From Herbidospora cretacea (lineage in GTDB: Bacteria; Actinomycetota; Actinomycetes; Streptosporangiales; Streptosporangiaceae): 64,000 nt of DNA. Location of the stretch: contig NZ_BBXG01000003.1 of NCBI RefSeq assembly GCF_001570605.1, positions 335,252-399,251 on the forward strand, in the 5' to 3' direction. Below are positions 1 to 64,000 of the stretch, piece after piece (position 1 is the first letter of the stretch; each line of letters starts with the position of its first letter). Below the pieces are notes generated by a model that saw only the letters and a list, made by a program, of their open reading frames with translations, was not told the origin of the DNA and did not search any database. Position numbers and translations under genes: made by a program.

Positions 1-42
1 GGCGGGGGCCGGGGCGGGCGGAGCCGTAACGGAGAAGGCCTG

Positions 43-80
43 AAAAAGGGGAACGGCCCCTGCCTTGTGGGCGGGGGCCG
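43..80 (-). terminator. Rho-independent terminator after the OsmC gene
   Basis: A 7-bp stem (CGGCCCC at 54-60 with GGGGCCG at 74-80) has a 13-nt loop. Read on the minus strand it is followed by TTCCCCTTTTT, the expected T-rich tail. It lies 15 nt past the stop of the OsmC-family gene and probably ends its transcript. Confidence 0.7.
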
Positions 81-94
81 TCACCAGCGGGCTC

Positions 95-523
95 TTAGCT
101 GAGGAGCTCGGCGTTCAGGGTGATCTCGGTGCCGGTGAGGGCCTTGCTGACCGGGCAGTTGGCCTTGGCGTTCTCGGCGGCGGCCTGGAACTCCTCGGCG
201 GTGAGGCCGGGGACCTGCGCCTTGACCGACAGGACGATGCCGGTGATGCCCTGGCCGGGCTGGAAGGTCACGTCGGCCTTGGTCTCGACGGACTGCGGCG
301 GGGTGCCGGCCTGGGCGAGGCCGTGCGACAGCGCCATCGAGAAGCAGGACGAGTGGGCAGCCGCGATGAGCTCCTCGGGGCTGGTCTTGCCGTTGGCCGC
401 CTCGGCGCGCGACGGCCAGTTGACGTCGAACGTGCCGACGCCGGACGAGTCCAGCGACACGGTGCCGGAGCCGTCGAGGAGCGCGCCCTTCCACTGGGTC
501 GTCGCGGTACGAGTGGTCGCCAT
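95..523 (-). CDS. OsmC/Ohr-family peroxiredoxin
   Basis: A 142-residue protein of the OsmC family, thiol peroxidases that reduce organic hydroperoxides in the cytosol. The two family cysteines are visible in SSCFSMALSHG (about residue 60) and NCPVSKAL (about residue 125), and the length is typical. The ATG at 523 is preceded by AAGGGA about 8 nt upstream, and a TATGTT -10 candidate lies at 560-565. It is downstream of, and co-oriented with, the guanidine ABC operon (47-nt gap) but has its own promoter-like sequence and terminator, so I treat it as a separate unit. Family assignment is firm; the physiological peroxide is not known. Confidence 0.9.
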   Translation of the reverse strand: MATTRTATTQWKGALLDGSGTVSLDSSGVGTFDVNWPSRAEAANGKTSPEELIAAAHSSCFSMALSHGLAQAGTPPQSVETKADVTFQPGQGITGIVLSVKAQVPGLTAEEFQAAAENAKANCPVSKALTGTEITLNAELLS

Positions 524-556
524 AGCGATATCCCTTCGATAACGGTGATGCCACCG

Positions 557-570
557 ACGAACATAACGCC
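557..570 (-). promoter_or_regulatory. Promoter candidate of the OsmC gene
   Basis: On the minus strand the 14-mer GGCGTTATGTTCGT contains a TATGTT -10 box, placing the transcript start about 30 nt before the OsmC ATG. The identical 14-mer occurs on the plus strand at 8438-8451 before the DUF1707 gene, where it also fits as a promoter. Confidence 0.45.
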
Positions 571-1341
571 TCAGGCCCGCGCGCCCGCCAGGTGGGCACG
601 GTGTTCGCGGCGCACCAGGTCCTCGACCTGCGCCCGGAGGGTGAGGAATTCGGCGGTTCGCTTCACCTCGAGCCCGGTTCCGGGCAGCTCGACCCGCAGG
701 TCGCGGGCCACCCGGCCGGGGTCGCTCGCCAGCACCAGCACCCGCCGCCCCAGGAAGACGGCCTCCTCGACGTCGTGGGTGACCATGACGACGGTGGTGC
801 CGAGGTCCTGCCAGACCTGGCGGATGAACAGTTGCATGTCCTCTTTCGTCTGGACGTCCAGCGCCCCGAACGGCTCGTCGAGGAGCAGGACCTTGGGGGA
901 GCGGGCCAGCGCCCGCGCGATCGAGACCCGCTGCTGCTGGCCGCCGGAGAGGCTGCCGGGCAGCTTGTGCGCGTGCTCGGTCAGCCCGACCTCCTCCAGG
1001 AGCCACTCGACCCGCTCCTTGCGCGCCTGGCGGGAGAAACCCCGCGTCTCCAGGCCGAAGGCGACGTTCTGGGCGACCGTCCGCCACGGGTAGAGCGAGG
1101 GCGACTGGAAGGCCATCCCACGGTCGGGGCCGGGCCCCTCGATCGTCTGGCCGTCGAGGGTGATCCGGCCTCTCGTGGCCCGGACCAGCCCCGCGACCAG
1201 CGACAGCAGGGTCGACTTCCCCGATCCGCTGGCCCCGACGACGGTGACGAACTCCCCGGCGGGGACCTCCAGGTCGATCCGCTCCAGGACCGGCCTGTCC
1301 TTCTGGTACTCCATCGACACGTTCTCGAAGCGCAGGCTCAC
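571..1341 (-). CDS. ABC transporter ATPase, NitT/TauT type (probable guanidine import)
   Basis: A 256-residue ATP-binding subunit of the nitrate/sulfonate/taurine class. Walker A is GASGSGKST (about residues 37-45), the signature is LSGGQQQR, Walker B is VLLLDEPFGALD and the switch histidine lies in VTHD. It energises the permease encoded just upstream. The GTG at 1341 overlaps the permease stop codon as GTGA, so the two are translationally coupled. It is the last gene of the riboswitch-led operon. Its class alone does not reveal the substrate; guanidine is inferred from the riboswitch and the first gene of the operon. Confidence 0.88.
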   Translation of the reverse strand: MSLRFENVSMEYQKDRPVLERIDLEVPAGEFVTVVGASGSGKSTLLSLVAGLVRATRGRITLDGQTIEGPGPDRGMAFQSPSLYPWRTVAQNVAFGLETRGFSRQARKERVEWLLEEVGLTEHAHKLPGSLSGGQQQRVSIARALARSPKVLLLDEPFGALDVQTKEDMQLFIRQVWQDLGTTVVMVTHDVEEAVFLGRRVLVLASDPGRVARDLRVELPGTGLEVKRTAEFLTLRAQVEDLVRREHRAHLAGARA

Positions 1342-2165
1342 ACCGACCACCTGCCGACGCGGGCCCGCAGGATCCTGAGGGTGATGTCGATGGTCAGGCC
1401 GATGAGGCCGATCACGATGAGGATGGCGAAGATCCGGTCGGTCTGGAGGAACCGCTGGGCCCGGGTGATCCGGTAGCCGAGGCCGGAGGTCGCCGCGATC
1501 AGCTCGGCCACGACGACGAGGTTCCAGGCCACGGCGGCGTTGACCCGCAGGGCGTCCAGGATGCCGGGAAGGGAGTAGGGGAACACGACCCGCGCGGCCA
1601 CCCGCGCCCGCCCGGCCCCGAGCGTGGCCGACACGTCGAGCAGCCTGCGCGGGACCTGCCGGACGACGTCGGCGGTCATCAGCGTGTTGAAGAACACCAC
1701 GCCGATGACCAGCAGCGCGATCTTGGACGTCTCCCCGATGCCGAGCCAGATGATCAGCAGCGGGATGAACGCCGAGGCCGGGAGGTACCGCAGGATCCCG
1801 ATGATCGGCTCGCAGAGCGGCTGCGCCCACCCGACGGTCCCCATCAGGAACCCGAGCGGGACGGAGATCAGGATCGCCAGCCCGAGCCCGGCCCCGATAC
1901 GGCCGAGGCTGGCCAGCAGGTCGCCCTGCAGGTCGCCGCTGGCGGCCATCTCCGTGAACGCCGCCCACACCTCGGGCGGCGCGGGCAGGAACCGGTCGGA
2001 GACCAGCCCCGAGACGCTCAGCAGCCACCACCCGGCGAACGGCACCGCGACCGAGGCGGTCCGCAGGATCCAGGCGGTCCGCCGGGACACCTCGGTCTTG
2101 AGCAGCCTGACCCGGGGGGCGGGCGTCGCGGCCTTCTCCACCGGGGGAGACTCCACGCTCACCAT
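1338..2165 (-). CDS. ABC transporter permease, NitT/TauT type (probable guanidine import)
   Basis: A 275-residue inner-membrane permease of the binding-protein-dependent family. A cytoplasmic N-terminus of about 30 residues precedes about six membrane spans (the first around AVPFAGWWLLSVSGL). The EAA-like cytoplasmic loop is seen near SATLGAGRARVAARVV, where the ATPase docks. It ends in a GTGA overlap with the ATPase gene and starts 3 nt after the stop of the 97-residue unknown gene. It forms the pore of the importer encoded here. Confidence 0.87.
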   Translation of the reverse strand: MVSVESPPVEKAATPAPRVRLLKTEVSRRTAWILRTASVAVPFAGWWLLSVSGLVSDRFLPAPPEVWAAFTEMAASGDLQGDLLASLGRIGAGLGLAILISVPLGFLMGTVGWAQPLCEPIIGILRYLPASAFIPLLIIWLGIGETSKIALLVIGVVFFNTLMTADVVRQVPRRLLDVSATLGAGRARVAARVVFPYSLPGILDALRVNAAVAWNLVVVAELIAATSGLGYRITRAQRFLQTDRIFAILIVIGLIGLTIDITLRILRARVGRWSV

Positions 2166-2168
2166 GGC

Positions 2169-2462
2169 TCAGTCACCCCGGTGCGGCGGTGAGAACGGGC
2201 CGTCCCCGGCCGCCTCGACCTGCCAGGTCCCGTCGGCGACCGCCACGACCACCCGCCGGCCCGCGTTGGCCACCGGGCCGGCCGGAAGCGCTTCGGCGAA
2301 CTCGTGGACGACCGCCGGGACCTCGGCCAGGGCATCGGCCAGGGCGGCGATCCGGCTGCGGTCCCCGCCCGCGAGAGTCGTCCCGCCGGTGGGCGCGTCG
2401 GTCTCCTGGGGGCGGCGGGCGGGTGAGGCGATGCGGACGCGGTGGCGGTTGGCGAGGGTCAT
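2169..2462 (-). CDS. Uncharacterised 97-residue protein within the guanidine operon
   Basis: A small soluble protein with no signal peptide, membrane span or cysteine. It has a basic N-terminus, a central Ala/Leu-rich helical stretch (about residues 33-55) and a C-terminus reading RRVVVAVADGTWQVEAAGDG. Its ATG overlaps the stop of the binding-protein gene (ATGA) and the permease starts 3 nt later, so it is inside the transport unit. I do not recognise the family. Guanidine hydrolases can need nickel-loading helpers of HypA/HypB type, but this protein has neither the zinc cysteines nor a P-loop, so it is not an obvious one. Confidence 0.7.
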   Translation of the reverse strand: MTLANRHRVRIASPARRPQETDAPTGGTTLAGGDRSRIAALADALAEVPAVVHEFAEALPAGPVANAGRRVVVAVADGTWQVEAAGDGPFSPPHRGD

Positions 2463-3424
2463 GGCTGGACGGCCTCCACGAACTTGGGCTCGAACAGGCC
2501 CTCCAGCGGCGGCGCCGCGTCCACGAGCCCGGTCGAGACGAGGAATTCGGAAATGAGCTTGGCCTGCCCCTCGAGTTCGCCCGTGAACGCGGCGCGGTTC
2601 TGGTCGAGGGTGAAGATCGTGGTGCCCTTGTCGTAGGTCTCGTACTCGGCGGGCGTGACGCCGCCGCGCTTGGCCATGATGTCCACGGCCGCCGGGCGGT
2701 TCGCCTGGATCCACTCGATCGTGTCGAACCACGTGTCGACCAGGCCCTGGACCGCCTTCTCGTCCTTGGCCAGCAGGTCCCGGGTCACCACGAGGTGGTC
2801 GGGGATCGCGCCGGGGAAGTCGGCCGAGGTCGCGACGGCCGTGCTGCCCTGGCGTTCCAGGGCGGTGGAGGTGAAGGGGGCGAACGCGCCGACCGCGTCG
2901 ACCTGGCCCGCCACGAAGGCGGCGGCGGCCGCGTCGGTGAGCATCGGGGTGAACTTCACGTCGGCCTCGGTGAGGCCCGCCTTCTTCAGGGCGAGCAGCA
3001 GCAGGTAGTGGTCGACGGTGCCCTGTTCGGCGGCGACCGTCTTCCCGCGCAGGTCGGCGAGGGTCTTGATCTCGGGCGCGGCGATGATCTGGTCGTTGCC
3101 GGTCGAGTTGTCGTTGACCAGGACGATGCTCTGCTTCGCGCCGCCCGCCACCGACGCCAGGGTGTCGTTGAGCGTCTGGCTGTTGGCGTCGATCGTGCCG
3201 GTCGCCAGGGCGTTCAGGGAGTCGGTGTAGCTGTCGAAGTACTTCAGCTCGACCGACACGCCGTTCTTCTCGAACAGGCCCTGTTCCTGGGCGACCTGCC
3301 AGGGGAACCAGCCCGGCCAGGCGCTGAAGCCCAGGGTGATCTTCGGGGCGGCGGCGGGGGACTCGGCCGGAGCGGCGCCGCAGGCCGTACAGACCAAAAG
3401 GATCACGAGCAGGCGACGGAACAT
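2459..3424 (-). CDS. ABC transporter substrate-binding lipoprotein (NMT1/SsuA-like)
   Basis: A 321-residue periplasmic-type binding protein. A basic/hydrophobic signal (MFRRLLVILLV) ends in a lipobox-like CTAC, so the mature protein is probably anchored through Cys15. The body has NMT1/SsuA features: a GFSAWPGWFPWQVAQEQGLF segment, then GTIDANSQTLND and LRGKTVAAEQGTVDH. It delivers ligand to the permease and ATPase of this operon. Both ends are coupled by ATGA overlaps, to the hydrolase upstream and to the 97-residue gene downstream. Guanidine or guanidinium as ligand is inferred from context only. Confidence 0.87.
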   Translation of the reverse strand: MFRRLLVILLVCTACGAAPAESPAAAPKITLGFSAWPGWFPWQVAQEQGLFEKNGVSVELKYFDSYTDSLNALATGTIDANSQTLNDTLASVAGGAKQSIVLVNDNSTGNDQIIAAPEIKTLADLRGKTVAAEQGTVDHYLLLLALKKAGLTEADVKFTPMLTDAAAAAFVAGQVDAVGAFAPFTSTALERQGSTAVATSADFPGAIPDHLVVTRDLLAKDEKAVQGLVDTWFDTIEWIQANRPAAVDIMAKRGGVTPAEYETYDKGTTIFTLDQNRAAFTGELEGQAKLISEFLVSTGLVDAAPPLEGLFEPKFVEAVQP

Positions 3425-4545
3425 CACGCCGCTCCCTTCTTCTTGGGGAGGTGACCCGCGCGGACCAGGCACCCGAGGGTGTCGCAGATCACGCGGGTGG
3501 CGATGAGGGAGGTGATGTCGGCGTTGTCGTAGGGCGGCGCGCACTCGACCACCTCGATGCCGGCCAGCGGCCGGGCGTCGGCGATGAGCTGGATGAACTT
3601 CAGCACCTCGCGCGGCAGGAACCCGCCGGGCTCGGGCCAGCCGGTGCCGGGCACGAACGCGGCGTCCAGGCAGTCGACGTCGAAGGAGAGCCAGACCGCC
3701 TCGGCGCCGTCCCAGGCCACTTCCAGGGCGCGCTCGGCGGCGGCCTCGATGCCCATCTCCACGCAGTCGGTGACGGTCATGATCGTGGTGCCGCGCTCGC
3801 GGCCGACCTTCACTCCCGGTCTCGGCGCCTGCCAGCCCCCGATCCCGATCTGCACGAGGTTCTTGGGCGGCACGTTCGGCAGATCCGTGGCGTGGAACCA
3901 GGGCGTGGTGTGCATCCGCTCGTCGAGGTCGGTCTCCTGGGTGTCGACGTGGCGGTCGAAGTGGATGATCCCGATGTTCCCGGCATGGTGCTCGGCCACC
4001 GCCCGCACGGTCGGATAGCCGATCGAGTGGTCCCCGCCCAGCACGACCGGGAACGCCCCCGACGCGTAGACGTGGGAGACGCCCTTGGAGATCTGGTCGA
4101 AGGTCTTCTCGATGTTGGCCGGGATGGTGAAGATGTCGCCCAGGTCGCAGATCGTGATGGATTCCCGCAGGTCGACGCCGAGCTCGAAGCTGTAGGGGCC
4201 GTAGAGGGCGCTGATCTTGCGGATGCCCTGCGGGCCGAACCTGGTGCCTGACCGGTAGGTGGTCCCGCCGTCGAACGGCGCCCCGATCACCGCCACGTCG
4301 TAGTTGCCGCAGAGGCGGACGTCCTCCACGTACGGGGCCTTGAGGAAGGTGTTGATCCCGGCGAAGTGCGGCAGCTCGCCGCGGGAGAAGGTGGGGATGG
4401 TCCGGTCGACGATCGAGTCGGCGCCCTGGAGGCCGAGCTCCAGGCCCCGGGCGATCTCGCGCTCGTGCATCGTGGTGGGCAGCGCGGCCTCGCGCTCCAC
4501 GGCCGAACGGGCCTCGGGGCCGTAGTTGTTGTGGAGGTGTCCCAC
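3424..4545 (-). CDS. gdmH: Ureohydrolase-family guanidine hydrolase (annotated by similarity as agmatinase)
   Basis: A 373-residue arginase/agmatinase-fold enzyme with the dinuclear metal ligands in GGDHS, HFDRHVDTQE and SFDVDCLDAAFVPGTG. It is longer than ordinary agmatinases (about 310 residues) because of an N-terminal extension, as in the nickel-dependent guanidine hydrolases (Sll1077/GdmH type) that split guanidine into urea and ammonia. The strongest argument is context: a guanidine-I riboswitch sits directly upstream and an importer directly downstream. AAGGAG at 4551-4556 is too close to the GTG at 4551 but 5 nt from the GTG at 4545, so I choose 4545. Agmatine as substrate is the alternative. 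Confidence 0.8.
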   Translation of the reverse strand: MGHLHNNYGPEARSAVEREAALPTTMHEREIARGLELGLQGADSIVDRTIPTFSRGELPHFAGINTFLKAPYVEDVRLCGNYDVAVIGAPFDGGTTYRSGTRFGPQGIRKISALYGPYSFELGVDLRESITICDLGDIFTIPANIEKTFDQISKGVSHVYASGAFPVVLGGDHSIGYPTVRAVAEHHAGNIGIIHFDRHVDTQETDLDERMHTTPWFHATDLPNVPPKNLVQIGIGGWQAPRPGVKVGRERGTTIMTVTDCVEMGIEAAAERALEVAWDGAEAVWLSFDVDCLDAAFVPGTGWPEPGGFLPREVLKFIQLIADARPLAGIEVVECAPPYDNADITSLIATRVICDTLGCLVRAGHLPKKKGAA

Positions 4546-4560
4546 GGGCACTCCTTATTC

Positions 4561-4615
4561 GGGAAAAGCCTCAGGTCGAGAGGCAGCCGTCGTGACTGTC
4601 TCCCGGGCTTTTCCC
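4561..4615 (-). promoter_or_regulatory. Expression-platform candidate of the guanidine riboswitch
   Basis: On the transcript, GGGAAAAGCC (4615 down to 4606, in the 3' part of the aptamer) is perfectly complementary to GGCTTTTCCC (4570 down to 4561), which ends 4 nt before the ribosome-binding site at 4551-4556. Pairing would disrupt the aptamer and could alter access to the start. No U-run follows, so translational control looks more likely than termination. Confidence 0.45.
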
Positions 4616-4684
4616 CCGCCGTGGAACGGCCTGGCGGCCGCCTGCACCTCTCGGACCAGCCTCCCGGGGGAGCGGAACCCTAGG
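4598..4684 (-). promoter_or_regulatory. Guanidine-I (ykkC) riboswitch aptamer
   Basis: Minus-strand blocks match the conserved ykkC core in order: CTAGGGTTCCG (from 4683), GGTCCGAGAGGTG, a variable GC-rich stem, CACGGCGGG and AAAAGCCCGGGAGA (ending at 4599). This class binds guanidinium and switches on detoxification or utilisation genes. It lies 50-140 nt upstream of the guanidine hydrolase start, on the same strand, and explains regulation of the whole operon. Confidence 0.88.
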
Positions 4685-4689
4685 TGCGC

Positions 4690-4706
4690 CTCACCCTCCG
4701 GGTGAG
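4690..4706 (-). terminator. Small hairpin between aidB and the guanidine riboswitch
   Basis: CTCACCC-TCC-GGGTGAG forms a 7-bp stem with a 3-nt loop in the gap between the aidB stop and the riboswitch. There is no T-tract, so it could be an intrinsic-like terminator of aidB or a structural spacer. Confidence 0.35.
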
Positions 4707-4768
4707 TCCCCTTCATGAGAGCGCCGGTCGATTTCCTCCGTGTTTCCGGCGAGTAGCGGTCGGGTGAC

Positions 4769-6367
4769 TCAGACCCGGTCGAGGATCGCGTCGAGGTCCC
4801 GGCCGGGCCCCAGCGCGCCGTAGGCGCGGCCCGAGCCGCCCAGCCGGGAGGCGCAGAACGCGTCGGCGACGCCGGAGGGGGCGAACCTGATCAGCAGCGA
4901 CGCCTGGAGGACCAGCGCCATCTCCTCGGCCAGCCGCCGGGCGTCGGCCTCGGTGGCGTGCGCGAGCGTCTTGCGGACCCGGCTGACGGCCTCCGACACC
5001 CGGGGGTCGGCGGCCAGCTCGACCTCGGCGAAGAACGCCTCCCCGGCCTCGGCGTCGCGGGTGAGCGCCCGCATCAGGTCGAGCGCCGCGACGTTCCCCG
5101 ACCCCTCCCAGATCCCGTTCAGCGGCGACTCGCGGAACAGCCGGGGCATCCCCGACTCCTCGACGTAGCCGTTGCCGCCCAGGCATTCGAGCGCCTCGGC
5201 GGCGTGGCCGGCGGCGCGCTTGCAGACCCAGTACTTCCCGGCCGCCAGCGCGATCCGGCGGAACAGCCCCTCCTGCGCCCGCCCGGCCAGGGCCCGGTCG
5301 GTCGCCCCGGCCAGCCGCATCATCAGCACGGTGGCCGCCTCGGACTCCAGCGCGAGGTCGGCCAGCACGTTGCGCATGAGCGGCTGGTCGATCAGCGGCC
5401 TGCCGAAGGCCGAGCGGTGCCGGGCGTGGTGGACGGCCTGGGTCAGCCCCAGCCGCATCCCGGCCGCCGATCCGATCACGCAGTCGAGCCTGGTCATGTT
5501 GACCATCTCGATGATCGTCCGGACCCCGCGCCCCTCCTCGCCGACGAGGAAGGCCACCGCGTTGTCGTACTCGACCTCGGCCGAGGCGTTCGACCGGTTG
5601 CCGAGCTTGTCCTTGAGCCGCATCAGCCGCAGGGCGTTGCGGGAGCCGTCGGGCAGGACGCGGGGCAGCAGGAAGCAGGACAGCCCGCCCGGCGCCTGCG
5701 CGAGCACCAGGAACACGTCGCACATCGGGGCCGAGTTGAACCACTTGTGACCGTTGAGGAGATAGGTCCCGTCGCCGAGCGGCTCGGCGGTGGTCGCGTT
5801 CGCCCGCACGTCGCTGCCGCCCTGCTTCTCGGTCATGGCCATCCCGGCGAGCACCCCGCGCTTGTCGGCAAGGGGCCGCAGCCCCGGGTCGTAGGTCCGG
5901 GAGGCCAGCGCCGGTTCCCACTCGGCCGCCAGCGCCGGGGCGTGCCGCAGCGCGGCGACGGCGGCGTAGGTCATCGAGATCGGGCAGCCGTGCCCCGCCT
6001 CGACCTGGGACCACACGTAGAACTTGGCCGCCCGCGCCACGTGGGCGCCCGGCCGGGCCATCGTCCAGGGCGCGGCGTGCAGGCCGTGCTCGACGGCGAC
6101 CGTCATCAGCTCGTGCCACGCCGGGTGGAACTCCACCTCGTCGATCCGGTGGCCGTAGCGGTCGTGCGTCCGCAGGACCGGCGGGTGCTCGTTGGCCAGC
6201 CGCCCCCACTCCTGCGCCTTCGGCGTCCCGGCCAGCACGCCGAGCTGCCGCAGCTCGCCCTCCGCCCAGTCGGCCCCCTCCCGCACCAGCGCCGCCGCCA
6301 GGGCCGGGTCGGCCGCCACGTCGTGACCGGACAGAGCCGGCACCTGGTTCATCACTTCATGGCTCAT
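4769..6367 (-). CDS. aidB: AidB-family acyl-CoA dehydrogenase
   Basis: A 532-residue flavoprotein of the acyl-CoA dehydrogenase superfamily, AidB branch (alkylation-response protein / isovaleryl-CoA dehydrogenase-like). Recognisable features are the N-terminal MSHEVMNQVP typical of the branch, the flavin-contact MTEKQGGSDVR, GNRSNASAEVEY, and the C-terminal GGNGYVEESGMPRLFRESP and WEGSGNVAALDLMRAL. I chose the ATG at 6367 because it gives the standard family N-terminus; an in-frame ATG at 6376 is an alternative. It is divergent from an ECF sigma gene, with about 60 nt between starts, so a shared promoter region is likely. Substrate or DNA-protection role cannot be read from sequence. Confidence 0.88.
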   Translation of the reverse strand: MSHEVMNQVPALSGHDVAADPALAAALVREGADWAEGELRQLGVLAGTPKAQEWGRLANEHPPVLRTHDRYGHRIDEVEFHPAWHELMTVAVEHGLHAAPWTMARPGAHVARAAKFYVWSQVEAGHGCPISMTYAAVAALRHAPALAAEWEPALASRTYDPGLRPLADKRGVLAGMAMTEKQGGSDVRANATTAEPLGDGTYLLNGHKWFNSAPMCDVFLVLAQAPGGLSCFLLPRVLPDGSRNALRLMRLKDKLGNRSNASAEVEYDNAVAFLVGEEGRGVRTIIEMVNMTRLDCVIGSAAGMRLGLTQAVHHARHRSAFGRPLIDQPLMRNVLADLALESEAATVLMMRLAGATDRALAGRAQEGLFRRIALAAGKYWVCKRAAGHAAEALECLGGNGYVEESGMPRLFRESPLNGIWEGSGNVAALDLMRALTRDAEAGEAFFAEVELAADPRVSEAVSRVRKTLAHATEADARRLAEEMALVLQASLLIRFAPSGVADAFCASRLGGSGRAYGALGPGRDLDAILDRV

Positions 6368-6430
6368 GCCCTCCATCTGACCATCCTTCGCGAACAATGC
6401 GATGCTCGGGTCGACGAGTGGGAGGCGCGC

Positions 6431-6961
6431 GTGGACGACCACCTGTTCCACCGCCGGGTCGTGAGCGGCGACGAGTCCGCTCTGGGGGAGCTGTACGACT
6501 GCTTCTCCGCCCTGCTCCACGGTCTGGCGCTGCGGGTGACCCGCGACCGGGTCGCGGCCGAGGACATCACCCAGGAGGTCTTCGCGACATATTGGGAACG
6601 CCCCCTTGGTTTCGACCCCGGCCGGGGCAGCCTGCGGACGTGGCTGGCCACCATCGCCCACCGCCGCGCCGTCGACCACGTGCGGTCGGAGGAGCGGCGC
6701 CGGGTCGGCGCGCTGGGCCCTCGGCTGTTCGAGCGCCCCGCCGACCTGGAGGAGGGCGTGGTCGCCGCCGACGAGATCGTCCGCGTGCGGGAGGCGGTCC
6801 GCGCCCTGCCCGACGGGCTGCGCCAGGTGATCGAGCTCGCCTACTACGGAGGCCGGACCTACCGCGAGGTGGCGGTGGAGATCGGCGTGCCGGAGGGAAC
6901 CGCCAAATCCCGCCTCCGGCTGGCCCTGCGACGGCTGGCCGACGCGCTGTCGGGTCCCTAG
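6431..6961 (+). CDS. ECF RNA polymerase sigma factor
   Basis: A 176-residue extracytoplasmic-function sigma factor. Region 2 includes LRVTRDRVAAEDITQEVFATYW and WLATIAHRRAVDHVRS; region 4 includes ALPDGLRQVIELAYYGGRTYREVAVEIGV, the -35-binding helix-turn-helix. The GTG at 6431 has GGGAGG 5 nt upstream, which decides the start over the ATG at 6359 that would overlap aidB. No anti-sigma gene is adjacent. It is divergent from aidB and convergent with the ankyrin gene, whose stop codon shares a CTAG with its own. Target promoters are unknown; aidB is a reasonable candidate. Confidence 0.87.
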   Translation: MDDHLFHRRVVSGDESALGELYDCFSALLHGLALRVTRDRVAAEDITQEVFATYWERPLGFDPGRGSLRTWLATIAHRRAVDHVRSEERRRVGALGPRLFERPADLEEGVVAADEIVRVREAVRALPDGLRQVIELAYYGGRTYREVAVEIGVPEGTAKSRLRLALRRLADALSGP

Positions 6962-8337
6962 AGGTCCAGCCCCAGCGTCCCCGCCGCCTGGAGCACGAGG
7001 TCCCGGGCGTACACGTCGTCGCTCTCGCACAGCACCCGGTGCACGCCCCGGACCGCCCGGTCGTCGCCCCGGATCGCCAGCCCCCGCGTCGCCTCGGCCG
7101 CCGTGGTCAGGTCGCAGTCGGTCAGGCGGTCGGCCAGGGCGGCGCGGATCTCGCCGTTGTCCTCGTCGAGGGCGGCCAGGCCGAACGTCGCGTAGTCCCG
7201 CACCTCGGGCGAGCGGTCCCGCGACAGCGCGATGAGAGCCGCTAGGCCGTCGCCGTCCCCGCCCGGCAGCACCGCCGCCAGCGCGACGGGGTCCCGCACG
7301 GTGTGGACCCGCCCGGGGCGGTCGATCAGCGCCAGCACGTCGGGCAGCACCCGGGGGTCGCCCTGCTGGCCCAGCGCCCGCAGGATCGAGTCGATCACCC
7401 GGGGGTCCTCCTCCCGCCCGGCCAGGTCGCGCAGGACCGGGAGCGTCCGGTCGAGGTAGGGGCGGGTCCCGGCGGTGAAGCCGAACTGGGACAGGACGTC
7501 CACGCCGAAGTCGCGCTCCATCGGGTCGGGCCGGTCGACGAGCGCGACGGCCGCGGCGAAGGTGTCGTCGTCGGCGCGGCGCTGGATGGCGTGGACCGCG
7601 GCCCACCAGGTCTCGCCGTCCTCGTCGACGTCGCGGTAGGGCACCGCCCGGCGCATCAGCTCCTCCACGGGCGGCCGTTCGCCGAGCGCGTCCTCCAGGA
7701 GGGTCGCGATGGCGGCGTGTCCCCGCTGGGAGACCTCGTCGCCCTCGGGGGAGGGCCGCGACGCCACGGTGGTGCCGTCGGCGGCGCGGGAGACGACGAC
7801 CTCGGGTCCGGCGGTCATCTCCGCGAGGTCGGCGGCGGCGAGGGTGCGGGCGATCTCCAGGGCCTCGGGCAGGGGGGTGGCGCCGTGCTCCAGCAGCGTC
7901 CAGACCACTCCGTAGGCGCCGAAGCGGGCGGCGGCGATGAGAGGGGACTCCAGGTCGGGGTCGGCGCCGAAGTCGAGCAGCAGGTCGGCGGCGGCCAGGT
8001 GGCCGAGCGTCGCGGCCCACATCAGGGGGGTCCAGCCCGCGCACTCGGGCAGGTCGGGGTCGGCTCCGGCGTCGAGCAGGGCGCGCAGCGCCTCCTCGTG
8101 GTCCCAGCAGGCGGCCGCGCAGAGCGGCAGGCCCTCGTCCTCGCCGTGGGAGGCCAGGTTCGGGTCGGCGCCGTGCTCCAGCAGCAGCGTCACCATCGCG
8201 GCGTTGCCCTTCTGGGCCGCCCGGTAGAGCGGGAGGGTGCCCCGGCCCCGGTTGAGGTCGGGGGCGCGCCGCAGCGCGTCGCGGGCGCGGTCCAGGTCGT
8301 CGTGCGCCACGGCGAGCATCAGCTCACTGATCGTCAC
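6958..8337 (-). CDS. Ankyrin-repeat and HEAT-repeat protein
   Basis: A 459-residue soluble repeat protein. Residues about 5-155 carry ankyrin repeats (for example NAAMVTLLLEHGADPNLAS, ECAGWTPLMWAATLGHLAAA). After a linker with a GERPPVEELMRR segment, residues about 260-459 form HEAT-like helices (DPRVIDSILRALGQQGDPRV, RSPEVRDYATFGLAALDEDN). Such proteins act as binding scaffolds; no catalytic motif is visible. The GTG at 8337 follows GGAGGA immediately, which is unusually close, so initiation may be slightly downstream. Its stop overlaps that of the ECF sigma gene in a shared CTAG. Confidence 0.8.
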   Translation of the reverse strand: MTISELMLAVAHDDLDRARDALRRAPDLNRGRGTLPLYRAAQKGNAAMVTLLLEHGADPNLASHGEDEGLPLCAAACWDHEEALRALLDAGADPDLPECAGWTPLMWAATLGHLAAADLLLDFGADPDLESPLIAAARFGAYGVVWTLLEHGATPLPEALEIARTLAAADLAEMTAGPEVVVSRAADGTTVASRPSPEGDEVSQRGHAAIATLLEDALGERPPVEELMRRAVPYRDVDEDGETWWAAVHAIQRRADDDTFAAAVALVDRPDPMERDFGVDVLSQFGFTAGTRPYLDRTLPVLRDLAGREEDPRVIDSILRALGQQGDPRVLPDVLALIDRPGRVHTVRDPVALAAVLPGGDGDGLAALIALSRDRSPEVRDYATFGLAALDEDNGEIRAALADRLTDCDLTTAAEATRGLAIRGDDRAVRGVHRVLCESDDVYARDLVLQAAGTLGLDL

Positions 8338-8442
8338 TCCTCCAGAGTACCTTTCGGGCGAAATGTCGGAAATGCTGGAGGTATCGCCAGGGGGAGGGAG
8401 GAATCGTCCCCAGGGAGGATCGAGCAGGAGCTCCTGGGGCGT

Positions 8443-8448
8443 TATGTT
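8443..8448 (+). promoter_or_regulatory. -10 box for a leaderless DUF1707 mRNA
   Basis: TATGTT ends 7 nt before the ATG at 8456, the spacing expected when transcription starts at the start codon. It is part of the 14-mer also found before the OsmC gene. Confidence 0.5.
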
Positions 8449-8455
8449 CGTGGGC

Positions 8456-9244
8456 ATGACCGAACCAGCCGGCATGCGCGCGTCCGACAGCGAGCGCGAG
8501 GCCGTCGTCGAGCGCCTGCGAATCGCCTCCACCGAGGGCCGGCTGACTCTCGCGGAACTGACCGACCGCACCGAGGCCGCCTACCTCGCCCAGACCCAGG
8601 GCGAACTCGCCCAGATCACCGCCGACCTGCCCGGCGGCGCCCCCATCCCCGCCTACGCCCCTTCCCCCGCCAAGCCGATGGGCAAGGCCCGGCAGTGGTT
8701 CGTGGCCGTGATGGGCGACACCAAGCGCAAGGGCAAGTGGCGGATCGAGAGCGAGATCGGCGCGGTCGCCGTCATGGGCGACGTGACCATCGACCTGCGC
8801 GAGGCCGAGGTCCGGTCGAACGAGATCGACATCGTGGCGACCTGCGTGATGGGCGACATCAAGATCATCGTGCCCGACGGGGTCGACGTGCAGCTCAGCG
8901 GGGTCACGATCATGGGTGACAAGAAGGTCCGCGTGGTCGAGGCGCCGCCCGGCCAGCACGCCCCGGTGGTCCGGGTCCGCGGCTACGTCGTCATGGGCGA
9001 CATCAAGGTCATCGGTGACTCCCACGCCGCCCCCATCAAGCGCAACATGGCCGCCTGGACCGACTGGTGGCTCAGCCGCCGCGGCCTCGGCCACCACGCG
9101 GTGCACCGGGCCGTCAACCAGGCCGTCAACGAGTCGGTCCGCGACGCCAACCGCCTGGTGAACGAGTCGGTCCGCGAGGCCCTCAGGGACGCCAGGACGG
9201 CCCGTCGGCACGGCACGCGCCGGCGGCGCGACGACGACTACTGA
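8456..9244 (+). CDS. DUF1707 protein with a cell-wall-stress (LiaF-like) domain
   Basis: A 262-residue protein. The N-terminal DUF1707 domain (MRASDSEREAVVERLRIAS to about residue 60) is an actinobacterial module often fused to membrane or envelope-stress domains. Residues about 75-185 carry repeated VMGD motifs (VAVMGDT, VAVMGDV, CVMGDI, TIMGDK, YVVMGD), typical of the beta-solenoid LiaF-like C-terminal domain. The tail is Arg-rich and contains two near-identical NESVR-containing segments (RDANRLVNESVREALRDA). A membrane span is not evident. The start at 8456 is favoured by the leaderless promoter; ATG 8444 is inside the -10 box. An envelope-stress role is inferred. Confidence 0.82.
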   Translation: MTEPAGMRASDSEREAVVERLRIASTEGRLTLAELTDRTEAAYLAQTQGELAQITADLPGGAPIPAYAPSPAKPMGKARQWFVAVMGDTKRKGKWRIESEIGAVAVMGDVTIDLREAEVRSNEIDIVATCVMGDIKIIVPDGVDVQLSGVTIMGDKKVRVVEAPPGQHAPVVRVRGYVVMGDIKVIGDSHAAPIKRNMAAWTDWWLSRRGLGHHAVHRAVNQAVNESVRDANRLVNESVREALRDARTARRHGTRRRRDDDY

Positions 9245-9317
9245 CCGGTGCAACAGATCCGGGGGGCCGGGGCGTAGTCGTCGGTGACATGAATTCTCCG
9301 ACGGTGAGGACCCCGAC

Positions 9318-9806
9318 ATGCGCGACCGGGCCGACTTCGAGCGGTACGTCGGGCAGCGGTCGGCCCGGCTGCTGCGCATGGCCTACCTGTTATGCCGCGA
9401 CTGGGCCACGGCCGAGGACCTGACGCAGACCGCGCTGGCCAAGGCCTGGCTGGCCTGGCGGCGGGTGGGTGACAACCCCGACGCGTACGTCTACCGCATC
9501 CTCGTCAACACCCACAACACCTGGTGGCGCCGCATGTGGCGGCGCGAGGTGCCCACCGACTCGCTGCCCGACCTGTCCGACCCCGCCGTCGTGGACTCCC
9601 TCGACGAACGGGACGAGCTGCGGGCGGCGCTCGACGGCCTGCCGCCCAAGATGCGGGCGGTGCTGGTGCTGCGGTACTTCGAGGACCTCTCCGACGCCGA
9701 GATCGCCGTGATCCTCGGCTGCGCGGAGGGCACCGTACGGAGCCAGGCCAGTCGCGCCCTGGCGAAGCTGCGCGTCGACCCCGCCATGGACTGGAGCAGG
9801 CGATGA
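9318..9806 (+). CDS. SigE-family ECF sigma factor
   Basis: A 162-residue sigma factor of the actinobacterial SigE family, a compact ECF group. Region 2 has FERYVGQRSARLLRMAYLLC and WATAEDLTQTALAKAWLAW; region 4 has LPPKMRAVLVLRYFEDLSDAEIAVILGC followed by EGTVRSQASRALAKLR. The ATG at 9318 follows GAGGA 8 nt upstream. Its stop overlaps the start of the next gene (ATGA), so the two are coupled and probably functionally paired. Confidence 0.9.
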   Translation: MRDRADFERYVGQRSARLLRMAYLLCRDWATAEDLTQTALAKAWLAWRRVGDNPDAYVYRILVNTHNTWWRRMWRREVPTDSLPDLSDPAVVDSLDERDELRAALDGLPPKMRAVLVLRYFEDLSDAEIAVILGCAEGTVRSQASRALAKLRVDPAMDWSRR

Positions 9807-10489
9807 TCCGCGACCTCTTCGAGGAAGACACCCTCAACGCGCCCGTGCACAGGATCTCCCTGCGGGAGATCGACCGCCGGGCCACGCGCATCCGGCGGCG
9901 CCGCACCGCGTGGGGCGCCGCGGCCCTGGCCGCCGCCGTGGCGGTCGCCGGGTTCGTCACGCTGCCCGGCGCGACGGCCCTCGCCCCCGACGCCACCATG
10001 GCCCAGCCCGTGATCCCGACGCCCGGGTCGACCGTCTACATGCTGGCCGAACGGTCGGTGGCCACGCCCGGCACCCTCGACGACATGCACTACCCGGCGG
10101 GCCAGGGCCCGGTGCAGATCTTCGTGCAGTGCCCGGGATTCCAGGCCCACGCCGGGGTGTGGGTCAACGACGAACTGGTCACCCAGGGCTCCTGCGGCCC
10201 GATCACCGAACTGCGCTGGAACGACAAGAACGACCCCGACCGGCCCAGCGACGAGGACGGCTCGGTCAAGGTGCGGGTCCGCGCCTTCCCCTACACCGAG
10301 GGCGGCACGCTCACCGAGGCCGACCTGCTGGAGCGGGCGGAGCAGGCGAAGGACTACCGGATGGGCGTCATCGCGCAGATCTACCGCTATCCCGGGCTGT
10401 TCGTCCCGGCGCCTGCCGACTGCGCGCAGCCGCTCGTGGTCGAACGCCCCTCAGGCTCCGAGACGCTCCAGCCGGTCAACTGTGAGTGA
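9803..10489 (+). CDS. Single-pass membrane partner of the SigE-family sigma factor
   Basis: A 228-residue protein. It has a cytoplasmic N-terminus with a HRISLREIDRRATRIRRRR basic patch, one membrane span (about residues 35-58, AWGAAALAAAVAVAGFVTL) and an extracytoplasmic domain with four cysteines (CPGF, GSCGP, DCAQ, VNCE). This is the usual layout of the gene after SigE-family sigma factors, thought to regulate the sigma from the membrane. It lacks an obvious zinc-anti-sigma HxxxCxxC motif, so the anti-sigma role is by position. It overlaps the convergent cbiX-like gene by 39 nt. Confidence 0.75.
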   Translation: MIRDLFEEDTLNAPVHRISLREIDRRATRIRRRRTAWGAAALAAAVAVAGFVTLPGATALAPDATMAQPVIPTPGSTVYMLAERSVATPGTLDDMHYPAGQGPVQIFVQCPGFQAHAGVWVNDELVTQGSCGPITELRWNDKNDPDRPSDEDGSVKVRVRAFPYTEGGTLTEADLLERAEQAKDYRMGVIAQIYRYPGLFVPAPADCAQPLVVERPSGSETLQPVNCE

Positions 10490-11176
10490 GCTCGCCGCGT
10501 CGTAGCGGTCGAGCACGATCCGGACCAGCTCCGGCGCGGGCCCCAGGCTGTCGGCCACCAGGTCGGCGCCGGCCGCCAGGGACTCCCGGGCCACCTTGTC
10601 GGCGAAGTGGCCCGGCGCCAGCAGGTAGGGCGCGACCACGATCCGGCGCGCGCCGGACCGCCGCAGCATCGCCACCGCCTCGGCCGGACGGGGGCCCGAA
10701 GCACTGGCGAACGCCGTCGTGACCGCCCGCCACGACCGCGAGCGGGCCCAGTCGCGGGCCACCCGCCGGACCGTCGCGTTGGCGGTCGGGTCGCTCGACC
10801 CGGCCGACACCAGCACGACCGCCGTCCCGGGATCGCCGATCACGGCCCCGGCCTCGGCCAGCCGGCGCTCCAGGGCGGCCGTCAGCAGCGGGTCGGGCCC
10901 CAGCGTGGGGCTGACCTCCACCCGGGTGCGGAGACCGGCCAGGGCGCCCGGGATGTCGACCTTGCTGTGGTAGGCGGCCGTCAGCAGCAGCGGCACCACC
11001 ACCGCCCGGTCGAGCGGGGCCAGGGCGGTGGTCAGGGCCGGTCTCACGTGGTCGAGGTAGCTGACCCGGACGTCGAGACCGGGACGCGCCAGGCGTACCC
11101 GATGGAGCAGGGCCTCGGCCACGGCGGCGGCGCGCGGGTCACGGGACCCGTGCGCGACCGCCACGAGAGGCGTCAA
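10451..11176 (-). CDS. Sirohydrochlorin chelatase, CbiX/SirB type
   Basis: A 241-residue protein with two homologous CbiX halves. The first begins TPLVAVAHGSRDPRAAAVAEAL; the second has VVLVSAGSSDP and RRIVVAPYLLAPGHFADKV. Active-site histidines are visible in AHGSRD and PGHF. It would insert ferrous iron into sirohydrochlorin to make sirohaem, the cofactor of the sulfite reductase encoded upstream in the same operon. A TTG at 11176 overlaps the cysH stop (TTGA); a GTG at 11164 is an alternative start. The context makes sirohaem rather than cobalamin the likely product. Confidence 0.85.
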   Translation of the reverse strand: MTPLVAVAHGSRDPRAAAVAEALLHRVRLARPGLDVRVSYLDHVRPALTTALAPLDRAVVVPLLLTAAYHSKVDIPGALAGLRTRVEVSPTLGPDPLLTAALERRLAEAGAVIGDPGTAVVLVSAGSSDPTANATVRRVARDWARSRSWRAVTTAFASASGPRPAEAVAMLRRSGARRIVVAPYLLAPGHFADKVARESLAAGADLVADSLGPAPELVRIVLDRYDAASSLTVDRLERLGA

Positions 11177-11901
11177 AGGTGGATACCGCACTCGACCTTG
11201 CCCAGCCCGGCCCAGCGGCCCGACCGCGCGTCCTCGCCCTCGGCGACCTGGCGGGTGCAGGGGGAGCAGCCGATCGAAGGGTAGTTGTCGTAGTGGAGCG
11301 GGTTGATCAGGACGCCGTTGTCGGCGATGTAGTTGTCGACGTCCTCCTGGGTCCACCGCGCGATCGGGTTGACCTTGACCATCTGGCGCTTGGCGTCCCA
11401 CTCGACGACCTTGGTGCCGGTGCGGGACGGCGACTCGTCACGGCGGATGCCGGAGATCCACGCCAGGTAGGGCTCCAGCGCCCGGTTCAGCGGCTCGACC
11501 TTGCGCAGGAAGCAGCACAGGTCGGGGTTGCGGCCGAACAGGCGCGGACCGAGGTCGCGGTCCTGCTCGGCGACGGTGCGCGACGGGGTGATGTTGATCA
11601 GGTTGACGTCGTAGACCGCCTCGACGGCGTCCCGCGTGCCGATCGTCTCGGCGAAGTGGTAGCCCGTGTCGATGAACAGCACGTCGACGCCCGGCTTGAC
11701 CCGGCTGACCAGGTCGATCAGCAGGGCATCCGACATCGAGGACGTGAGACACAGGCGGTCGCCGAAGGTCGCCGCCGCCCACCGGATGATCTCTCGGGCG
11801 GGGGCGTCCTCAAGGAACTCGGCCGCCGACTCGACGATGCTCTGGAGGTCGAGCACGCCGCGCCGGCGCTCAAGATCGGCCTCAATGTCCACCAGGGTCA
11901 T
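11173..11901 (-). CDS. cysH: Adenylylsulfate (APS/PAPS) reductase
   Basis: A 242-residue assimilatory reductase that converts activated sulfate to sulfite with thioredoxin. The PP-loop-like LCLTSSMSDALL and FIDTGYHFAET are visible. The [4Fe-4S] ligands CC (DLCCFLRK) and CxxC (IGCSPCTR) point to the APS-using bacterial type. The catalytic Cys is in the C-terminal ECGIHL. The ATG at 11901 has GAGGAG 6 nt upstream; a GTG at 11925 overlapping the previous stop is the alternative. It is coupled to cbiX by TTGA and follows the 50-residue CxxC gene. Confidence 0.93.
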   Translation of the reverse strand: MTLVDIEADLERRRGVLDLQSIVESAAEFLEDAPAREIIRWAAATFGDRLCLTSSMSDALLIDLVSRVKPGVDVLFIDTGYHFAETIGTRDAVEAVYDVNLINITPSRTVAEQDRDLGPRLFGRNPDLCCFLRKVEPLNRALEPYLAWISGIRRDESPSRTGTKVVEWDAKRQMVKVNPIARWTQEDVDNYIADNGVLINPLHYDNYPSIGCSPCTRQVAEGEDARSGRWAGLGKVECGIHL

Positions 11902-11921
11902 CACGCTCTCCTCACGGGGGG

Positions 11922-12074
11922 TCACGATCGAACGCCTATCCCCAGGAACTTCACCCGGAAGGCCCGGGCGCAGCTCCGGCAGTACCAGCCGTAGGGCTCC
12001 TCTTCGGAGACATACGGTTCAAGATCTTCATCACCGCAGTACGGGCAGTAGTACGGCGCCGCGCGTTCACTCAT
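11922..12074 (-). CDS. Small two-CxxC protein of the sulfur operon
   Basis: A 50-residue protein with two CxxC pairs, YYCPYCGDED and WYCRSCARAF, separated by an acidic/aromatic segment (EPYVSEEEPYG). This is a zinc-ribbon or rubredoxin-like arrangement. It lies between sulfite reductase and cysH, a position where actinomycetes often carry such a small gene. Its stop overlaps an upstream cysH GTG (GTGA). It could carry electrons or zinc for the pathway, but no function is established by sequence. Confidence 0.8.
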   Translation of the reverse strand: MSERAAPYYCPYCGDEDLEPYVSEEEPYGWYCRSCARAFRVKFLGIGVRS

Positions 12075-12125
12075 GAGCTCAGCTCCGCACGCCCCTGCGA
12101 AGCCTGATCACGGTGCCCGGCCACA

Positions 12126-12218
12126 GCGCGAAAGCCGCGCCGGTGTCTGGACTGAGGAGCGCCGGGAGCGCAGCGACCAGAGCGACGAGGGAAGACACCG
12201 GATCCCAGCGGCTTTCGC
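12126..12218. repeat. Long interrupted inverted repeat (REP-like) between sir and the CxxC gene
   Basis: Two nested arms pair: GCGAAAGCCGC (12128-12138) with GCGGCTTTCGC (12208-12218), and CCGGTGTCT (12140-12148) with AGACACCGG (12193-12201). The interior is purine-rich and imperfectly repetitive. A further small hairpin lies at 12221-12238. The element fills the 175-nt gap inside an otherwise compact operon, so it may be a mobile palindromic unit or an mRNA-processing and stability element. Confidence 0.6.
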
Positions 12219-12249
12219 ACGCCGTGCGGAGCACGGCCATAGACAGGGC

Positions 12250-13932
12250 TCATTTGAGGTCCGCCTCGTCCGCGCGCTGGACCCATGTGGCGAAGGTCTC
12301 GTCGTCGTGGCGCTGCTTGGCGAAGTTGGAGGCGACCCGCTCGACGTAGTCGGGCAGGTCCTCGGCGGTGGTCTTGAGGCCGCGGACCTTGCGGCCGAAG
12401 CCCGGGGTCGCGCCCAGGGAGCCGCCCAGGTGGATCTGGAAGCCCTCGACCTGCTCGCCCGCCTCGTTGACGACGAGCTGACCCTTGAGGCCGATGTCGG
12501 CGACCTGGATGCGCGCGCACGAGTTCGGGCAGCCGTTCACGTTGATCGTGAGGGGGTGCTCGAAGTCGGGGAGGCGGTTCTCCAGCTCGTGGATGAGCGT
12601 CGTCGCGGTCGCCTTGGTCTCGACGATCGCCAGCTTGCAGTATTCGATGCCGGTGCAGGCCATCGTCTGGCGGCGGAACGTCGAGGGGCGCACCTTCAGG
12701 CCGATCGCGTCGAGCCCCTCGACCAGCGACTCGACCCGCTCCTCGGGCACGTCGAGGATGACCATCTTCTGCTCGACCGTCATCGCGACCCGGCCGGACC
12801 CGTGGGCCTCGGCGAGGTCGGCGACCTTGTGCAGGGTGTCGCCGTCGACCCGGCCGACCTTGGGCGCGAAGCCGACGTAGAACTTGCCGTCCTTCTGCCT
12901 GCGGACGCCCACGTGGTCGCGGCGCGTCTCGTCGGCCAGCGCGGGGGCGGGGCCGTCGGGCAGGGCGTAGCCGAGGTACTCGTCCTGGAGGATCTGCCGG
13001 AACTTCTCCGCGCCCCAGTCGTTGACCAAGAACTTGATGCGGGCCCGGTGGCGCAGCCGCCGGTAGCCGTAGTCGCGGAAGATGCCGATCACGCCGCCGT
13101 AGACGTCGCCGACCTGGTCGGGCCGGACGAACGCGCCGAGCCGCTTGCCGATCATCGGGTTGGTCGACAGCCCGCCGCCCACCCAGACGTCGAACCCGGC
13201 CTCGCCGGCCTCGTTGACCACGCCCACGAACGCCACGTCGTTGATCTCGTGGACGGTGCAGTGGGCCGAGCAGCCGCTGATGGCCGACTTGAACTTGCGG
13301 GGCAGGTTCGAGAACGCCTTGTCGCCGATGAACCGGTCGTAGACCTCGCGGATCTGCTCGCGGCCGTCGATGACCTCGTCGGCGTCGATGCCGGCCAGCG
13401 GGCAGCCGAGGATCACGCGCGGGGTGTCGCCACAGGCCTCGGTCGTGGACAGGCCGACCGCCTCGAGCCGCTCCCAGATCTCCGGGACCGACTCGATCTC
13501 GACCCAGTGCAGCTGGACGTTCTGCCGGTCGGTGATGTCGGCGGTGCCGCGGCCGAAATCATTCGAAATATCGGCGATGACGCGGAGCTGGCGCAGGTCG
13601 AGCTGGCCGCCGTCGATGCGGATCCGGAGCATGAAGTAGCTGTCGTCGAGCTCCTCGGGCTCCAGGATCGCCGTCTTGCCGCCGTCGATCCCGGGCTTGC
13701 GCTGGGTGTAGAGGCCGTACCAGCGCATGCGTCCGCGCAGGTCGGCGGGGTCGATCGAGTCGAAGCCGCGCTTGGAGTAGACGTCGATGATCCGCTGACG
13801 GACGTTGAGCCCGTCGTCGTTCTTCTTGTTCTCCTCGTTCTTGTTCAGGGGCTCGCGATAGCCGAGAGCCCACTGACCTTCGCCACGCGGGCGTCTGTGG
13901 TGGCGGTTCGCCGGGCGGGCCGGGGTGCTCAT
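12250..13932 (-). CDS. sir: Sirohaem [4Fe-4S] sulfite reductase (ferredoxin type)
   Basis: A 560-residue nitrite/sulfite reductase that reduces sulfite to sulfide with six electrons. The duplicated ferredoxin-like half-domains are followed by the cluster ligands CTGIEYCK and NGCPNSCA. The sirohaem-contact segment RQNVQLHWVEIESVPEIWERL is also clear. In this locus (cysH, chelatase, sulfur leader) sulfite is far more likely than nitrite. The ATG at 13932 has GGAAAGG 6 nt upstream. An attenuator-like leader with a coded peptide lies upstream. Confidence 0.93.
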   Translation of the reverse strand: MSTPARPANRHHRRPRGEGQWALGYREPLNKNEENKKNDDGLNVRQRIIDVYSKRGFDSIDPADLRGRMRWYGLYTQRKPGIDGGKTAILEPEELDDSYFMLRIRIDGGQLDLRQLRVIADISNDFGRGTADITDRQNVQLHWVEIESVPEIWERLEAVGLSTTEACGDTPRVILGCPLAGIDADEVIDGREQIREVYDRFIGDKAFSNLPRKFKSAISGCSAHCTVHEINDVAFVGVVNEAGEAGFDVWVGGGLSTNPMIGKRLGAFVRPDQVGDVYGGVIGIFRDYGYRRLRHRARIKFLVNDWGAEKFRQILQDEYLGYALPDGPAPALADETRRDHVGVRRQKDGKFYVGFAPKVGRVDGDTLHKVADLAEAHGSGRVAMTVEQKMVILDVPEERVESLVEGLDAIGLKVRPSTFRRQTMACTGIEYCKLAIVETKATATTLIHELENRLPDFEHPLTINVNGCPNSCARIQVADIGLKGQLVVNEAGEQVEGFQIHLGGSLGATPGFGRKVRGLKTTAEDLPDYVERVASNFAKQRHDDETFATWVQRADEADLK

Positions 13933-13957
13933 GCGGGACCTTTCCAGTGGTCATCGC

Positions 13958-14026
13958 GCGCGTCAGGCTTTTCCTCCCGCCTCGGCTCTGAGTGCGGGGG
14001 CATAAGAAAAGACGCCTGTCACGCGC
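13958..14026 (-). promoter_or_regulatory. Attenuator-like dyad between the sulfur leader peptide and sir
   Basis: GCGCGTCAGGC (13958-13968) pairs with GCCTG and ACGCGC (14014-14026) across a 2-nt bulge. It lies between the leader-peptide stop at 14052 and the sir start at 13932. A stalled ribosome on the leader could shift the folding of this segment; alternative pairings through AGGCTTTT and AAAAGACGCCT are possible. Confidence 0.45.
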
Positions 14027-14051
14027 CCTTAACAGAAAGAAGGGGCGGCGA

Positions 14052-14135
14052 TCAACGGGCGTCGATACAGATGGCGCTGCGGACGCGCTGAAGGTCGACG
14101 TGACGGCGCACGACGAGCATCGGGTCCACTGGCAT
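14052..14135 (-). CDS. Sulfur/cysteine-operon leader peptide (HVDL type)
   Basis: A 27-residue ORF whose core RRHVDLQRVRSAICI matches the short leader peptides found upstream of actinobacterial sulfur-assimilation genes (motif RRHVDL-x-R-x-x-SA-x-C). Such peptides contain cysteine near their end and are thought to sense cysteine supply through ribosome stalling. Here a single Cys sits at residue 23. A TATTGT -10 box ends 7 nt before the ATG, implying a leaderless mRNA, and a hairpin-forming segment separates the peptide from sir. An internal ATG at residue 6 is an alternative start. Confidence 0.72.
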   Translation of the reverse strand: MPVDPMLVVRRHVDLQRVRSAICIDAR

Positions 14136-14142
14136 GTCCGTA

Positions 14143-14148
14143 ACAATA
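14143..14148 (-). promoter_or_regulatory. -10 box of the sulfur operon
   Basis: TATTGT on the minus strand lies 7 nt upstream of the leader-peptide ATG at 14135, consistent with a transcript that begins at that ATG. Confidence 0.5.
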
Positions 14149-14242
14149 CCTCGCGGGTAGTTGATGTCCAAGTTTGCGTCCAGAGTGTGGGACGCCCGAT
14201 GAGACACCCGATGAGACACACGGAGAGCCACCGGAGGTCCCG

Positions 14243-14248
14243 TAATGT
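14243..14248 (+). promoter_or_regulatory. -10 box of the YihY-family gene
   Basis: TAATGT ends 8 nt before the ATG at 14257. This supports a leaderless start there and argues against the ATG at 14245, which falls inside the box. Confidence 0.5.
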
Positions 14249-14256
14249 TAACGGCG

Positions 14257-15225
14257 ATGACCTCCGCCAACGCACCCCGGCGCCGGGCGCGTCGCCACTG
14301 GTTCGGGCACCACTCCCGGGCCGGCATGGCGCGCGCCCGGATAGGCATGGAGCGCTTCGCCGGAACCGGCACCTGGGCGCTGGTCAAGGCCACCACCATG
14401 GCGGGGGTCAACTACCGGGTCACCGGCCTGGCGGGCGAGGCGGCGTTCTTCGCGCTGCTGTCGCTGCCGCCGTTCGTGCTCGGCCTGCTGGGCGTCCTCG
14501 GTCACCTCTCCGGTTTGCTCGGCCCCGACACCATCGCCAGCATCAAGACGTCGGTGATCGAACACGCCGACCTGCTGTTCACGCCCGACGCCGTCCAGCG
14601 GGTGGTCGAGCCGCTGATCGACAACGTCTTCAACGGCGGCGAGGTCTCGCTGATCTCGGTGGGCTTCCTGCTCTCGCTGTGGTCGGGGTCCCGCGCCCTG
14701 TTCGTCTACGTCGACCTGATCTCCATCGCCTACGGCCTGGGCGAGACCCGCGGCATCATCCGCACCCGGATCTTCAGCTTCGGCCTCTATCTGGCCGCCC
14801 TGCTGATCGGCCTGGTCGTGATGCCGATCCTGGTCGTCGGGCCGACCCTGCTGGCGACCGCGCTGCCGGGCTACGAGCCGCTCATCTCGATCTTCTACTG
14901 GCCGGTCGTGGTGGCGGGGTCGGTGCTGATGCTCACGCTGCTCTACCACGTGAGCGTGCCGACCCGGACGAAATGGTGGCGCGAGGTGCCCGGCGCGCTG
15001 CTGGCGCTGCTGATCTGGATCATCTGCGCGGCCGTGCTGCGCGAGGTGCTGGCCGCCTGGTTCGACCCGCTGTCGATCTACGGCTCGCTCGCCGCGCCGA
15101 TCGCGGTGCTGCTCTGGCTCTACATCACGGCCCTGGCGGTGCTCATCGGGGCCACCCTCAACGCCGAGATCGACCGGCTGTGGCCGCTGCCGGGCAACGC
15201 CCGCTCCCACGCCGAGAGCCGATAA
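14257..15225 (+). CDS. YihY/BrkB-family integral membrane protein
   Basis: A 322-residue polytopic membrane protein of the YihY (UPF0761) family, formerly annotated as ribonuclease BN. A basic cytoplasmic N-terminus of about 40 residues is followed by about six membrane spans, for example ALLSLPPFVLGLLGVLG, FGLYLAALLIGLVVMPILVV and VVVAGSVLMLTLLYHV. The family signature GSRALFVYVDLISIAYG is present. Biochemical role is unsettled; it may act in envelope lipid transport or envelope integrity. It stands alone between the divergent sulfur operon and the ZTP riboswitch of glyA. Confidence 0.85.
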   Translation: MTSANAPRRRARRHWFGHHSRAGMARARIGMERFAGTGTWALVKATTMAGVNYRVTGLAGEAAFFALLSLPPFVLGLLGVLGHLSGLLGPDTIASIKTSVIEHADLLFTPDAVQRVVEPLIDNVFNGGEVSLISVGFLLSLWSGSRALFVYVDLISIAYGLGETRGIIRTRIFSFGLYLAALLIGLVVMPILVVGPTLLATALPGYEPLISIFYWPVVVAGSVLMLTLLYHVSVPTRTKWWREVPGALLALLIWIICAAVLREVLAAWFDPLSIYGSLAAPIAVLLWLYITALAVLIGATLNAEIDRLWPLPGNARSHAESR

Positions 15226-15233
15226 GGTGGGTT

Positions 15234-15310
15234 TCTCGCTACTGGCGCTATGAGGTGGGGCACCACCGGGGAGCGGAAACCGCGTCGGCCGTGCGCCTGG
15301 GTCGACGCAG
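15234..15310 (+). promoter_or_regulatory. ZTP (pfl) riboswitch upstream of glyA
   Basis: The leader contains the pfl-motif blocks in order and spacing: ACTGGCG (15241-15247), a GGTGGGGCACCACC hairpin, CCGGGGAGCGG (15267-15277), a GC-rich linker, and GCGCCTGGGT (15293-15302). These match the conserved ACUGGCG, CCACCGGGGAGC and CGCCUGGG core of ZTP-binding riboswitches, which report folate/10-formyl-THF shortage and commonly control glyA and purine genes. The glyA ribosome-binding site GAGGAAGG follows about 20 nt later, so control is probably translational. Confidence 0.82.
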
Positions 15311-15336
15311 TCGTCGAGTTCCGAGGAAGGCGCTCA

Positions 15337-16602
15337 ATGTCTGAGAACACGCTCAACTCCGTCGACCCCGAGATCGCCGAGCTGATCACGGCCGAAGAAC
15401 GCCGCCAGATCGACACGATCAAGCTCATCGCCTCGGAGAACTACGTCTCCAAGGCGGTCCTCCAGGCGACCGGCACCGTCCTCACCAACAAGTACTCCGA
15501 GGGCTACCCCGGCAAGCGCTACTACGAGGGCCAGCAGGTCATCGACCAGATCGAGACCCTGGCGATCGAGCGGGCCAAGTCGCTGTTCGGCGTCAACCAC
15601 GCCAACGTCCAGCCCTACTCCGGCTCGCCCGCCAACCTCGCGGTCTACCTGGCGTTCGCCCAGCCCGGCGACACCGTCATGGGCATGGGCCTGCCGTTCG
15701 GCGGCCACCTGACCCACGGCTGGTCGGTCAGCGCCACCGGCAAGTGGTTCAACCCGGTCCGCTACGGCGTCCGCCGCGACACCGGCATGGTCGACATGGA
15801 CGAGGTCCGCGAGATCGCCCTCAAGGAGCGCCCGAAGCTGATCTTCTGCGGCGGCACCGCCATCCCCCGCACGATCGACTTCCCGGCCTTCGCCGCGATC
15901 GCCAAGGAGGTCGGCGCGGTCCTGGCGGCCGACATCGCCCACATCGCGGGCCTGGTCGCCGGCGGCGCCCACCCCACGCCGGTCGGCCACGCCGACGTGA
16001 TCTCGACCACGACCCACAAGACCCTGCGCGGGCCGCGTGGCGCGATGCTCATGGCCACCTCCGATGAGCACGCCACCGCCCTCAACAAGGCCGTCTTCCC
16101 GGGCCTGCAGGGCGGCCCCCACAACCACACCACCGCCGCCATCGCGGTGGCGCTGCGCGAGGCCGCCACCGACGACTTCAAGGACTACGCGCGCCAGATC
16201 GTCGTCAACAGCCGGGCCCTGGCCGAGGAGCTGCTCGGCCGGGGCTTCGACCTGGTCTCGGGCGGCACCGACAACCACCTGATCCTGATGGACCTGACGC
16301 CCAAGGGCGTCGGCGGCAAGCCGGCCGCCCAGGCCCTCGACAAGGCCGGGCTGGAGACCAACTACAACTCGGTGCCGTTCGACACCCGCAAGCCGTTCGA
16401 CCCGTCGGGCATCCGCATCGGCACCGCCGGCGTCACCAGCCGGGGCATGGGCGTCGCCGAGATGCGCCAGATCGGCGCCTGGATCGACCAGGTCGTCTCG
16501 GCCCTGGCCAAGGGTGAAGACGAGGCCAAGCACACCATCGTCCGCGTCCACGCCGAGGTCCGCGAGCTGACCACCCACTTCCCGGCCCCCGGCCTCAGCT
16601 AG
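15337..16602 (+). CDS. glyA: Serine hydroxymethyltransferase
   Basis: A 421-residue PLP enzyme that interconverts serine and glycine while charging tetrahydrofolate with a one-carbon unit in the cytosol. The PLP-lysine motif STTTHKTLRGPRG is intact, as are ASENYVSKAV, NKYSEGYPGKRYYEG and the folate-site QPYSGSPANLAVY. Length is standard. The ATG at 15337 has GAGGAAGG upstream. Expression is likely set by the ZTP riboswitch in its leader, linking one-carbon supply to purine status. Confidence 0.96.
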   Translation: MSENTLNSVDPEIAELITAEERRQIDTIKLIASENYVSKAVLQATGTVLTNKYSEGYPGKRYYEGQQVIDQIETLAIERAKSLFGVNHANVQPYSGSPANLAVYLAFAQPGDTVMGMGLPFGGHLTHGWSVSATGKWFNPVRYGVRRDTGMVDMDEVREIALKERPKLIFCGGTAIPRTIDFPAFAAIAKEVGAVLAADIAHIAGLVAGGAHPTPVGHADVISTTTHKTLRGPRGAMLMATSDEHATALNKAVFPGLQGGPHNHTTAAIAVALREAATDDFKDYARQIVVNSRALAEELLGRGFDLVSGGTDNHLILMDLTPKGVGGKPAAQALDKAGLETNYNSVPFDTRKPFDPSGIRIGTAGVTSRGMGVAEMRQIGAWIDQVVSALAKGEDEAKHTIVRVHAEVRELTTHFPAPGLS

Positions 16603-16614
16603 GAGCTACCTCCC

Positions 16615-16642
16615 GACCCCGCCTCCGCCGGGACGCGGGGTC
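16615..16642. terminator. Bidirectional terminator between glyA and the epoxide hydrolase gene
   Basis: GACCCCGC (16615-16622) pairs with GCGGGGTC (16635-16642) over a 12-nt loop, between two convergent genes. It overlaps the epoxide hydrolase stop codon. There is no clear T-tail on either strand, as is common at actinomycete terminators. Confidence 0.5.
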
Positions 16643-17768
16643 AGGACAGGCCCTTGAAGAAGGCGCGGATGTCGCCCGCGAGCAGCTCGGGCACCTCCAT
16701 CGCCGGGAAGTGGCCGCCTTCGGTGAACTCGCTCCAGTGGCCGATCGCCTTCCACGGGTCCACCGCGCGGCGCATGAGCGGGTGGGTGTCGAACACCGCC
16801 CACCCCGATGGCACCCCCGCGCCCATGACCAGGTCGAGCTCCGAGTGCTCCGCCTCCCAGTAGAACTGCGCGCTCGACTCCCCGCTGCGGGTGAACCAGT
16901 AGAGGCTGATGTTCGTGAGGAGCTGGTCGCGGTCGACCGACTCCTCCGGCGTCCGGTAGCCGCCGTCTCCCGTCCTGGTCCGGAACTTCTCGGCGATCCA
17001 CGCGAGCAGGCCGACCGGTGAGTCGGTGAGCGCCGCGCCGATCGTGTCGGGACGGTGGTCCTGCATCAGGAGATACCCGCGGTCGGCGGCGTCCTCGGCG
17101 CGCACCGCGTCGATCTGGGCGATCTCGTCGTCGGACAGGCCCTCGGGGAAGGGGAACTTCTCGCCGAGCAGCCCGAGCAGCCGGGGGTCGGCGCCGATGT
17201 GCGTGCCGATGACCCGCTCCGGGTAGCGGGCCGCGAGGCGGCCGGTGGTGCCCGAGCCGACGTCGGTGCCGTGGGCCCCGAACCTCTCGTAGCCGAGACG
17301 CGTCATGATCTCGGCGTAGGCGTCCGTCGTCCGCGCCAGCTCCCAGCCGGTCCCCGACAGCGGGGTGGAGAACCCGAAGCCGGGCAGCGACGGGATGATC
17401 ACATGGAAGTCGCCGGTCAGCAGCGGGACGAGCCGCTGGTAGTCGACGAACGAGCCCGGCCAGCCGTGGTTCAGCATCAGCGGCACGGCCTGCGGGTTCG
17501 CCGACCGCACGTGGACGACGTGGAACCTCTGGCCGTCGACGACCGTGGTGAGCTGGTCGTACTCGTTGAGCCTGGCCTCCTGCGCCCGCCAGTCGAATCC
17601 GTCGCGCCAGTATTCGGCGAGCTCGTCCAGGTAGGCCTGCGGGATGCCGCGGCTGAAGTCGGTGCGGTCGTCGCGGCCCGGCACGGGGAACGGCCGGCGC
17701 GTGCGGGCCAGCCGGTCGCGCAGGTCGTCGAGGTCGGACTGGGGGATGTCGATGCGGAACGGTGTCAT
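16641..17768 (-). CDS. Epoxide hydrolase (EHN plus alpha/beta hydrolase)
   Basis: A 375-residue soluble epoxide hydrolase. The N-terminal EHN domain (FRIDIPQSDLDDLRDRLART) wraps the alpha/beta-hydrolase core. The oxyanion motif HGWPGS, the nucleophile in HGTDVGSG and the C-terminal catalytic His in GGHFPAMEVPE are visible. It opens epoxides to diols; the natural substrate is unknown. The ATG at 17768 gives the usual N-terminus; a TTG at 17789 is possible. It is divergent from a WYL-family regulator 63 nt away, which probably controls it. Confidence 0.9.
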   Translation of the reverse strand: MTPFRIDIPQSDLDDLRDRLARTRRPFPVPGRDDRTDFSRGIPQAYLDELAEYWRDGFDWRAQEARLNEYDQLTTVVDGQRFHVVHVRSANPQAVPLMLNHGWPGSFVDYQRLVPLLTGDFHVIIPSLPGFGFSTPLSGTGWELARTTDAYAEIMTRLGYERFGAHGTDVGSGTTGRLAARYPERVIGTHIGADPRLLGLLGEKFPFPEGLSDDEIAQIDAVRAEDAADRGYLLMQDHRPDTIGAALTDSPVGLLAWIAEKFRTRTGDGGYRTPEESVDRDQLLTNISLYWFTRSGESSAQFYWEAEHSELDLVMGAGVPSGWAVFDTHPLMRRAVDPWKAIGHWSEFTEGGHFPAMEVPELLAGDIRAFFKGLS

Positions 17769-17831
17769 GACATGGACGCTTCCAGGCAATGCGGCAGATC
17801 AGCTTCCGCGATCGCTGGAATGATCGAAGAC

Positions 17832-18551
17832 ATGTTGGAGACGTCGGTCCGCCTGCTCGAACTGCTGTCCCTGCTCCAGCTCAAGCGCGACTGGACGAGC
17901 TCCGAGCTCGCCGCCCGCCTCGGCGTGAGCACCCGGACGGTGCGGGCCGACATCGCCAGGCTGAGGTCGATCGGCTACCCCGTGGACGCGCGCCCCGGCG
18001 TCGCGGGCGGATACCGGCTGGCCGCCGGGACGGCGATGCCCCCGCTGCTGCTCGACGACGACGAGGCCGTCGCCGTCGCGGTCGGGCTGGGCGTGGTCGC
18101 CACCCAGCGGCTCGGGATCGAGGAGACCTCGCTCACCGCGCTCGCGAAACTGGAGCAGGTCCTTCCCGCGCGCCTGCGCCGGCGCGTCGAGGCGGTACGC
18201 GAGGCGACGAGCGTCGTCCCGGTGGCCGGGCGGGGGCTCGAGCCCTCGGTCCTCGGCGCGGTCGCCGCCGCGGTCCGCGGCCACGAGCGGCTCCGGTTCG
18301 GATACACCAAGCCCGGGGGAGTCCCGGGGGCCCGCCACGCCGAACCGCACCGGCTGGTGAGCTGGGGGACGCTCTGGTACCTGCTCGCCTGGGACCTCGA
18401 CCGCGACGACTGGCGGATCTTCCGCGTCGACCGCATGGTCGCGCACGTGCCGACGGGCGCGCGGTTCCGGCCGCGCGCGATCCCGGGGGGCGACGCCGTC
18501 GAGTACGTCGTCAGCCGCGTCAGCGAGGTGGGCGGCGCGTCGTCGGCGTGA
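17832..18551 (+). CDS. HTH/WYL-domain transcriptional regulator
   Basis: A 239-residue DNA-binding protein. Residues 1-55 form an HTH_11-type winged helix (RLLELLSLLQLKRDWTSSELAARLGVSTRTVRADIARL). A WYL domain follows (RLRFGYTKPGG to WYLLAWDLDRDDWRIFRVDRM). WYL regulators bind small ligands or nucleic acid and often control a divergent gene, here the epoxide hydrolase. The C-terminal WCX-like extension is short. An in-frame ATG at 17820 is an alternative start. Confidence 0.85.
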   Translation: MLETSVRLLELLSLLQLKRDWTSSELAARLGVSTRTVRADIARLRSIGYPVDARPGVAGGYRLAAGTAMPPLLLDDDEAVAVAVGLGVVATQRLGIEETSLTALAKLEQVLPARLRRRVEAVREATSVVPVAGRGLEPSVLGAVAAAVRGHERLRFGYTKPGGVPGARHAEPHRLVSWGTLWYLLAWDLDRDDWRIFRVDRMVAHVPTGARFRPRAIPGGDAVEYVVSRVSEVGGASSA

Positions 18552-18639
18552 AAAAGGCGTTGCGGGGTCTTTCCGCCGCCGCGTAAGGTTCAGCGCAGCC
18601 GGATCGACCGGTCCTTTTCCTTCAGGGAGGTGGCGACAC

Positions 18640-18693
18640 ATGCGGGTCTTTCTCCTGAGCCTGCCGTCCATCCATCTCCGGGCCGCCCGCTGA
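18640..18693 (+). CDS. 17-residue upstream ORF before rsgA
   Basis: A short ORF, MRVFLLSLPSIHLRAAR, with a strong AGGGAGG ribosome-binding site 8 nt upstream and a TGA at 18691. It ends 41 nt before the rsgA GTG. The peptide is hydrophobic and Leu-rich; it does not resemble a known leader family. A role in controlling rsgA translation is possible, or the strong site may be coincidental. Confidence 0.4.
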   Translation: MRVFLLSLPSIHLRAAR

Positions 18694-18734
18694 CGCACGC
18701 GGGGCCTGTTTCATCCTGAAGGGTTCCACCCAAA

Positions 18735-19820
18735 GTGTTCTTCGATCTTTCTCTTCTCGGCTGGGACGACACGCGCTCGCTCCCCGTGGACACGATCCCC
18801 GGCCGGGTCTCCCAGGTGCACCGCGGCGCGGCCGAGGTCATCACCGAACAGGGCCAGTTCCAGGTCCACTACGGCGCCCGGGTGCGCCGTGAGTCCGCCG
18901 CCGACCCGACCCGGCTGCCCTGCGTGGGCGACTGGGTGGCGCTGCGGCTGCTCGCCGAGGGCCGCCACGAGCTCGACGAGGTGCTGCCCCGCGCCACCGC
19001 GTTCGTCCGGGGCGGGGTGTCCCGCGACTCGCGCGGCGGCCTGTCCGGCGACGGGCAGGGCCAGGTGCTGGCCGCCAACGTCGACATCGTGTTCGTCGCC
19101 GAACCGGCCATGCACGCCTCCGACTTCGCCGACCTCGGCCGGATCGAGCGGCTGACCGCGCTGGCCTGGGAGAGCGGCGGCACCCCGGTCGTCGTGATCA
19201 CCAAGGCCGACCTGTTCGACCAGGGCCTCGACGACCTGCTGAAGGACGTCAGGACCGCCGCCCCGGGCGTCGACGTGCACGCCGTGTCGTCGTTCACCGG
19301 CGACGGGGTCGACGTCGTCCGCTCCTACCTGGAGGGCTCCCGGACCGCCGTGATCCTGGGCGCCTCCGGCGCGGGCAAGTCGAGCCTGGTCAACGCCCTG
19401 GCGGGCGGCCAGGTCATGGAGACCCAGCAGGTCAGGGCCGGTGACGGCCGGGGCCGCCACACCACCGTGCACCGGGAGCTGATCCCGCTGCCCGGCGGCG
19501 GCATCGTCATCGACACCCCCGGCATCCGCCGGGTCGGCCTGTACGACATCTCCGACGGCGTCGACCGGGTCTTCTCGGAGATCGAGGACCTGGCCGGGCA
19601 GTGCCGCTTCGGCGACTGCTCCCACGAGGCCGAGCCGGGGTGCGCGGTCATGGCGGCGCTGGAGAGCGGCGAGCTGCCCGAGCGGCGGCTGGAGAGCTGG
19701 CGCAAACTCCAGCGCGAGGCGGCCTGGATGGCCCGGCGCAGCGACGCCCGGCTCCAGGCCGAGGAGACCCGGAAGTGGAAAATCATCCACAAGGGCATGC
19801 GGGGCCGCAGCCGTCCCTGA
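18735..19820 (+). CDS. rsgA: Ribosome small-subunit-dependent GTPase A
   Basis: A 361-residue circularly permuted GTPase that assists late 30S maturation. An OB-fold N-terminal domain is followed by the permuted G motifs, with G4 VITKADL before G1 LGASGAGKSSLVNALAGG and G3 IDTPGIRR. The C-terminal zinc site has the C-H-C pattern CRFGDCSHEAEPGC. Length and motif order are standard. It starts at a GTG with a short upstream ORF in its leader. A phosphoribosyltransferase gene follows 22 nt later. Confidence 0.93.
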   Translation: MFFDLSLLGWDDTRSLPVDTIPGRVSQVHRGAAEVITEQGQFQVHYGARVRRESAADPTRLPCVGDWVALRLLAEGRHELDEVLPRATAFVRGGVSRDSRGGLSGDGQGQVLAANVDIVFVAEPAMHASDFADLGRIERLTALAWESGGTPVVVITKADLFDQGLDDLLKDVRTAAPGVDVHAVSSFTGDGVDVVRSYLEGSRTAVILGASGAGKSSLVNALAGGQVMETQQVRAGDGRGRHTTVHRELIPLPGGGIVIDTPGIRRVGLYDISDGVDRVFSEIEDLAGQCRFGDCSHEAEPGCAVMAALESGELPERRLESWRKLQREAAWMARRSDARLQAEETRKWKIIHKGMRGRSRP

Positions 19821-19842
19821 TCGTCCGGGTACACCCCACAGG

Positions 19843-20469
19843 GTGTACTCCTTTCCGGATCGCTCGACCGCCGGCGCTCTCCTCGCGGAGGCGCTGGCGG
19901 ACGTGCCCGCCGACATCGTGCTCGCCCTGCCGCGCGGCGGGGTGGCCGTGGGCGCCGTGGTCGCCAGGGCGCTCGGGGTGCCCCTCGACGTCCTGGTGAC
20001 CCGCAAGCTGGGCCACCCGATGCAGCCCGAGCTGGGCCTGGGCGCCATCGCCGAGGGCGGCGACCCGGTCTACGACCACACGATGCTGCGCCGCACCGGC
20101 ATCCGCGAGCGCGACCTCGCCGACGTCGTGGCGGCCGAACGCGCCGAGCTGGCGCGGCGGGTGGCGGCGTACCGGGGCGAGAAGGCCCTTCCCGACCTGG
20201 GCGGACGCGACGTGATCGTGGTCGACGACGGGCTGGCCACCGGCGGCACCGCCCGCGCCGCCCTGCGCGCGGTGCGGGCCCGGAAGCCGCACCACCTCAC
20301 GCTGGCTGTGCCGGTCGGCGCGGCGGCGGCGGTCAGGATGCTCCAAAGGGAGGCGGACGAGGTCGTCACGGTCGCCGCGCCCGAGGAGTTCGGTTCCGTG
20401 GGGAGCTGGTACGAACGGTTCGAGCAGCTCACCGACGACGAAACCCGGGCGTGCCTTCGCTCGGTGTGA
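19843..20469 (+). CDS. Phosphoribosyltransferase-family protein
   Basis: A 208-residue type I PRTase-fold protein with the PRPP loop VIVVDDGLATGGTA at about residues 124-137. The N-terminal RSTAGALLAEALAD and VLALPRGGVAVGAVVARAL are typical of the stand-alone actinobacterial family often found beside stress or dormancy genes. The base substrate is not known and some members may lack transferase activity. The GTG start has no strong ribosome-binding site, so the exact N-terminus is uncertain. It is co-oriented with rsgA upstream and cydA downstream. Confidence 0.82.
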   Translation: MYSFPDRSTAGALLAEALADVPADIVLALPRGGVAVGAVVARALGVPLDVLVTRKLGHPMQPELGLGAIAEGGDPVYDHTMLRRTGIRERDLADVVAAERAELARRVAAYRGEKALPDLGGRDVIVVDDGLATGGTARAALRAVRARKPHHLTLAVPVGAAAAVRMLQREADEVVTVAAPEEFGSVGSWYERFEQLTDDETRACLRSV

Positions 20470-20475
20470 TCAAGG

Positions 20476-20490
20476 GTCACTTACGGTGAC
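20476..20490. promoter_or_regulatory. Short dyad immediately upstream of cydA copy 1
   Basis: GTCAC-TTACG-GTGAC lies 3 nt before the cydA GTG at 20494 and just after the preceding gene's stop. It could be a repressor site or a small mRNA hairpin affecting initiation. No regulator can be assigned. Confidence 0.3.
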
Positions 20491-20493
20491 TGG

Positions 20494-21867
20494 GTGGACG
20501 TTGTGGACCTGGCGCGGTGGCAGTTCGGCATCACCACGCTCTACCACTTCCTTTTCGTCCCTCTCACGATCGGCCTGTCCCTTCTGGTCGCCCTCATGGA
20601 GACGGCCTGGGTCCGGACCGGGAAGCTCGTCTATCTGACCGCGACGAGGTTCTGGGGCCGGCTCTTCCTGATCAACTTCGCGCTCGGCCTGGTGACGGGG
20701 ATCGTCCAGGAGTTCCAGTTCGGGATGTCCTGGAGCACCTACTCGCGGTTCGTCGGCGACGTGTTCGGCGCGCCGCTCGCCATCGAGGCGCTGCTGGCGT
20801 TCTTCCTGGAGTCCACCTTCCTCGGGCTGTGGATCTTCGGGTGGGAGCGCCTGAACAAGGTCGTGCACGTGCTGTGCATGTGGGCGGTGGCGGTCGGCAG
20901 CGCCGCGTCGGCCTACTTCATCCTGGCGGCCAACTCGTTCATGCAGTGGCCCGTCGGGTTCGTCAACACCGGTGTCCGCGCTGAGATGACCGACTTCGGC
21001 GCGGTGCTCACCAACAAGGTCGCGGTGGCCACCTTCCCCCACGTCCTGATGGCGAGCTGGCTGACCGCCGGGGTCGTGATGATGTGCTTCAGCGCCTACC
21101 ACCTGGAGCGGAGCCGCAACGTCGAGGTGTTCCGGCCGTCGCTGCGGCTGGCGCTGGTGACCACGGTGATCGCGGGCGCGGGCCTGGCCTGGACCGGCGA
21201 CGCGCTCGCCAAGGTGATGACGCAGACCCAGCCGATGAAGATCGCCGCAGCCGAGGCGCTCTACGAGACGGCCCAGCCCGCGCCGTTCTCGCTGTTCACG
21301 ATCGGCAACCTGAGCGGCACCGAGCCGCTGTTCTCCGTCGACATCCCCGGTTTGCTGTCGTTCCTGGCCACCGGTGACGTCGACGGGCGCGTCCAGGGCA
21401 TCGACGACCTTCAGGCCGAATACCGGCAGAAGTACGGACCCGGGGACTACGCGCCCTACGTGCCGATCGCCTACTGGGGCTTCCGGCTGATGATCGGGTT
21501 CGGCCTGCTGGCCGCGTTCGTCGCGCTGTGCCTGCTCTGGCTGACCAGGAGAGGCCGGCTGCCCCGCAGGCGGTGGGTGTGGCGGGTGGCCACGTGGTCG
21601 GTCGTGCTGCCGTTCCTGGCCAACAGCGCCGGGTGGGTTTTCACCGAGATGGGGCGTCAGCCCTGGATCGTGTTCACCCAGCTCAAGACCGCCGACGCCG
21701 TCTCGCCGACCATCGGGCTCGGGCACATCACCGCCTCACTGACCGCTTTCACGCTCCTGTACGGCGCCCTCGCCGTCGTCGAGATCCGGCTGATGTACGT
21801 GTTCGGCACCGCCGACCCGCCCAGCGACGAGCCCGAACCCGTCAAAGAACCCGCCCTGGCCTACTGA
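20494..21867 (+). CDS. cydA: Cytochrome bd ubiquinol oxidase subunit I, copy 1
   Basis: A 457-residue integral membrane subunit of a bd-type terminal oxidase that oxidises quinol and reduces oxygen without pumping protons. The haem ligand His18 in TTLYHFLFVPL, a second His in FPHVLMAS, the Met ligand in YWGFRLMIGFG and the GRQPW motif are all present. The quinol loop is short, as in the non-E. coli-like subclass. It is followed 9 nt later by cydB. No cydDC assembly genes are near. Confidence 0.94.
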   Translation: MDVVDLARWQFGITTLYHFLFVPLTIGLSLLVALMETAWVRTGKLVYLTATRFWGRLFLINFALGLVTGIVQEFQFGMSWSTYSRFVGDVFGAPLAIEALLAFFLESTFLGLWIFGWERLNKVVHVLCMWAVAVGSAASAYFILAANSFMQWPVGFVNTGVRAEMTDFGAVLTNKVAVATFPHVLMASWLTAGVVMMCFSAYHLERSRNVEVFRPSLRLALVTTVIAGAGLAWTGDALAKVMTQTQPMKIAAAEALYETAQPAPFSLFTIGNLSGTEPLFSVDIPGLLSFLATGDVDGRVQGIDDLQAEYRQKYGPGDYAPYVPIAYWGFRLMIGFGLLAAFVALCLLWLTRRGRLPRRRWVWRVATWSVVLPFLANSAGWVFTEMGRQPWIVFTQLKTADAVSPTIGLGHITASLTAFTLLYGALAVVEIRLMYVFGTADPPSDEPEPVKEPALAY

Positions 21868-21876
21868 GGTGACTCC

Positions 21877-22878
21877 GTGACGCTCAACGACATCTGGTTC
21901 GCCGCCATCGCGGTGCTCTTCGTCGGCTACTTCGTGCTGGAGGGCTTCGACTTCGGGGTGGGGGTGCTGCTGGCGTACCTCCCCAAGGACGAGCGGGAGC
22001 GCCAGGTGATGGTCGGCACGATCGGGCCCGTGTGGGACGGCAACGAGGTCTGGCTCATCACCGCCGGAGGCGCGCTGTTCGCCGCCTTCCCCGAGTGGTA
22101 CGCCAGCCTGTTCAGCGGTTTCTACCTGCCGCTGCTGGTCATCCTGCTGGCGCTCATCGTGCGCGGGGTGGCCTTCGAATACCGGGGCAAACACCGCTCG
22201 AAGCGGTGGCGGCGCAACTGGGACCGCTGCCTGTTCTGGGGTTCGCTGGTGCCGGCGTTCCTGTGGGGCGTGGTGTTCGGCAACATCGTGCGCGGGGTGG
22301 CCCTCGACGAGCGCCACGAGTTCGTCGGCGCGGTCTGGGGGCTGCTGAACCCGTTCGCGCTGCTCGGCGGTCTGACCACGCTCGCCCTGTTCGTCACCCA
22401 CGGCGCGGTGTTCCTGGCGCTGAAGACGCGGGGGAGGATCCGCCGGAAGGCGAAGGACACGGCCGACCGAGCCGGGGTCATCGCGGCGGTTCTGGTCATC
22501 GGGTTCCTGACCTGGACGCAGGTCATGGAAGGTTCATGGGCGAGCATCCTGCTCGCGGCGGGAGCGATCGCCGCCTGGGGGGCCGGGATGGCGGCCAACT
22601 TCTTCGGCCGGGAGGGCTGGGCGTTCCTCGGCTCGGCCGCCGCGATCGGTGCGGCGACGGTCAGCCTCTTCGCGGCGCTCTATCCCGATGTGCTGCCGTC
22701 GACGGTGAGTTCGGAGAACAGCCTGAACATAGAAAACGCCGCGTCCACGCCGAAGACCTTGCAGATCATGACGTGGGTCGCGGTCGTGTTCCTGCCGCTG
22801 GTGCTGCTCTACCAGTCGTGGACCTACTGGGTGTTCCGCCGCCGCATCGGTGTGCGGAACATCCCAGTGGGTCACTGA
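21877..22878 (+). CDS. cydB: Cytochrome bd ubiquinol oxidase subunit II, copy 1
   Basis: A 333-residue membrane subunit with about eight spans. Family hallmarks are FVLEGFDFGVGVLLAYL near the N-terminus, GPVWDGNEVWLITAGGALFAAFPEWYA, and a C-terminal QSWTYWVFRRRIG. It pairs with the preceding cydA in one transcription unit. The GTG start overlaps no other gene, and the unit ends before the convergent whiB gene. Confidence 0.94.
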   Translation: MTLNDIWFAAIAVLFVGYFVLEGFDFGVGVLLAYLPKDERERQVMVGTIGPVWDGNEVWLITAGGALFAAFPEWYASLFSGFYLPLLVILLALIVRGVAFEYRGKHRSKRWRRNWDRCLFWGSLVPAFLWGVVFGNIVRGVALDERHEFVGAVWGLLNPFALLGGLTTLALFVTHGAVFLALKTRGRIRRKAKDTADRAGVIAAVLVIGFLTWTQVMEGSWASILLAAGAIAAWGAGMAANFFGREGWAFLGSAAAIGAATVSLFAALYPDVLPSTVSSENSLNIENAASTPKTLQIMTWVAVVFLPLVLLYQSWTYWVFRRRIGVRNIPVGH

Positions 22879-22918
22879 CCAGGGAAAATGTGGCGATTTG
22901 CCGGGGAGGGTGGAGATG

Positions 22919-23233
22919 CTAGGCGACGGCGCTGATGCCGGCGCTCGCGGCGCGACGCATCCGGCGGCGGCGCTCGGAGGCGCGCTCGTCTTCGTTCAGG
23001 CCACCCCAGGTGCCGTACTTCTCAGGGCGGGAAAGCGCGTAGTCAAGGCACTCCGCGCGGACCGGGCAACCGGCGCAGATCGCCTTCGCCTTGCGTTCGC
23101 GGATGTCACGCTCCGGCTGGCGCTCCCCGTCGGGGCCGAAGAACAGCACGAGGTCCTCTCCCCGGCACGCGGCATCATCCTGCCAACCCCAGCTGGGGCG
23201 GGGGCGGGCGAGCTGCCGACGTACCTGAGACAT
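22919..23233 (-). CDS. WhiB-family iron-sulfur transcriptional regulator
   Basis: A 104-residue WhiB-like protein. Four cysteines for a [4Fe-4S] cluster appear as DAACRGED, then ICAGCPVRAEC, followed by the YGTWGGL turn and a basic tail ERRRRMRRA that contacts DNA. These actinobacterial proteins bind sigma-A region 4 and respond to redox or nitric oxide. It lies convergent to cydAB copy 1, a suggestive neighbour for a redox sensor. The subfamily cannot be fixed by eye. Confidence 0.92.
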   Translation of the reverse strand: MSQVRRQLARPRPSWGWQDDAACRGEDLVLFFGPDGERQPERDIRERKAKAICAGCPVRAECLDYALSRPEKYGTWGGLNEDERASERRRRMRRAASAGISAVA

Positions 23234-23350
23234 GAGAAACCACCTTTGGTGAGAAGAGGTATTTCAGTGTTTGTGCCGCAATGGACGCTTATGGGTTCCT
23301 CTTTTGCAACGCGAGGAGCGTCCGTGGTGTTCCCAGCTTCTTTCGAAGCC

Positions 23351-24289
23351 TCAGGTCAGCACTGGGGTGAGCTGCGTGAGCTCGGCCAACCTGTAGGTCG
23401 TGATCTCTTCGGCGCAGGCGAACCCACACGGTGCCGCGAACACCGAAGGCTCGACCACTACCCGAAAACGGGACGTTCCACCAGGCGCGTTGGTTTGCAC
23501 AACGCACACGGTGGAGTCACCTTCCGACCGGGAGGATTCCACGGCCACTCCGCCGACCGAGAGCTCGCCCGTGTGTGACCGGACGAAGTGCTCGGCGGCT
23601 TGCGATGGCTCAGGGAGACCCGCGCGCCCCCGGAAACGGTCAAGAACGATCTTGCCGTCACGGTAGGCGTTTGCTGCCACGATCGCGGCAGCCTCAGACA
23701 TGCTGCCGTAGTAAAGCCCGTGTGGCAAGCACACGAGGTTGGCGGCGTATCGATCGCCGCCGACATGTGTGGTTTCCCACACATTCCCGGGCTCTATCCG
23801 GGAGAGTGATCTCGCGATCGGGAGACCAAAGCGGGCGCAACACGCGTTGCGCTTGGCGTGCGTGCAGACCAGAAATACCGGCTCACTGACAAGTATGCAG
23901 GACTCCGGAAGCGCTCCGTCCACAAGTGCGCCCAGGTCAAGATCGTCTGGGTGATCGAGCCATGCCTCTGCCAGCCAGGGGTCGTTCCCGGTGGAGGAAC
24001 CGACGAAAACGTGCAGCGCGCGGGGGCCCTGAGTGGTCTCGCGGTCGGGGCGGCGGATGAGCTGCGACCGGACGCCGAGCGCGGTGGCCCGGTCGATCAG
24101 CGCGAGCACGCTCTCGGGAAGACGGCATTCGGGCAGGTAGGCGGCCCAGGGGCCGTTGTGCTCGATGAGGAGCCAGCGGCGGGCGCCCACCGTGGCACTG
24201 GCGAGCACGGGCGCCTCGCCCGTGTGCATCGCCCCACCGGCGTGGTCGCACCCCTTGCTCATCTGCCCCGATCCGTTCTTCGCGATCAT
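23351..24289 (-). CDS. Sucrase/ferredoxin-like protein
   Basis: A 312-residue protein of the sucrase/ferredoxin-like family, with a thioredoxin-like [2Fe-2S] fold. Signature segments are FLVCTHAKRNACCARFGLP (the Cys-rich core), GGDRYAANLVCLPHGLYYG and an N-terminal WLLIEHNGPWAA. The coding DNA is less GC-rich than its neighbours. A DtxR/IdeR-type iron box lies 6 nt before the ATG, suggesting induction in iron shortage. The role may be reductive iron release or electron transfer; this is inferred. Confidence 0.82.
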   Translation of the reverse strand: MIAKNGSGQMSKGCDHAGGAMHTGEAPVLASATVGARRWLLIEHNGPWAAYLPECRLPESVLALIDRATALGVRSQLIRRPDRETTQGPRALHVFVGSSTGNDPWLAEAWLDHPDDLDLGALVDGALPESCILVSEPVFLVCTHAKRNACCARFGLPIARSLSRIEPGNVWETTHVGGDRYAANLVCLPHGLYYGSMSEAAAIVAANAYRDGKIVLDRFRGRAGLPEPSQAAEHFVRSHTGELSVGGVAVESSRSEGDSTVCVVQTNAPGGTSRFRVVVEPSVFAAPCGFACAEEITTYRLAELTQLTPVLT

Positions 24290-24295
24290 CTCGCG

Positions 24296-24314
24296 TTAGG
24301 TAACCCTAACCTTA
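24296..24314 (-). promoter_or_regulatory. DtxR/IdeR-type iron box before the sucrase/ferredoxin gene
   Basis: TTAGGTAACCCTAACCTTA agrees at 15 of 19 positions with the iron-box consensus TTAGGTTAGGCTAACCTAA as I recall it, including both outer half-sites. It lies 6 nt upstream of the ATG at 24289, where a bound iron-dependent repressor would block transcription. Confidence 0.6.
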
Positions 24315-24332
24315 GACGATACTGTCAAACGT

Positions 24333-25832
<1,500 letters not shown>

Positions 25833-25856
25833 GAGGTTCCTTGATCGGGTCGGGCT

Positions 25857-25870
25857 TTACCCTTGGGTAA
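25857..25870. promoter_or_regulatory. Palindrome in the glpD / FAD-oxidase divergent promoter
   Basis: TTACCC-TT-GGGTAA lies midway between the two divergent starts (25832 and 25893) and continues as GGGTAACCTA, echoing the iron-box sequence at 24296-24314. It may be an operator for a regulator common to both genes. Confidence 0.35.
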
Positions 25871-25892
25871 CCTAGCGAGAGGTCGGCATCCT

Positions 25893-27422
25893 GTGGAGAC
25901 TCCGAGAACCCCCGTGCAGCCCGTTCTCTGGTCGGGCTGGGGCGATCCCGGCAAGGCGACCGGCCTCGACCCCGCCGTGCGGGAGCTGCTCGCGGAGTCG
26001 CTGGGGGTCGTCCCGCCCGCCGGTGAACCGGCGGGCTTCGGCGACGTGCGGCTCCCCGCGACCGAACTGTCACCGTTCGTGCTGGACTCGTTGCGGTCCA
26101 TCGTAGGCGCGGAGCAGGTGCGTACCGATGCCGATGCTCGTATTCGCCACACCAGAGGCAAATCCACACCAGACCTGCTGAAGATGCGCATGGGAGACGG
26201 TTCCGACGCCCCAGACGCCGTCGTGCTGCCCGCGTCGCACCACGAGATCGCCGGGCTGCTGAGCGTCTGCACCGCCGAGAGGGTCGCGGTGGTGCCGTTC
26301 GGCGGCGGCACGTCCGTCGTCGGGGGAGTCGTGGCCGACCGGGCCGGTTTCGCCGGGGTCGTCGCGCTCGACCTGCGGCGGCTCGACCGGCTGGTGTCGG
26401 TCGACGAGGAGTCGATGCTGGCCGAGCTCCAGCCGGGGCTGCGCGGGCCGCAGGCCGAGGAGCTGCTCAACGGGCACGGCCTCACGCTGGGGCACTTCCC
26501 GCAGTCGTGGGAGTACGCCACCCTCGGCGGGTTCGCCGCCGCCCGCTCCTCGGGGCAGGCCTCGGCCGGATACGGGCGCTTCGACGACATGGTCGAGGGG
26601 CTGACCGTGGCGACGCCGGCCGGTGACCTGGAGCTCGGCCGCGCGCCGCGCTCGGCCGCCGGGCCGGACCTGCGCCAGCTCATCCTGGGCTCGGAGGGCG
26701 CGTTCGGGGTGATCACCTCGATGCGGCTGCGGGTGCGCCGCCTGCCCGCCGAGCGGCGCTGGGACGCCTGGCGCTTCCCGTCGTTCCAGGCGGGCCGCGA
26801 CGCGATGCGCGCGCTGGCCCAGGAACGGCGGCTTCCCTCGGTGATCCGGCTGTCCGACGAGACCGAGACCATGATCAACGGCGGGACGGGCTGCCTGATG
26901 GTCATCGGGTACGAACAGGGCGACCCGCCCAGATTCCCCGGCGCCGAGCACCTGGGCGCCGCGCCCGCCGAGCGCTGGGCCGACGGCCGCTTCGCCGCCC
27001 CCTATCTGCGCGACGCGCTTCTCGGGGCGGGAGCGACCGTGGAGACGCTGGAGACCGCGGCCCACTGGTCGGGCCTGCCCCGGCTCTACGAGGCCGTCAG
27101 GCTCGCTCTGGAGGCCGCGCTGGGCCGGGCGATCGTGATGTGCCACGTGTCCCACGTCTACGAGACCGGCGCGTCGCTCTACTTCACCGTCGCCACCGCC
27201 TCGGGAGACGACCCGCTGGCCCGCTGGGACGCCGCCAAGACCAAGGTCAGCGAGGCGATCGGGCTCGCCGGGGGCACCATCTCCCACCACCACGGCGTCG
27301 GCCGCGACCACCGGGCCGCCTACGCCGCCGAGATCGGCCCCGTGGGCGTCGGGATCATGCGGGCGATCAAGAAAAGTCTCGATCCGGCCGGGATTCTCAA
27401 CCCCGGTGTCCTGATCCCCTGA
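25893..27422 (+). CDS. FAD-binding oxidase, alkyl-DHAP synthase-like
   Basis: A 509-residue protein of the FAD-linked oxidase family related to alkyldihydroxyacetonephosphate synthase. The FAD-binding part includes VVPFGGGTSVVGGV and SWEYATLGGFAAARSSGQASAGYG. The C-terminal active-site region includes GGTISHHHGVGRDH, with the His-rich motif and Tyr partner typical of the group. Ether-lipid or DHAP-derivative chemistry is plausible and fits the divergent glpD, but the bacterial substrate is not established. The GTG at 25893 is preferred over the TTG at 25863 because the latter overlaps the palindrome. Confidence 0.85.
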   Translation: METPRTPVQPVLWSGWGDPGKATGLDPAVRELLAESLGVVPPAGEPAGFGDVRLPATELSPFVLDSLRSIVGAEQVRTDADARIRHTRGKSTPDLLKMRMGDGSDAPDAVVLPASHHEIAGLLSVCTAERVAVVPFGGGTSVVGGVVADRAGFAGVVALDLRRLDRLVSVDEESMLAELQPGLRGPQAEELLNGHGLTLGHFPQSWEYATLGGFAAARSSGQASAGYGRFDDMVEGLTVATPAGDLELGRAPRSAAGPDLRQLILGSEGAFGVITSMRLRVRRLPAERRWDAWRFPSFQAGRDAMRALAQERRLPSVIRLSDETETMINGGTGCLMVIGYEQGDPPRFPGAEHLGAAPAERWADGRFAAPYLRDALLGAGATVETLETAAHWSGLPRLYEAVRLALEAALGRAIVMCHVSHVYETGASLYFTVATASGDDPLARWDAAKTKVSEAIGLAGGTISHHHGVGRDHRAAYAAEIGPVGVGIMRAIKKSLDPAGILNPGVLIP

Positions 27423-27442
27423 AACCGAGCAAGATTGAGAGC

Positions 27443-28954
27443 ATGGCGGACATCGGCGTCGAGGCTGCGGCCGCGCGCGGGAAGCAGGTCTCCTCCCGGG
27501 TCTCGGAAAAGGGCGCCGGGTGGCACTGCCAGGAGATCGGGACCTTCCAGGCGCTGCGTCCCAACACCAACACCTTCACCTGGCTGCATCCGAAGACCCT
27601 GTGGCGCTCGCGCAACGAGATCCTCGCCGGGCTGCTGGGCGACCCGTCCGCCGAGGTGCGCCGCCGCTGGGTCGCCTCGATGCGGGAGAACGGCGCCGAC
27701 CCCGACTTCCGGATGGTCCGCCGGCCCGGCCCCGAATACTCCTTCGTCGTCATCGGCGACACCGGCGAGGGCGACGCCTCGCAGTACGCCGTCGTCCCTG
27801 GCCTGCTCAAGATGGGTGACAAGACCGACTTCGCGGTCATCGCCAGCGACGTGATCTACCCGACCGGCGCGGCGAGCGACTACTGCGACAAGTTCTTCCG
27901 CCCTTTCAAGGACTACGACGCCCCCATCTACGCCATCCCCGGCAACCACGACTGGTACGACGGCCTCGGCGGCTTCATGCGGGTGTTCTGCGGGGCCAAG
28001 CCGCTCAAGGTCGAGCGCGAGGGCTTCCGGCTCTCCCCGGCCGGGCTGCGCGGCCTGCTCTGGAAGAAGCCCGAGCCGATCGACGAGGCCGCCCTCGCCG
28101 AGGCGTGGAAGATGCGCGGCCGGCCGTCCCAGGAGGCCCGGCAGCCCGCGCCCTACTGGGTGCTCGACCTCGGCGAGCTCGTGCTGGTCGGCATCGACAC
28201 CGGGATCACCGGCTCGCTCGACCGCGAACAGGGCGAGTGGCTGCGCCACGTCTCCTCGGCCGACGCCCGGCCCAAGGTGCTCATCACCGGCAAGCCGATC
28301 TACGTGCGCAACGACTACAAGCCCTGCCCCATCGAGGGCGGCGGCACCGTCGACGAGATCGTCCGGGACCCGGCGCACAACTACGTGGCCGCGATCGGCG
28401 GCGACGTGCACAACTACCAGCGGTTCCCGGTCGACGTCGACGGCCGGGTGATCCAGTACCTGGTCGCGGGCGGCGGCGGCGCGTTCATGCACGCCACCCA
28501 CACCATCCCGCGCGTCGACAGGGTCCACGAGGACGCCTTCCGCTGCTATCCGCTGCGCGGCGACTCGCTGTCGTTCTACAGCCTCCTCTACTCGCGCAAG
28601 CTGCGGATGAAGTGGCTCTATCTCACGCCCGAGGAGGCCGTGACGCTGATGTCGCGGCAGATCGGCAACGAGCCGGTGCGGACCACCCCGGCCGTGCGGA
28701 TCACCGCGCGGATGAAGTGGGCGGCCCGGCTGCTCGGCGGCTGGCCGATGCCGTTCCACCTGCCGGTCGGCCGGTTCTTCCACCGCTGGATCTCCGAGCT
28801 GACCGACTGGGACACCCCGCCGTTCTTCAAGAGCTTCCTGCACGTCTCGGTCTCACCCGGCGAACTGCGCATCCGCTGCTTCGCCGCGACCGGCTGCCTG
28901 GCCCAGGAGCTCGAACCGCCCGTCGAGGACGAGGTGATCATCCCGCTGGTCTGA
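27443..28954 (+). CDS. Metallophosphoesterase-family protein
   Basis: A 503-residue protein with a calcineurin-like core. Metal-binding motifs are VVIGDTGEGD (about residue 108), IPGNHDWYDG (about residue 172) and GGDVHNYQRFP (about residue 325). The second-site motif reads ASDVIYPTG rather than the usual GDVVYP, a small deviation. The C-terminal 120 residues are a separate beta-rich region. There is no signal peptide or membrane span. Substrate is unknown. It starts 20 nt after the FAD oxidase, so they may be co-transcribed. Confidence 0.85.
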   Translation: MADIGVEAAAARGKQVSSRVSEKGAGWHCQEIGTFQALRPNTNTFTWLHPKTLWRSRNEILAGLLGDPSAEVRRRWVASMRENGADPDFRMVRRPGPEYSFVVIGDTGEGDASQYAVVPGLLKMGDKTDFAVIASDVIYPTGAASDYCDKFFRPFKDYDAPIYAIPGNHDWYDGLGGFMRVFCGAKPLKVEREGFRLSPAGLRGLLWKKPEPIDEAALAEAWKMRGRPSQEARQPAPYWVLDLGELVLVGIDTGITGSLDREQGEWLRHVSSADARPKVLITGKPIYVRNDYKPCPIEGGGTVDEIVRDPAHNYVAAIGGDVHNYQRFPVDVDGRVIQYLVAGGGGAFMHATHTIPRVDRVHEDAFRCYPLRGDSLSFYSLLYSRKLRMKWLYLTPEEAVTLMSRQIGNEPVRTTPAVRITARMKWAARLLGGWPMPFHLPVGRFFHRWISELTDWDTPPFFKSFLHVSVSPGELRIRCFAATGCLAQELEPPVEDEVIIPLV

Positions 28955-29072
28955 TCGGCTCGGGTCCGCTCATGCCGGTTTCTGTCACGGCTCCCGCCTT
29001 TTCCCGGGCGCCTCGACTCCACGGGGCGGGCGTGGCAGACGAACTGTCGGTGGCGGCTGGCAGGGTGGAACC

Positions 29073-30668
29073 GTGCAGGTTGTGGTTTCCGGGGCGAAAG
29101 ACGGCAGCGGCGAGCTGCGGCCGGGTGGCGCCGTGAGCGATCTGGCCGAAGGCGTCCGGGAGGTCGAGGCGCGTGAGACGCCCCGGTGGGTGTGGGCCGA
29201 CACGCGGCGGATCTATCCCGGTCTGCTGGTCCGGGGCGTGCGGGTGGCCCGCTGCCACGACGTCGCGCTGACCGAGAACCTGCTGCTGGCCGCCGAGGGG
29301 CGCTACGGCGAGCCCCGGTCGGCCGAGGCCGCCCACGCCCGGCTCCACGGCCTGCCGGTGCCCGAAGACCGCCACGACGCGCCCGAGGCCGCCCAGGGGT
29401 CGCTGTTCGACCCCGAGCCGCCGCCCGCCGAGCCGGGGGTCGCGCTGGTGGAGGAGGTGGCCGCCGCGCAGGCCGCCCGGATCGCCGCGCTGCCCGAACC
29501 CGGGCGGTTCCGGCTGCTGGTGGCCGCCGAGTCGGCCGGGGGGCTGATCGCCGCCGAGATGGGCCACGACGGCATGCCGTGGCGCGAGTCGGTCCACCAG
29601 GCGCTGCTGACCGAGCTGCTCGGGCCCCGGCCCGCCCACGGCATGCGCCCGGCCAAGCTCCAGGCGCTCGCCGACCAGGTGTCGGCCGCGTTCGGGACCC
29701 CGTTCAACCCCGACTCGCCGCAGCAGATCGTCAAGGCGTTCAAGGCGGCCGGGGTGGCGGTGCCGTCGACCCGCTCCCACGTGCTGAAGGAGGTCGACCA
29801 TCCGGGGGTGGCGCCGTTGCTGGCGTACAAGGAACTGGCCCGGCTGTTCAGTTTCCACGGCTGGGTCTGGGCCGACCAGTGGGTGAGGGGCGACCGCTTC
29901 CGGACCGAATACGTCGTGGGCGGCGTCGTCAGCGGCCGGTGGGCGACCAGCGGGGGAGGGGCGCTCCAGATCCCGAAGGTGATGCGCCGGGCGGTGGTGG
30001 CCGACGAGGGGTGGACGCTGGTGGTCGCCGACGCGGCCCAGCTCGAACCGCGCGTGCTGGCCGCGATGGCCGGAGACCGGGGGCTGGCCCGCGCCGCCGG
30101 CGAGGAGGACCTCTACGCCGCCCTCGCGACCGCGTTCGGCGGCCAGCGCGACACCGCCAAGATCGCCATGCTCTCGGCCATGTACGGCGGCACCAGCGGC
30201 GACGCCCCCAAACTGCTGGCCGTGATGCGCAACCGCTTCCCGCAGGCCTACCAGTTCGTCGAAGACGCCGCCCGCGCCGGGGAGGAGGGCCGGGTGGTCC
30301 GCTCGTGGCTTGGCCGCACCAGCCCGCCGCCCTCCGACCGCTGGCGGGCGCTGGTCTCCGGCCCCGACGGCGGCAGGGCGGCCCGCGACCGGGGGCGCTT
30401 CACCCGCAACTTCGTCGTCCAGGGCACCGCCGCCGAGTGGGCCCTCACGCTGATGGCGGTCCTGCGCGGGCGGCTGACCGGCCCCGCCAGGCTGGTGTTC
30501 TTCCAGCACGACGAGGTCATGGTGCACTGCCCGGCCGGCCAGGCCGCCGAGGTGGCCGAGGCGATCAGGGTGAGCGCCGAGGAGGCCACCCGCCTGCTGT
30601 TCGGCGCGACGCCGGTCAGGTTCCCGATGGCCGCGGTGCCGGTGACGTGTTACGCCGACGCCAAATGA
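29073..30668 (+). CDS. PolA-like 3'-5' exonuclease/DNA polymerase-domain protein
   Basis: A 531-residue protein of the actinobacterial group annotated as bifunctional 3'-5' exonuclease/DNA polymerase. Family A polymerase motifs are recognisable but divergent. Motif A is VVADAAQLEPRVLAAMAGD (canonical DYSQIELR), the O-helix region is DTAKIAMLSAMYGG, and motif C is FFQHDEVMVHCP (HDE retained). The N-terminal third lacks a clear DEDD exonuclease site. It may act in repair rather than replication. Its 3' end overlaps the convergent MFS gene by 53 nt. Confidence 0.82.
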   Translation: MQVVVSGAKDGSGELRPGGAVSDLAEGVREVEARETPRWVWADTRRIYPGLLVRGVRVARCHDVALTENLLLAAEGRYGEPRSAEAAHARLHGLPVPEDRHDAPEAAQGSLFDPEPPPAEPGVALVEEVAAAQAARIAALPEPGRFRLLVAAESAGGLIAAEMGHDGMPWRESVHQALLTELLGPRPAHGMRPAKLQALADQVSAAFGTPFNPDSPQQIVKAFKAAGVAVPSTRSHVLKEVDHPGVAPLLAYKELARLFSFHGWVWADQWVRGDRFRTEYVVGGVVSGRWATSGGGALQIPKVMRRAVVADEGWTLVVADAAQLEPRVLAAMAGDRGLARAAGEEDLYAALATAFGGQRDTAKIAMLSAMYGGTSGDAPKLLAVMRNRFPQAYQFVEDAARAGEEGRVVRSWLGRTSPPPSDRWRALVSGPDGGRAARDRGRFTRNFVVQGTAAEWALTLMAVLRGRLTGPARLVFFQHDEVMVHCPAGQAAEVAEAIRVSAEEATRLLFGATPVRFPMAAVPVTCYADAK

Positions 30669-31875
30669 CCACCCCGGTGACCCCGGTCAGCACCGCCGTG
30701 ACCACGCCGAGGGCCATGTAGGACACCACCCCGACGATCGCCCCGGCGACCAGCGCGCCGGCCGCGCCGCAGACGTTCATCGTCAGGTCCGACAGGCCCT
30801 GCACGGCCGGGCGGCGCTCCAGCTCCACCGCCTCGGTCAGCAGCGCCGACCCCGCCACCAGCGCGCACGACCAGCCGAGCCCCAGCAGGATCAGCCCCGC
30901 CGTGATCACCGGCACGTTGTGCCCGCCGAACGCGGCCAGCAGCCCCGCCGCCACCAGGACGCCCATGCCCGTCACGGCGACCAGCGCCCGGCCGAACCGG
31001 TCGGCGGCCCAGCCGACCAGCGGCGAGAACATGAACATCCCGGCGATGTGCAGGCTCAGCACCATGCCGATGACCGCGATGCCGGCGTGGCCGTGGTCGA
31101 GGTGGACCGGCGTCATCGACATCACCGACACCATCGCGGTGTGCCCGGCCGCGATCGTCAGCAGCCCGACCCGGGCCGCCGGGATCGCCTTCACCGTCTC
31201 CACCGCCGCACGCAGAGGCTGCCGCTTGCGTGCGACCGTCACCTCACGGCCCTGGCGGGCCAGCAGCAGCGGGTCGGGCCGCAGCCCCGCGTTGAGCACC
31301 GCGAGGGAGACCACGAACGCGACGGCGGCCAGCGCGAACGGCCCGGCCGAGTGGCTCAGCCCCAGGTCCATGCCGAGCCGGTCGGCCGGGTCGGCCAGGT
31401 TGGGGCCCGCGACGCTGCCGATCGTGGCCGCCCAGACGACCAGCGACAGGTGGCGGGCGGTCCGGCCGGGCGGGGCCAGGTCGGTGGCGGCGTAGCGGGC
31501 CGACAGGTTCCCGGCGCTGCCCGCGCCGACCAGGACCAGCGAGAGCAGCAGCAGCGGCCACGACACCAGCTCGATCGACGCCACGGCGGCGAGGCAGCCG
31601 AGGAACGCCGTGCCGTAGGCGAGGGTCAGGCCCGCCCTCCGGCCGCCGCCGTCGGCGGCCCTGGCGGCCGGGATCGCCATCAGCGCCGTGCCCAGGACGC
31701 TGGCGGTGCCGGCCAGGCCGCTGATCGCCTCGGAGCCGGAGAGCTCGTACACGGTGAGGGAGCTCAGCGCGAGCATCACGGCGATCCCCACGCCGGAGAC
31801 GATCTGGACCGCCGAGAGCACTCCGAGGGTCCGGCGCTGCACCTTCTGGTGGGATGCGAGGGGGATCGCTGTCAT
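30616..31875 (-). CDS. MFS transporter
   Basis: A 419-residue major facilitator with about 12 membrane spans. The cytoplasmic loop between spans 2 and 3 contains RAADGGGRRAG, a weak form of the MFS loop motif, and WAADRFGRALV appears in the second half. A central charged loop (RQGREVTVARKRQPLRAAVET) separates the two six-span halves. The substrate is unknown; drug or small-metabolite efflux is typical of this subgroup. The coding region extends 53 nt into the 3' end of the convergent PolA-like gene. Confidence 0.87.
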   Translation of the reverse strand: MTAIPLASHQKVQRRTLGVLSAVQIVSGVGIAVMLALSSLTVYELSGSEAISGLAGTASVLGTALMAIPAARAADGGGRRAGLTLAYGTAFLGCLAAVASIELVSWPLLLLSLVLVGAGSAGNLSARYAATDLAPPGRTARHLSLVVWAATIGSVAGPNLADPADRLGMDLGLSHSAGPFALAAVAFVVSLAVLNAGLRPDPLLLARQGREVTVARKRQPLRAAVETVKAIPAARVGLLTIAAGHTAMVSVMSMTPVHLDHGHAGIAVIGMVLSLHIAGMFMFSPLVGWAADRFGRALVAVTGMGVLVAAGLLAAFGGHNVPVITAGLILLGLGWSCALVAGSALLTEAVELERRPAVQGLSDLTMNVCGAAGALVAGAIVGVVSYMALGVVTAVLTGVTGVVIWRRRNTSPAPRPSGT

Positions 31876-31918
31876 GCGCGAAGTTTGGCATGACTCATGA
31901 CAGGGCTTAAAGCGGGTT

Positions 31919-33907
31919 TTACGCCGGGCTGAACGAGTTCCACAGGGTCGTGCGGACGGCCGCGGCGCTCTCGGTCCAGTCGTAGTCGGGCGCGGTGAAG
32001 GTCACCGCGTAGGCCCGGTTGTCGATCGAGATGTAGCGGACGGCCGTGTGGACGGTCACGTTCGCCGCGTCGCGGTGGGTGTACTCCCATTCGGCGGCCG
32101 GCCAGCGGTAGTCGACCTCGGCCAGGGCGAGCTGGGTGTACTCCTCGAAGGAGGCCTTGGCCTCGGTCGCCTTCAGCGCCTCCAGGCCGCCGTCGGGGAT
32201 CTCCTCGATCAGGCCGCTCTGGCCGCTGTCCTTCGGGCCGGTCAGCACGACCGCGCCGTCCTGGGCGGCGACCTTCCAGGTGTCCGGGACGGCCACGGTG
32301 ACGTTGCCGGCGGTGTGGTTGCGGAAGCCCTCGGGCAGCTCGCCCTCGGGGGAGGCGGGCACAGCGGGCGCGCCGGTGTCGGAGCGGCCGGTCGCGGCCG
32401 GCTGGCCCTGCGGCTCCGACGGCGTCCCGTCGCCCGGCACCATGATCAGCAGCACCAGCACGACCACCGCGATCACGGCGACGGCCGCGACCACCGCGAG
32501 CAGGCTGCTCCGGCCGCCGCCCCCGTCGTCGGGGTCCTTGCGGCGGCGGGACGGGCGCGGCGCGGCGGGCCGCTCGGGGGCCGTCTTCCGCTCGGCGGGC
32601 CGGTCGAAGGCCGCCCCCGCCCGCATCTCCCTGGCCAGCTCCGAGACGTCGGGCAGGTCCTTCTGCTCGGGCGCCGGCCAGCCGCCCGAGGACCCCGGCG
32701 ACAGGGGGGACGGGGGCGCGGTGCGGCTCGGGCCGCCCGGCTTCGACGGGGTGATCGGGGCGAAGAACGAGACGCCGCCCGTGGTCGTGATGTCGCCGGT
32801 GGGGCTGCTCAGCGGGTCGGGCTTCGGCGCGCCGGCGGGGTAGCCGCCGGACGGGCTGTTGGGGTCGTACGGCACCCGCACCGGACCCGACGGGGTCTCG
32901 ATGATGCGCGAGGGCATCGGGCCGGAGGGCGGGTCGAGCGGAGGAAGCATCTGCACCGGAGTCGGGTCGGCGGGGATCGGCGCCGGGGAGGGCGCCTGCG
33001 GCTGGGCGGGCGGGGCCGCCGGACGGACGCCCACGCCGTGCTGGCGCAGCACGTGTTCGAGCATCTCGGAGATCTGGGCGGCGGGCAGGCGGTCGGCCGG
33101 GTTCTTGCGCAGCAGCCCCTCGATGACGGGCATCAGCGCGCCCGCCCGGCCCGGCCGGTTGGGCTCCTGGGTCAGCACCGCGCCCAGCACGGCCACGGCG
33201 TCGGGCCCCTCGTAGGGGGGCCTGCCCTCCACGGCGGCGTAGAGCGTGGCGCCGAACGACCACAGGTCGGCCGCGAACGTGATCGGGCGGCCCTGGAGCC
33301 GCTCCGGCGGGATGTACGCCGGGGAGCCCATCAGCAGGCCCGGGTGGGTGATCGAGACGTCGCCCTCGATCGCGGCGATGCCGAAGTCGGTGAGGACCAC
33401 GCGGTCGGCCGTCAGCAGCACGTTGCCGGGCTTGACGTCGCGGTGGAGGATCCCGGCGGCGTGGGCGTGGCGCAGCGCGTCGAGGACCCTTATGCCGATC
33501 TCGGCGGCCTGGACGACCGGCAGCGGCCCGCTCTGGCGCACCGCCTGCTCCAGCGACCAGGCGCGGACCAGCTCCATCACGATCCAGGGACGGCCGTCCT
33601 CCTCGACGACGTCGTGGACGGTCACGATGCCCGGGTGGCTCAGCCGCGCGGCCGAACGGGCCTCGCGGAGCATGCGGGTGTGGGCGGTCTGGCGGCCCTG
33701 CTGGTCGAGGCCGTAGGGGAGGATCAGCTCCTTGACCGCGACGTCGCGGTCGAGCAGCACGTCGTGGGCGTGCCACACCATTCCCATGCCGCCCCGGCCG
33801 ACCGGCGACAGCAGCCGGTAGCGGCGGCCGACGAGCCTGCCCTGCCCCTCGGGCGTGTTGCCGCCCTGTCCATCGGGGACCATACCGAGCAGGCGGTCGG
33901 TCGTCAT
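31919..33907 (-). CDS. Membrane-anchored Ser/Thr protein kinase
   Basis: A 662-residue PASTA-less eukaryotic-like kinase. The kinase domain (about residues 25-285) has the glycine loop VGRGGMGMVWHAHD, Lys in VAVKEL, catalytic HRDVKPGNVLL, DFGIA and the activation-loop GSPAYIPPERLQG. A long Pro-rich linker follows. One membrane span (SSLLAVVAAVAVIAVVVLVL, about residue 475) leads to an extracytoplasmic domain of about 160 residues with NVTVAVPDTWK. It probably senses an outside signal; the ligand is unknown. ATG 33907 has GGGGA upstream; ATG 33922 is an alternative. Confidence 0.92.
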   Translation of the reverse strand: MTTDRLLGMVPDGQGGNTPEGQGRLVGRRYRLLSPVGRGGMGMVWHAHDVLLDRDVAVKELILPYGLDQQGRQTAHTRMLREARSAARLSHPGIVTVHDVVEEDGRPWIVMELVRAWSLEQAVRQSGPLPVVQAAEIGIRVLDALRHAHAAGILHRDVKPGNVLLTADRVVLTDFGIAAIEGDVSITHPGLLMGSPAYIPPERLQGRPITFAADLWSFGATLYAAVEGRPPYEGPDAVAVLGAVLTQEPNRPGRAGALMPVIEGLLRKNPADRLPAAQISEMLEHVLRQHGVGVRPAAPPAQPQAPSPAPIPADPTPVQMLPPLDPPSGPMPSRIIETPSGPVRVPYDPNSPSGGYPAGAPKPDPLSSPTGDITTTGGVSFFAPITPSKPGGPSRTAPPSPLSPGSSGGWPAPEQKDLPDVSELAREMRAGAAFDRPAERKTAPERPAAPRPSRRRKDPDDGGGGRSSLLAVVAAVAVIAVVVLVLLIMVPGDGTPSEPQGQPAATGRSDTGAPAVPASPEGELPEGFRNHTAGNVTVAVPDTWKVAAQDGAVVLTGPKDSGQSGLIEEIPDGGLEALKATEAKASFEEYTQLALAEVDYRWPAAEWEYTHRDAANVTVHTAVRYISIDNRAYAVTFTAPDYDWTESAAAVRTTLWNSFSPA

Positions 33908-33989
33908 TAGGCGGATCCCCATTCCTCGTCCGGGCCGCGCGGAAAAGCCCGCACGATTTCTGAGGTTGGCCCCCGATATTAGGGTCAAA

Positions 33990-34016
33990 CCCGCGTCAAA
34001 GGGAATTAAACGCGGG
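33990..34016 (-). terminator. Terminator-like hairpin at the end of the FdrA-YlbE gene
   Basis: CCCGCGT (33990-33996) pairs with ACGCGGG (34010-34016) around an AT-rich loop that contains the stop codon region of the fusion gene. On the minus strand it is followed by TTTGA, a short T-run. Confidence 0.45.
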
Positions 34017-36831
34017 CCAAAGCGGCCAGCGCGGCGGTGAAAGCCTCCATCGGAGGGCTCACCAGACCCGCTCCGACCTGCCCTGTTCCGGCGAGCCGCC
34101 CAGCGATACCCGTATTGACTACCGGCAGCACTGAGGTCCGAGTGACCAGTGTGACATCGATCCCCGCCGGAGTCCCCCGGAACCCCAGACCCGGGATCTG
34201 GTACACGGGGTGCTCGGCGAGCGTGATCTCGTACATGGCCGTGGTGGCCGCGATCGCGTCCGCGACGTCGCCGCCCACGAACCGGACGATCGCCGGGGCG
34301 GCGGCCATGGAGAAGCCGCCGAGGCCCACCGTCTCGGTGATGGTGGAGTCGCCGATGTCGGGGTTGGCGTCGGCGGGGCCGTACGCGCCGAGGTAGAGGC
34401 CGTCGGGGACGCCCGCCGGGCCGGTGAACCAGCGGTCGCCCAGGCCGGAGACCTGGATGCCGAAGTCGGTGCCGTTCCTGGCCATCGCGACGACCATCGA
34501 GGAGCCCGGGACGTCCCTGGCCGCGTCGGCGGCGACCTTCCCGGCCGCCATGCCGGCGTTGAGGAAGAAGTGGTCGTTGCCGTTGACGAACCGCAGGACC
34601 TCGGCGGCCTTGGTGGGGACGGCGTCCACGATGGCCGGGGCCAGCTCCCTGACCAGCAGCGAGGTGGCGGCGCGGTTGCGGTTGTGCAGCTCGTCGCCCA
34701 TCTGGAGCGCCTGGGCGATCAGGTTGCGCAGGTCGAGCGGGCCGGTCAGCCTCACGACCTCGGCCAGCGCCGGGCCGAGCACCTCGCCCATCCACCTGAG
34801 CCGCTCGATCACCTCGGGGCCGTAGGCGCCGTACCGGAGGACCTTGCCGAGCCCCTCGTTCAGCGAGCAGTAGGCGGTCCCGCCGTTCTCGGCGTCGTGG
34901 ACCTCCAGCATCCACATGGACGGCGACACGACGCCCGCCATGGGGCCGACGGTCCGGTGGTGGTGACAGGAGTCGAGCGTGACCTCACCGGCGGCGAGCC
35001 TGCGCTCGGCGTCCTCGGCGTCGGCGGCGAGCCCCTCGAACAGCATCCCGCCGATGAGCGCGCCCCTCATCGGGCCGGAGGCGCGTTCCCAGTCGATGGG
35101 CGGTCCGGCGTGGAAGAAGGTGCCCTTCGGCAGGTCCAGCACGTCACCCGCGCGCCTGACCCCGACGAGGTGCGGCCTTGCGGCCAGCATCCTGCCGACG
35201 GCCTTCTCGTTGGCGGCCTTCCGGCGAGGATCGGCCATGACGGCGGCCAGATCCGCGGCCACCCCCGCGACGGGGGGCCGCCAGTCGACGGGCGTGTGCG
35301 CCACGGCCTGCTGATCCAAGGCCTCGGCCAGGATCGACGCGCCCACGGAGACGACCGAGGGCTCCGCGGAGAGCATGGCCAAAGGCTGCCCGGCCCACCC
35401 GCCCTGAGGGGCGGTCTTCGGCGTGCTTGCGGCCAGGTCGCCGCTGATGGGCTCCTCGACGGTCAGGCCGGCCAGGGTGGCTGCTCTCCGGGCCGCCTGG
35501 GCGTTGGAGGTGTAGACCTCCGCGCCCGACTCGAAGAGGCGGGCCGCCTGGGCCTGGAGGTTCTGGGGGTCGCCGTCCGTGCCGACCAAAGCGACCACGA
35601 CGGCGACGCCGCGGGACTTGGCCGCCGCGACGGCGCCCGCGAGGGAGCGGGCCGGGTCGGGGTCGGAGCCGTGGCCCAGGACCACGTCCAGGAGGGCGAC
35701 GCCCTCGGTGACGGCGTCGAGGGCCTCCAGGCGGAGGGCGGGGTCGATCATGGGGTGGGCGCGGCCGACGGTGTACTCGTCGTCGCCGAAGTCGGTGAAC
35801 TCGCCCGTCCCGGCGATCAGGCGGGCCTCGGTGCACAGCGTGCCGCCGGAGTAGAGGCCCCTCAGGGGGCCGCCGCCGGGTTCGGCGTTGCCGGGCCAGC
35901 TCGGCCAGGAGGGGATCTGCGCGCCGACCGCGCGCAGGACCTGCTCCGCCGCCGAGGTGAGGTCGGGCCGGCCCTCGCCGAGCAGGGCGGTGACGACCGG
36001 TTTGGGGCTCCGGGCGACGGCCTCGGCGAGGCGGGCGGCGACGGCCGGGTCCGGGGGCTTGGAGATGACGACGACCAGTTCGGTGGCGGGGTCGGCGATC
36101 AGCGCCGCCAGCGCCTGGAGGGTCGAGCGGCCGGCCACCTCGGCGGACAGGTCGCGCCCGCCCACGCCGAGGACGTGGCTGACGCCCACCCCGGCCAGGT
36201 CGAGGAGCGAGGTGAGCTGCTGGGCGCCGGTGCCGGAGGCGGCGACCACGCCGACCCTGCCGGGGCGGACCACGTTGGCGAAGCCCAGGCCAACGCCGCC
36301 GACGACGGCGGTGCCGCAGTCGGGGCCCATGACCAGGACGCCCCGCTCCAGGGCGAGGTCCTTCAGGGCCACCTCGCGCGCGACCGGCACGTTGTCGCTG
36401 AAGATCATGACGGAGTGGCCGCCGTCGACCGCCTCCATCGCCTCGGTGAAGGCGTGTTCGCCGGGCACGCTGACCAGCACGACCGCCGACGGGTCGGCCA
36501 GGCGGGTGGCGGCGCGGATGGTCCGGGGGAGGGCCTCGTCCCGGCGTGCGGATTCGGCGCGGGTCGTGAGCTGCTCCTCCAGGGCCGAGGCCGCCCCGCC
36601 GAGGTCCTCCTCGGACGTCGCCCTGATCGCCACCAGCAGGTCGCCGGGGGTCGCCTCGGGGACGTCGAAACCGGCGTCCCGGGCGAGTTCCACGTTCAGG
36701 GCGGTCGCCATGGCCACGATGGCCAGTTCGACCCCCGGGCGGCCGGTCAGCGCCTGGCTGACCCTCATCAGGCTGACCGAGTCGTGATAGACCCCGGGCC
36801 GGATCTCCACCAGGTTCACAGCCAGGTTCAC
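34006..36831 (-). CDS. fdrA: Fused FdrA (AllF) and YlbE/DUF1116 (AllG) protein
   Basis: A 941-residue fusion of two proteins that are separate in E. coli. Residues about 1-470 are FdrA, a succinyl-CoA-synthetase-like acyltransferase (VLVMGPDCGTAVVGGVGLGFANVV, GLYSGGTLCTEARL, DPALRLEALD). Residues about 500-941 are DUF1116/YlbE (GTFFHAGPPIDWERASGPM, DSCHHHRTVGPMAGVVSPSMW, NGNDHFFLNAGMAAGK). In E. coli these families with DUF2877 form AllFGH, the oxamate carbamoyltransferase that makes carbamoyl phosphate in allantoin breakdown. The GTG at 36831 overlaps the DUF2877 stop. The real substrate in this locus may differ. Confidence 0.85.
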   Translation of the reverse strand: MNLAVNLVEIRPGVYHDSVSLMRVSQALTGRPGVELAIVAMATALNVELARDAGFDVPEATPGDLLVAIRATSEEDLGGAASALEEQLTTRAESARRDEALPRTIRAATRLADPSAVVLVSVPGEHAFTEAMEAVDGGHSVMIFSDNVPVAREVALKDLALERGVLVMGPDCGTAVVGGVGLGFANVVRPGRVGVVAASGTGAQQLTSLLDLAGVGVSHVLGVGGRDLSAEVAGRSTLQALAALIADPATELVVVISKPPDPAVAARLAEAVARSPKPVVTALLGEGRPDLTSAAEQVLRAVGAQIPSWPSWPGNAEPGGGPLRGLYSGGTLCTEARLIAGTGEFTDFGDDEYTVGRAHPMIDPALRLEALDAVTEGVALLDVVLGHGSDPDPARSLAGAVAAAKSRGVAVVVALVGTDGDPQNLQAQAARLFESGAEVYTSNAQAARRAATLAGLTVEEPISGDLAASTPKTAPQGGWAGQPLAMLSAEPSVVSVGASILAEALDQQAVAHTPVDWRPPVAGVAADLAAVMADPRRKAANEKAVGRMLAARPHLVGVRRAGDVLDLPKGTFFHAGPPIDWERASGPMRGALIGGMLFEGLAADAEDAERRLAAGEVTLDSCHHHRTVGPMAGVVSPSMWMLEVHDAENGGTAYCSLNEGLGKVLRYGAYGPEVIERLRWMGEVLGPALAEVVRLTGPLDLRNLIAQALQMGDELHNRNRAATSLLVRELAPAIVDAVPTKAAEVLRFVNGNDHFFLNAGMAAGKVAADAARDVPGSSMVVAMARNGTDFGIQVSGLGDRWFTGPAGVPDGLYLGAYGPADANPDIGDSTITETVGLGGFSMAAAPAIVRFVGGDVADAIAATTAMYEITLAEHPVYQIPGLGFRGTPAGIDVTLVTRTSVLPVVNTGIAGRLAGTGQVGAGLVSPPMEAFTAALAALARV

Positions 36832-37730
36832 AGAGCGTCCCTCTCGCGCAGTTCGAGGACGGCCGAGGCTCCCGTCCGGATGCCCCAGGCCAGGTCGGCG
36901 CCCGAGGTGTGGCCGAGTCTCAGCAGGCGGTGGACCGCCGGTTCCAGCGGCTGGCGGCCGGTGAGGCCGCGCAGGACCGCGATGGTCTCCAGGCCCGCCT
37001 CGCCGCGCGCCGCGCAGTGCAGCAGGGTCGCGGAGATGGGAGTGGTCCGCGTACGGGCGTCGAAGGTGACCGCCGCCGCGAGCCAGTCGGCCAGCCACAC
37101 GGCCCTGCCGACCCCGGCCGCCGAGCCGACGGCCCGCAGCGTCACCAGGAGCCCGGCCAGCATGTCGTCGCCGCTCGGGGTCAGGCCGGGCCCGAGGCCC
37201 ATGAGCTGCTCGGCCGCGGTGATCGCGTCGACGAGCGAGCCCCGGTGGCAGCCGGCCGCCAGCAGCGCGGACGCGCCGCCGCTCTCCAGGCCGGGCCGCC
37301 TGGGGGAGGCCGCGCAGATGTCGTGGAGGAGGGGAAGGGTCGCGGCGAGAGCCGTACCGGAGACGGAACCGAGCGAGGGAGCCGGGTCCCACCAGCGGCG
37401 GACCCGGACGGCCCGGCCGCCGGCCTCGACCACCCCGTCGCCGACCCACGCGTCGTCGCCGGCCGCGAAGCCCTTCAGCGGGCCGGTCAGCACAACGGCG
37501 TTGGGCAGGCGGGTGGCCTCGCCGGTGACCAGCGCGAGCACGCGCGGCTCGGTCTCGGTCCGCACTTCCAGGTAGACCGCCAGCGGGAAGGCGGCCAGCA
37601 CGCGGGCGGGCCGGCGCGGCGCCTCCAGGAGCGGCCGGAGACTGGTGGCGGCGGCCCCGGACAGGTACGTGACCTCGGGTTGCGCCGTCTGCACCGGGCG
37701 GCGGCCTCGAGGGCGGGTACCTACAGCCAC
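36828..37730 (-). CDS. DUF2877 (AllH/YlbF-type) protein
   Basis: A 300-residue cytosolic protein with the DUF2877 hallmark LMGLGPGLTPSGDDMLAGLL at about residues 190-209 and a following ARTRTTPISATLLHCAARGE segment. The same family is the third component, AllH, of the E. coli oxamate carbamoyltransferase, next to FdrA and YlbE. Here it is the first gene of a two-gene unit coupled by GTGA to the FdrA-YlbE fusion. The GTG at 37730 has GGAGG 5 nt upstream. It is divergent from pucR. Confidence 0.82.
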   Translation of the reverse strand: MAVGTRPRGRRPVQTAQPEVTYLSGAAATSLRPLLEAPRRPARVLAAFPLAVYLEVRTETEPRVLALVTGEATRLPNAVVLTGPLKGFAAGDDAWVGDGVVEAGGRAVRVRRWWDPAPSLGSVSGTALAATLPLLHDICAASPRRPGLESGGASALLAAGCHRGSLVDAITAAEQLMGLGPGLTPSGDDMLAGLLVTLRAVGSAAGVGRAVWLADWLAAAVTFDARTRTTPISATLLHCAARGEAGLETIAVLRGLTGRQPLEPAVHRLLRLGHTSGADLAWGIRTGASAVLELRERDAL

Positions 37731-37815
37731 GAGTCCTCCATCGTCGGAACCCCCATTAAGAGGGACGCTAGAACGGGACCCCCGGGGTCCGTACGGGGAA
37801 ATCTGCCAACAGTCG

Positions 37816-37854
37816 GCCAAATGCTTGGCTCTTCCTGACAGTCGCGCAGTCAGG
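37816..37854. promoter_or_regulatory. Two dyads in the DUF2877/pucR divergent promoter
   Basis: GCCAA-ATGC-TTGGC (37816-37829) and CCTGAC-N9-GTCAGG (37834-37854) lie side by side in the AT-richer 165-nt region between the two divergent starts. They are plausible PucR operators and suggest autoregulation plus control of the divergent unit. Confidence 0.45.
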
Positions 37855-37895
37855 CACAATTTGCTGAGAACGCACAAATCCCCCCGGAGCGCACC

Positions 37896-39506
37896 ATGAC
37901 GACGGATCCAGCTGCACCCGCGATGCGGCTCGCAAGCACCGGAACGATCATTCACGGAGTGACCGTCGGAGAGGTCCTGGGCGTGTCGACCCTCGCGGGG
38001 GCCCGGCTCATCGCCGGTAAGTCGGGGCTCGACCGCGTCGTGCAGCGCCTCAACGTCATGGAGGTCCCCGACATCCTGGCCTGGGTGAAGCCGAACGAGC
38101 TGCTGCTCACGACCGGTTACCCGCTCAGGAACACTCCCCAGTCGCTGGGCCGCCTTGTGGCGGATCTTGACGAACGCGGGCTGTCGGCGCTCGCCATCAA
38201 GCTGGGCCGCTACCTCGACGAACTGCCCGCCGAGATGATCGAGCAGGCCGACCGGCTGGGCTTCCCGCTGATCATCCTCCCCAACGACGTTGGGTTCGAC
38301 GACATCCTCAACCAGGTCCTCACCGACATCCTCAACCGGCAGGCCGCCATCCTCGCCCGCGCCGAGGACGCCCACCGGGGGCTCGTCCAGATCGTGCTGG
38401 CGGGCGGCGGCATGCGCGAGGTGACCGCCGAGGTGGCCGGGCTGCTGGAGGTCGCGGTCGCCGCCATGGACGTCTCGGGCGCCACCCTCGCCGCCGCCGG
38501 CGGGGCCGAGCAGGTCGGCATGCTGCGGGAGGCCTACCTGGTCAGCGGTCCGGGCCGCGACCAGCCCGAGCCGATGGTGCGGGCCGACGGCCACTACGCC
38601 GTGGTGCCGATAGTGGCCGGAGGCCACCACCACGGCCGGATCGTCGCCTTCAGCCAGGCCGGGACCCTGCGCGAGAGCGACATCCGCATCCTGGAGCGGG
38701 CCGCGACCGTGGCCGCGCTCGTCATCACCAAGCAGGAGGCGGTCAACGCGGTCGAGAGCAAGTACCGGGCCGACTTCCTGCGCGACGTGCTCACCGGCCG
38801 GGGCGGCGGGCGCATCGCCGAACGCGCCAAGGCCTTCGGCTGGGACCTGGAGCGCCCCGTCAGCGTCATGGTCGCCGAGCTCGACCCCGAGAGCGACGAG
38901 CGCACCGCCCAGGACCGGCTGCTCGGCGTCTGGCAGGCCGCCGTCCGGCGGCACGACCCGCGCGGCGCGGTCGCCGGGTTCTCCCACGAGGTGGTCGTCA
39001 TCGTCGGGGCCGGGGTCGACACCGCCCGGCTCGCCGCCGCGGCGCAGTCGGCCTTCGCCGAGTGCACCTTCTCGACCGGGATGAGCCGCATCGCCTCCGG
39101 CGCGGAGGGGCTCGCCGACGCCTACGGGCAGGCGCTCAAGGCCGCCCGGGTGGGCCGCCAGCTCCACGGCAACGGCGCGGTCGCCCACTTCGACCAGCTC
39201 GGCGTCTACCGGCTGCTGTCCCTCGTCAACGACACCGCCGAGCTGCACGCCTTCGTCCGGGAGACCCTCGGCGCGCTGGCCGGCGACGACGACGCCGAGA
39301 ACGCCGACCTGCGGCGCACCCTCCACGTGCTGCTGGAGACCAACCTCAACGTCGCCGAGACCGCCCGCCGCCTGCACTTCCACTACAACACCCTGCGCTA
39401 CCGCATCGGAAAGCTCGAACGCCTGCTCGGCAACTTCACCGAGGACGCCCACCTGCGCCTCAACCTCACGCTGGCGCTCCATGTCCTCAACATGCGCGGC
39501 ATCTAG
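37896..39506 (+). CDS. pucR: PucR-family transcriptional regulator
   Basis: A 536-residue regulator. The N-terminal PucR ligand-sensing domain (about residues 20-145) contains GVTVGEVLGVSTLAGARLIAG and NELLLTTGYPL. A GGDEF-like middle domain follows, then a C-terminal PucR helix-turn-helix (RTLHVLLETNLNVAETARRL, FHYNTLRYRIGKLERLLG). PucR proteins induce purine catabolism in response to purine intermediates. It sits between the DUF2877/FdrA unit and the NCS2 permease/hydroxylase operon and probably controls both. ATG at 37896 has CCGGAG upstream. Confidence 0.9.
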   Translation: MTTDPAAPAMRLASTGTIIHGVTVGEVLGVSTLAGARLIAGKSGLDRVVQRLNVMEVPDILAWVKPNELLLTTGYPLRNTPQSLGRLVADLDERGLSALAIKLGRYLDELPAEMIEQADRLGFPLIILPNDVGFDDILNQVLTDILNRQAAILARAEDAHRGLVQIVLAGGGMREVTAEVAGLLEVAVAAMDVSGATLAAAGGAEQVGMLREAYLVSGPGRDQPEPMVRADGHYAVVPIVAGGHHHGRIVAFSQAGTLRESDIRILERAATVAALVITKQEAVNAVESKYRADFLRDVLTGRGGGRIAERAKAFGWDLERPVSVMVAELDPESDERTAQDRLLGVWQAAVRRHDPRGAVAGFSHEVVVIVGAGVDTARLAAAAQSAFAECTFSTGMSRIASGAEGLADAYGQALKAARVGRQLHGNGAVAHFDQLGVYRLLSLVNDTAELHAFVRETLGALAGDDDAENADLRRTLHVLLETNLNVAETARRLHFHYNTLRYRIGKLERLLGNFTEDAHLRLNLTLALHVLNMRGI

Positions 39507-39528
39507 GCCCGGTTGTTTGGCACATGCT

Positions 39529-39588
39529 GCCCGTGTGCTACAGAGATCACGGGCCTAATGTGCCCGCAACAGCCCTGGTAGGAGGGCT
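39529..39588 (+). promoter_or_regulatory. Structured leader of the NCS2 permease operon
   Basis: Three stems can form: GCCCGTG/CACGGGC (39529-39554), CGGGC/GCCCG (39550-39566, mutually exclusive with the first) and AGCCCT/AGGGCT (39571-39588). The last contains a GGAGGG ribosome-binding site directly before an ATG at 39590, whose out-of-frame ORF of 75 codons runs into the permease gene. This resembles a conditional leader, but I cannot match it to a known riboswitch. Confidence 0.4.
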
Positions 39589-39660
39589 GATGAACGCATT
39601 GCCGCGCTGGGAAGCCCGCGGGGTGGCCACCAGGTGTCGGCCCGTTGCAAAGGGGCACAC

Positions 39661-40983
39661 ATGGCTTTCGGCTGGAAGGTACACGGAGAAAAGGGCACGC
39701 TCGCGCCCGGTGAGGTGGTCAAGCCGGACGAGCGGCTGTCGTGGCCGCGCATGGTCGGATTCGGCGCCCAGCACGTCATCGCGATGTTCGGGGCCACGTT
39801 CGTCTTCCCGGTGGTGATGGGGCTCGACCCCAACGTCGCGGTGATGATGAGCGGCGTCGCCACGATCATCTTCCTGCTCATCGTGAACGGGAAGATCCCC
39901 AGCTATCTCGGCACGTCGGCGTCGTTCGTCGGCGGCGCGGCCGCCATCACCGCCGCCGGGGGCGGACCGGCCCAGATCACGGGCGCCATCCTGGTGGCCG
40001 GCGTGGTGCTCGCGCTGTGCGGCGTGATCATCCACTTCCTCGGGATCGGGGTCATCAACCGCGTCTTCCCGCCGGTGGTGACCGGCGCGGTCGTCATGCT
40101 CATCGGCTTCGGCCTCGCCTACGTCGTCGCCGACATCTACTGGCCGCAGGACCAGTGGATCGCGCTGATCACGATGCTGGTCACCTTCGTCACCATCGCG
40201 CTGTTCAAGGGCTTCATCGGGCGGCTCGGCATCCTCATCGGCCTGGTCGCCGGTTTCGTGCTGTCGTGGCTGGCCGACGTGGTCTTCGGCCAGATCACCG
40301 CCCCCACCGGGGCGGGCCAGGTCACCAGCCACTTCCGCGTCGACTTCGGCGGGGTGGAGCAGGCCTCCTGGTTCGGCCTGCCGAACTTCCACGCGCCCGA
40401 CTTCAGGCTCTCGGCCATCGTCGTGGTGCTCCCTGCGGTCATCGCGCTCATCGCCGAGAACATCGGCCACGTCAAGGCGGTCGGCGAGATGACCGGCGCC
40501 GACGTCGACCCGGTCATGGGCAGGGCCATCATCGGCGACGGCGTCGCCACGGTGATCACCTCGGCGGTCGGCGGGTCGCCCACCACCACCTACGCGGAGA
40601 ACATCGGCGTCATGGCCGCCACCAGGGTCTACTCGACGCTGGCCTACTACATCGCCGCCGTCATCGCGATCCTGCTGGGTCTGGTGCCCAAGTTCGGCGC
40701 GCTCGTCTACGCCATCCCCGGCGGCGTGCTCGGTGGCGTCACGGTCATCCTGTACGGCATGATCGGCCTCCTGGGCGCCAAGATCTGGATCGAGAACCGG
40801 GTGGACTTCGCCGACCCGGTCAACATGGTCCCGATCGGCGCGGGCATCATCCTGGCGATCGGCCCGGTCAACATGCGGATCGTCGAAGGCTTCGACCTCG
40901 GCGGCATCGCGCTGGGCACCGTCGTCGTCCTGGGCGGATATCACCTCTTGAGAGCGCTTTCCGGGAGTAGAACGGTTTCGTGA
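39661..40983 (+). CDS. NCS2-family nucleobase permease (UraA/RutG-like)
   Basis: A 440-residue nucleobase:cation symporter with about 14 membrane spans. Substrate-site motifs are seen in FVGGAAAITAAGGGP, LIAENIGHVKAVGEMTG (substrate-binding Glu and His) and GGSPTTTYAENIGVMAATRVYS. The pattern is closer to the uracil/UraA branch than to xanthine permeases, though PucR-linked members import purines too. ATG 39661 has AAAGGGG upstream. Its stop overlaps the hydroxylase FAD subunit start (GTGA), so transport and oxidation are coupled. Confidence 0.88.
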   Translation: MAFGWKVHGEKGTLAPGEVVKPDERLSWPRMVGFGAQHVIAMFGATFVFPVVMGLDPNVAVMMSGVATIIFLLIVNGKIPSYLGTSASFVGGAAAITAAGGGPAQITGAILVAGVVLALCGVIIHFLGIGVINRVFPPVVTGAVVMLIGFGLAYVVADIYWPQDQWIALITMLVTFVTIALFKGFIGRLGILIGLVAGFVLSWLADVVFGQITAPTGAGQVTSHFRVDFGGVEQASWFGLPNFHAPDFRLSAIVVVLPAVIALIAENIGHVKAVGEMTGADVDPVMGRAIIGDGVATVITSAVGGSPTTTYAENIGVMAATRVYSTLAYYIAAVIAILLGLVPKFGALVYAIPGGVLGGVTVILYGMIGLLGAKIWIENRVDFADPVNMVPIGAGIILAIGPVNMRIVEGFDLGGIALGTVVVLGGYHLLRALSGSRTVS

Positions 40984-41792
40984 AACCTCCGTCGTTCGTC
41001 TACCACGCTCCCGCCACGGTGGCCGAGGCCGTCGAGGCCCTCGCCGCGGCGGGAGCCGACGGGAAGGTGCTGGCCGGCGGCCAGAGCCTCATCCCGCTCA
41101 TGAACATGCGGCTCGCCGCGCCCGGCCACCTGGTCGACATCAACCACGTCGCCGGGCTCGCCGGGATCACCGCCGAGCCCGGGGGAGTGCGGGTCGGCGC
41201 GCTGGCCCGCCACGCCGAGGTCGAGGCCAGCGAGACGGCCCACGCCGCACAGCCCCTCGTGCGCCGGGCGCTGCGGCTGGTGGCCCACCCCGCCGTGCGG
41301 AACCGGGGGACCACCGTCGGGAGCATCGTGCACGCCGACCCGGCCGCCGAGATGCCGGCCGTGCTGGCGCTGCTGGACGGCTCCGTCCGGGTCCGCGGCG
41401 CCGAGGGGGAACGTGACATCCCGGCCGCCGAGTTCTTCACCGGGCCGATGGAGTCGTCGCTGCGCACCGGCGAACTGGCCGTCTCGGTGTTCTTCCCGTC
41501 CAGCGAGGGCGGGACCGCCATCGTCGAGATGGCCCGGCGGCACGGCGACTACGCCATGGCCGGGGTCGCGGCGCTGGTCGCCCCCGATCACGCGAGGGTC
41601 GCCTGCCTGAGCGTCGGGGCGGTGCCCGTGGTCGTGGACGTCACCGAGGCCGAGGGTGACTGGAGGCGGGCGGCCCGGCTCGTCCAGGAACAGATCGATC
41701 CGGAGGCCGACATCCACGCCACCGCCGACTACCGACGGCACCTCACCGGAGTCCTGACCGAGCGCGCGCTGAAGGCGGCGGCCGATGCATGA
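40980..41792 (+). CDS. Molybdenum hydroxylase FAD subunit (CoxM/XdhB-like)
   Basis: A 270-residue flavin subunit of the xanthine dehydrogenase/CO dehydrogenase superfamily. FAD-binding loops are AGGQSLIPLMNMRLAAPGHLVDI and VRNRGTTVGSIVHADPAAEMPA, the second in the family-typical TxGG-like position. It relays electrons from the [2Fe-2S] subunit to an acceptor. It overlaps the permease gene upstream (GTGA) and the small subunit downstream by 8 nt. Gene order here is M-S-L. Confidence 0.92.
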   Translation: MKPPSFVYHAPATVAEAVEALAAAGADGKVLAGGQSLIPLMNMRLAAPGHLVDINHVAGLAGITAEPGGVRVGALARHAEVEASETAHAAQPLVRRALRLVAHPAVRNRGTTVGSIVHADPAAEMPAVLALLDGSVRVRGAEGERDIPAAEFFTGPMESSLRTGELAVSVFFPSSEGGTAIVEMARRHGDYAMAGVAALVAPDHARVACLSVGAVPVVVDVTEAEGDWRRAARLVQEQIDPEADIHATADYRRHLTGVLTERALKAAADA

Positions 41793-42261
41793 CGTCACTC
41801 TGATCGTCAACGGGGTGCCGCGCCACGCGCGGGTGCCCGCGCGGCGGCTGCTCAGCGACTTCCTCCGGCACGACCTCGGGCTGACCGGCACCCACGTCGG
41901 CTGCGAGCACGGGGTCTGCGGGGCCTGCACGGTCCTGCTCGACGGGCAGCCGGTGCGGGCGTGCCTGACCTTCGCGGTCTCGGTGTCGGGCCAGGAGGTG
42001 ACCACGGTCGAGGGGCTGGCGAGGGACGGCCAGCCGTCCGCCGTCCAGCGGGGCTTCGCCGAGTGCCACGGGCTCCAGTGCGGGTTCTGCACGCCCGGCT
42101 TCCTGACCACGGCGACCGCTTTCCTGCGCGACAACCCGGCGCCCTCCGACGAGGACGTGATCGAGGCGGTGTCGGGGAACCTGTGCCGGTGCACGGGCTA
42201 CCAGAACATCGTGAAGTCGGTGCACCGCGCCGCCGAACTGCTGGCCGAGGAGGGCCCGTGA
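41785..42261 (+). CDS. Molybdenum hydroxylase [2Fe-2S] subunit (CoxS/XdhC-like)
   Basis: A 158-residue subunit with two clusters. The plant-type ferredoxin ligands are CEHGVCGACTVLLDGQPVRAC (Cys at about 40, 45, 48, 60). The second, helical cluster uses CGFCTPGF and CRCTGY. It connects the Mo and FAD subunits. Its ATG lies inside the end of the FAD-subunit gene and its stop overlaps the large-subunit GTG as GTGA, giving tight stoichiometric coupling. Confidence 0.94.
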   Translation: MHDVTLIVNGVPRHARVPARRLLSDFLRHDLGLTGTHVGCEHGVCGACTVLLDGQPVRACLTFAVSVSGQEVTTVEGLARDGQPSAVQRGFAECHGLQCGFCTPGFLTTATAFLRDNPAPSDEDVIEAVSGNLCRCTGYQNIVKSVHRAAELLAEEGP

Positions 42262-44681
42262 CCACCAAGCTGTTCGGCGAACCGGTCCGCCGCAGGGAGG
42301 ACGCCCGGCTGATCGCCGGGGACGGCCGCTACCTCGACGACCTGGGGGCCGGCGCGCTGGCGGTGGCCTTCGTGCGGTCCCCGCACGCCCACGCCCTCAT
42401 CACCGGCGTCGACGTCGACGACGCGATCGACGTCGAGGGCCTGGTCGCGATCTACACGTGGGAGGACCTGCCGCCCGGCGTCCGCGAGCCGCTGCCGCTG
42501 CTGATCCCCCACCCGGCGCTGACCCACGGCCGGACCGCCTACTGCCTGGCCAAGGACGTCGTGCGGCACGTCGGCGAGCCGATCGTCATGGTCGTCGCGA
42601 CCGACCGGTACATCGCCGAGGACGTCTGCGAGCGCATCCGGGTCTCCTACGAGTTCCGCAAGCCCGTCGTCGGCCTGGAGAACGCCGTCGACGGGCCCCA
42701 CCTGGTCCACGACGACGTGCCCGGCAACGTGGGCGCCCACATGGTCCAGGAGGTCGCCCACCGCGACGGCCGGGCCACCCGCGACGTCATCGCCGCCGCG
42801 CCCCACACGCTGGAGTTCCGGCTCGACGTCGAGCGGTCGGCCTGCATGCCGATGGAGGGCAGGGGCGTGTACGCCCGGTGGGACGCCGACGACCGGTCCC
42901 TGCGCGTCTACAGCTCCACCCAGACGTCCACCAGCGTCCAGATGGCCATCGCGGCCAAGCTCGGGCTGCCGCTGCCCAAGGTCGAGGTCATCGCGCCCGA
43001 CGTCGGCGGCGGGTTTGGCGTGAAGATCGTGCACCCGTGGCCGGAGGAGATCCTCGTGCCGTGGGCGGCCCGGCTGCTGAACCGCGAGGTCAAGTGGACC
43101 GAGGACCGGCGGGAGCACTTCATCTCCTCCGCGCACGAACGGGCGCAGGTGCAGCACGTCAAGGTGGGGTTCGACGACGAGGGCCGCGTCCTCGGGCTCG
43201 ACGTCGAGATCCTGCACGACCACGGCGCCTACACGCCCTACGGCATCATCGTGCCGATCATCACCTCGACGCAGCTGCTGGGGCCGTACAAGATCGGCTC
43301 CTACCGGGTCGAGTTCTTCTCCGTCTACACCAACACCGTGCAGGTCACCCCCTATCGGGGCGCGGGCCGCCCGCAGGGCGTCTTCTGCATGGAACGCACG
43401 ATGGACAAGATCGCCCAGTACCTCGGCAAGGACCGCGCCGACGTCCGGGCCGCCAACTTCATCCAGCCGGACGAGTTCCCCTACGACCAGCAGATGATCT
43501 TCCAGGACGGCCGCCCGCTGATCTACGACAGCGGCGACTACCCCGAGTCCCTGCGCAAGCTGAAGGATTTGATCGGCTGGGACGAGTTCCCGCTCATGCG
43601 GTCGAAGGCCGCGGAGGAGGGCCGCCGCCTGGGCATCGGGATCGGCTGCTACGTCGAGGGCACCGGCGTCGGCCCCTACGAGGGCGGCCACGTCCAGGTG
43701 ACCTCCGACGGGCGGGTCCACGTCTCCACCGGGCTCACCTCACAGGGCCAGGGCCACGAGACCGTGTTCGCCCAGATCGCCGCCACCGAGCTCGGCGTGC
43801 CGATCGAGAAGGTCTCCGTCGTCACCGGCGACACCCGGCGGTTCGGCTACGCCGTCGGCACGTTCGCCTCCCGGGCCGCCGTGATGAGCGGCAACGCCAT
43901 CGCGCTGGCCTGCCGGAAGGTCAAGGAGAAGGCGCTGCGGATCGCCGCCGACGCGCTGGAGGCCGACCCCGCCGACCTGGAGATCACCGACGGGATGGTG
44001 CACGTCGTGGGCGCGCCGAACGCCTCGATCCCGCTGGCCACCGTCGCCGTGCTGTCGAACCCGCTGCGCTACGCCTTCGACGAGGAGGCCAAGCGCGCCA
44101 CCCAGTTCGCCACCGGCGGCAGCATGGACCGGCCCCCGGTCGCCGAGGGCCAGGAGCCGGGCCTGGAGGGCAAGGACTACTACTCGCCGGTGCGCTCGAC
44201 GTTCGCGTCGGGCATGCACGCCGCGATCGTCGAGACCGACCCCGACACGGCCGAGATCAGGATCCTGCGGTACGCCGTCGTCCACGACTGCGGCAAGATG
44301 ATCAACCCGATGCTGGTCGAGGGGCAGATCCACGGCGGCGTCGCCCAGGGCGTCGGCGGGGCCCTCTACGAGAAGATGGTCTACGACGAGCACGGCCAGC
44401 TCCTGAACGCCTCGTTCATGGACTTCCTGATGCCCTACGTCACCGAGATCCCGAAGATCGAGACCGACCATTTGGAGACCCCGTCCCCGCTCAATCCCCT
44501 GGGCATCAAAGGGGCGGGCGAGGCCGGGGTCATCCCGGTCTCCGCCGTCATCGCCGGCGCGGTGGAGGACGCCGAGGGGATCGCGATCGACCGGATGCCG
44601 ATCTCCCCGTCGGACCTCTACGCGCTGCGCGACTCCAGCAGGACCTCCGGAGCGGTCAGCCGCTTGCGGAACACCCAGTAG
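42258..44681 (+). CDS. Molybdenum hydroxylase large subunit (XDH/aldehyde-oxidase family)
   Basis: An 807-residue molybdopterin-cytosine-dinucleotide subunit. Mo-pterin contacts are DVGGGFGVK, the PYRGAGRPQ loop, TSQGQGHETVFAQIA and the catalytic Glu in KGAGEAGVIPVSA. The active-site loop is PYRGAGRP, not the AYRCSFR of true CO dehydrogenase (form I), so this is a hydroxylase of an aldehyde or N-heterocycle. With NCS2 permease and PucR, xanthine/hypoxanthine or a related nucleobase is the likely substrate. Its end overlaps the convergent cydB copy 2 by 64 nt. Confidence 0.9.
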   Translation: MTTKLFGEPVRRREDARLIAGDGRYLDDLGAGALAVAFVRSPHAHALITGVDVDDAIDVEGLVAIYTWEDLPPGVREPLPLLIPHPALTHGRTAYCLAKDVVRHVGEPIVMVVATDRYIAEDVCERIRVSYEFRKPVVGLENAVDGPHLVHDDVPGNVGAHMVQEVAHRDGRATRDVIAAAPHTLEFRLDVERSACMPMEGRGVYARWDADDRSLRVYSSTQTSTSVQMAIAAKLGLPLPKVEVIAPDVGGGFGVKIVHPWPEEILVPWAARLLNREVKWTEDRREHFISSAHERAQVQHVKVGFDDEGRVLGLDVEILHDHGAYTPYGIIVPIITSTQLLGPYKIGSYRVEFFSVYTNTVQVTPYRGAGRPQGVFCMERTMDKIAQYLGKDRADVRAANFIQPDEFPYDQQMIFQDGRPLIYDSGDYPESLRKLKDLIGWDEFPLMRSKAAEEGRRLGIGIGCYVEGTGVGPYEGGHVQVTSDGRVHVSTGLTSQGQGHETVFAQIAATELGVPIEKVSVVTGDTRRFGYAVGTFASRAAVMSGNAIALACRKVKEKALRIAADALEADPADLEITDGMVHVVGAPNASIPLATVAVLSNPLRYAFDEEAKRATQFATGGSMDRPPVAEGQEPGLEGKDYYSPVRSTFASGMHAAIVETDPDTAEIRILRYAVVHDCGKMINPMLVEGQIHGGVAQGVGGALYEKMVYDEHGQLLNASFMDFLMPYVTEIPKIETDHLETPSPLNPLGIKGAGEAGVIPVSAVIAGAVEDAEGIAIDRMPISPSDLYALRDSSRTSGAVSRLRNTQ

Positions 44682-45526
44682 GTCCACGCCTGGTAGGCGA
44701 TGACCCCCGGGAGCGCGAGCAGGCCGATCCACGTGAGGACCGTGAGCGTGTAGGGCGCCGAGGCGGCCGACTCGACCGTGAGGCCGGGCAGCGGCGAGGG
44801 GTGGAGCGCGAGGAAGAGCGCGGCGGTGGTGAGCACGATCGTGACGGCGGTGCAGGCGAACGCCCAGGCCTCCCTGCCCGCCCACACGAGGGCGACCCCG
44901 GCGGCGTAGGCCGCCATCGCCGCGTAGGCGGGCCAGGCGTCCATCCGCCACAGGGCGAACGCGACGACCGGGACGAGGATCACGCCCAGGACCCACGCGG
45001 TCTCGCGGGCGCGGGTCCGCACCGGGCCCCGCGTCTTGAGCGCGACGAACACCGCGCCGTGCACGAGCGCGAGCCCCAGCGACAGCAGCCCGCCCATGAC
45101 GGTGGCGAACGCCGAGCCGAAGAGCACGTTGCCGAAGATCGCCCCCCACAGGAAGGCCGGCAGCACGCTCCCGGTCACGATCGCGGCGTCGACCAGCGGG
45201 ACCTCCCTGGCGCGCACCTTGCCGCGCCACTCCAGCCCGACGCCGCGCACGATCAGCCCGAGCACCACCAGCACGGCGGGCAGGTAGAACGTGCTGAGGA
45301 ACCCGGCGTACCAGGCGGGGAAGGCGGCGAACATCGCGCCGATCGCGGTGACCAGCCACACCTCGTTGCCGTCCCAGACCGGGCCGATGGTCCGGATGAC
45401 CTGGCGGCGCTCGGCCTCGCCGCGGGCCAGGAGGGGCATCAGCGCGCCGACCCCGAAGTCGAACCCCTCCAGGACGAAGTAGCCCGTCCACAGGAAGGCG
45501 ATCACGATGAACCAGAACGTGGTCAT
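44618..45526 (-). CDS. cydB: Cytochrome bd ubiquinol oxidase subunit II, copy 2
   Basis: A 302-residue bd-oxidase subunit. FVLEGFDFGVGALMPLLARG, GPVWDGNEVWLVTAIGAMFAAFPAWYA and the C-terminal QAWTYWVFRKRL match the family. It is shorter than copy 1 (333 residues), lacking part of the central loop. It follows cydA copy 2 by 11 nt on the minus strand. Its 3' end runs 64 nt into the convergent hydroxylase gene. Confidence 0.93.
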   Translation of the reverse strand: MTTFWFIVIAFLWTGYFVLEGFDFGVGALMPLLARGEAERRQVIRTIGPVWDGNEVWLVTAIGAMFAAFPAWYAGFLSTFYLPAVLVVLGLIVRGVGLEWRGKVRAREVPLVDAAIVTGSVLPAFLWGAIFGNVLFGSAFATVMGGLLSLGLALVHGAVFVALKTRGPVRTRARETAWVLGVILVPVVAFALWRMDAWPAYAAMAAYAAGVALVWAGREAWAFACTAVTIVLTTAALFLALHPSPLPGLTVESAASAPYTLTVLTWIGLLALPGVIAYQAWTYWVFRKRLTAPEVLLESRSA

Positions 45527-45537
45527 GTCAGCGCACC

Positions 45538-46953
45538 TCAGTACATCATCGTCGGGACGCGGCGCTTGGTTTCGCCGGCCACGACGGCCGGCACCGGTTC
45601 GTCCGGGCCGGCCTTGACGTGCCGGACCAGCAGGACGATCTCGGCCACCGTCAGCACGCCGTAGACCACGGTGAACAGCGCCAGCGAGATCGCGACCTCG
45701 GCCAGGCTGACGCCGGGGGACACGCTCGCCGCGGTGAGCAGCTCGCCCTGGACGGTCCAGGGCTGGCGGCCGATCTCGCTCAGCAGCCACCCGGAGACGA
45801 TCGCCGCGATCGGCAGCGGCAGCGCGAGCACGCACAGCCGGGCGAACCAGCTCGGCACCGGGCGGGCCTTGCGGCCGCGTCCACGGGTCAGGAACAGCCC
45901 GAGGAGGGCCAGCCCGACCGTGGCCATGCCGAACACGATCATCACGCGGAAGGACAGGTAGACGACCGGCAGGTTCGGCGTGTAGTCGCCGGGGCCGAAC
46001 TGGGCCACCAGCCGCTGGTTGATGTCGTCGATGCCCTGGACGACGGCGTTCGGGTCGTGCGCGGAGAGCAGGCTCAGCAGGTGGGGGACCTCGACCCCCG
46101 GCACCGGCGAGAACGGCGCGCCGGCGGTGTCGTGCCGCAGCCCCTCGGCGGCGGCCAGCTTCATCGGCTGCTGCGTGTGCAGCAGCTGCCCCGACATGTC
46201 CCCGGTCAGGGCGACGACGGCCCCCGCGATCGCCGTCATGACCAGGGCGCCGCGCAGCGCCGCCCGCCACATGTCCGCGGGTCTCCGCATGGGGACGGTC
46301 TCGTCCCGGCGCGGGCGCAGGGTCGCGTTGCGCTCCCGCAGGATCCGGTAACCGGCCACCGCCAGCACGAAGCCGCCCGCCACCACGAACGACCCGGCCA
46401 CCACGTGGGGGACCTGCGCGAGCGCGGTCGAGTTGGTCAGCACCGCCCACAGGTCGGTCATCCTGGCCCGGCCGTCGACGACCTCGTAGCCGACCGGGTG
46501 CTTCATCCAGGCGTTGGCGGCCAGGATGAAATAGGCCGACAGGTTCGACCCGATGACCGCCGCCCAGATCGTGGCCAGGTGGAGCTTCTTCGGCAGCTTG
46601 TCCCACCCGAAGATCCACAGCCCCAGGAACGTCGACTCCAGGAAGAACGCCAGCAGCGCCTCCATGGCCAGCGGCGCCCCGAACACGTCCCCGACGAAGA
46701 TCGAGTACTCGCTCCAGTTCATGCCGAACTGGAACTCCTGCACGATGCCGGTGACCACACCCATGGCGAAGTTGATCAGGAAGAGCTTGCCGAAGAACTT
46801 CGTCAGCGTCAGGTAGTGCTCTTTGCCCGTGCGGTACCACGCGGTCTGCAGACCGGCGACGAACACCCCGAGCCCGATCGTCAGCGGCACGAAAAGAAAG
46901 TGGTAGACGGTGGTGATGCCGAACTGCCACCGCGCCAGGTCCAAAGCCTCCAT
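45538..46953 (-). CDS. cydA: Cytochrome bd ubiquinol oxidase subunit I, copy 2
   Basis: A 471-residue haem subunit. The ligands are visible in TTVYHFLFVPL, AQVPHVVAGS and YLSFRVMIVFG, and GRQPW is present near the C-terminus. The quinol loop is short. By eye it resembles copy 1 in many blocks (ALDLARWQFGITT, GIVQEFQFGM) but differs through the middle, so the two are diverged paralogues rather than a recent duplication. ATG 46953 has GGAGGGGG upstream. A dense cluster of inverted repeats lies just upstream. Confidence 0.94.
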   Translation of the reverse strand: MEALDLARWQFGITTVYHFLFVPLTIGLGVFVAGLQTAWYRTGKEHYLTLTKFFGKLFLINFAMGVVTGIVQEFQFGMNWSEYSIFVGDVFGAPLAMEALLAFFLESTFLGLWIFGWDKLPKKLHLATIWAAVIGSNLSAYFILAANAWMKHPVGYEVVDGRARMTDLWAVLTNSTALAQVPHVVAGSFVVAGGFVLAVAGYRILRERNATLRPRRDETVPMRRPADMWRAALRGALVMTAIAGAVVALTGDMSGQLLHTQQPMKLAAAEGLRHDTAGAPFSPVPGVEVPHLLSLLSAHDPNAVVQGIDDINQRLVAQFGPGDYTPNLPVVYLSFRVMIVFGMATVGLALLGLFLTRGRGRKARPVPSWFARLCVLALPLPIAAIVSGWLLSEIGRQPWTVQGELLTAASVSPGVSLAEVAISLALFTVVYGVLTVAEIVLLVRHVKAGPDEPVPAVVAGETKRRVPTMMY

Positions 46954-46972
46954 GTCCCCCTCCGGAACGCCT

Positions 46973-47025
46973 GAGCTCTACAGGGTGTAGTTCTACTTCT
47001 AGTAGTACTACGGGTTGTAGAGCTC
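46973..47025 (-). promoter_or_regulatory. Operator-like repeat cluster upstream of cydAB copy 2
   Basis: GAGCTCTACA (46973-46982) and TGTAGAGCTC (47016-47025) form perfect outer arms. The AT-rich interior is packed with GTAG/CTAC half-sites, including CTACAGGGTGTAG and AGTAGTACTA. The layout, unusual in this GC-rich DNA, resembles tandem sites for a dimeric repressor of the BlaI/CopY kind (TACA..TGTA cores) and overlaps the expected cydA promoter. Confidence 0.6.
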
Positions 47026-47304
47026 GAAGCCCCGAAGTACTGCGATCTTCGTCACATGACGTGGCGGGACCGGGATCCGGAGCTCTCCCAACCTCCGGAT
47101 CCCGGTGCTCACAACCCCCGTTGCGTCTCCGAGAATGCCGCCCCGGGTGTCCCGGCCGACAGGGACGCACGCCCCGTCTTCACGGGATTTCCTCGCTCAC
47201 CCAATCTGGCGTAACCGGGGCGGGCCGGGCGTCCGCCGTCAGGCTGATCGGCCGGTACCCCGCGCGGATGAGACGTCCCGCTCACGGCTCCGCCCAGCCG
47301 TTCC
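47026..47304. other. Gene-free interval with one strong hairpin
   Basis: No credible gene lies here. The only clear structure is a 12-bp perfect stem, CGGGATCCGGAG (47071-47082) with CTCCGGATCCCG (47093-47104), loop 10 nt, without a T-tail. Its role as a terminator is unproven because the flanking genes read away from it on one side. The rest, 47105-47304, shows nothing I recognise. Confidence 0.5.
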
Positions 47305-48132
47305 TCACGAAGTGGCGGGGAGGAGTTCGTCCAGGTAGGCGCCGAGGTCGCCGAAGGTGAAGCCGCGCTTCTCGATCTTCTTCACCAGCCGGGTGAAGTC
47401 CCGCTCCAGCGGCGGCCGGAAGTGCAGGAGCAGGATGTCGCCCGGATAGAGCTTCTTGTCCGGGACCTGGTAGGCGATCCGGGCGTTCGCCTGGACCGAC
47501 GCCGTCCACAGCACCAGCGCTTTGAGCCCGCACCTCTCGGCCGCCGTCAGCGTCGCGGCGTTGTACGACCCGAAGGGCGGCCGGAACAGCTCGGGCTTCC
47601 TGCCGACGTGCCCGCCGATCGCCTTGGAGGCCCCGCAGATCTCCGCCCTCTGCCCCTCCGGGCCGAGCGTGCGCAGGTCGGGATGGGTGAGCGTGTGGTT
47701 CTCGATCGCCACGCCCAGGTCCTTGAAGTAGGGCCAGCCGCCCGCCCCGACGTACTTCCAGCCCGGCCCGGAGTCCGGTACTTCCTCGGCCTCGACGGCG
47801 TCGCGGGTGGCGAAGACGGTGATGGGGATCCCGCGCTCGCGGACGATCCGGGCGAACCCCGGGTCCTGCTCCCAGCCGTCGTCGATGGTCAGGAAGACGA
47901 CTTTGCGCTTCGTGGGGACGCTGCTGACGACGGGGAACCCGCCCCGCTTCATCCGGGTGACCTCGCCGGGCCGGGGCAGTCCGCTGGGCGCAGGCGCGGG
48001 GGAGGGCGACGGCGGCGCGGCGGGAGAGACGGCGGGAGACGCGGGGGCGGCCTTCGGCGGAGGGGCGGCCCCGGGGGCCGCGCAGGCGCCCAGCACGAGG
48101 GCCGGCAGGATGATCGCTAGGGCCTGGCGCAT
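47305..48132 (-). CDS. Lipoprotein polysaccharide deacetylase (NodB domain)
   Basis: A 275-residue predicted lipoprotein. The signal MRQALAIILPALVLGAC ends in the lipobox LGAC (Cys17), followed by a Pro/Ala-rich tether to about residue 60. The NodB domain has VVFLTIDDGWE (catalytic Asp pair), NHTLTHPDL (metal histidines), RPPFGSYN and the C-terminal LLLHFRP. It would deacetylate peptidoglycan or another surface glycan outside the membrane. It stands alone, ahead of an AT-rich interval. Confidence 0.9.
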   Translation of the reverse strand: MRQALAIILPALVLGACAAPGAAPPPKAAPASPAVSPAAPPSPSPAPAPSGLPRPGEVTRMKRGGFPVVSSVPTKRKVVFLTIDDGWEQDPGFARIVRERGIPITVFATRDAVEAEEVPDSGPGWKYVGAGGWPYFKDLGVAIENHTLTHPDLRTLGPEGQRAEICGASKAIGGHVGRKPELFRPPFGSYNAATLTAAERCGLKALVLWTASVQANARIAYQVPDKKLYPGDILLLHFRPPLERDFTRLVKKIEKRGFTFGDLGAYLDELLPATS

Positions 48133-48418
48133 GGGGCGTCATCCTAGCCTCCGCCGATCGGAACCCCGGCTTCGTGGCTCCTGGGTGATGCTTTGCTGAC
48201 GGCGGACTTCTGCGCTGATGCATTTCTCCATGCCAATAGTGGAATATCGCGTTATGGATTCGTATTGGAACTCCAGCATGCCGTGGATAGGGCACTTCTT
48301 TGGGAATGGCGACCTTTAATATTTGACGCGTCCCGCCCTGTCGAGATCCGAAATCGCAGGGGCATACTCGTAGACGAAAGCCTGGACCGTTCCTTGGAAG
48401 ACCGCGAAGGAGGCCGTC
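48133..48418. other. AT-rich intergenic interval
   Basis: This 286-nt stretch is visibly less GC-rich than its surroundings (for example TTTAATATTTGACGCG near 48317). It contains the promoters of the divergent deacetylase gene and of the following two-gene module. I see no gene in it. The composition fits recently acquired DNA or a long regulatory region. Confidence 0.45.
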
Positions 48419-48670
48419 ATGGTCGTACACGCGCGAGTGGTTCATTCGCAGGGGCAACCGGTGGTCCGTCCGCGCACGCCGGCCGATCCCGAGCCGGTCG
48501 ACGACGACTCGGGCAGCTTCATCCTCGACGACGAGGAGTTCGCCGCCGCGAAGCAGCAGGCCCTCGACTCGCTGGGCCTGACCTATGAGCAGCTCGCCGA
48601 GCAGGCCAGGGAGCGGCGGTTCTCCTCCTTCGAGGCCAGGAAGGTCTGGCTCTTCTTCAAGGAAGGCTGA
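48419..48670 (+). CDS. Small acidic protein, first gene of an unknown two-gene module
   Basis: An 83-residue soluble protein. The N-terminal half is Pro/Val-rich and disordered (RVVHSQGQPVVRPRTP); an acidic patch (DPEPVDDDSG) leads to a helical C-terminal half with EEFAAAKQQALDSLGLTYEQ. ATG 48419 has GAAGGAGG upstream. Size, disorder plus helix, and a larger partner gene immediately downstream recall an antitoxin-like protein, but I do not recognise the family. The downstream partner overlaps it in another frame. Confidence 0.65.
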   Translation: MVVHARVVHSQGQPVVRPRTPADPEPVDDDSGSFILDDEEFAAAKQQALDSLGLTYEQLAEQARERRFSSFEARKVWLFFKEG

Positions 48671-49331
48671 GCTCAAGCAGGCCGAGGCCACCGGCAGGGC
48701 CTTCGCCGACCGGCTCGAACAGCTGCTCAACACCACCATCTGCAGCAACGTCAAGCTCGGCGTGGCCGTCTCCGCCGCCGACGCCCCGATGGTGCGCATC
48801 GGCTTCGGGGTCACTCGGAAATCACTGCTCACCGCGGACTTTCCGGTGAGCGTGGCGGGACGGCCTCGGGTCTACATGGACCTCAGCTACCGCATGTTCC
48901 TCGACCTCTCCACGGGCCGGCTGCGCATGGTGGCGAGTGCGATCGCGATCAGCGCGGCTGACGAGAACCGGTCCCGGCTGTGTCACTGGGATTACGAGCG
49001 GGACAAAGATCGGGGTTATCCCGATGCCCACCTGCACATTCATGGCAAATCGGACGCAGAGATATTCTGGCGTCCTCGCCTTGTCAATCCAGGTCTGGAC
49101 AATCTGCATTTTCCGGTGGGTGGCCGTCGGTTCCGGCCGACCCTCGAAGACGTGATCACCTTCCTCGTCCGCGAGGGGATCTGCGAGGGCCGCGACGGCT
49201 GGTGGGAGAGGGTCGACTCCAGCCGGGCCGAATACGAACGGCAGCAGCTCGGGGCGGCGATCCGGTGCGACGAGGACGGGGCCGTCAGGTGGTTGCGGGA
49301 TCTCGGTTACGGGGTCACGCCGCCCGCCTGA
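48585..49331 (+). CDS. Uncharacterised protein, second gene of the module
   Basis: A 248-codon frame whose protein-like part begins near residue 27 (ELKQAEATGRAFADRLEQLL) and ends RCDEDGAVRWLRDLG. A His-rich DAHLHIHGKSDAEIFW is followed by LHFPVGGRRFRPTLEDVITF. No standard start lies between ATG 48585, which is 86 nt inside the previous gene, and about 48760. The first 26 codons look like out-of-frame sequence (Ser/Pro/Arg/Gly). So either initiation is at the overlapping ATG, or the two frames are joined by a +1 shift near 48660. GC content dips around 49000-49100. Function unknown; a toxin-like partner is one possibility. Confidence 0.6.
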   Translation: MSSSPSRPGSGGSPPSRPGRSGSSSRKAELKQAEATGRAFADRLEQLLNTTICSNVKLGVAVSAADAPMVRIGFGVTRKSLLTADFPVSVAGRPRVYMDLSYRMFLDLSTGRLRMVASAIAISAADENRSRLCHWDYERDKDRGYPDAHLHIHGKSDAEIFWRPRLVNPGLDNLHFPVGGRRFRPTLEDVITFLVREGICEGRDGWWERVDSSRAEYERQQLGAAIRCDEDGAVRWLRDLGYGVTPPA

Positions 49332-49477
49332 GTGAGGTCCGGGCGTTTACGCTGTGATCGTCGTCCTGCGCGGTTCGTGTACTTCTGCACGCTGGTCCCG
49401 CTCCCGGGCGGCAGATGTTGCCGTACTCGCCGATCGCCTGGATTCCCTAGTGTGCTCGGCAACCGAGGGAGGTGGCC

Positions 49478-50140
49478 GTGAAGGTCGTGGGCAGTGCCCT
49501 GATCGGGGCGGAGCGGTGGAAGGTCTGGACGGCCCTGCAGGATCCCGCCGTGCTGGTGCGGACCATTCCCGGCTGTCAGCGTCTCGAGGCGGTCGGGGAC
49601 GACGTCTACACGATGACGGTCTCGGCCGGGGTGGCCTCCATCAAGGGGGTCTACCAGGGGGAGGTCGCGCTGACCGAGCCGAAGGAGCCCGAGACGTTCG
49701 TGCTCAAGGGGCGGGGCCAGGGCGCTCCCGGGACGGTCGACGTGACGGTGAACGTGCGGCTGACCGAGGAGGACGGCGCGACCCGGGTCGACTACGACGC
49801 CGACGCCGTCGTGGGCGGGATGGTCGGCGGGGTCGGGCAGCGCATGCTCACCTCGGTGGCCAAGAAGATGGCGGGGGAGTTCTTCGCCGCCGTCGAGAAG
49901 GACATCTCGGCCGTGCCGGCGGTGTTCCCCGGCGCGCCGTCTCCCTTGGAGGGGGAGGAGCCTCGGCGGGGGATCGCGTCGCAGCGCATGGGCGTGTTCA
50001 CCCGAGGTGACGAACTGCCCCCCCGGCCTCGTGAGGGTGTCCGCGCGTGGCCGGTCCTGGCCGCTTTCGGGATGGGCGCCGGGATCGCCCTGGGAAGCGC
50101 CGTCATCGGGTGGCTTCTCGGACGTGCGAAGAAACGGTAG
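49478..50140 (+). CDS. CoxG/SRPBCC-family protein with C-terminal membrane anchor
   Basis: A 220-residue protein. Residues 1-145 form a CoxG-like SRPBCC fold (GAERWKVWTALQDPAVLVRTIPGC, VASIKGVYQGEVALTEP, GMVGGVGQRMLTSVAKKMAGEFF). The C-terminal 25 residues are a membrane span (VLAAFGMGAGIALGSAVIGWLLG) followed by RAKKR, as in CoxG proteins that tether molybdenum hydroxylases to the membrane. The hydroxylase operon is 5 kb away, so a partnership is only a guess. The GTG at 49478 has GGGAGG 5 nt upstream. Confidence 0.87.
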   Translation: MKVVGSALIGAERWKVWTALQDPAVLVRTIPGCQRLEAVGDDVYTMTVSAGVASIKGVYQGEVALTEPKEPETFVLKGRGQGAPGTVDVTVNVRLTEEDGATRVDYDADAVVGGMVGGVGQRMLTSVAKKMAGEFFAAVEKDISAVPAVFPGAPSPLEGEEPRRGIASQRMGVFTRGDELPPRPREGVRAWPVLAAFGMGAGIALGSAVIGWLLGRAKKR

Positions 50141-50161
50141 CGATCGGGCGATCTTTGGGCG

Positions 50162-50167
50162 TACGTT
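50162..50167 (+). promoter_or_regulatory. -10 box for a leaderless mRNA
   Basis: TACGTT ends 7 nt before the ATG at 50175, and there is no ribosome-binding site between, as expected for leaderless transcription. Confidence 0.5.
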
Positions 50168-50174
50168 GGTGCGC

Positions 50175-51071
50175 ATGCGGGAGTCGCACGCGGAGGACGC
50201 TCGGGCCGAGGCACGAAGGCTGACCACCGACCTGCTGGGAGAGGACCGCCCCACGGCGGGCACTCTCCTGCGGGAGGCGCAGGCCGTGCTCGGCCGTGAA
50301 CGCACCCGCCGCGTCGCGGATCTGGTCCGTCTCGCCCCACTGACTCGGCGCTCAGCCGAACTGGCGGCCGTCGCCGCGCTCCTCGTCGGGACCGATGAGC
50401 TCGGCGGCGGTTGGTGGACGGTCAGCCGCGACGGAAAACTCCCCGCCCCGGAAGAGGCCCTGGTCAAGGCGCGGCCGATCGAGCCGTGGGGCGACCTGAC
50501 GGTTCTGGAGACGCTGGCCGCGTGGATCTCCGACGACGTCGCCGACACCCTGTGGGGCCCGCCCGTCGGCACCGCCGACCTCAACTCGTGGCAGGCCGAA
50601 GACCGTGTCCCGGTGCCGCCGGGCGCCAAGGCGGGCGGCAAGCTGGTCGTCGCGTTCGACGCCGGCGGCCGTCTCGACGCGATGGTGGTGCGCCGCCTCG
50701 ACGACGAGCTCGGCACCAACCTCGACTTCAACTCCCTGCGCTACGCCCGCCCGGCCGAGGCCCAGTGGTCGTGGGGCGTCGCCGCCGGGCTCGGGCCACA
50801 CCCGCTGCCGGGGGAGGAGCCCAGCCCGTACGCGAAGGAGATCGACCCGAAGACCGGCCACGTGCTGCGCGAGTGGACGCTCCGCCACGGCGCCGCCCCC
50901 GACGAGACCGGGCCCGCCTGGCAGACCGTGGGCGACGTCGTCGCGGCCGTCGAGCGGCTCGACTGGATGTGGCGCAGCGCCGAGTGGTTCGCCTGGTGGC
51001 GGGCGGTCTCCGCGCTGGTCGACGGGCTCGACGAACAGCTGACCGACCGGCTCCACGACTTGGCGCGTTAG
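50175..51071 (+). CDS. Uncharacterised 298-residue soluble protein
   Basis: A protein with no signal, membrane span or motif I recognise. The N-terminal half is helical and Ala/Arg-rich (AEDARAEARRLTTDLLGEDR). The C-terminal half carries Trp-rich stretches (LDWMWRSAEWFAWWRAV) and a DAGGRLDAMVVRRLDDELGTN segment. Codon use matches its neighbours, so it looks native. The start is supported by a leaderless promoter. It is 38 nt upstream of the DsbA-like gene and may be co-expressed with it. Confidence 0.75.
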   Translation: MRESHAEDARAEARRLTTDLLGEDRPTAGTLLREAQAVLGRERTRRVADLVRLAPLTRRSAELAAVAALLVGTDELGGGWWTVSRDGKLPAPEEALVKARPIEPWGDLTVLETLAAWISDDVADTLWGPPVGTADLNSWQAEDRVPVPPGAKAGGKLVVAFDAGGRLDAMVVRRLDDELGTNLDFNSLRYARPAEAQWSWGVAAGLGPHPLPGEEPSPYAKEIDPKTGHVLREWTLRHGAAPDETGPAWQTVGDVVAAVERLDWMWRSAEWFAWWRAVSALVDGLDEQLTDRLHDLAR

Positions 51072-51109
51072 GCGGGAATCGGGCGCGTCCGGCACGGGTT
51101 GCAGCCGTT

Positions 51110-51757
51110 GTGAAGGTTGAGATCTTTTCTGACGTCATCTGCCCGTGGTGTTACATCGGGCACACCCGCTTCCACGCGGCCGTCCGCGAGTACGGCAAGC
51201 CCGTGCAGGTGGCCTACCGCCCCTTCCAGCTCTCCCCGGACGCCGTCAGCGACGGCACCCCGCTCACGGAGTACCTGGAGAAGCGCTTCGGCAGGCAGTC
51301 GCTGCAGATGATCGAGCGGGTGGTCGGCACGGCGGCCGTCGACGGTCTCGACCTCCGCTACGACCAGGCGATCGGCGCCAACACGCTGGAGGCCCACCGG
51401 CTGATCTGGCTGGCCCAGCGTGAGGGCAGGGCCCCCGAGATGGCCGAGCGGCTGTTCCGCGCCCACTTCACCGACGGCCTCGACGTCGGCGACCCGGTCG
51501 TGCTGGCGAAGCTGGCCGTCGAGGTGGGGGTGGCCGACACGGGCGAGGGCGGCGAGGAGGTCCGCGCGGAGATCGACCGGGCCCGTGAGCTGGGCATCAC
51601 CGGCGTGCCGCTGTTCCTGTTCGAGGACAAGTACGCCGTCTCCGGCGCCCAGCCCGTCGAGACCCTGGTCGCGGCGCTGCGCGAGGTCGAGCAGCGCGAG
51701 CCGCTCTCCGCGCCGCAGGGCGACGCCTGCGCCGACGGCTACTGCCTCGTCAGGTGA
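51110..51757 (+). CDS. DsbA-family oxidoreductase (FrnE-like)
   Basis: A 215-residue thioredoxin-fold protein of the DsbA/FrnE type. The CPWC active site is at about residues 11-14 (SDVICPWCYIG). The helical insertion (ANTLEAHRLIWLAQREGRAPEM) and the cis-Pro loop GITGVPLFLFEDKYAVSGAQP are typical. There is no signal peptide, so it is cytosolic. The C-terminus has two extra cysteines (DACADGYC) that could form a disulfide. FrnE-type proteins act as isomerases or in polyketide-related steps; the substrate is unknown. Confidence 0.9.
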   Translation: MKVEIFSDVICPWCYIGHTRFHAAVREYGKPVQVAYRPFQLSPDAVSDGTPLTEYLEKRFGRQSLQMIERVVGTAAVDGLDLRYDQAIGANTLEAHRLIWLAQREGRAPEMAERLFRAHFTDGLDVGDPVVLAKLAVEVGVADTGEGGEEVRAEIDRARELGITGVPLFLFEDKYAVSGAQPVETLVAALREVEQREPLSAPQGDACADGYCLVR

Positions 51758-51911
51758 CACTCGTCAGGTAACAGAAGCGGTGACCTGCGGACACACGTTG
51801 TCGCGGAGCGAGGGGTTCACGGCGTGGGCGGGCAGGCTGTGACGAGTATTTTGGGATTCTTCGGCACAACCCGCTGATTCCCCACGTCGGGCAGGTCGGT
51901 AGAAACGGGGC

Positions 51912-53930
51912 ATGTACAGCGTCCGAATCGGTGTCGACACGGGTGGCACGTTCACCGACGTGGTGCTCGTCGACGAGCGCACCGGCCAGATCGTGACGAC
52001 CAAGACCCCGTCGACGCCGTCCAATCCGGCCGACGGGTTCCTCGCGGGGGTCGCCAAGGTCCTGGAGCTGCACGGTGGCGGGGTCGACCTGGCGAGCGTC
52101 TCGGCGCTGGTCCACGGCACGACGGTGGCCACCAACCAGCTCCTGGAGGACCGCCCCGACCGGTCGGACCACCTGGGCTTCATCACCACCGAGGGCTTCG
52201 AGTTCATCCTGGAGATCGCCCGGCAGAGCGTGCCGGACGGCTACGGCAACTCCTACTTCTGGGTGAAGCCGCCCCGCATCGTGCCGGTGCACCGGGTGAG
52301 GACCGTCCACGGCCGCCTCGACCACACCGGGGCCGAGGTGCGCCCGTTCGACGCCGGCGAGGCCGCCGAGGTCGCCCGCTGGTATCGGGAGCAGGGCGTC
52401 ACGGCCATCGGCGTGTGCTTCCTGCACGCGTACGCCAACCCCGCGCACGAGCGGCTGATGCGGGACGTGCTGACCCGTGAGCACCCCGAGGCCGTGGTCT
52501 CCCTGTCGAGCGACGTGCTCCGGGAGTACCGCGAGTACGAGCGCTCGGTCACCACGCTGGTCGACGCCGCGGTGAAGCCGATCATGCGGACGTACATAGG
52601 CAATCTGTCCGAGCGCCTCGGGCGCGGCTTCTCGGTCATGAAGAGCAACGGCGGGGTGCTGTCGGCGGCGGAGGTCGTCAACCAGCCCATCACCACCGTG
52701 CTGTCCGGTCCGGCGGCGGGCGCGCTCGGCGCGGCCCTGATCGCCGGGACGGCCGGGCACCCGAGCGTGATCACCCTGGACGGCGGCGGCACCAGCACCG
52801 ACGTCGCCGTCATCGTCGACGGGGAGCCCTCCCAGACCACGGAGGGCTCCATCGGGCGTTACCCCTGCAAGATCCCCATGATCGACATCGTGACCGTGGG
52901 AGCGGGCGGCGGTTCGGTCGCGTGGATCTCGCCCGAGGGGACGCTGAAGGTCGGCCCCCGTTCCGCGGGGGCCGACCCCGGCCCGATCTGCTACGGCAAG
53001 GGCGGCACCGAGGTCACCGTGACCGACGCCCACGTGTTCCTCGGCCGGGTCCCGCCGCACCTGCTCGGCGGCGAGATCCCGCTCGACGCGGCGGCGGCGC
53101 GGGCCGGGATCGAAGGGCTGGCCGCCAAACTCGGCCTCACCCCCGAGCGCTGCGCGACCGGCATCCTGGAGATCAGCGCCTTCAACCAGTCGAACGCCAT
53201 CCGCCAGATCACCGTCAAGCGCGGCCTGGACGTGCGCGACTTCCCGATGGTCGCCTTCGGCGGGTCGGGCCCGCTGCTGGTCTGCCGCCTGCTCGACGTG
53301 ATGGGCCTGAAGAGCGCGATCGTGCCGCCCGACCCCGGTAACGTCTCGGCGTTCGGGCTGCTCACGGTGGACGTGAAGAACGACTACGTCCGCACCCACG
53401 TGACCACCGACCCCGTCCCGGACGAGATCGAGGCGATCTTCCAGGACCTGGAGGCCCAGGCCGCCGAGGCGCTGGAGCGGGAGGGCTTCACCGACCACGT
53501 CTACGTCCGCACCGCCGACCTGCGCTACTACGGCCAGGCCTACGAGGTCCGGGTCCCCGCGGACGGCGACGTCGAGGCGAGGTTTCACGAGGCGCACCAG
53601 AAGCTCTACGGGTACGGCTACCGCGACGACCCCCGCCACGCCGTCGAGTGGGTCAACCTGCGGGTGAGCGGCATCGGCCCGATCACCCGCCCGGCGCTGG
53701 CCCGCCGCCACGAGCAGTTCGAGGAACCCACCCCGCTCTGCACCCGCGACGTCCACTTCGACACGTGGGCCCGGACGGTCGTCTACCGCCGCCGCGACCT
53801 CGGCGCCGGCGCGGTCGTGGCCGGCCCGGCGGTGATCGAGGAGTACGGCTCCACGCTCCCGCTGCACCCCGGCTTCACCGCGACGATGGACGACTACGGC
53901 AACCTGGAGGTGCGCCGTGAGCTTGGCTGA
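51912..53930 (+). CDS. hyuA: Hydantoinase/oxoprolinase-type subunit A
   Basis: A 672-residue ATP-dependent subunit. The N-terminal sugar-kinase-like nucleotide fold has VRIGVDTGGTFTDVVLVDE and ALVHGTTVATNQLLE. The central part has VMKSNGGVLSAAEV and LDGGGTSTDVAVI, and the DPGNVSAFGLL segment is typical of the family. It pairs with HyuB for ATP-driven ring opening of cyclic amides (hydantoins, 5-oxoproline) or carboxylation, as in acetone and acetophenone carboxylases. The HyuB start lies 14 nt inside its 3' end. Confidence 0.92.
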   Translation: MYSVRIGVDTGGTFTDVVLVDERTGQIVTTKTPSTPSNPADGFLAGVAKVLELHGGGVDLASVSALVHGTTVATNQLLEDRPDRSDHLGFITTEGFEFILEIARQSVPDGYGNSYFWVKPPRIVPVHRVRTVHGRLDHTGAEVRPFDAGEAAEVARWYREQGVTAIGVCFLHAYANPAHERLMRDVLTREHPEAVVSLSSDVLREYREYERSVTTLVDAAVKPIMRTYIGNLSERLGRGFSVMKSNGGVLSAAEVVNQPITTVLSGPAAGALGAALIAGTAGHPSVITLDGGGTSTDVAVIVDGEPSQTTEGSIGRYPCKIPMIDIVTVGAGGGSVAWISPEGTLKVGPRSAGADPGPICYGKGGTEVTVTDAHVFLGRVPPHLLGGEIPLDAAAARAGIEGLAAKLGLTPERCATGILEISAFNQSNAIRQITVKRGLDVRDFPMVAFGGSGPLLVCRLLDVMGLKSAIVPPDPGNVSAFGLLTVDVKNDYVRTHVTTDPVPDEIEAIFQDLEAQAAEALEREGFTDHVYVRTADLRYYGQAYEVRVPADGDVEARFHEAHQKLYGYGYRDDPRHAVEWVNLRVSGIGPITRPALARRHEQFEEPTPLCTRDVHFDTWARTVVYRRRDLGAGAVVAGPAVIEEYGSTLPLHPGFTATMDDYGNLEVRRELG

Positions 53931-55737
53931 CCCGATCCTGATCGAGATCGTCGAGGGCACCCTGGCCTCGGTCGAGATGGAGGTGGAGACCGCCATCGCG
54001 CGGACCGCCCGCTCGCCCATGATCCGCGACGCGCACGACTTCCGGGCGGGCATCCACGACGCCCGCCTGCGCAAGCTGACCGGCCGCTCCTACAGCGCCC
54101 TCGTGCAGCCGGTCGTGCGCGACTACCCGGTCGAGACGATGAACCCGGGCGACGTCTTCTTCCACAACGACGTCTACCTGTCCGAGGGCGGCATCGGCCA
54201 CCTGCCCGACCTGTGCGTGACGGTGCCGGTCTTCCACGACGGCGAGGTGGTGGCGTTCGTCCAGGCGTTCGGCCACCACGACGACATCGGCGGCTCCTGC
54301 CCCGGCTCGATGCCGTCCGGCGCCCGCAGCGTGTTCGAGGAGGGCCTGATGGTGCCCCCGATCCGGCTGTGGGACCGGGGCGTCCCCAACGACGCCGCGC
54401 TGCGGATCATGACCCGCAACTCCCGCATGCCCGACTCCCTCGCCGGGGACCTCGACGCCGAGTGCTCGGCCTGCCTGATGGGCGCGCGGCGGCTCGGCGA
54501 GCTGTTCGACCGCTACGGCCGCGCGGCCGTGGAGGCCTGCTTCGACGCGATCCTGACCAAGACCACCGAGACCTTCCGGCGCGAGCTGCTGGCGAAGATC
54601 CCCGAGGGCGTGCACGTCTGGGAGGACTACGCCGAGCACGACGGCGTCGACGAGCCCCGCCTGCACGCCCAGCGCATCACCCTGACGGTCGACCACCACG
54701 CCCCCGAGCCGCTGGTGATCGACTTCACCGGCACCTCGCCGCAGGCCAAGGGCCCGATCAACCACGCCGGGGACTACGCCGACGGCGTGTTCCTGAAGAA
54801 GTGGCTGGCCCCGGTCCTGCGCAACCTCGCCGACACCCCTGAGCGGATGGCCGAGCTCGACGTCAACGAGGGCGTGGTGCCGCTGATCAAGATGGTCTTC
54901 CCGGAGAAGGGCACCCTGCTCACCCCGATCTTCCCCGCGCCCACCAACGCCCGGACCTTCGTGATCCTGCGCCTGCTGGGCGTGCTGGCCGGGGTGCTGG
55001 CCAAGGCGACCGGCGGCCGGATGCCCGCCGACCAGGAGACCATCCGCTACACCGGCGTCCACGGCCAGGACGCGGCGGGCAACGACTACCTGATGCGCGA
55101 GGTCCTCGGCGGCGGCTCCGGCGGCCGCTGGTACGCCGACGGCGAGGACACCATCCACGTCGTGCCCGACTCCCGCAACATCCCCGTCGAGTTCGCCGAG
55201 GCCCGCTGGCCGCTGCGGGTCGAGCGCCTGGGCCTGGCCGTCGACAGCGGCGGCCCCGGCCGCTACCGGGGCGGCCTCGGCTACGACAAGCACATCCGCC
55301 TGCTCCGCGACGCCTCGTTCATGAGCATCGCCGACCGCTCGATCCTCAGCTGCTGGGGCGTCAACGGCGGCCGGGCCGGCCGCCCGTTCGTGGTGACGGT
55401 CGACGGCGTCGAGATGGAGGGCCTGGTCGACGACTTCCCCGTGGCCGAAGGCCAGATCGTGCGGGTACGGACGACCGGGGGCGGCGGCTGGGGCTCCCCG
55501 CTCGACCGTGAGCCGTCCCGGGTCGCCGGCGACGTGCGCGACGGGAAGGTCTCGCGCGAGGCGGCCCGGGAGGACTACGGGGTCGTCCTCGTGGACGGTC
55601 TCGAGGTCGACGAGGCCGCCACCGAGGCGCTGCGGGCCGAGCTCCGGGTACCGAATGAGGCGTTCTTCGACCGGGGACCGGGCTTCCCGAAACTGTCGGG
55701 CGGTCTTCCGCACGCGGAGGTCGACGTCAGGGGCTGA
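53917..55737 (+). CDS. hyuB: Hydantoinase/oxoprolinase-type subunit B
   Basis: A 606-residue partner of HyuA. Metal-binding and family motifs are PGDVFFHNDVYLSEGGIGHLPD, QAFGHHDDIGG, DFTGTSPQAKGPIN and the C-terminal GGGGWGSPLDREPSRVAGDV. It begins at a GTG that overlaps the hyuA end by 14 nt. No transporter, racemase or carbamoylase is adjacent, so hydantoin use is not proven. The nucleobase locus 7 kb away raises the idea of ring-opening downstream of it. Confidence 0.92.
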   Translation: MSLADPILIEIVEGTLASVEMEVETAIARTARSPMIRDAHDFRAGIHDARLRKLTGRSYSALVQPVVRDYPVETMNPGDVFFHNDVYLSEGGIGHLPDLCVTVPVFHDGEVVAFVQAFGHHDDIGGSCPGSMPSGARSVFEEGLMVPPIRLWDRGVPNDAALRIMTRNSRMPDSLAGDLDAECSACLMGARRLGELFDRYGRAAVEACFDAILTKTTETFRRELLAKIPEGVHVWEDYAEHDGVDEPRLHAQRITLTVDHHAPEPLVIDFTGTSPQAKGPINHAGDYADGVFLKKWLAPVLRNLADTPERMAELDVNEGVVPLIKMVFPEKGTLLTPIFPAPTNARTFVILRLLGVLAGVLAKATGGRMPADQETIRYTGVHGQDAAGNDYLMREVLGGGSGGRWYADGEDTIHVVPDSRNIPVEFAEARWPLRVERLGLAVDSGGPGRYRGGLGYDKHIRLLRDASFMSIADRSILSCWGVNGGRAGRPFVVTVDGVEMEGLVDDFPVAEGQIVRVRTTGGGGWGSPLDREPSRVAGDVRDGKVSREAAREDYGVVLVDGLEVDEAATEALRAELRVPNEAFFDRGPGFPKLSGGLPHAEVDVRG

Positions 55738-55752
55738 GCGGGCGCGCTACAT

Positions 55753-55787
55753 TACCGTCCATTTAAGATCGACCCGAATGGACGGTA
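55753..55787. promoter_or_regulatory. Perfect inverted repeat across the start of the broken secreted-protein gene
   Basis: TACCGTCCATT (55753-55763) and AATGGACGGTA (55777-55787) are exact complements, 13 nt apart, in an AT-rich patch just after hyuB. The second arm contains the candidate ATGs at 55778 and 55787. It could be a hairpin terminator of hyuAB or an operator. Confidence 0.5.
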
Positions 55788-56709
55788 TGCGCTCCCTCAT
55801 CCTCGCCCTAGCCCTCGTGGCCGGCGCCCCGCCACCGCGCACGCCCGGACGGCCGACCCCGACCCGGTGGCGGCCCTGAGGGCGCTGCTCGCCCGTGGCG
55901 CCGGAGCCACGACCGAGTTCCACGGCGCGGTCATGACCGACCTGGCGCGCACGCAGCGGCTCGACACCGGCCAGTGGGTCACCGACCAGGCCGCCATGAA
56001 GCTGAGCGGCACCGGCAAGGTCAAAGGCACGACCGGCGTGACCGCCTCGGAACAGGTACGCAAGCTGCTGATCGGCGACCGCTTCATGATGGTCGAGGCG
56101 GCGCCTGGGGACCCCTACTTCGCCGGCGTACTCCCCACCGAGGGCACGCTGCGCACGATCAGCGCCGGTGGCCGGCACTACCAGCTCGCGCCGAAAAGCA
56201 AGACGTGGATCGACACCGGCAGAGCGAGCGGCGCGTCCGCCGCCTTCGGCGACCAGCTCGTCAACGCCCTGGAACCGGCGACCCTGCGCGCGCTGCGCGC
56301 CACCAAAGCACCGCAAGATCGTCTCCCCCTGGAGGAAGGACCGCGCCACCGGCCGCAAGCAGCGCATCACCATCCTGACCGGGACGATCGCCCTCAAGGA
56401 CCTCGTCCGCGTCTCCCCGAGCCTCCGCGAGGCCGCGGGCACCACGGCGGTGGGCGCCTCCGTGGTGACCTGGACGTACATGTACGACGACCGCGGCTGG
56501 CCGTACATGATCGGCTGGAGCTTCTACGCCCACCCCCGGCCGCAGGTCAAGGGGCTTGGGCGCGACCGGTTCCTCCGCGCGGACTACGCCACGCGCTACC
56601 AGAACTGGGACCGGCCCCTGACGGTCACCGCGCCCAGGGCGAAGCCGGGCCGGGGCTGGAGGTCGACGACCTGGCCGACGTCTTCGCCGCCCCCGCACGC
56701 CGCAGATAG
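55778..56709 (+). pseudogene. Frameshifted secreted protein gene
   Basis: A protein-like sequence is spread over alternating reading frames. A signal peptide (MRSLILALALVAGA) is in one frame. The frame then shifts near 55829 and continues ATAHARTADPDPVAALRAL with the body LRTISAGGRHYQLAPKSK to about 56310. It shifts back for KIVSPWRKDRATGRKQRI and VVTWTYMYDDRGWPYMIG, and shifts again near 56640 to end LEVDDLADVFAAPARRR. Three shifts in 930 nt mean decay or sequencing error at C/G runs. Product when intact: an exported protein of about 300 residues of unknown role. Confidence 0.65.
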
Positions 56710-56711
56710 CG

Positions 56712-59700
56712 TCAGCCGCGCCTGCGCAGGTCGCGGAGGAGGACTCTGGCCACCTCGGGCGGGCACACGGGATGGTTCAGCAACGCCACGACCATGACGC
56801 CCTGTTCGGTTTTGTCCAGGGCGACGACGGCGTTCGCGACCGCCATCCGGGCGCCGGCGCCCAGCCCAGGGTGGCCGAAGAGGCCGTCCACCAGCCATCC
56901 GACGGCGAGCGGGTCACGCTGGCCGATGCCGACGAGCAGCGACTCGGCCACCTTTCTGATCTTGGTGCCGATGCGGTCGAGATCGACGCCCGTCAGGAAC
57001 TCGGAGGCCAGCTCCCTGATCCGCTCACGCGGCACCCGCCCCGGCAGCAGCGCGCCCGTGATCGCGGCCAGGGTGGCGATCCCCGTGGAGAGCTGGGTGA
57101 TCTCGTCGTCGGTCAGTCGTCGCGGCGGAACCACGATCCTGTCCCTGGCGAGGGCGTACACCCTGAGCACCTGGTCCTGATCCAGCCCGTGGACGCGGTC
57201 GGCCCGGATGAGCACCTCCACGAGCTCGCGCAGGACCGTCGCCTCCTCTCCACGGCCGACGGAGTCCTCGATCCTGGCGAGGATCCTCGTCCGGTGACCG
57301 GCCACGCGCCGGAAATCGTCCCTGCCGACCCGCTCGGGGTCGGCGAGGATCTTCGCGATGTTCTTCGTGGCGTCTCCATGCGGCCCGAAGAGGAGGGCGA
57401 AGACCCAGGTGACGAGCCTCTCGGGGACGCTGCCGACGGCCCCCGACAGCGTCAGGGCGCCGGTCCCAGCCACCTTCGGGCTGGGACCGCGCAGCACGGC
57501 CCTGGTGAGCCACGCCCGCGCCCGCGGATCGGCCGTGGCCAGCCGGCCCTCCAGCCGGGCGCGGACCTCCATCGTGTCGGAGTCCCGGCCGGGGAGCAGG
57601 GCGCGCAGGTCGGTCCGCAGCGTGCCCAGGATCTCCGGCGGGGCGTGCTCGGCCCAGGCCTGCGCCGAGCCGCGCACGACCGCGCGGGCGGCGCCGGCCA
57701 GGTCGTTCAGCACGTCCCTGTGCATGTCGAGCGCGTCGCCCGCCAGCACGACCTGCGTGGGCCGCACGGCCCGGGGCTCGATCCCGCCCAGCGGGCCCAG
57801 CCAGCGGGTGAACCGGGCCCGGGTCTCCACGTCGAGGTGGGGGGCCGCGAGCCCGATGCCCTGGACGAGGATTCCGGCCCGTGGCCTGACCGGGGGAGGA
57901 GAGCCGAGCAGCCGGTCGGCCAGCCAGTGTGGATGCGCGCGGGCGATGTTCTTCAGGACGACCACGTGTCTCTCGTCCACGTCGCCGACCCCGGCGAGGA
58001 GGTGGTCGACCACCTCGCCTCTGACGGTCTCGTCACCGGTCCACCGGGTGACCAGCCGCATCTGGGTGTCCTTCCAGTTCCTGCGCAGGGGTGCGCCCAG
58101 GAACTCCCGCCAGGTCGTCCAGCCGCGCTCGGCCCTCAGCGGCGCGCAGTCCCAGAGGAGCTGGCCGACGTCGGCGGCCTCGGTCTCGTCCAGCGTCGGC
58201 CGGTCCACGGCGAGGGCGGCGCGTCCGAATGCCAGGGCCTGCTCCTCGGTGAGCGCGGCGGCCAGGTGGACCCGGGTCACCGCCTGCCGGCCGGTGACCC
58301 CCAGGTGGGCGAGGTTCTCGCACATCACCTGGAGACATTCGGCGACCAAGTCGTCGCCCTGAAGCGGGGTCAGCAGCCGGGCCGGAAGGTGGTCCCATCC
58401 GGGGGGACGCGGATTCATCGCGGCCCACGCCTCCAGCGCGGAGGTCAGCTGCGCGGCCCGGACGCCCGGCTCGGCCCGGGGGATGAGACGCCCCAGCGCC
58501 GCGAGCGCCTCCTTGGCGAGCTCCTCGGGATGGCGCGTGACCGCGTCGGCGAGGGCGGCGTGCGCTGCGGGGACCTGATGGCGGGGCGCGTCGCCCAGCA
58601 CCGGGACGGCCGGCCCCAGGAGGTCCGGCCATGGGCGGATCCGGGCCAGCACGGCGTCGAGGGCCGCGCCGTCGTCCTGCTGCAACGCCGCCACCACATG
58701 GGCCTGGGCGCCCGCCGGGCCGTCGATGGGCAGCGCCTCGGCCAGCGCCCGGTACTTGGCGGAGTCGTCGGCCTGCAACATCAGCGAGGTGGCCACCGAC
58801 CACACGCCGAAACCGCCCTGCCGCACCGCCTCGGCCAGCCGCCGCACGCCCGCCGACCCGACGCCCTGGGTGAGCAGGGCCCGCCCGTGGGCGAACTCGG
58901 CGAAGTTCTGGTGGAAGAACTCCCACTCGTACAGGTGCTCCCGGACGACACCCTCGCTGACGAGGAGCCGGAGGCCGGAGTCGAGGTCCTCCGGGAGATC
59001 TCCCTTGGGCACCCGGGGGTTCGGGACGCCCTTGTTCAGGTAACGCTCGCCGAGCGCGAGGGCGGCGGCGTTCTTGCCCCGGCCCTCGTCGGTGCCGTCC
59101 AGCCCGGTGTGGCGGGAGATCCGCTCGCGCCAGTACGCCTGGTACAGCCGCGTGGCCGTGAGGTCCTCGGGGACGTGGCCGTGCGCGCCGAACACGTCAC
59201 AGGTCATGGCCAGCCGCACCGGAAGGGCGCACAGCGTCCGTAACCGGCCGTTCCCGCTGACGCCGCCGCGCAACGAGTCGAGGAAGCCCGCCCGGTCGGC
59301 CGGGGTGACGTCCCGGCGCGTGGCGAGGTAGCGCTCGGCCCAGTCGACGATCTCGGCGGGATCCAGCGACGGCACCGGGAACTGGCTGAGCCGGTTCCCG
59401 AGGCGGTCACGCCCCCGCAGAGGGGCCAGGAAGCTGTGGAACTCCTGGTCGCGGCAGGTGAAGACGACCTCGGCGTGGTCGGTCGCGGTCTGGAGCAGGG
59501 TGGTGATCGGAATGACCGTGCTCCTGTTCAGCACCAGGTCGAGGGTGTCCACCAGCAGGGTGACCCGTCCGTGCTCGCGGGCGTGGTCGTGCAGGATCGC
59601 CCCCAGGCCGCGTCCGCTGTAGGGCTCGACGGCCTGCCCGAAGAACGCGTCCGCCTCCAGGGGCGTCGCCGGCAGCCCGGCCGAGAGGACGGCGGCGCTC

Positions 59701-60242
59701 GACACCAGCACCGCCGCCAGCCCCGACTCCTCGATCCGGTTCAGCATCTGGCCGAGCAGGACGCTCTTGCCGATGCCGCCGTCGCCGACCAAGGCGAGCA
59801 CCTGCCGGCGGGGTTCTCCCTCGGACTGCCGGTCGCGCGTCGCCAACGCGGAGTCCAGCAGGCTGGGTCTCGGCACAAGGGGGAGCCACTCGGGCTCCAG
59901 CGACGCGCGATCGGGCGCCCGCACCCGGTGGGTGGGCCCGGCGGCCCCGGCCTTCAGCCGGAGCTCGTCCAGGCGGAGGGCCTCCTTGACGTCGTCCGTG
60001 CCGCCTCCGAGGGCCTTGACGAGGAGTCCGAGCTGCTCGGTACCCGTGTGCAAACTCCGGCCCTTGAGGATGTCGCTGACCCGGGTCGGGCTGTCCAACG
60101 ACATGGCCTTGGCGATCGGCCGCAGGCCCTTGGTGCCGTTGTCGACCCGCACCTGGTCGAGGTGTTCCAGGAGCTTGCGATGGGGCCCGTCCGCCGGCCA
60201 CTCGTCGCGGTCGGTCGGGCGGCCGCCGCTACGCTGGGCCAC
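56712..60242 (-). CDS. Large STAND-type NTPase with N-terminal HTH-like domain
   Basis: A 1176-residue protein. Residues about 20-75 resemble an XRE-like helix-turn-helix (LRPIAKAMSLDSPTRVSDIL). A STAND P-loop NTPase follows: Walker A LALVGDGGIGKSVLLGQML (about 152-160 core), Walker B VTLLVDTLD (about 227-235) and sensor VVFTCRDQEF. From about residue 450 to the end there are helical, HEAT/TPR-like repeats without obvious motif. STAND proteins act as ligand-triggered switches, many in antiphage defence or transcription control. I chose GTG 60242 for its GAGGAAG site; GTG 60269 is possible. Confidence 0.82.
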   Translation of the reverse strand: MAQRSGGRPTDRDEWPADGPHRKLLEHLDQVRVDNGTKGLRPIAKAMSLDSPTRVSDILKGRSLHTGTEQLGLLVKALGGGTDDVKEALRLDELRLKAGAAGPTHRVRAPDRASLEPEWLPLVPRPSLLDSALATRDRQSEGEPRRQVLALVGDGGIGKSVLLGQMLNRIEESGLAAVLVSSAAVLSAGLPATPLEADAFFGQAVEPYSGRGLGAILHDHAREHGRVTLLVDTLDLVLNRSTVIPITTLLQTATDHAEVVFTCRDQEFHSFLAPLRGRDRLGNRLSQFPVPSLDPAEIVDWAERYLATRRDVTPADRAGFLDSLRGGVSGNGRLRTLCALPVRLAMTCDVFGAHGHVPEDLTATRLYQAYWRERISRHTGLDGTDEGRGKNAAALALGERYLNKGVPNPRVPKGDLPEDLDSGLRLLVSEGVVREHLYEWEFFHQNFAEFAHGRALLTQGVGSAGVRRLAEAVRQGGFGVWSVATSLMLQADDSAKYRALAEALPIDGPAGAQAHVVAALQQDDGAALDAVLARIRPWPDLLGPAVPVLGDAPRHQVPAAHAALADAVTRHPEELAKEALAALGRLIPRAEPGVRAAQLTSALEAWAAMNPRPPGWDHLPARLLTPLQGDDLVAECLQVMCENLAHLGVTGRQAVTRVHLAAALTEEQALAFGRAALAVDRPTLDETEAADVGQLLWDCAPLRAERGWTTWREFLGAPLRRNWKDTQMRLVTRWTGDETVRGEVVDHLLAGVGDVDERHVVVLKNIARAHPHWLADRLLGSPPPVRPRAGILVQGIGLAAPHLDVETRARFTRWLGPLGGIEPRAVRPTQVVLAGDALDMHRDVLNDLAGAARAVVRGSAQAWAEHAPPEILGTLRTDLRALLPGRDSDTMEVRARLEGRLATADPRARAWLTRAVLRGPSPKVAGTGALTLSGAVGSVPERLVTWVFALLFGPHGDATKNIAKILADPERVGRDDFRRVAGHRTRILARIEDSVGRGEEATVLRELVEVLIRADRVHGLDQDQVLRVYALARDRIVVPPRRLTDDEITQLSTGIATLAAITGALLPGRVPRERIRELASEFLTGVDLDRIGTKIRKVAESLLVGIGQRDPLAVGWLVDGLFGHPGLGAGARMAVANAVVALDKTEQGVMVVALLNHPVCPPEVARVLLRDLRRRG

Positions 60243-60417
60243 GGTCTCTTCCTCTCTCGCGGGTGTCACGCCGCTGTCACGTGGTGTCTCGCCATTGTCG
60301 TGAATTCGATGACGTTCCGCGTGGTGAAGACCGTGCGCGCAACTCGTGACAGCTCGTCACAGGTGTTCGATGGTGCCCTTGACCTGTCCGAAGTCCCCCG
60401 AGACAGGGAGTTTCACC

Positions 60418-60519
60418 ATGGAAGACTGGTTCACCGTCGCCCGATGCGCCGGCGACGCCCTGCTGTTCCTGACCGGCGTGCTCGCCCTCGCCGACACCCT
60501 CATCCGCCGCCGTCTTTGA
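60418..60519 (+). CDS. 33-residue membrane peptide divergent from the STAND gene
   Basis: A short ORF with AGGGAG 8 nt before its ATG. It encodes MEDWFTVARC, then a hydrophobic helix DALLFLTGVLALADTLI and a basic RRRL end, the layout of small toxic or regulatory single-span peptides. It is divergent from the STAND NTPase gene by about 175 nt and is followed by a GC-rich hairpin. Coding is supported by the ribosome-binding site and composition only. Confidence 0.5.
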   Translation: MEDWFTVARCAGDALLFLTGVLALADTLIRRRL

Positions 60520-60533
60520 CGGACCCACCGGGG

Positions 60534-60553
60534 CGGCGCCGTCACCGGCGCCG
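60534..60553. terminator. GC-rich hairpin after the 33-residue ORF
   Basis: GGCGCC (60535-60540) and GGCGCC (60547-60552) are self-complementary arms around GTCACC, lying between two convergent genes. There is no T-tail, so it is a terminator candidate only. Confidence 0.4.
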
Positions 60554-60573
60554 CTCCGGCGGCCCTCCGCCGG

Positions 60574-61779
60574 TCAGGGTTTCAGCCAGTCGCTGTCGGG
60601 GCGGCACAGCAGGCGGGCGTTGCTGTAGGCCATGTCGAGCGTCAGGATCGTGTCGCCCCGGTACTGGCCCTCCTTCGAGCTGACCACCAGTGCCAGGTCG
60701 GCCACCCCGGGACGCAGCAGGCAGAGCGGCAGCAGCAACTGGATCTCCCCCTGGTAGAACTGCGGGACGGCGGTCTTGTAGTTGCGGTACACCCGCTGCT
60801 GCGTCTGCGCCTTGGCCGCCACCAGGCTCTGCCGGGCCAGGAACTTCTGGTCCTGGAGCTCCTTGGGGAAACGGCTGATGTTGTCGTCCAGGACGTGGTC
60901 GACGTCGATGTACAGCTCGCGCCTGCGGTCGTAGAGGAGGACGCCGGGGTCGTCGAAATAGTCGACCAGCTCCGGGAACACCTCGAACTTCCCCAGCATC
61001 CGGTGGTCGCTGGCGGCGTGGAAACCGGCGAGTTTCCAGTTGCGGCCGTCGTTGCCGGACGGCTTGCTGCCGAACAGGGCGAAGATCTCCTCCTGGTTCG
61101 GGGTGACCAGGCCCGTGTTGAAACAGGCGACGGGACGGTTGCCGTCGCGGCCGATCGCGATCTTCCGGCCGGGGGACTCGCGGTCCTCCTTCTCCAGCCT
61201 GGCGAAGGTGTAGAGGAGGTAGCTCCTGAGGATCGGGTAGTCGGTGTGGGTGTCGGCCCGGACGCTGTGCTGCCACGACTCCTTCTCGGCCTTCGCGGCG
61301 AGCTGGGGCAGCCACTCGTCCTCCGCGCCCATGTCGGCGAACCGGGCCAGCGGCGTGCGCGAATCCTGGCGCTTCACCCGGACGGCCACCATCCGGCCGT
61401 CCTTGCCCGCCTGCTCCTCGAACCAGACGACCTCGCCGTCCTCGGCCGTCATCCGGCCGTTCTTCTTGTACGGCAGGATGCGGGTGTGGTGGAAGAACAG
61501 GTCGGCGGTGCCGTCGTCCGGCGTGATGAAGCCGTAGCCCTTCGGGCGGTCGAACGTCCGGACCCTGCCTTTCTTGCGGTGGGCGGGCGGTCGGACGTTG
61601 ACGGCCTCCAGCCGGTTCTTCGCGGTGTTCTCCTCGATCTCGAACTCGACCGGCTCTTCGGGGAGAAGGTGACGGAACCCGGTTCCGAGGATTCTCGAGT
61701 GGTGGACGAAGACGTCGGGCAGCCGGGGATCGGCTGGACGTATTGTCCCGAAACCGCGTTCGCCGTTGTACTTGTTCAC
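60574..61779 (-). CDS. Tandem cold-shock-domain plus DUF3825 protein
   Basis: A 401-residue protein. Two cold-shock-like OB folds occur at about residues 1-62 (KYNGERGFGTIRP, DVFVHHSRIL) and 70-137 (FDRPKGYGFITPDDG, DLFFHHTRIL). They are followed by DUF3825 at about 150-400 (CFNTGLVTPNQEEIFALFG, FEVFPELVDYFDDPGVLLYD, LYIDVDHVLDDNISRFP). Cold-shock domains bind single-stranded RNA or DNA; DUF3825 is of unknown activity and is often found with nucleic-acid-binding modules. The GTG at 61779 overlaps the upstream small gene (GTGA). Confidence 0.85.
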   Translation of the reverse strand: MNKYNGERGFGTIRPADPRLPDVFVHHSRILGTGFRHLLPEEPVEFEIEENTAKNRLEAVNVRPPAHRKKGRVRTFDRPKGYGFITPDDGTADLFFHHTRILPYKKNGRMTAEDGEVVWFEEQAGKDGRMVAVRVKRQDSRTPLARFADMGAEDEWLPQLAAKAEKESWQHSVRADTHTDYPILRSYLLYTFARLEKEDRESPGRKIAIGRDGNRPVACFNTGLVTPNQEEIFALFGSKPSGNDGRNWKLAGFHAASDHRMLGKFEVFPELVDYFDDPGVLLYDRRRELYIDVDHVLDDNISRFPKELQDQKFLARQSLVAAKAQTQQRVYRNYKTAVPQFYQGEIQLLLPLCLLRPGVADLALVVSSKEGQYRGDTILTLDMAYSNARLLCRPDSDWLKP

Positions 61780-62045
61780 TTTGCTTTGCCCAGCACGGAG
61801 GAGCTCTCTTCCGGTTCCACGGGACCGGCGTGACGGCGGACGCGGTGAGCCTGCCACGCCTCCGACTTGCTCTGGTAGCGAGCCCTGAACTCCACTTTCT
61901 CGCCCGCCGGGACTTTCTCGCCGCCCGCGAAGGCGATCTCCTCGTGGAACCAGACGTAGGTGCCGTCGGCCAGGAGGATGCGTCCCCACGGCCCGTTGAC
62001 GCGGTAGTCGAGGAGGGTTCCGTGGTGCAGTTCGTCGGCGTCCAT
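61776..62045 (-). CDS. Small cold-shock-like (OB-fold) protein
   Basis: An 89-residue basic/aromatic protein with a cold-shock-like pattern: LLDYRVNGPWGRILLADG, TYVWFHEEIAFAG, PAGEKVEFRARYQ. It lacks the full KGFGFI and VFVHFS RNP motifs, so it is a diverged member. It is translationally coupled to the CSD-DUF3825 gene by GTGA. Together they look like a two-component nucleic-acid-binding unit. An AT-rich interval with a nested dyad lies upstream. Confidence 0.7.
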   Translation of the reverse strand: MDADELHHGTLLDYRVNGPWGRILLADGTYVWFHEEIAFAGGEKVPAGEKVEFRARYQSKSEAWQAHRVRRHAGPVEPEESSSVLGKAK

Positions 62046-62141
62046 ATCGATCTCGCAATGTCTTTACATTCAGGACATAGGTGATGTGTCACCATACGGG
62101 CCGCAGAACATGATCACCGCAAAAACTCGATATCGGGATTA

Positions 62142-62194
62142 TTTGGACGGCCATAAAGAATTGGCATCCCGGTATTTATGGTTATATGTCCAAA
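62142..62194. promoter_or_regulatory. Nested inverted repeats in AT-rich divergent promoter region
   Basis: TTTGGAC (62142-62148) pairs with GTCCAAA (62188-62194), and inside it CCATAAA (62151-62157) pairs with TTTATGG (62175-62181). The 62050-62230 stretch is strongly AT-rich compared with the window. It lies between the divergent cold-shock-like gene and the TPP enzyme gene, so an operator for either or both is plausible. Confidence 0.5.
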
Positions 62195-62263
62195 TGGTGC
62201 TGAATCCTTCAAATCGGACGAAAAGGGCGTGTCGCGGCAAGGCGTAGGGGTACGCCGCCGCTC

Positions 62264-64000
62264 ATGGCTCAGACCGTCGGTGACCACCTGGTGCGGCGAC
62301 TCCAGGAATGGGGCGTGGCGCAGGTGTTCGCCTATCCAGGGGACGGAATCAACGGGATCCTCGCGGCGATGGGCCGCGCGGGCGACGTGCCGAGGTTCGT
62401 GCAGAGCCGGCACGAGGAGATGTCGGCCTTCGCCGCCGTCGGGTACGCCAAGTTCAGCGGCCGGGTCGGCGTCTGCATGGCCACCTCGGGCCCCGGGGCG
62501 ATCCACCTGCTGAACGGCCTCTACGACGCCAAGCTCGACCACGTGCCGGTGGTGGCCATCGTCGGCCAGACGGCCCGCAGCGCCATGGGCGGCAGCTACC
62601 AGCAGGAGGTCGACCTCCAGGCGCTGTTCAAGGACGTCGCCTCCGAATACCTGGTCGAGGTCAACGTGGCCGAGCAGCTGCCCAACGCGCTCGACCGGGC
62701 GATCCGCACCGCCGAGGCCTCCCGCGCGCCGACCGCAGTGATCATCCCGTCGGACCTCCAGGAGGAGGAGTACGCCGCGCCCGAGCACGCCTTCAAGCAG
62801 GTGCCCTCCAGCCCGCCGGGCACCGCCTGGGCCCACTCGGTCGCCTCCGGCGAGGACATCGCCAGGGCCGCCGACGTGATCAACGCGGGGGAGCGGCTCG
62901 CCGTCCTGGTCGGGCAGGGCGCCCGGAACGCCGCCGAGCACGTGCGCAGGCTGGCCGACCTCACCGGCGCGGGGGTGGCCAAGGCGCTGCTGGGCAAGGA
63001 CGTGCTGCCCGACGACCTGCCCTACGTCACCGGGGCGATCGGGCTGCTCGGGACCCGGCCCAGCTACGAGATGATGCGCGACTGCGACACCCTGCTCATC
63101 GTGGGGTCGAACTTCCCGTACAGCCAGTTCCTGCCGGAGTTCGGGCAGGCCAGGGCGGTGCAGATCGACATCGACGGCCGGTTCATCGGGATGCGCTATC
63201 CCACCGAGGTCAACCTGGTCGGCGACGCCGCCGCCACGCTCGACGCGCTGCTGCCGATGGTCCGGCCCAAGCCGGACAACGCCTGGCGGGAGGCCATCGA
63301 GAGGAACGTGGCCGAGTGGTGGGCCACCATGGACCGCGAGGCGCGGGTGGCGGCCAAACCGGTCAACCCGATGCTGATCGTCTCGGAGCTGTCGCGGCGC
63401 GTCCCGGGGAACGCGATCGTGACGGCCGACTCGGGGTCGTCCACCAACTGGTACGCCCGCAACCTGCGGATGCGCGAGGGCATGCGAGGGTCGCTGTCGG
63501 GCACCCTCGCCACGATGGGGCCCGGCGTCCCCTACGCGATCGGGGCCAAGTTCGCCTGCCCCGACCGGCCGGTGGTCGCCCTGGTCGGCGACGGGGCCAT
63601 GCAGATGAACGGCCTGGCCGAGCTGATCACCGTCGCCCGCTACCAGCACCTGTGGCGCGACCCGCGCCTGGTCGTCTGCGTCTTCCACAACAACGACCTC
63701 AACCAGGTGACCTGGGAGCTGCGGGCCATGGGCGGCGCGCCGAAGTTCGAGGCGTCGCAGAGCCTGCCCGACGTCGACTACGCCCTGTTCGCCCGGTCCC
63801 TCGGACTGGAGGGGATCACGGTGGCCGAGCCGGACCGCCTGGGGGAGGCGTGGGACCGGGCCTTCGCGTCGGGCGTCCCGACGGTGCTCGACATCCACTG
63901 CGACCCGGAGGTGCCGCCGATCCCGCCCCACGCGACCTTCGACCAGGTCAGGTCGGTGACCGAGGCCGTGCTGAAGGGCGACCCCGACGCCTTCCACCTG
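62264..64000 (+). CDS. TPP-dependent pyruvate oxidase/dehydrogenase-like enzyme (partial at right edge)
   Basis: 579 codons are present and no stop is reached, so the gene continues beyond the window. It is of the acetolactate synthase/pyruvate oxidase (PoxB) family. The catalytic Glu is in SRHEEMSAFAAVGYAK, the central FAD/cofactor domain includes LAVLVGQGARNAAEHV, and the TPP motif runs from VGDGAMQMNGLAELI to FHNNDLNQVTWEL (GDG to NN). PoxB-type quinone-linked oxidation of pyruvate to acetate is more likely than acetolactate synthesis, but that rests on overall resemblance. ATG 62264 has no strong ribosome-binding site. Confidence 0.87.
   Translation, partial: MAQTVGDHLVRRLQEWGVAQVFAYPGDGINGILAAMGRAGDVPRFVQSRHEEMSAFAAVGYAKFSGRVGVCMATSGPGAIHLLNGLYDAKLDHVPVVAIVGQTARSAMGGSYQQEVDLQALFKDVASEYLVEVNVAEQLPNALDRAIRTAEASRAPTAVIIPSDLQEEEYAAPEHAFKQVPSSPPGTAWAHSVASGEDIARAADVINAGERLAVLVGQGARNAAEHVRRLADLTGAGVAKALLGKDVLPDDLPYVTGAIGLLGTRPSYEMMRDCDTLLIVGSNFPYSQFLPEFGQARAVQIDIDGRFIGMRYPTEVNLVGDAAATLDALLPMVRPKPDNAWREAIERNVAEWWATMDREARVAAKPVNPMLIVSELSRRVPGNAIVTADSGSSTNWYARNLRMREGMRGSLSGTLATMGPGVPYAIGAKFACPDRPVVALVGDGAMQMNGLAELITVARYQHLWRDPRLVVCVFHNNDLNQVTWELRAMGGAPKFEASQSLPDVDYALFARSLGLEGITVAEPDRLGEAWDRAFASGVPTVLDIHCDPEVPPIPPHATFDQVRSVTEAVLKGDPDAFHL

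Follow-up and report, generated by a model that had tools for sequence, protein, structure and literature searches.

What does a carbamoyltransferase do in an actinomycete in which its genes diverge from those of a regulator, a nucleobase permease and a molybdenum hydroxylase, and which heterocycle could feed it? This question is raised by a stretch of 64,000 nucleotides from Herbidospora cretacea, here called the window. Our reading, which supports the original prediction in part, is that a pyrimidine passing through barbiturate, rather than a purine or an allantoin derivative, is the most likely heterocycle.

The transcarbamylase genes and their neighbours

The central gene of the locus is a fused allF-allG (fdrA-ylbE) gene (34006..36831, minus strand), a single open reading frame of 941 residues in which FdrA and YlbE are joined, as had been predicted. 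Pfam finds both AllG (PF06545, 322.5 bits) and Ligase_CoA (83.9 bits) above its cut-offs; the AllG part starts at about residue 486, with an internal ATG at 35376, and the score against the FdrA model NF004760 is 380.2 bits, below the cut-off of 433. Relatives in the PDB are 3dmy (FdrA, 215 bits) and 3clq (371 bits). The start of the fusion is overlapped over four bases by allH (DUF2877; 36828..37730, minus strand), which matches Pfam AllH (PF11392) at 93.4 bits, again above the cut-off. All three domains of the OXTCase family are present and coupled, and on the Pfam names and the published enzyme (PMC11326118) the fusion and DUF2877 are predicted to constitute a complete three-part AllFGH-type transcarbamylase with DUF2877 as its third subunit.

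A sequencing frame error as the source of the fusion is unlikely because the open frame is shared by G275 (locus L031), the only other member of this genus in the sample, with AllF and AllG that are 86% and 95% identical. Among 58 loci (the window and 57 loci of relatives with both parts) the one-frame form occurs in three, namely the window, G275 and the distant G221, and is an uncommon, minor lineage detail.

Divergent from these genes, as the open reading frame coordinates and Pfam confirm, runs the predicted series of regulator, permease and hydroxylase on the plus strand. A PucR-family regulator (37896..39506; PF07905 and HTH_30, PucR 126.9 bits) is followed by an NCS2 nucleobase permease (39634..40983; Xan_ur_permease 257.7 bits in Pfam). 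The NCBIfam scores of the permease (RutG 366.9, uracil permease 275.3 and xanthine permease 165.3 bits) all lie below the respective cut-offs; the nearest model, the pyrimidine-associated RutG, points to pyrimidines as its cargo. The hydroxylase consists of a CoxM-like FAD subunit (40980..41792; FAD_binding_5, PF00941), a CoxS-like [2Fe-2S] subunit (41785..42261; PF01799 (Fer2_2) and PF00111) and a CoxL-like molybdopterin subunit (42258..44681; MoCoBD_1/2, and 1524.9 bits to NF040766). This three-subunit arrangement is that of quinoline 2-oxidoreductase and aerobic CO dehydrogenase of the xanthine oxidase family, and quinoline 2-oxidoreductase is by sequence the nearest solved relative of CoxL (446 bits, against 417 bits for the CO dehydrogenase 8uem).

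Further along the same strand lie a CoxG-like gene (49472..50140; PF06240, 93.5 bits), with homologues in 40 of 101 clustered stretches, and genes for a HyuA-like subunit of an ATP-dependent amidohydrolase (51912..53930; PF01968, 295 bits) and its HyuB-like partner (53917..55737; PF02538, 454 bits). The HyuAB pair falls short of the NCBIfam caprolactamase equivalogs, with 455.6 bits for HyuA against the alpha model and 199.1 bits for HyuB, the cut-off being 1000 for each. In genomes other than this one, CoxL is joined by genes whose sequences suggest CoxD/E/F-like maturation proteins.

Barbiturase, carbamate kinase and CoxL across the class

A carbamate kinase and a barbiturase-family ring-opener lie in tandem just outside the window, about 42 kb from the transcarbamylase genes on the same contig (C3:414004-416022, approximately window coordinates 78753-80771). 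The carbamate kinase (C3:414016-414912) covers model positions 2-308 of 309 with 332.8 bits, below the TIGR00746 cut-off of 358.25, and completes the gene set of the OXTCase family. The ring-opener, judged on sequence alone, is barbiturase-like: it scores 572.6 bits against the solved barbiturase 5hwe and 319.9 bits against the best cyanuric acid hydrolase in the PDB, and it shares 73-85% identity with nine relatives.

Of 394 genomes of the class, 88 have AllG, 82 a member of the barbiturase family and 76 a window-type CoxL above its cut-off; 73 combine all three. Fisher tests, in which related genomes are treated as independent and phylogeny is uncorrected, give p = 3e-58 for AllG with barbiturase, 4e-60 for AllG with CoxL and 3e-71 for barbiturase with CoxL. 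The barbiturase family is present in 75 of the 88 AllG genomes and in 7 of the 306 without AllG, and CoxL in 73 of the 75 that have both; the tightest association links CoxL to the barbiturase family, which 75 of the 76 CoxL genomes carry, and on this basis CoxMSL is proposed as a candidate hydroxylase leading from uracil or thymine to barbiturate. AllG and barbiturase share a contig in 48 of 75 genomes, at most 50 kb apart in 40 of these; in the other 27 (21 of them assemblies of at least 90 contigs) they are on separate contigs; for one pair the distance is 1.7 Mb.

Carbamate kinase matches exceed 300 bits in 70 of the 73 cluster genomes and in 7 of 54 cluster-free genomes. In 46 of 80 named loci the kinase gene immediately precedes barbiturase on the 5' side, an arrangement absent from 17 of 20 Nonomuraea loci. 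The TIGR00746 cut-off is passed in only 16 of 80 genomes, most scoring below it. A close relative of HyuB (E <= 1e-100) occurs in 73 of 73 cluster genomes, only four true control genomes having been searched. Both searches covered the 73 cluster genomes, G206, G266, G014 and the four controls; the one for carbamate kinase was extended by 50 hand-picked cluster-free genomes, two of which (G031, G100) carry a distant barbiturase relative. Within the cluster genomes, no strong carbamate kinase was found in G200 and G209, and a fragment only in G023; the barbiturase of G023 is a 25-residue fragment and that of G209 matches in two pieces, both being counted among the 73. Partial sets also exist. 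G206 has CoxL and barbiturase and lacks AllG, HyuB and an adjacent carbamate kinase, and inspection of 39 kb, with only two genes compared with Pfam, showed no evident ureidomalonase there; G266 has CoxL and HyuAB and lacks AllG and barbiturase.

In an AllG tree, 66 of 67 represented barbiturase-positive genomes have an AllG in one clade (67 rows, support 100/98) that excludes E. coli AllG; the exception is G051, whose only AllG found is distant and outside the clade. The window or collected regions represent 81 of the 88 AllG genomes, that of the window included (missing are G041, G084, G097, G113, G119, G134 and G144). A second AllG of G068 was included as a row, and a 175-residue fragment from G020 (L176) was left out. 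A second sampling (33 of 81 rows of relatives, together with the window, E. coli and three plasmid rows) places 22 of 22 rows in the barbiturase-linked clade with support 100/100. Like gene content, linkage and co-occurrence, this distinct clade is read directly from the sequences.

A probable phosphorolytic route from pyrimidines and its rivals

Two characterised systems frame the interpretation, and the chemistry of barbiturase and AllFGH is taken from this literature on relatives. E. coli AllFGH interconverts oxalurate plus phosphate and oxamate plus carbamoyl phosphate (PMC11326118). It shares with the present locus all three subunits, AllG parts that are about 47% identical and a carbamate kinase in the gene set; in H. 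cretacea, however, AllF and AllG are fused, the carbamate kinase adjoins barbiturase, unlike in the E. coli all operon, and barbiturase and a molybdenum hydroxylase replace the allantoin genes. In the oxidative pyrimidine pathway of Rhodococcus, barbiturase and ureidomalonase yield malonate and urea by hydrolysis, according to the relevant passages of the later sources (Soong et al., 2001, 2002, via PMC3758960, PMC7662398 and PMC3961730). A barbiturase close to 5hwe is common to both, whereas in the present case the energy of the bond is predicted to be retained through phosphorolysis by a carbamoyltransferase, followed by carbamate kinase.

We consider it probable that the cluster encodes an oxidative breakdown of pyrimidines that conserves energy, in which AllFGH and carbamate kinase stand in place of the published hydrolysis to urea. 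PucR would sense and NCS2 import uracil, perhaps also thymine; CoxM/S/L would oxidise uracil at C6 to barbiturate, the electrons being passed on, possibly via CoxG; and barbiturase would open the ring to ureidomalonate (HOOC-CH2-CO-NH-CO-NH2). AllFG-AllH would then split ureidomalonate by phosphorolysis, releasing malonamate and carbamoyl phosphate in the way that E. coli AllFGH acts on oxalurate, which is one CH2 shorter, and carbamate kinase would use carbamoyl phosphate and ADP to form ATP, NH3 and CO2. Finally, an amidase or nitrilase could release malonate and a second NH3 from malonamate. We infer all substrate assignments as well as this last step. A single conserved malonamate amidase was not found: of 101 stretches, 12 have a member of the amidase family and 7 one of the nitrilase family, and an adjacent amidase considered as malonamidase retrieved generic amidases only from the PDB. 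The conserved HyuAB pair has no needed role in the scheme. At 80 named barbiturase loci, a CaiB-type CoA transferase is seen in 19 and a carboxyltransferase in 20, and a malonate branch is a tentative idea. The predicted outline of import, hydroxylation and harvest of carbamoyl phosphate by a route other than that of allantoin fits the comparative evidence well; its compactness does not stand, as the pathway extends across about 47 kb and also takes in barbiturase, carbamate kinase and HyuAB.

An ordinary oxamate carbamoyltransferase that, as in E. coli, uses oxalurate derived from allantoin or by some other hydantoin route and has barbiturase as an incidental neighbour would agree with the Pfam names of both domains as its subunits, with the characterised E. 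coli enzyme and with the allantoinase that the window genome carries above the curated cut-off. This allantoinase is on another contig (C17), however, so that the predicted lack of the usual allantoin genes holds near the cluster and fails genome-wide. Moreover, no allantoinase reaches the cut-off in 25 of 73 cluster genomes, genomes with AllG carry an allantoinase only slightly more often (51 of 88) than those lacking AllG (122 of 306), and the barbiturase-linked AllGs keep to their own clade. The linkage to allantoinase and regular joint occurrence with it that an allantoin-degrading oxamate branch would show are not seen, and we regard this explanation as improbable; the distribution of allantoinase and the AllG tree led us to reject the allantoin or purine pathway as the main reading. 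An early idea, from hydantoin via parabanate to oxalurate, was dropped once barbiturase had been found. Somewhat easier to entertain, and still unlikely, is oxidation of another heterocycle or an aldehyde, with barbiturase and AllFGH working on an analogue (such as a substituted barbiturate derived from thymine or a member of a hydantoin/parabanate series, the ring being opened mainly by HyuAB): the constancy of HyuB, the HyuAB of G266 and the permease scores below every curated cut-off would suit it, whereas the tie of CoxL to barbiturase and the order of those same permease scores favour pyrimidines.

Degradation of cyanuric acid, with AllFGH acting on carboxybiuret, is suggested by the ring-opener passing the NCBIfam cyanuric acid hydrolase equivalog (462.6 bits, cut-off 360) and by plasmids of Aminobacter sp. 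SR38 (pSR8) and Klebsiella aerogenes (pMB5632_3), whose records place AllF, AllG, AllH and carbamate kinase beside an AtzD/barbiturase-family ring-opener, the same combination as here. Those ring-openers are cyanuric-acid-hydrolase-like and closest to solved cyanuric acid hydrolases, unlike the H. cretacea protein, which is far closer to barbiturase; the plasmid AllGs sit on other branches, and no molybdenum hydroxylase is annotated in the 25 kb plasmid stretches. With cyanuric acid as the substrate, CoxMSL would also be left without a role, and we consider this reading very unlikely for the window. The title of NF040766, "aerobic carbon-monoxide dehydrogenase large subunit", its high score and the company of CoxG and, elsewhere, the maturation genes would make CoxMSL a CO dehydrogenase unrelated to AllFGH. 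Yet CoxL reads PYRGAGR at the active-site position where CO dehydrogenases have AYRCSFR (1n5w, 1ffu) or AYACSFR (8uem), so that the active-site cysteine and its loop are replaced, and its type co-occurs with AllG and, unlike CO dehydrogenase or quinoline 2-oxidoreductase, with barbiturase; on this motif and co-occurrence we rejected that identity, to which we give hardly any credence.

Implications for pyrimidine and triazine catabolism

The operons of the Pseudomonadota plasmids suggest a wider family of N-acylurea phosphorolysis. We consider the chances evenly balanced that AllFGH enzymes are general phosphorolytic N-acylurea carbamoyltransferases, recruited repeatedly downstream of AtzD/barbiturase-family ring-openers (for ureidomalonate in the pyrimidine catabolism of actinomycetes and, where plasmids encode the catabolism of cyanuric acid, for carboxybiuret, which would yield allophanate, or for a similar product), that nucleobase and triazine degradation yields ATP in this way, and that the NF040766 "CO dehydrogenases" are the missing uracil/thymine dehydrogenase.

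Oxidative pyrimidine degradation is described as rare in a passage of PMC3758960; the profile over 394 genomes suggests that it is not rare in Actinomycetes. If the pyrimidine reading is true, one branch of pyrimidine catabolism would have to be revised, in that urea is not lost and the energy of the acylurea bond is retained in carbamoyl phosphate and ATP, and CoxMSL would provide candidate genes, open to test, for the initial oxidation of the pyrimidine. The names "oxamate carbamoyltransferase" and "aerobic CO dehydrogenase" would then be wrong or too narrow in many actinomycetes (73 of 394 class genomes), and the cluster would hint at how one enzyme family serves the use of purine, pyrimidine and s-triazine nitrogen.

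The predicted carbamoyltransferase unit and its neighbourhood

The gene calls and coordinates of the original prediction stand after ORF calling and Pfam comparison. The minus strand carries the 941-residue FdrA-YlbE fusion (34006-36831) and DUF2877 (36828-37730), and the plus strand PucR, an NCS2 permease and three molybdenum hydroxylase subunits (37896-44681); beyond the hydroxylase genes come CoxG (49472-50140) and the paired genes of HyuA and HyuB (51912-55737). In Pfam, YlbE and DUF2877 go by the family names AllG and AllH, subunits of oxamate carbamoyltransferase, and FdrA corresponds to AllF. In E. coli, according to excerpts of the published account, AllF, AllG and AllH jointly convert oxalurate and phosphate into oxamate and carbamoyl phosphate, and the carbamate kinase AllK is encoded in the same operon (Kim and Kim 2024, PMC11326118). 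Because the Pfam naming fits this system, fusion and DUF2877 together make up a predicted AllFGH-type unit that is complete.

The predicted fusion is real yet rare, and it is not where the interest lies. The same frame is open in the second sampled genome of the genus (G275, locus L031; AllF 86% and AllG 95% identical to the window) and in one distant genome (G221, L085), and the remaining 55 of the 58 loci do not have AllF and AllG in one open frame. AllG may also be translated separately from an internal ATG at 35376, where it would begin; this codon lacks an obvious ribosome-binding site. The window further holds two cytochrome bd (cydAB-type) pairs, one at 20503-22878 on the plus strand, with subunit II named by clustering, and one at 44618-46953 on the minus strand, which separates CoxL from CoxG, a placement that several relatives of the family share.

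Neighbours were clustered in the window and in 60 loci around AllG from 59 other genomes, and the divergent gene group proved to be conserved. PucR recurs in 53 of these 61 loci, CoxL and CoxS (molybdopterin and [2Fe-2S] subunits) in 49 each, NCS2 in 48 and AllH in 40; in further stretches, CoxG, HyuA, HyuB, carbamate kinase and an AtzD/barbiturase-family protein join them. MocA-, CoxD-, CoxE- and XdhC/CoxF-like maturation-factor genes, named from sequence reading, lie nearby in about 20 loci; none occurs in the window or in the next 39 kb.

Barbiturase and carbamate kinase as probable partners

Outside the window, in the following stretch of the same genome (L119), a carbamate kinase gene (L119:15005-15925, about window 78753-79673) adjoins a barbiturase gene (L119:15926-17023, about window 79674-80771). 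The barbiturase scores 572.6 bits to the solved barbiturase 5hwe against 319.9 to the best solved cyanuric acid hydrolase, although it also passes the NCBIfam equivalog cut-off for cyanuric acid hydrolase (462.6 against 360); nine relatives found in other genomes share 73-85% identity with it. Of 80 named loci, 46 have carbamate kinase immediately 5' of barbiturase; among the other 34, two have barbiturase at the edge of a contig and 17 are from Nonomuraea. Near the window genome's barbiturase, also outside the window, are a CaiB-type CoA transferase and a carboxyltransferase (L119 3593-6249, about window 67341-69997), found in 19 and 20 of the 80 loci, respectively, which possibly serve malonate activation and decarboxylation.

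The co-occurrence survey took in 394 genomes of the class, sampled evenly from a larger group. Of these, 88 have AllG, 82 a member of the barbiturase family and 76 CoxL (NF040766, over cut-off); 73 hold all three and 298 none, the Fisher tests of this association being uncorrected for phylogeny. By our own reading of the table, the 73 cluster genomes bear 14 different family labels. AllG and barbiturase lack CoxL in two genomes (G020 and G119, the latter with CoxL in pieces), and barbiturase and CoxL lack AllG in two (G014, 72% complete, and G206, 100% complete). Single genes occur as AllG (13 genomes), barbiturase family (5, with proteins just 37-42% identical to cluster barbiturases) and CoxL (G266). 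The 73 include weak members: the only AllG of G051 is of a distant type, the barbiturase of G023 is a 25-residue fragment and that of G209 matches in two pieces. AllG and barbiturase share a contig in 48 of 75 genomes, at a median distance of 30 kb and in 40 cases within 50 kb, with one pair 1.7 Mb apart; in the other 27 they lie on different contigs. Of the 73 cluster genomes, 70 have a carbamate kinase over 300 bits, against 7 of 54 without the cluster, as read from tables; most scores fall under the curated cut-off, which 16 of 80 genomes exceed, and some kinases may serve arginine catabolism.

An AllG tree of 83 rows gathers the sequences from barbiturase genomes in a single 67-row clade (support 100/98), in which 66 of the 67 barbiturase-positive genomes represented have a row, the exception being G051 (430 contigs, 93% complete). 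Only one row inside comes from a genome without barbiturase: G108, which is 80% complete and has its AllG on a contig of 4.7 kb. E. coli AllG and 15 others fall outside, including that of G051 and the second copy of G068. A second sampling of 38 rows placed 22 of 22 in the clade (support 100/100). The alignment holds 41 positions invariant including E. coli and 15 diagnostic of the barbiturase clade, which is what a substrate change within one chemistry would look like, and is not proof of it.

An allantoin pathway was rejected as the main reading of the AllG setting. Allantoinase occurs in 51 of 88 AllG genomes (read from the E-value column) and in 122 of 306 others (by subtraction from a tally of 173 over cut-off), and is missing from 25 of the 73 cluster genomes. 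The original prediction had noted that the usual allantoin genes are absent; this is true near the cluster, but the genome has an allantoinase on contig C17. The outline of a pathway other than that of allantoin agrees well with the comparative evidence.

Plasmid islands and other ring-openers

Plasmid pSR8 of Aminobacter sp. SR38 (L268, 7579-21391) has fdrA, DUF1116 (AllG), a ring-opening amidohydrolase and arcC in direct succession and DUF2877 some 6 kb further downstream; a Klebsiella aerogenes plasmid (L269, 10701-19630) carries the order ring-opening amidohydrolase, NCS2, DUF2877, fdrA, DUF1116, arcC. Both islands lie near insertion sequences, and the first gene of each encodes a hypothetical protein, of 411 and 454 aa, that matches nothing in Pfam. 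The ring-openers resemble cyanuric acid hydrolases, with 810 bits full length to 5t13 (presumably TrzD) and 582 bits to 6bum, and the plasmid AllGs sit on other branches than the barbiturase clade in the 38-row tree. In a listing of 40 of the 132 ring-opener records, 36 of the 38 pseudomonadotal ones recur among the AllG hits listed; most of them repeat a single island almost identically, and the overlap counts as at least two cases rather than 36. The ring-opener is probably found without AllG as well, because Rhizobium supplies 67 of 132 ring-opener records and is absent from the ten genera named in the AllG tally.

The three compounds carboxybiuret, ureidomalonate and oxalurate share the make-up of a carboxylated N-acylurea, and therefore one phosphorolytic chemistry could fit them all. 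Two observations limit this generalization: TrzD itself may decarboxylate carboxybiuret, as excerpts of one report indicate (PMC5366886), and Peptoclostridium has AllFGH and carbamate kinase in a 25 kb stretch that carries no annotated AtzD-family gene. For allFGHK beside biuret and triuret genes in nitrifier genomes, the authors' reading, in the part available, is oxalurate use (PMC12625717). Genome G159 (L149 7046-12026) combines an isochorismatase-family hydrolase with AllF, AllG and carbamate kinase, without barbiturase, perhaps for another acylurea pathway.

A candidate route for pyrimidines

NF040766 names the window's CoxL (42258-44681) an aerobic CO dehydrogenase, a name that may mislead in other genomes too. 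Its loop reads PYRGAGR against AYRCSFR in 1n5w and 1ffu, the active-site cysteine motif is missing, and among solved structures the closest to it in sequence is quinoline 2-oxidoreductase. The permease models rank RutG over uracil over xanthine permease, every score being under cut-off, and the barbiturase family is present in 75 of 76 CoxL genomes. For these reasons, the hydroxylase CoxMSL is the best candidate, as far as sequence comparison goes, for the pyrimidine-to-barbiturate step, and it probably makes barbiturate from uracil or thymine. In the oxidative pathway, termed rare, pyrimidine yields barbiturate and then malonate and urea via barbiturase and ureidomalonase, according to excerpts (PMC3758960), and a second source gives the same products (PMC7662398). 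We consider it likely that AllFGH uses phosphate to split ureidomalonate into malonamate and carbamoyl phosphate, from which carbamate kinase would form ATP. Among the matches listed in the open-access literature, to which the first barbiturase publications do not belong, AllFGH or carbamate kinase tied to barbiturase was not found in the portions available.

HyuAB is the main part outside this scheme: it is not needed there, yet HyuB relatives (E <= 1e-100) occur in all 73 cluster genomes, as well as in G266 and G014, with none at that threshold in G206 or four controls. HyuAB may open an alkylated barbiturate derived from thymine or, alternatively, may be an ATP-driven ring-opener. It is separable from barbiturase: G266 has CoxL and HyuAB without barbiturase, and G206 has CoxL and barbiturase without HyuB. 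As natural reductions of the pathway, G206 (L165-L166) retains CoxMSL, CoxG and barbiturase, and G266 (L167) CoxM, CoxL, CoxG and HyuAB, its CoxS not having been called by the gene finder. Altogether, AllFGH very probably works within a barbiturate pathway, and these two reductions are helpful for placing both HyuAB and AllFGH.
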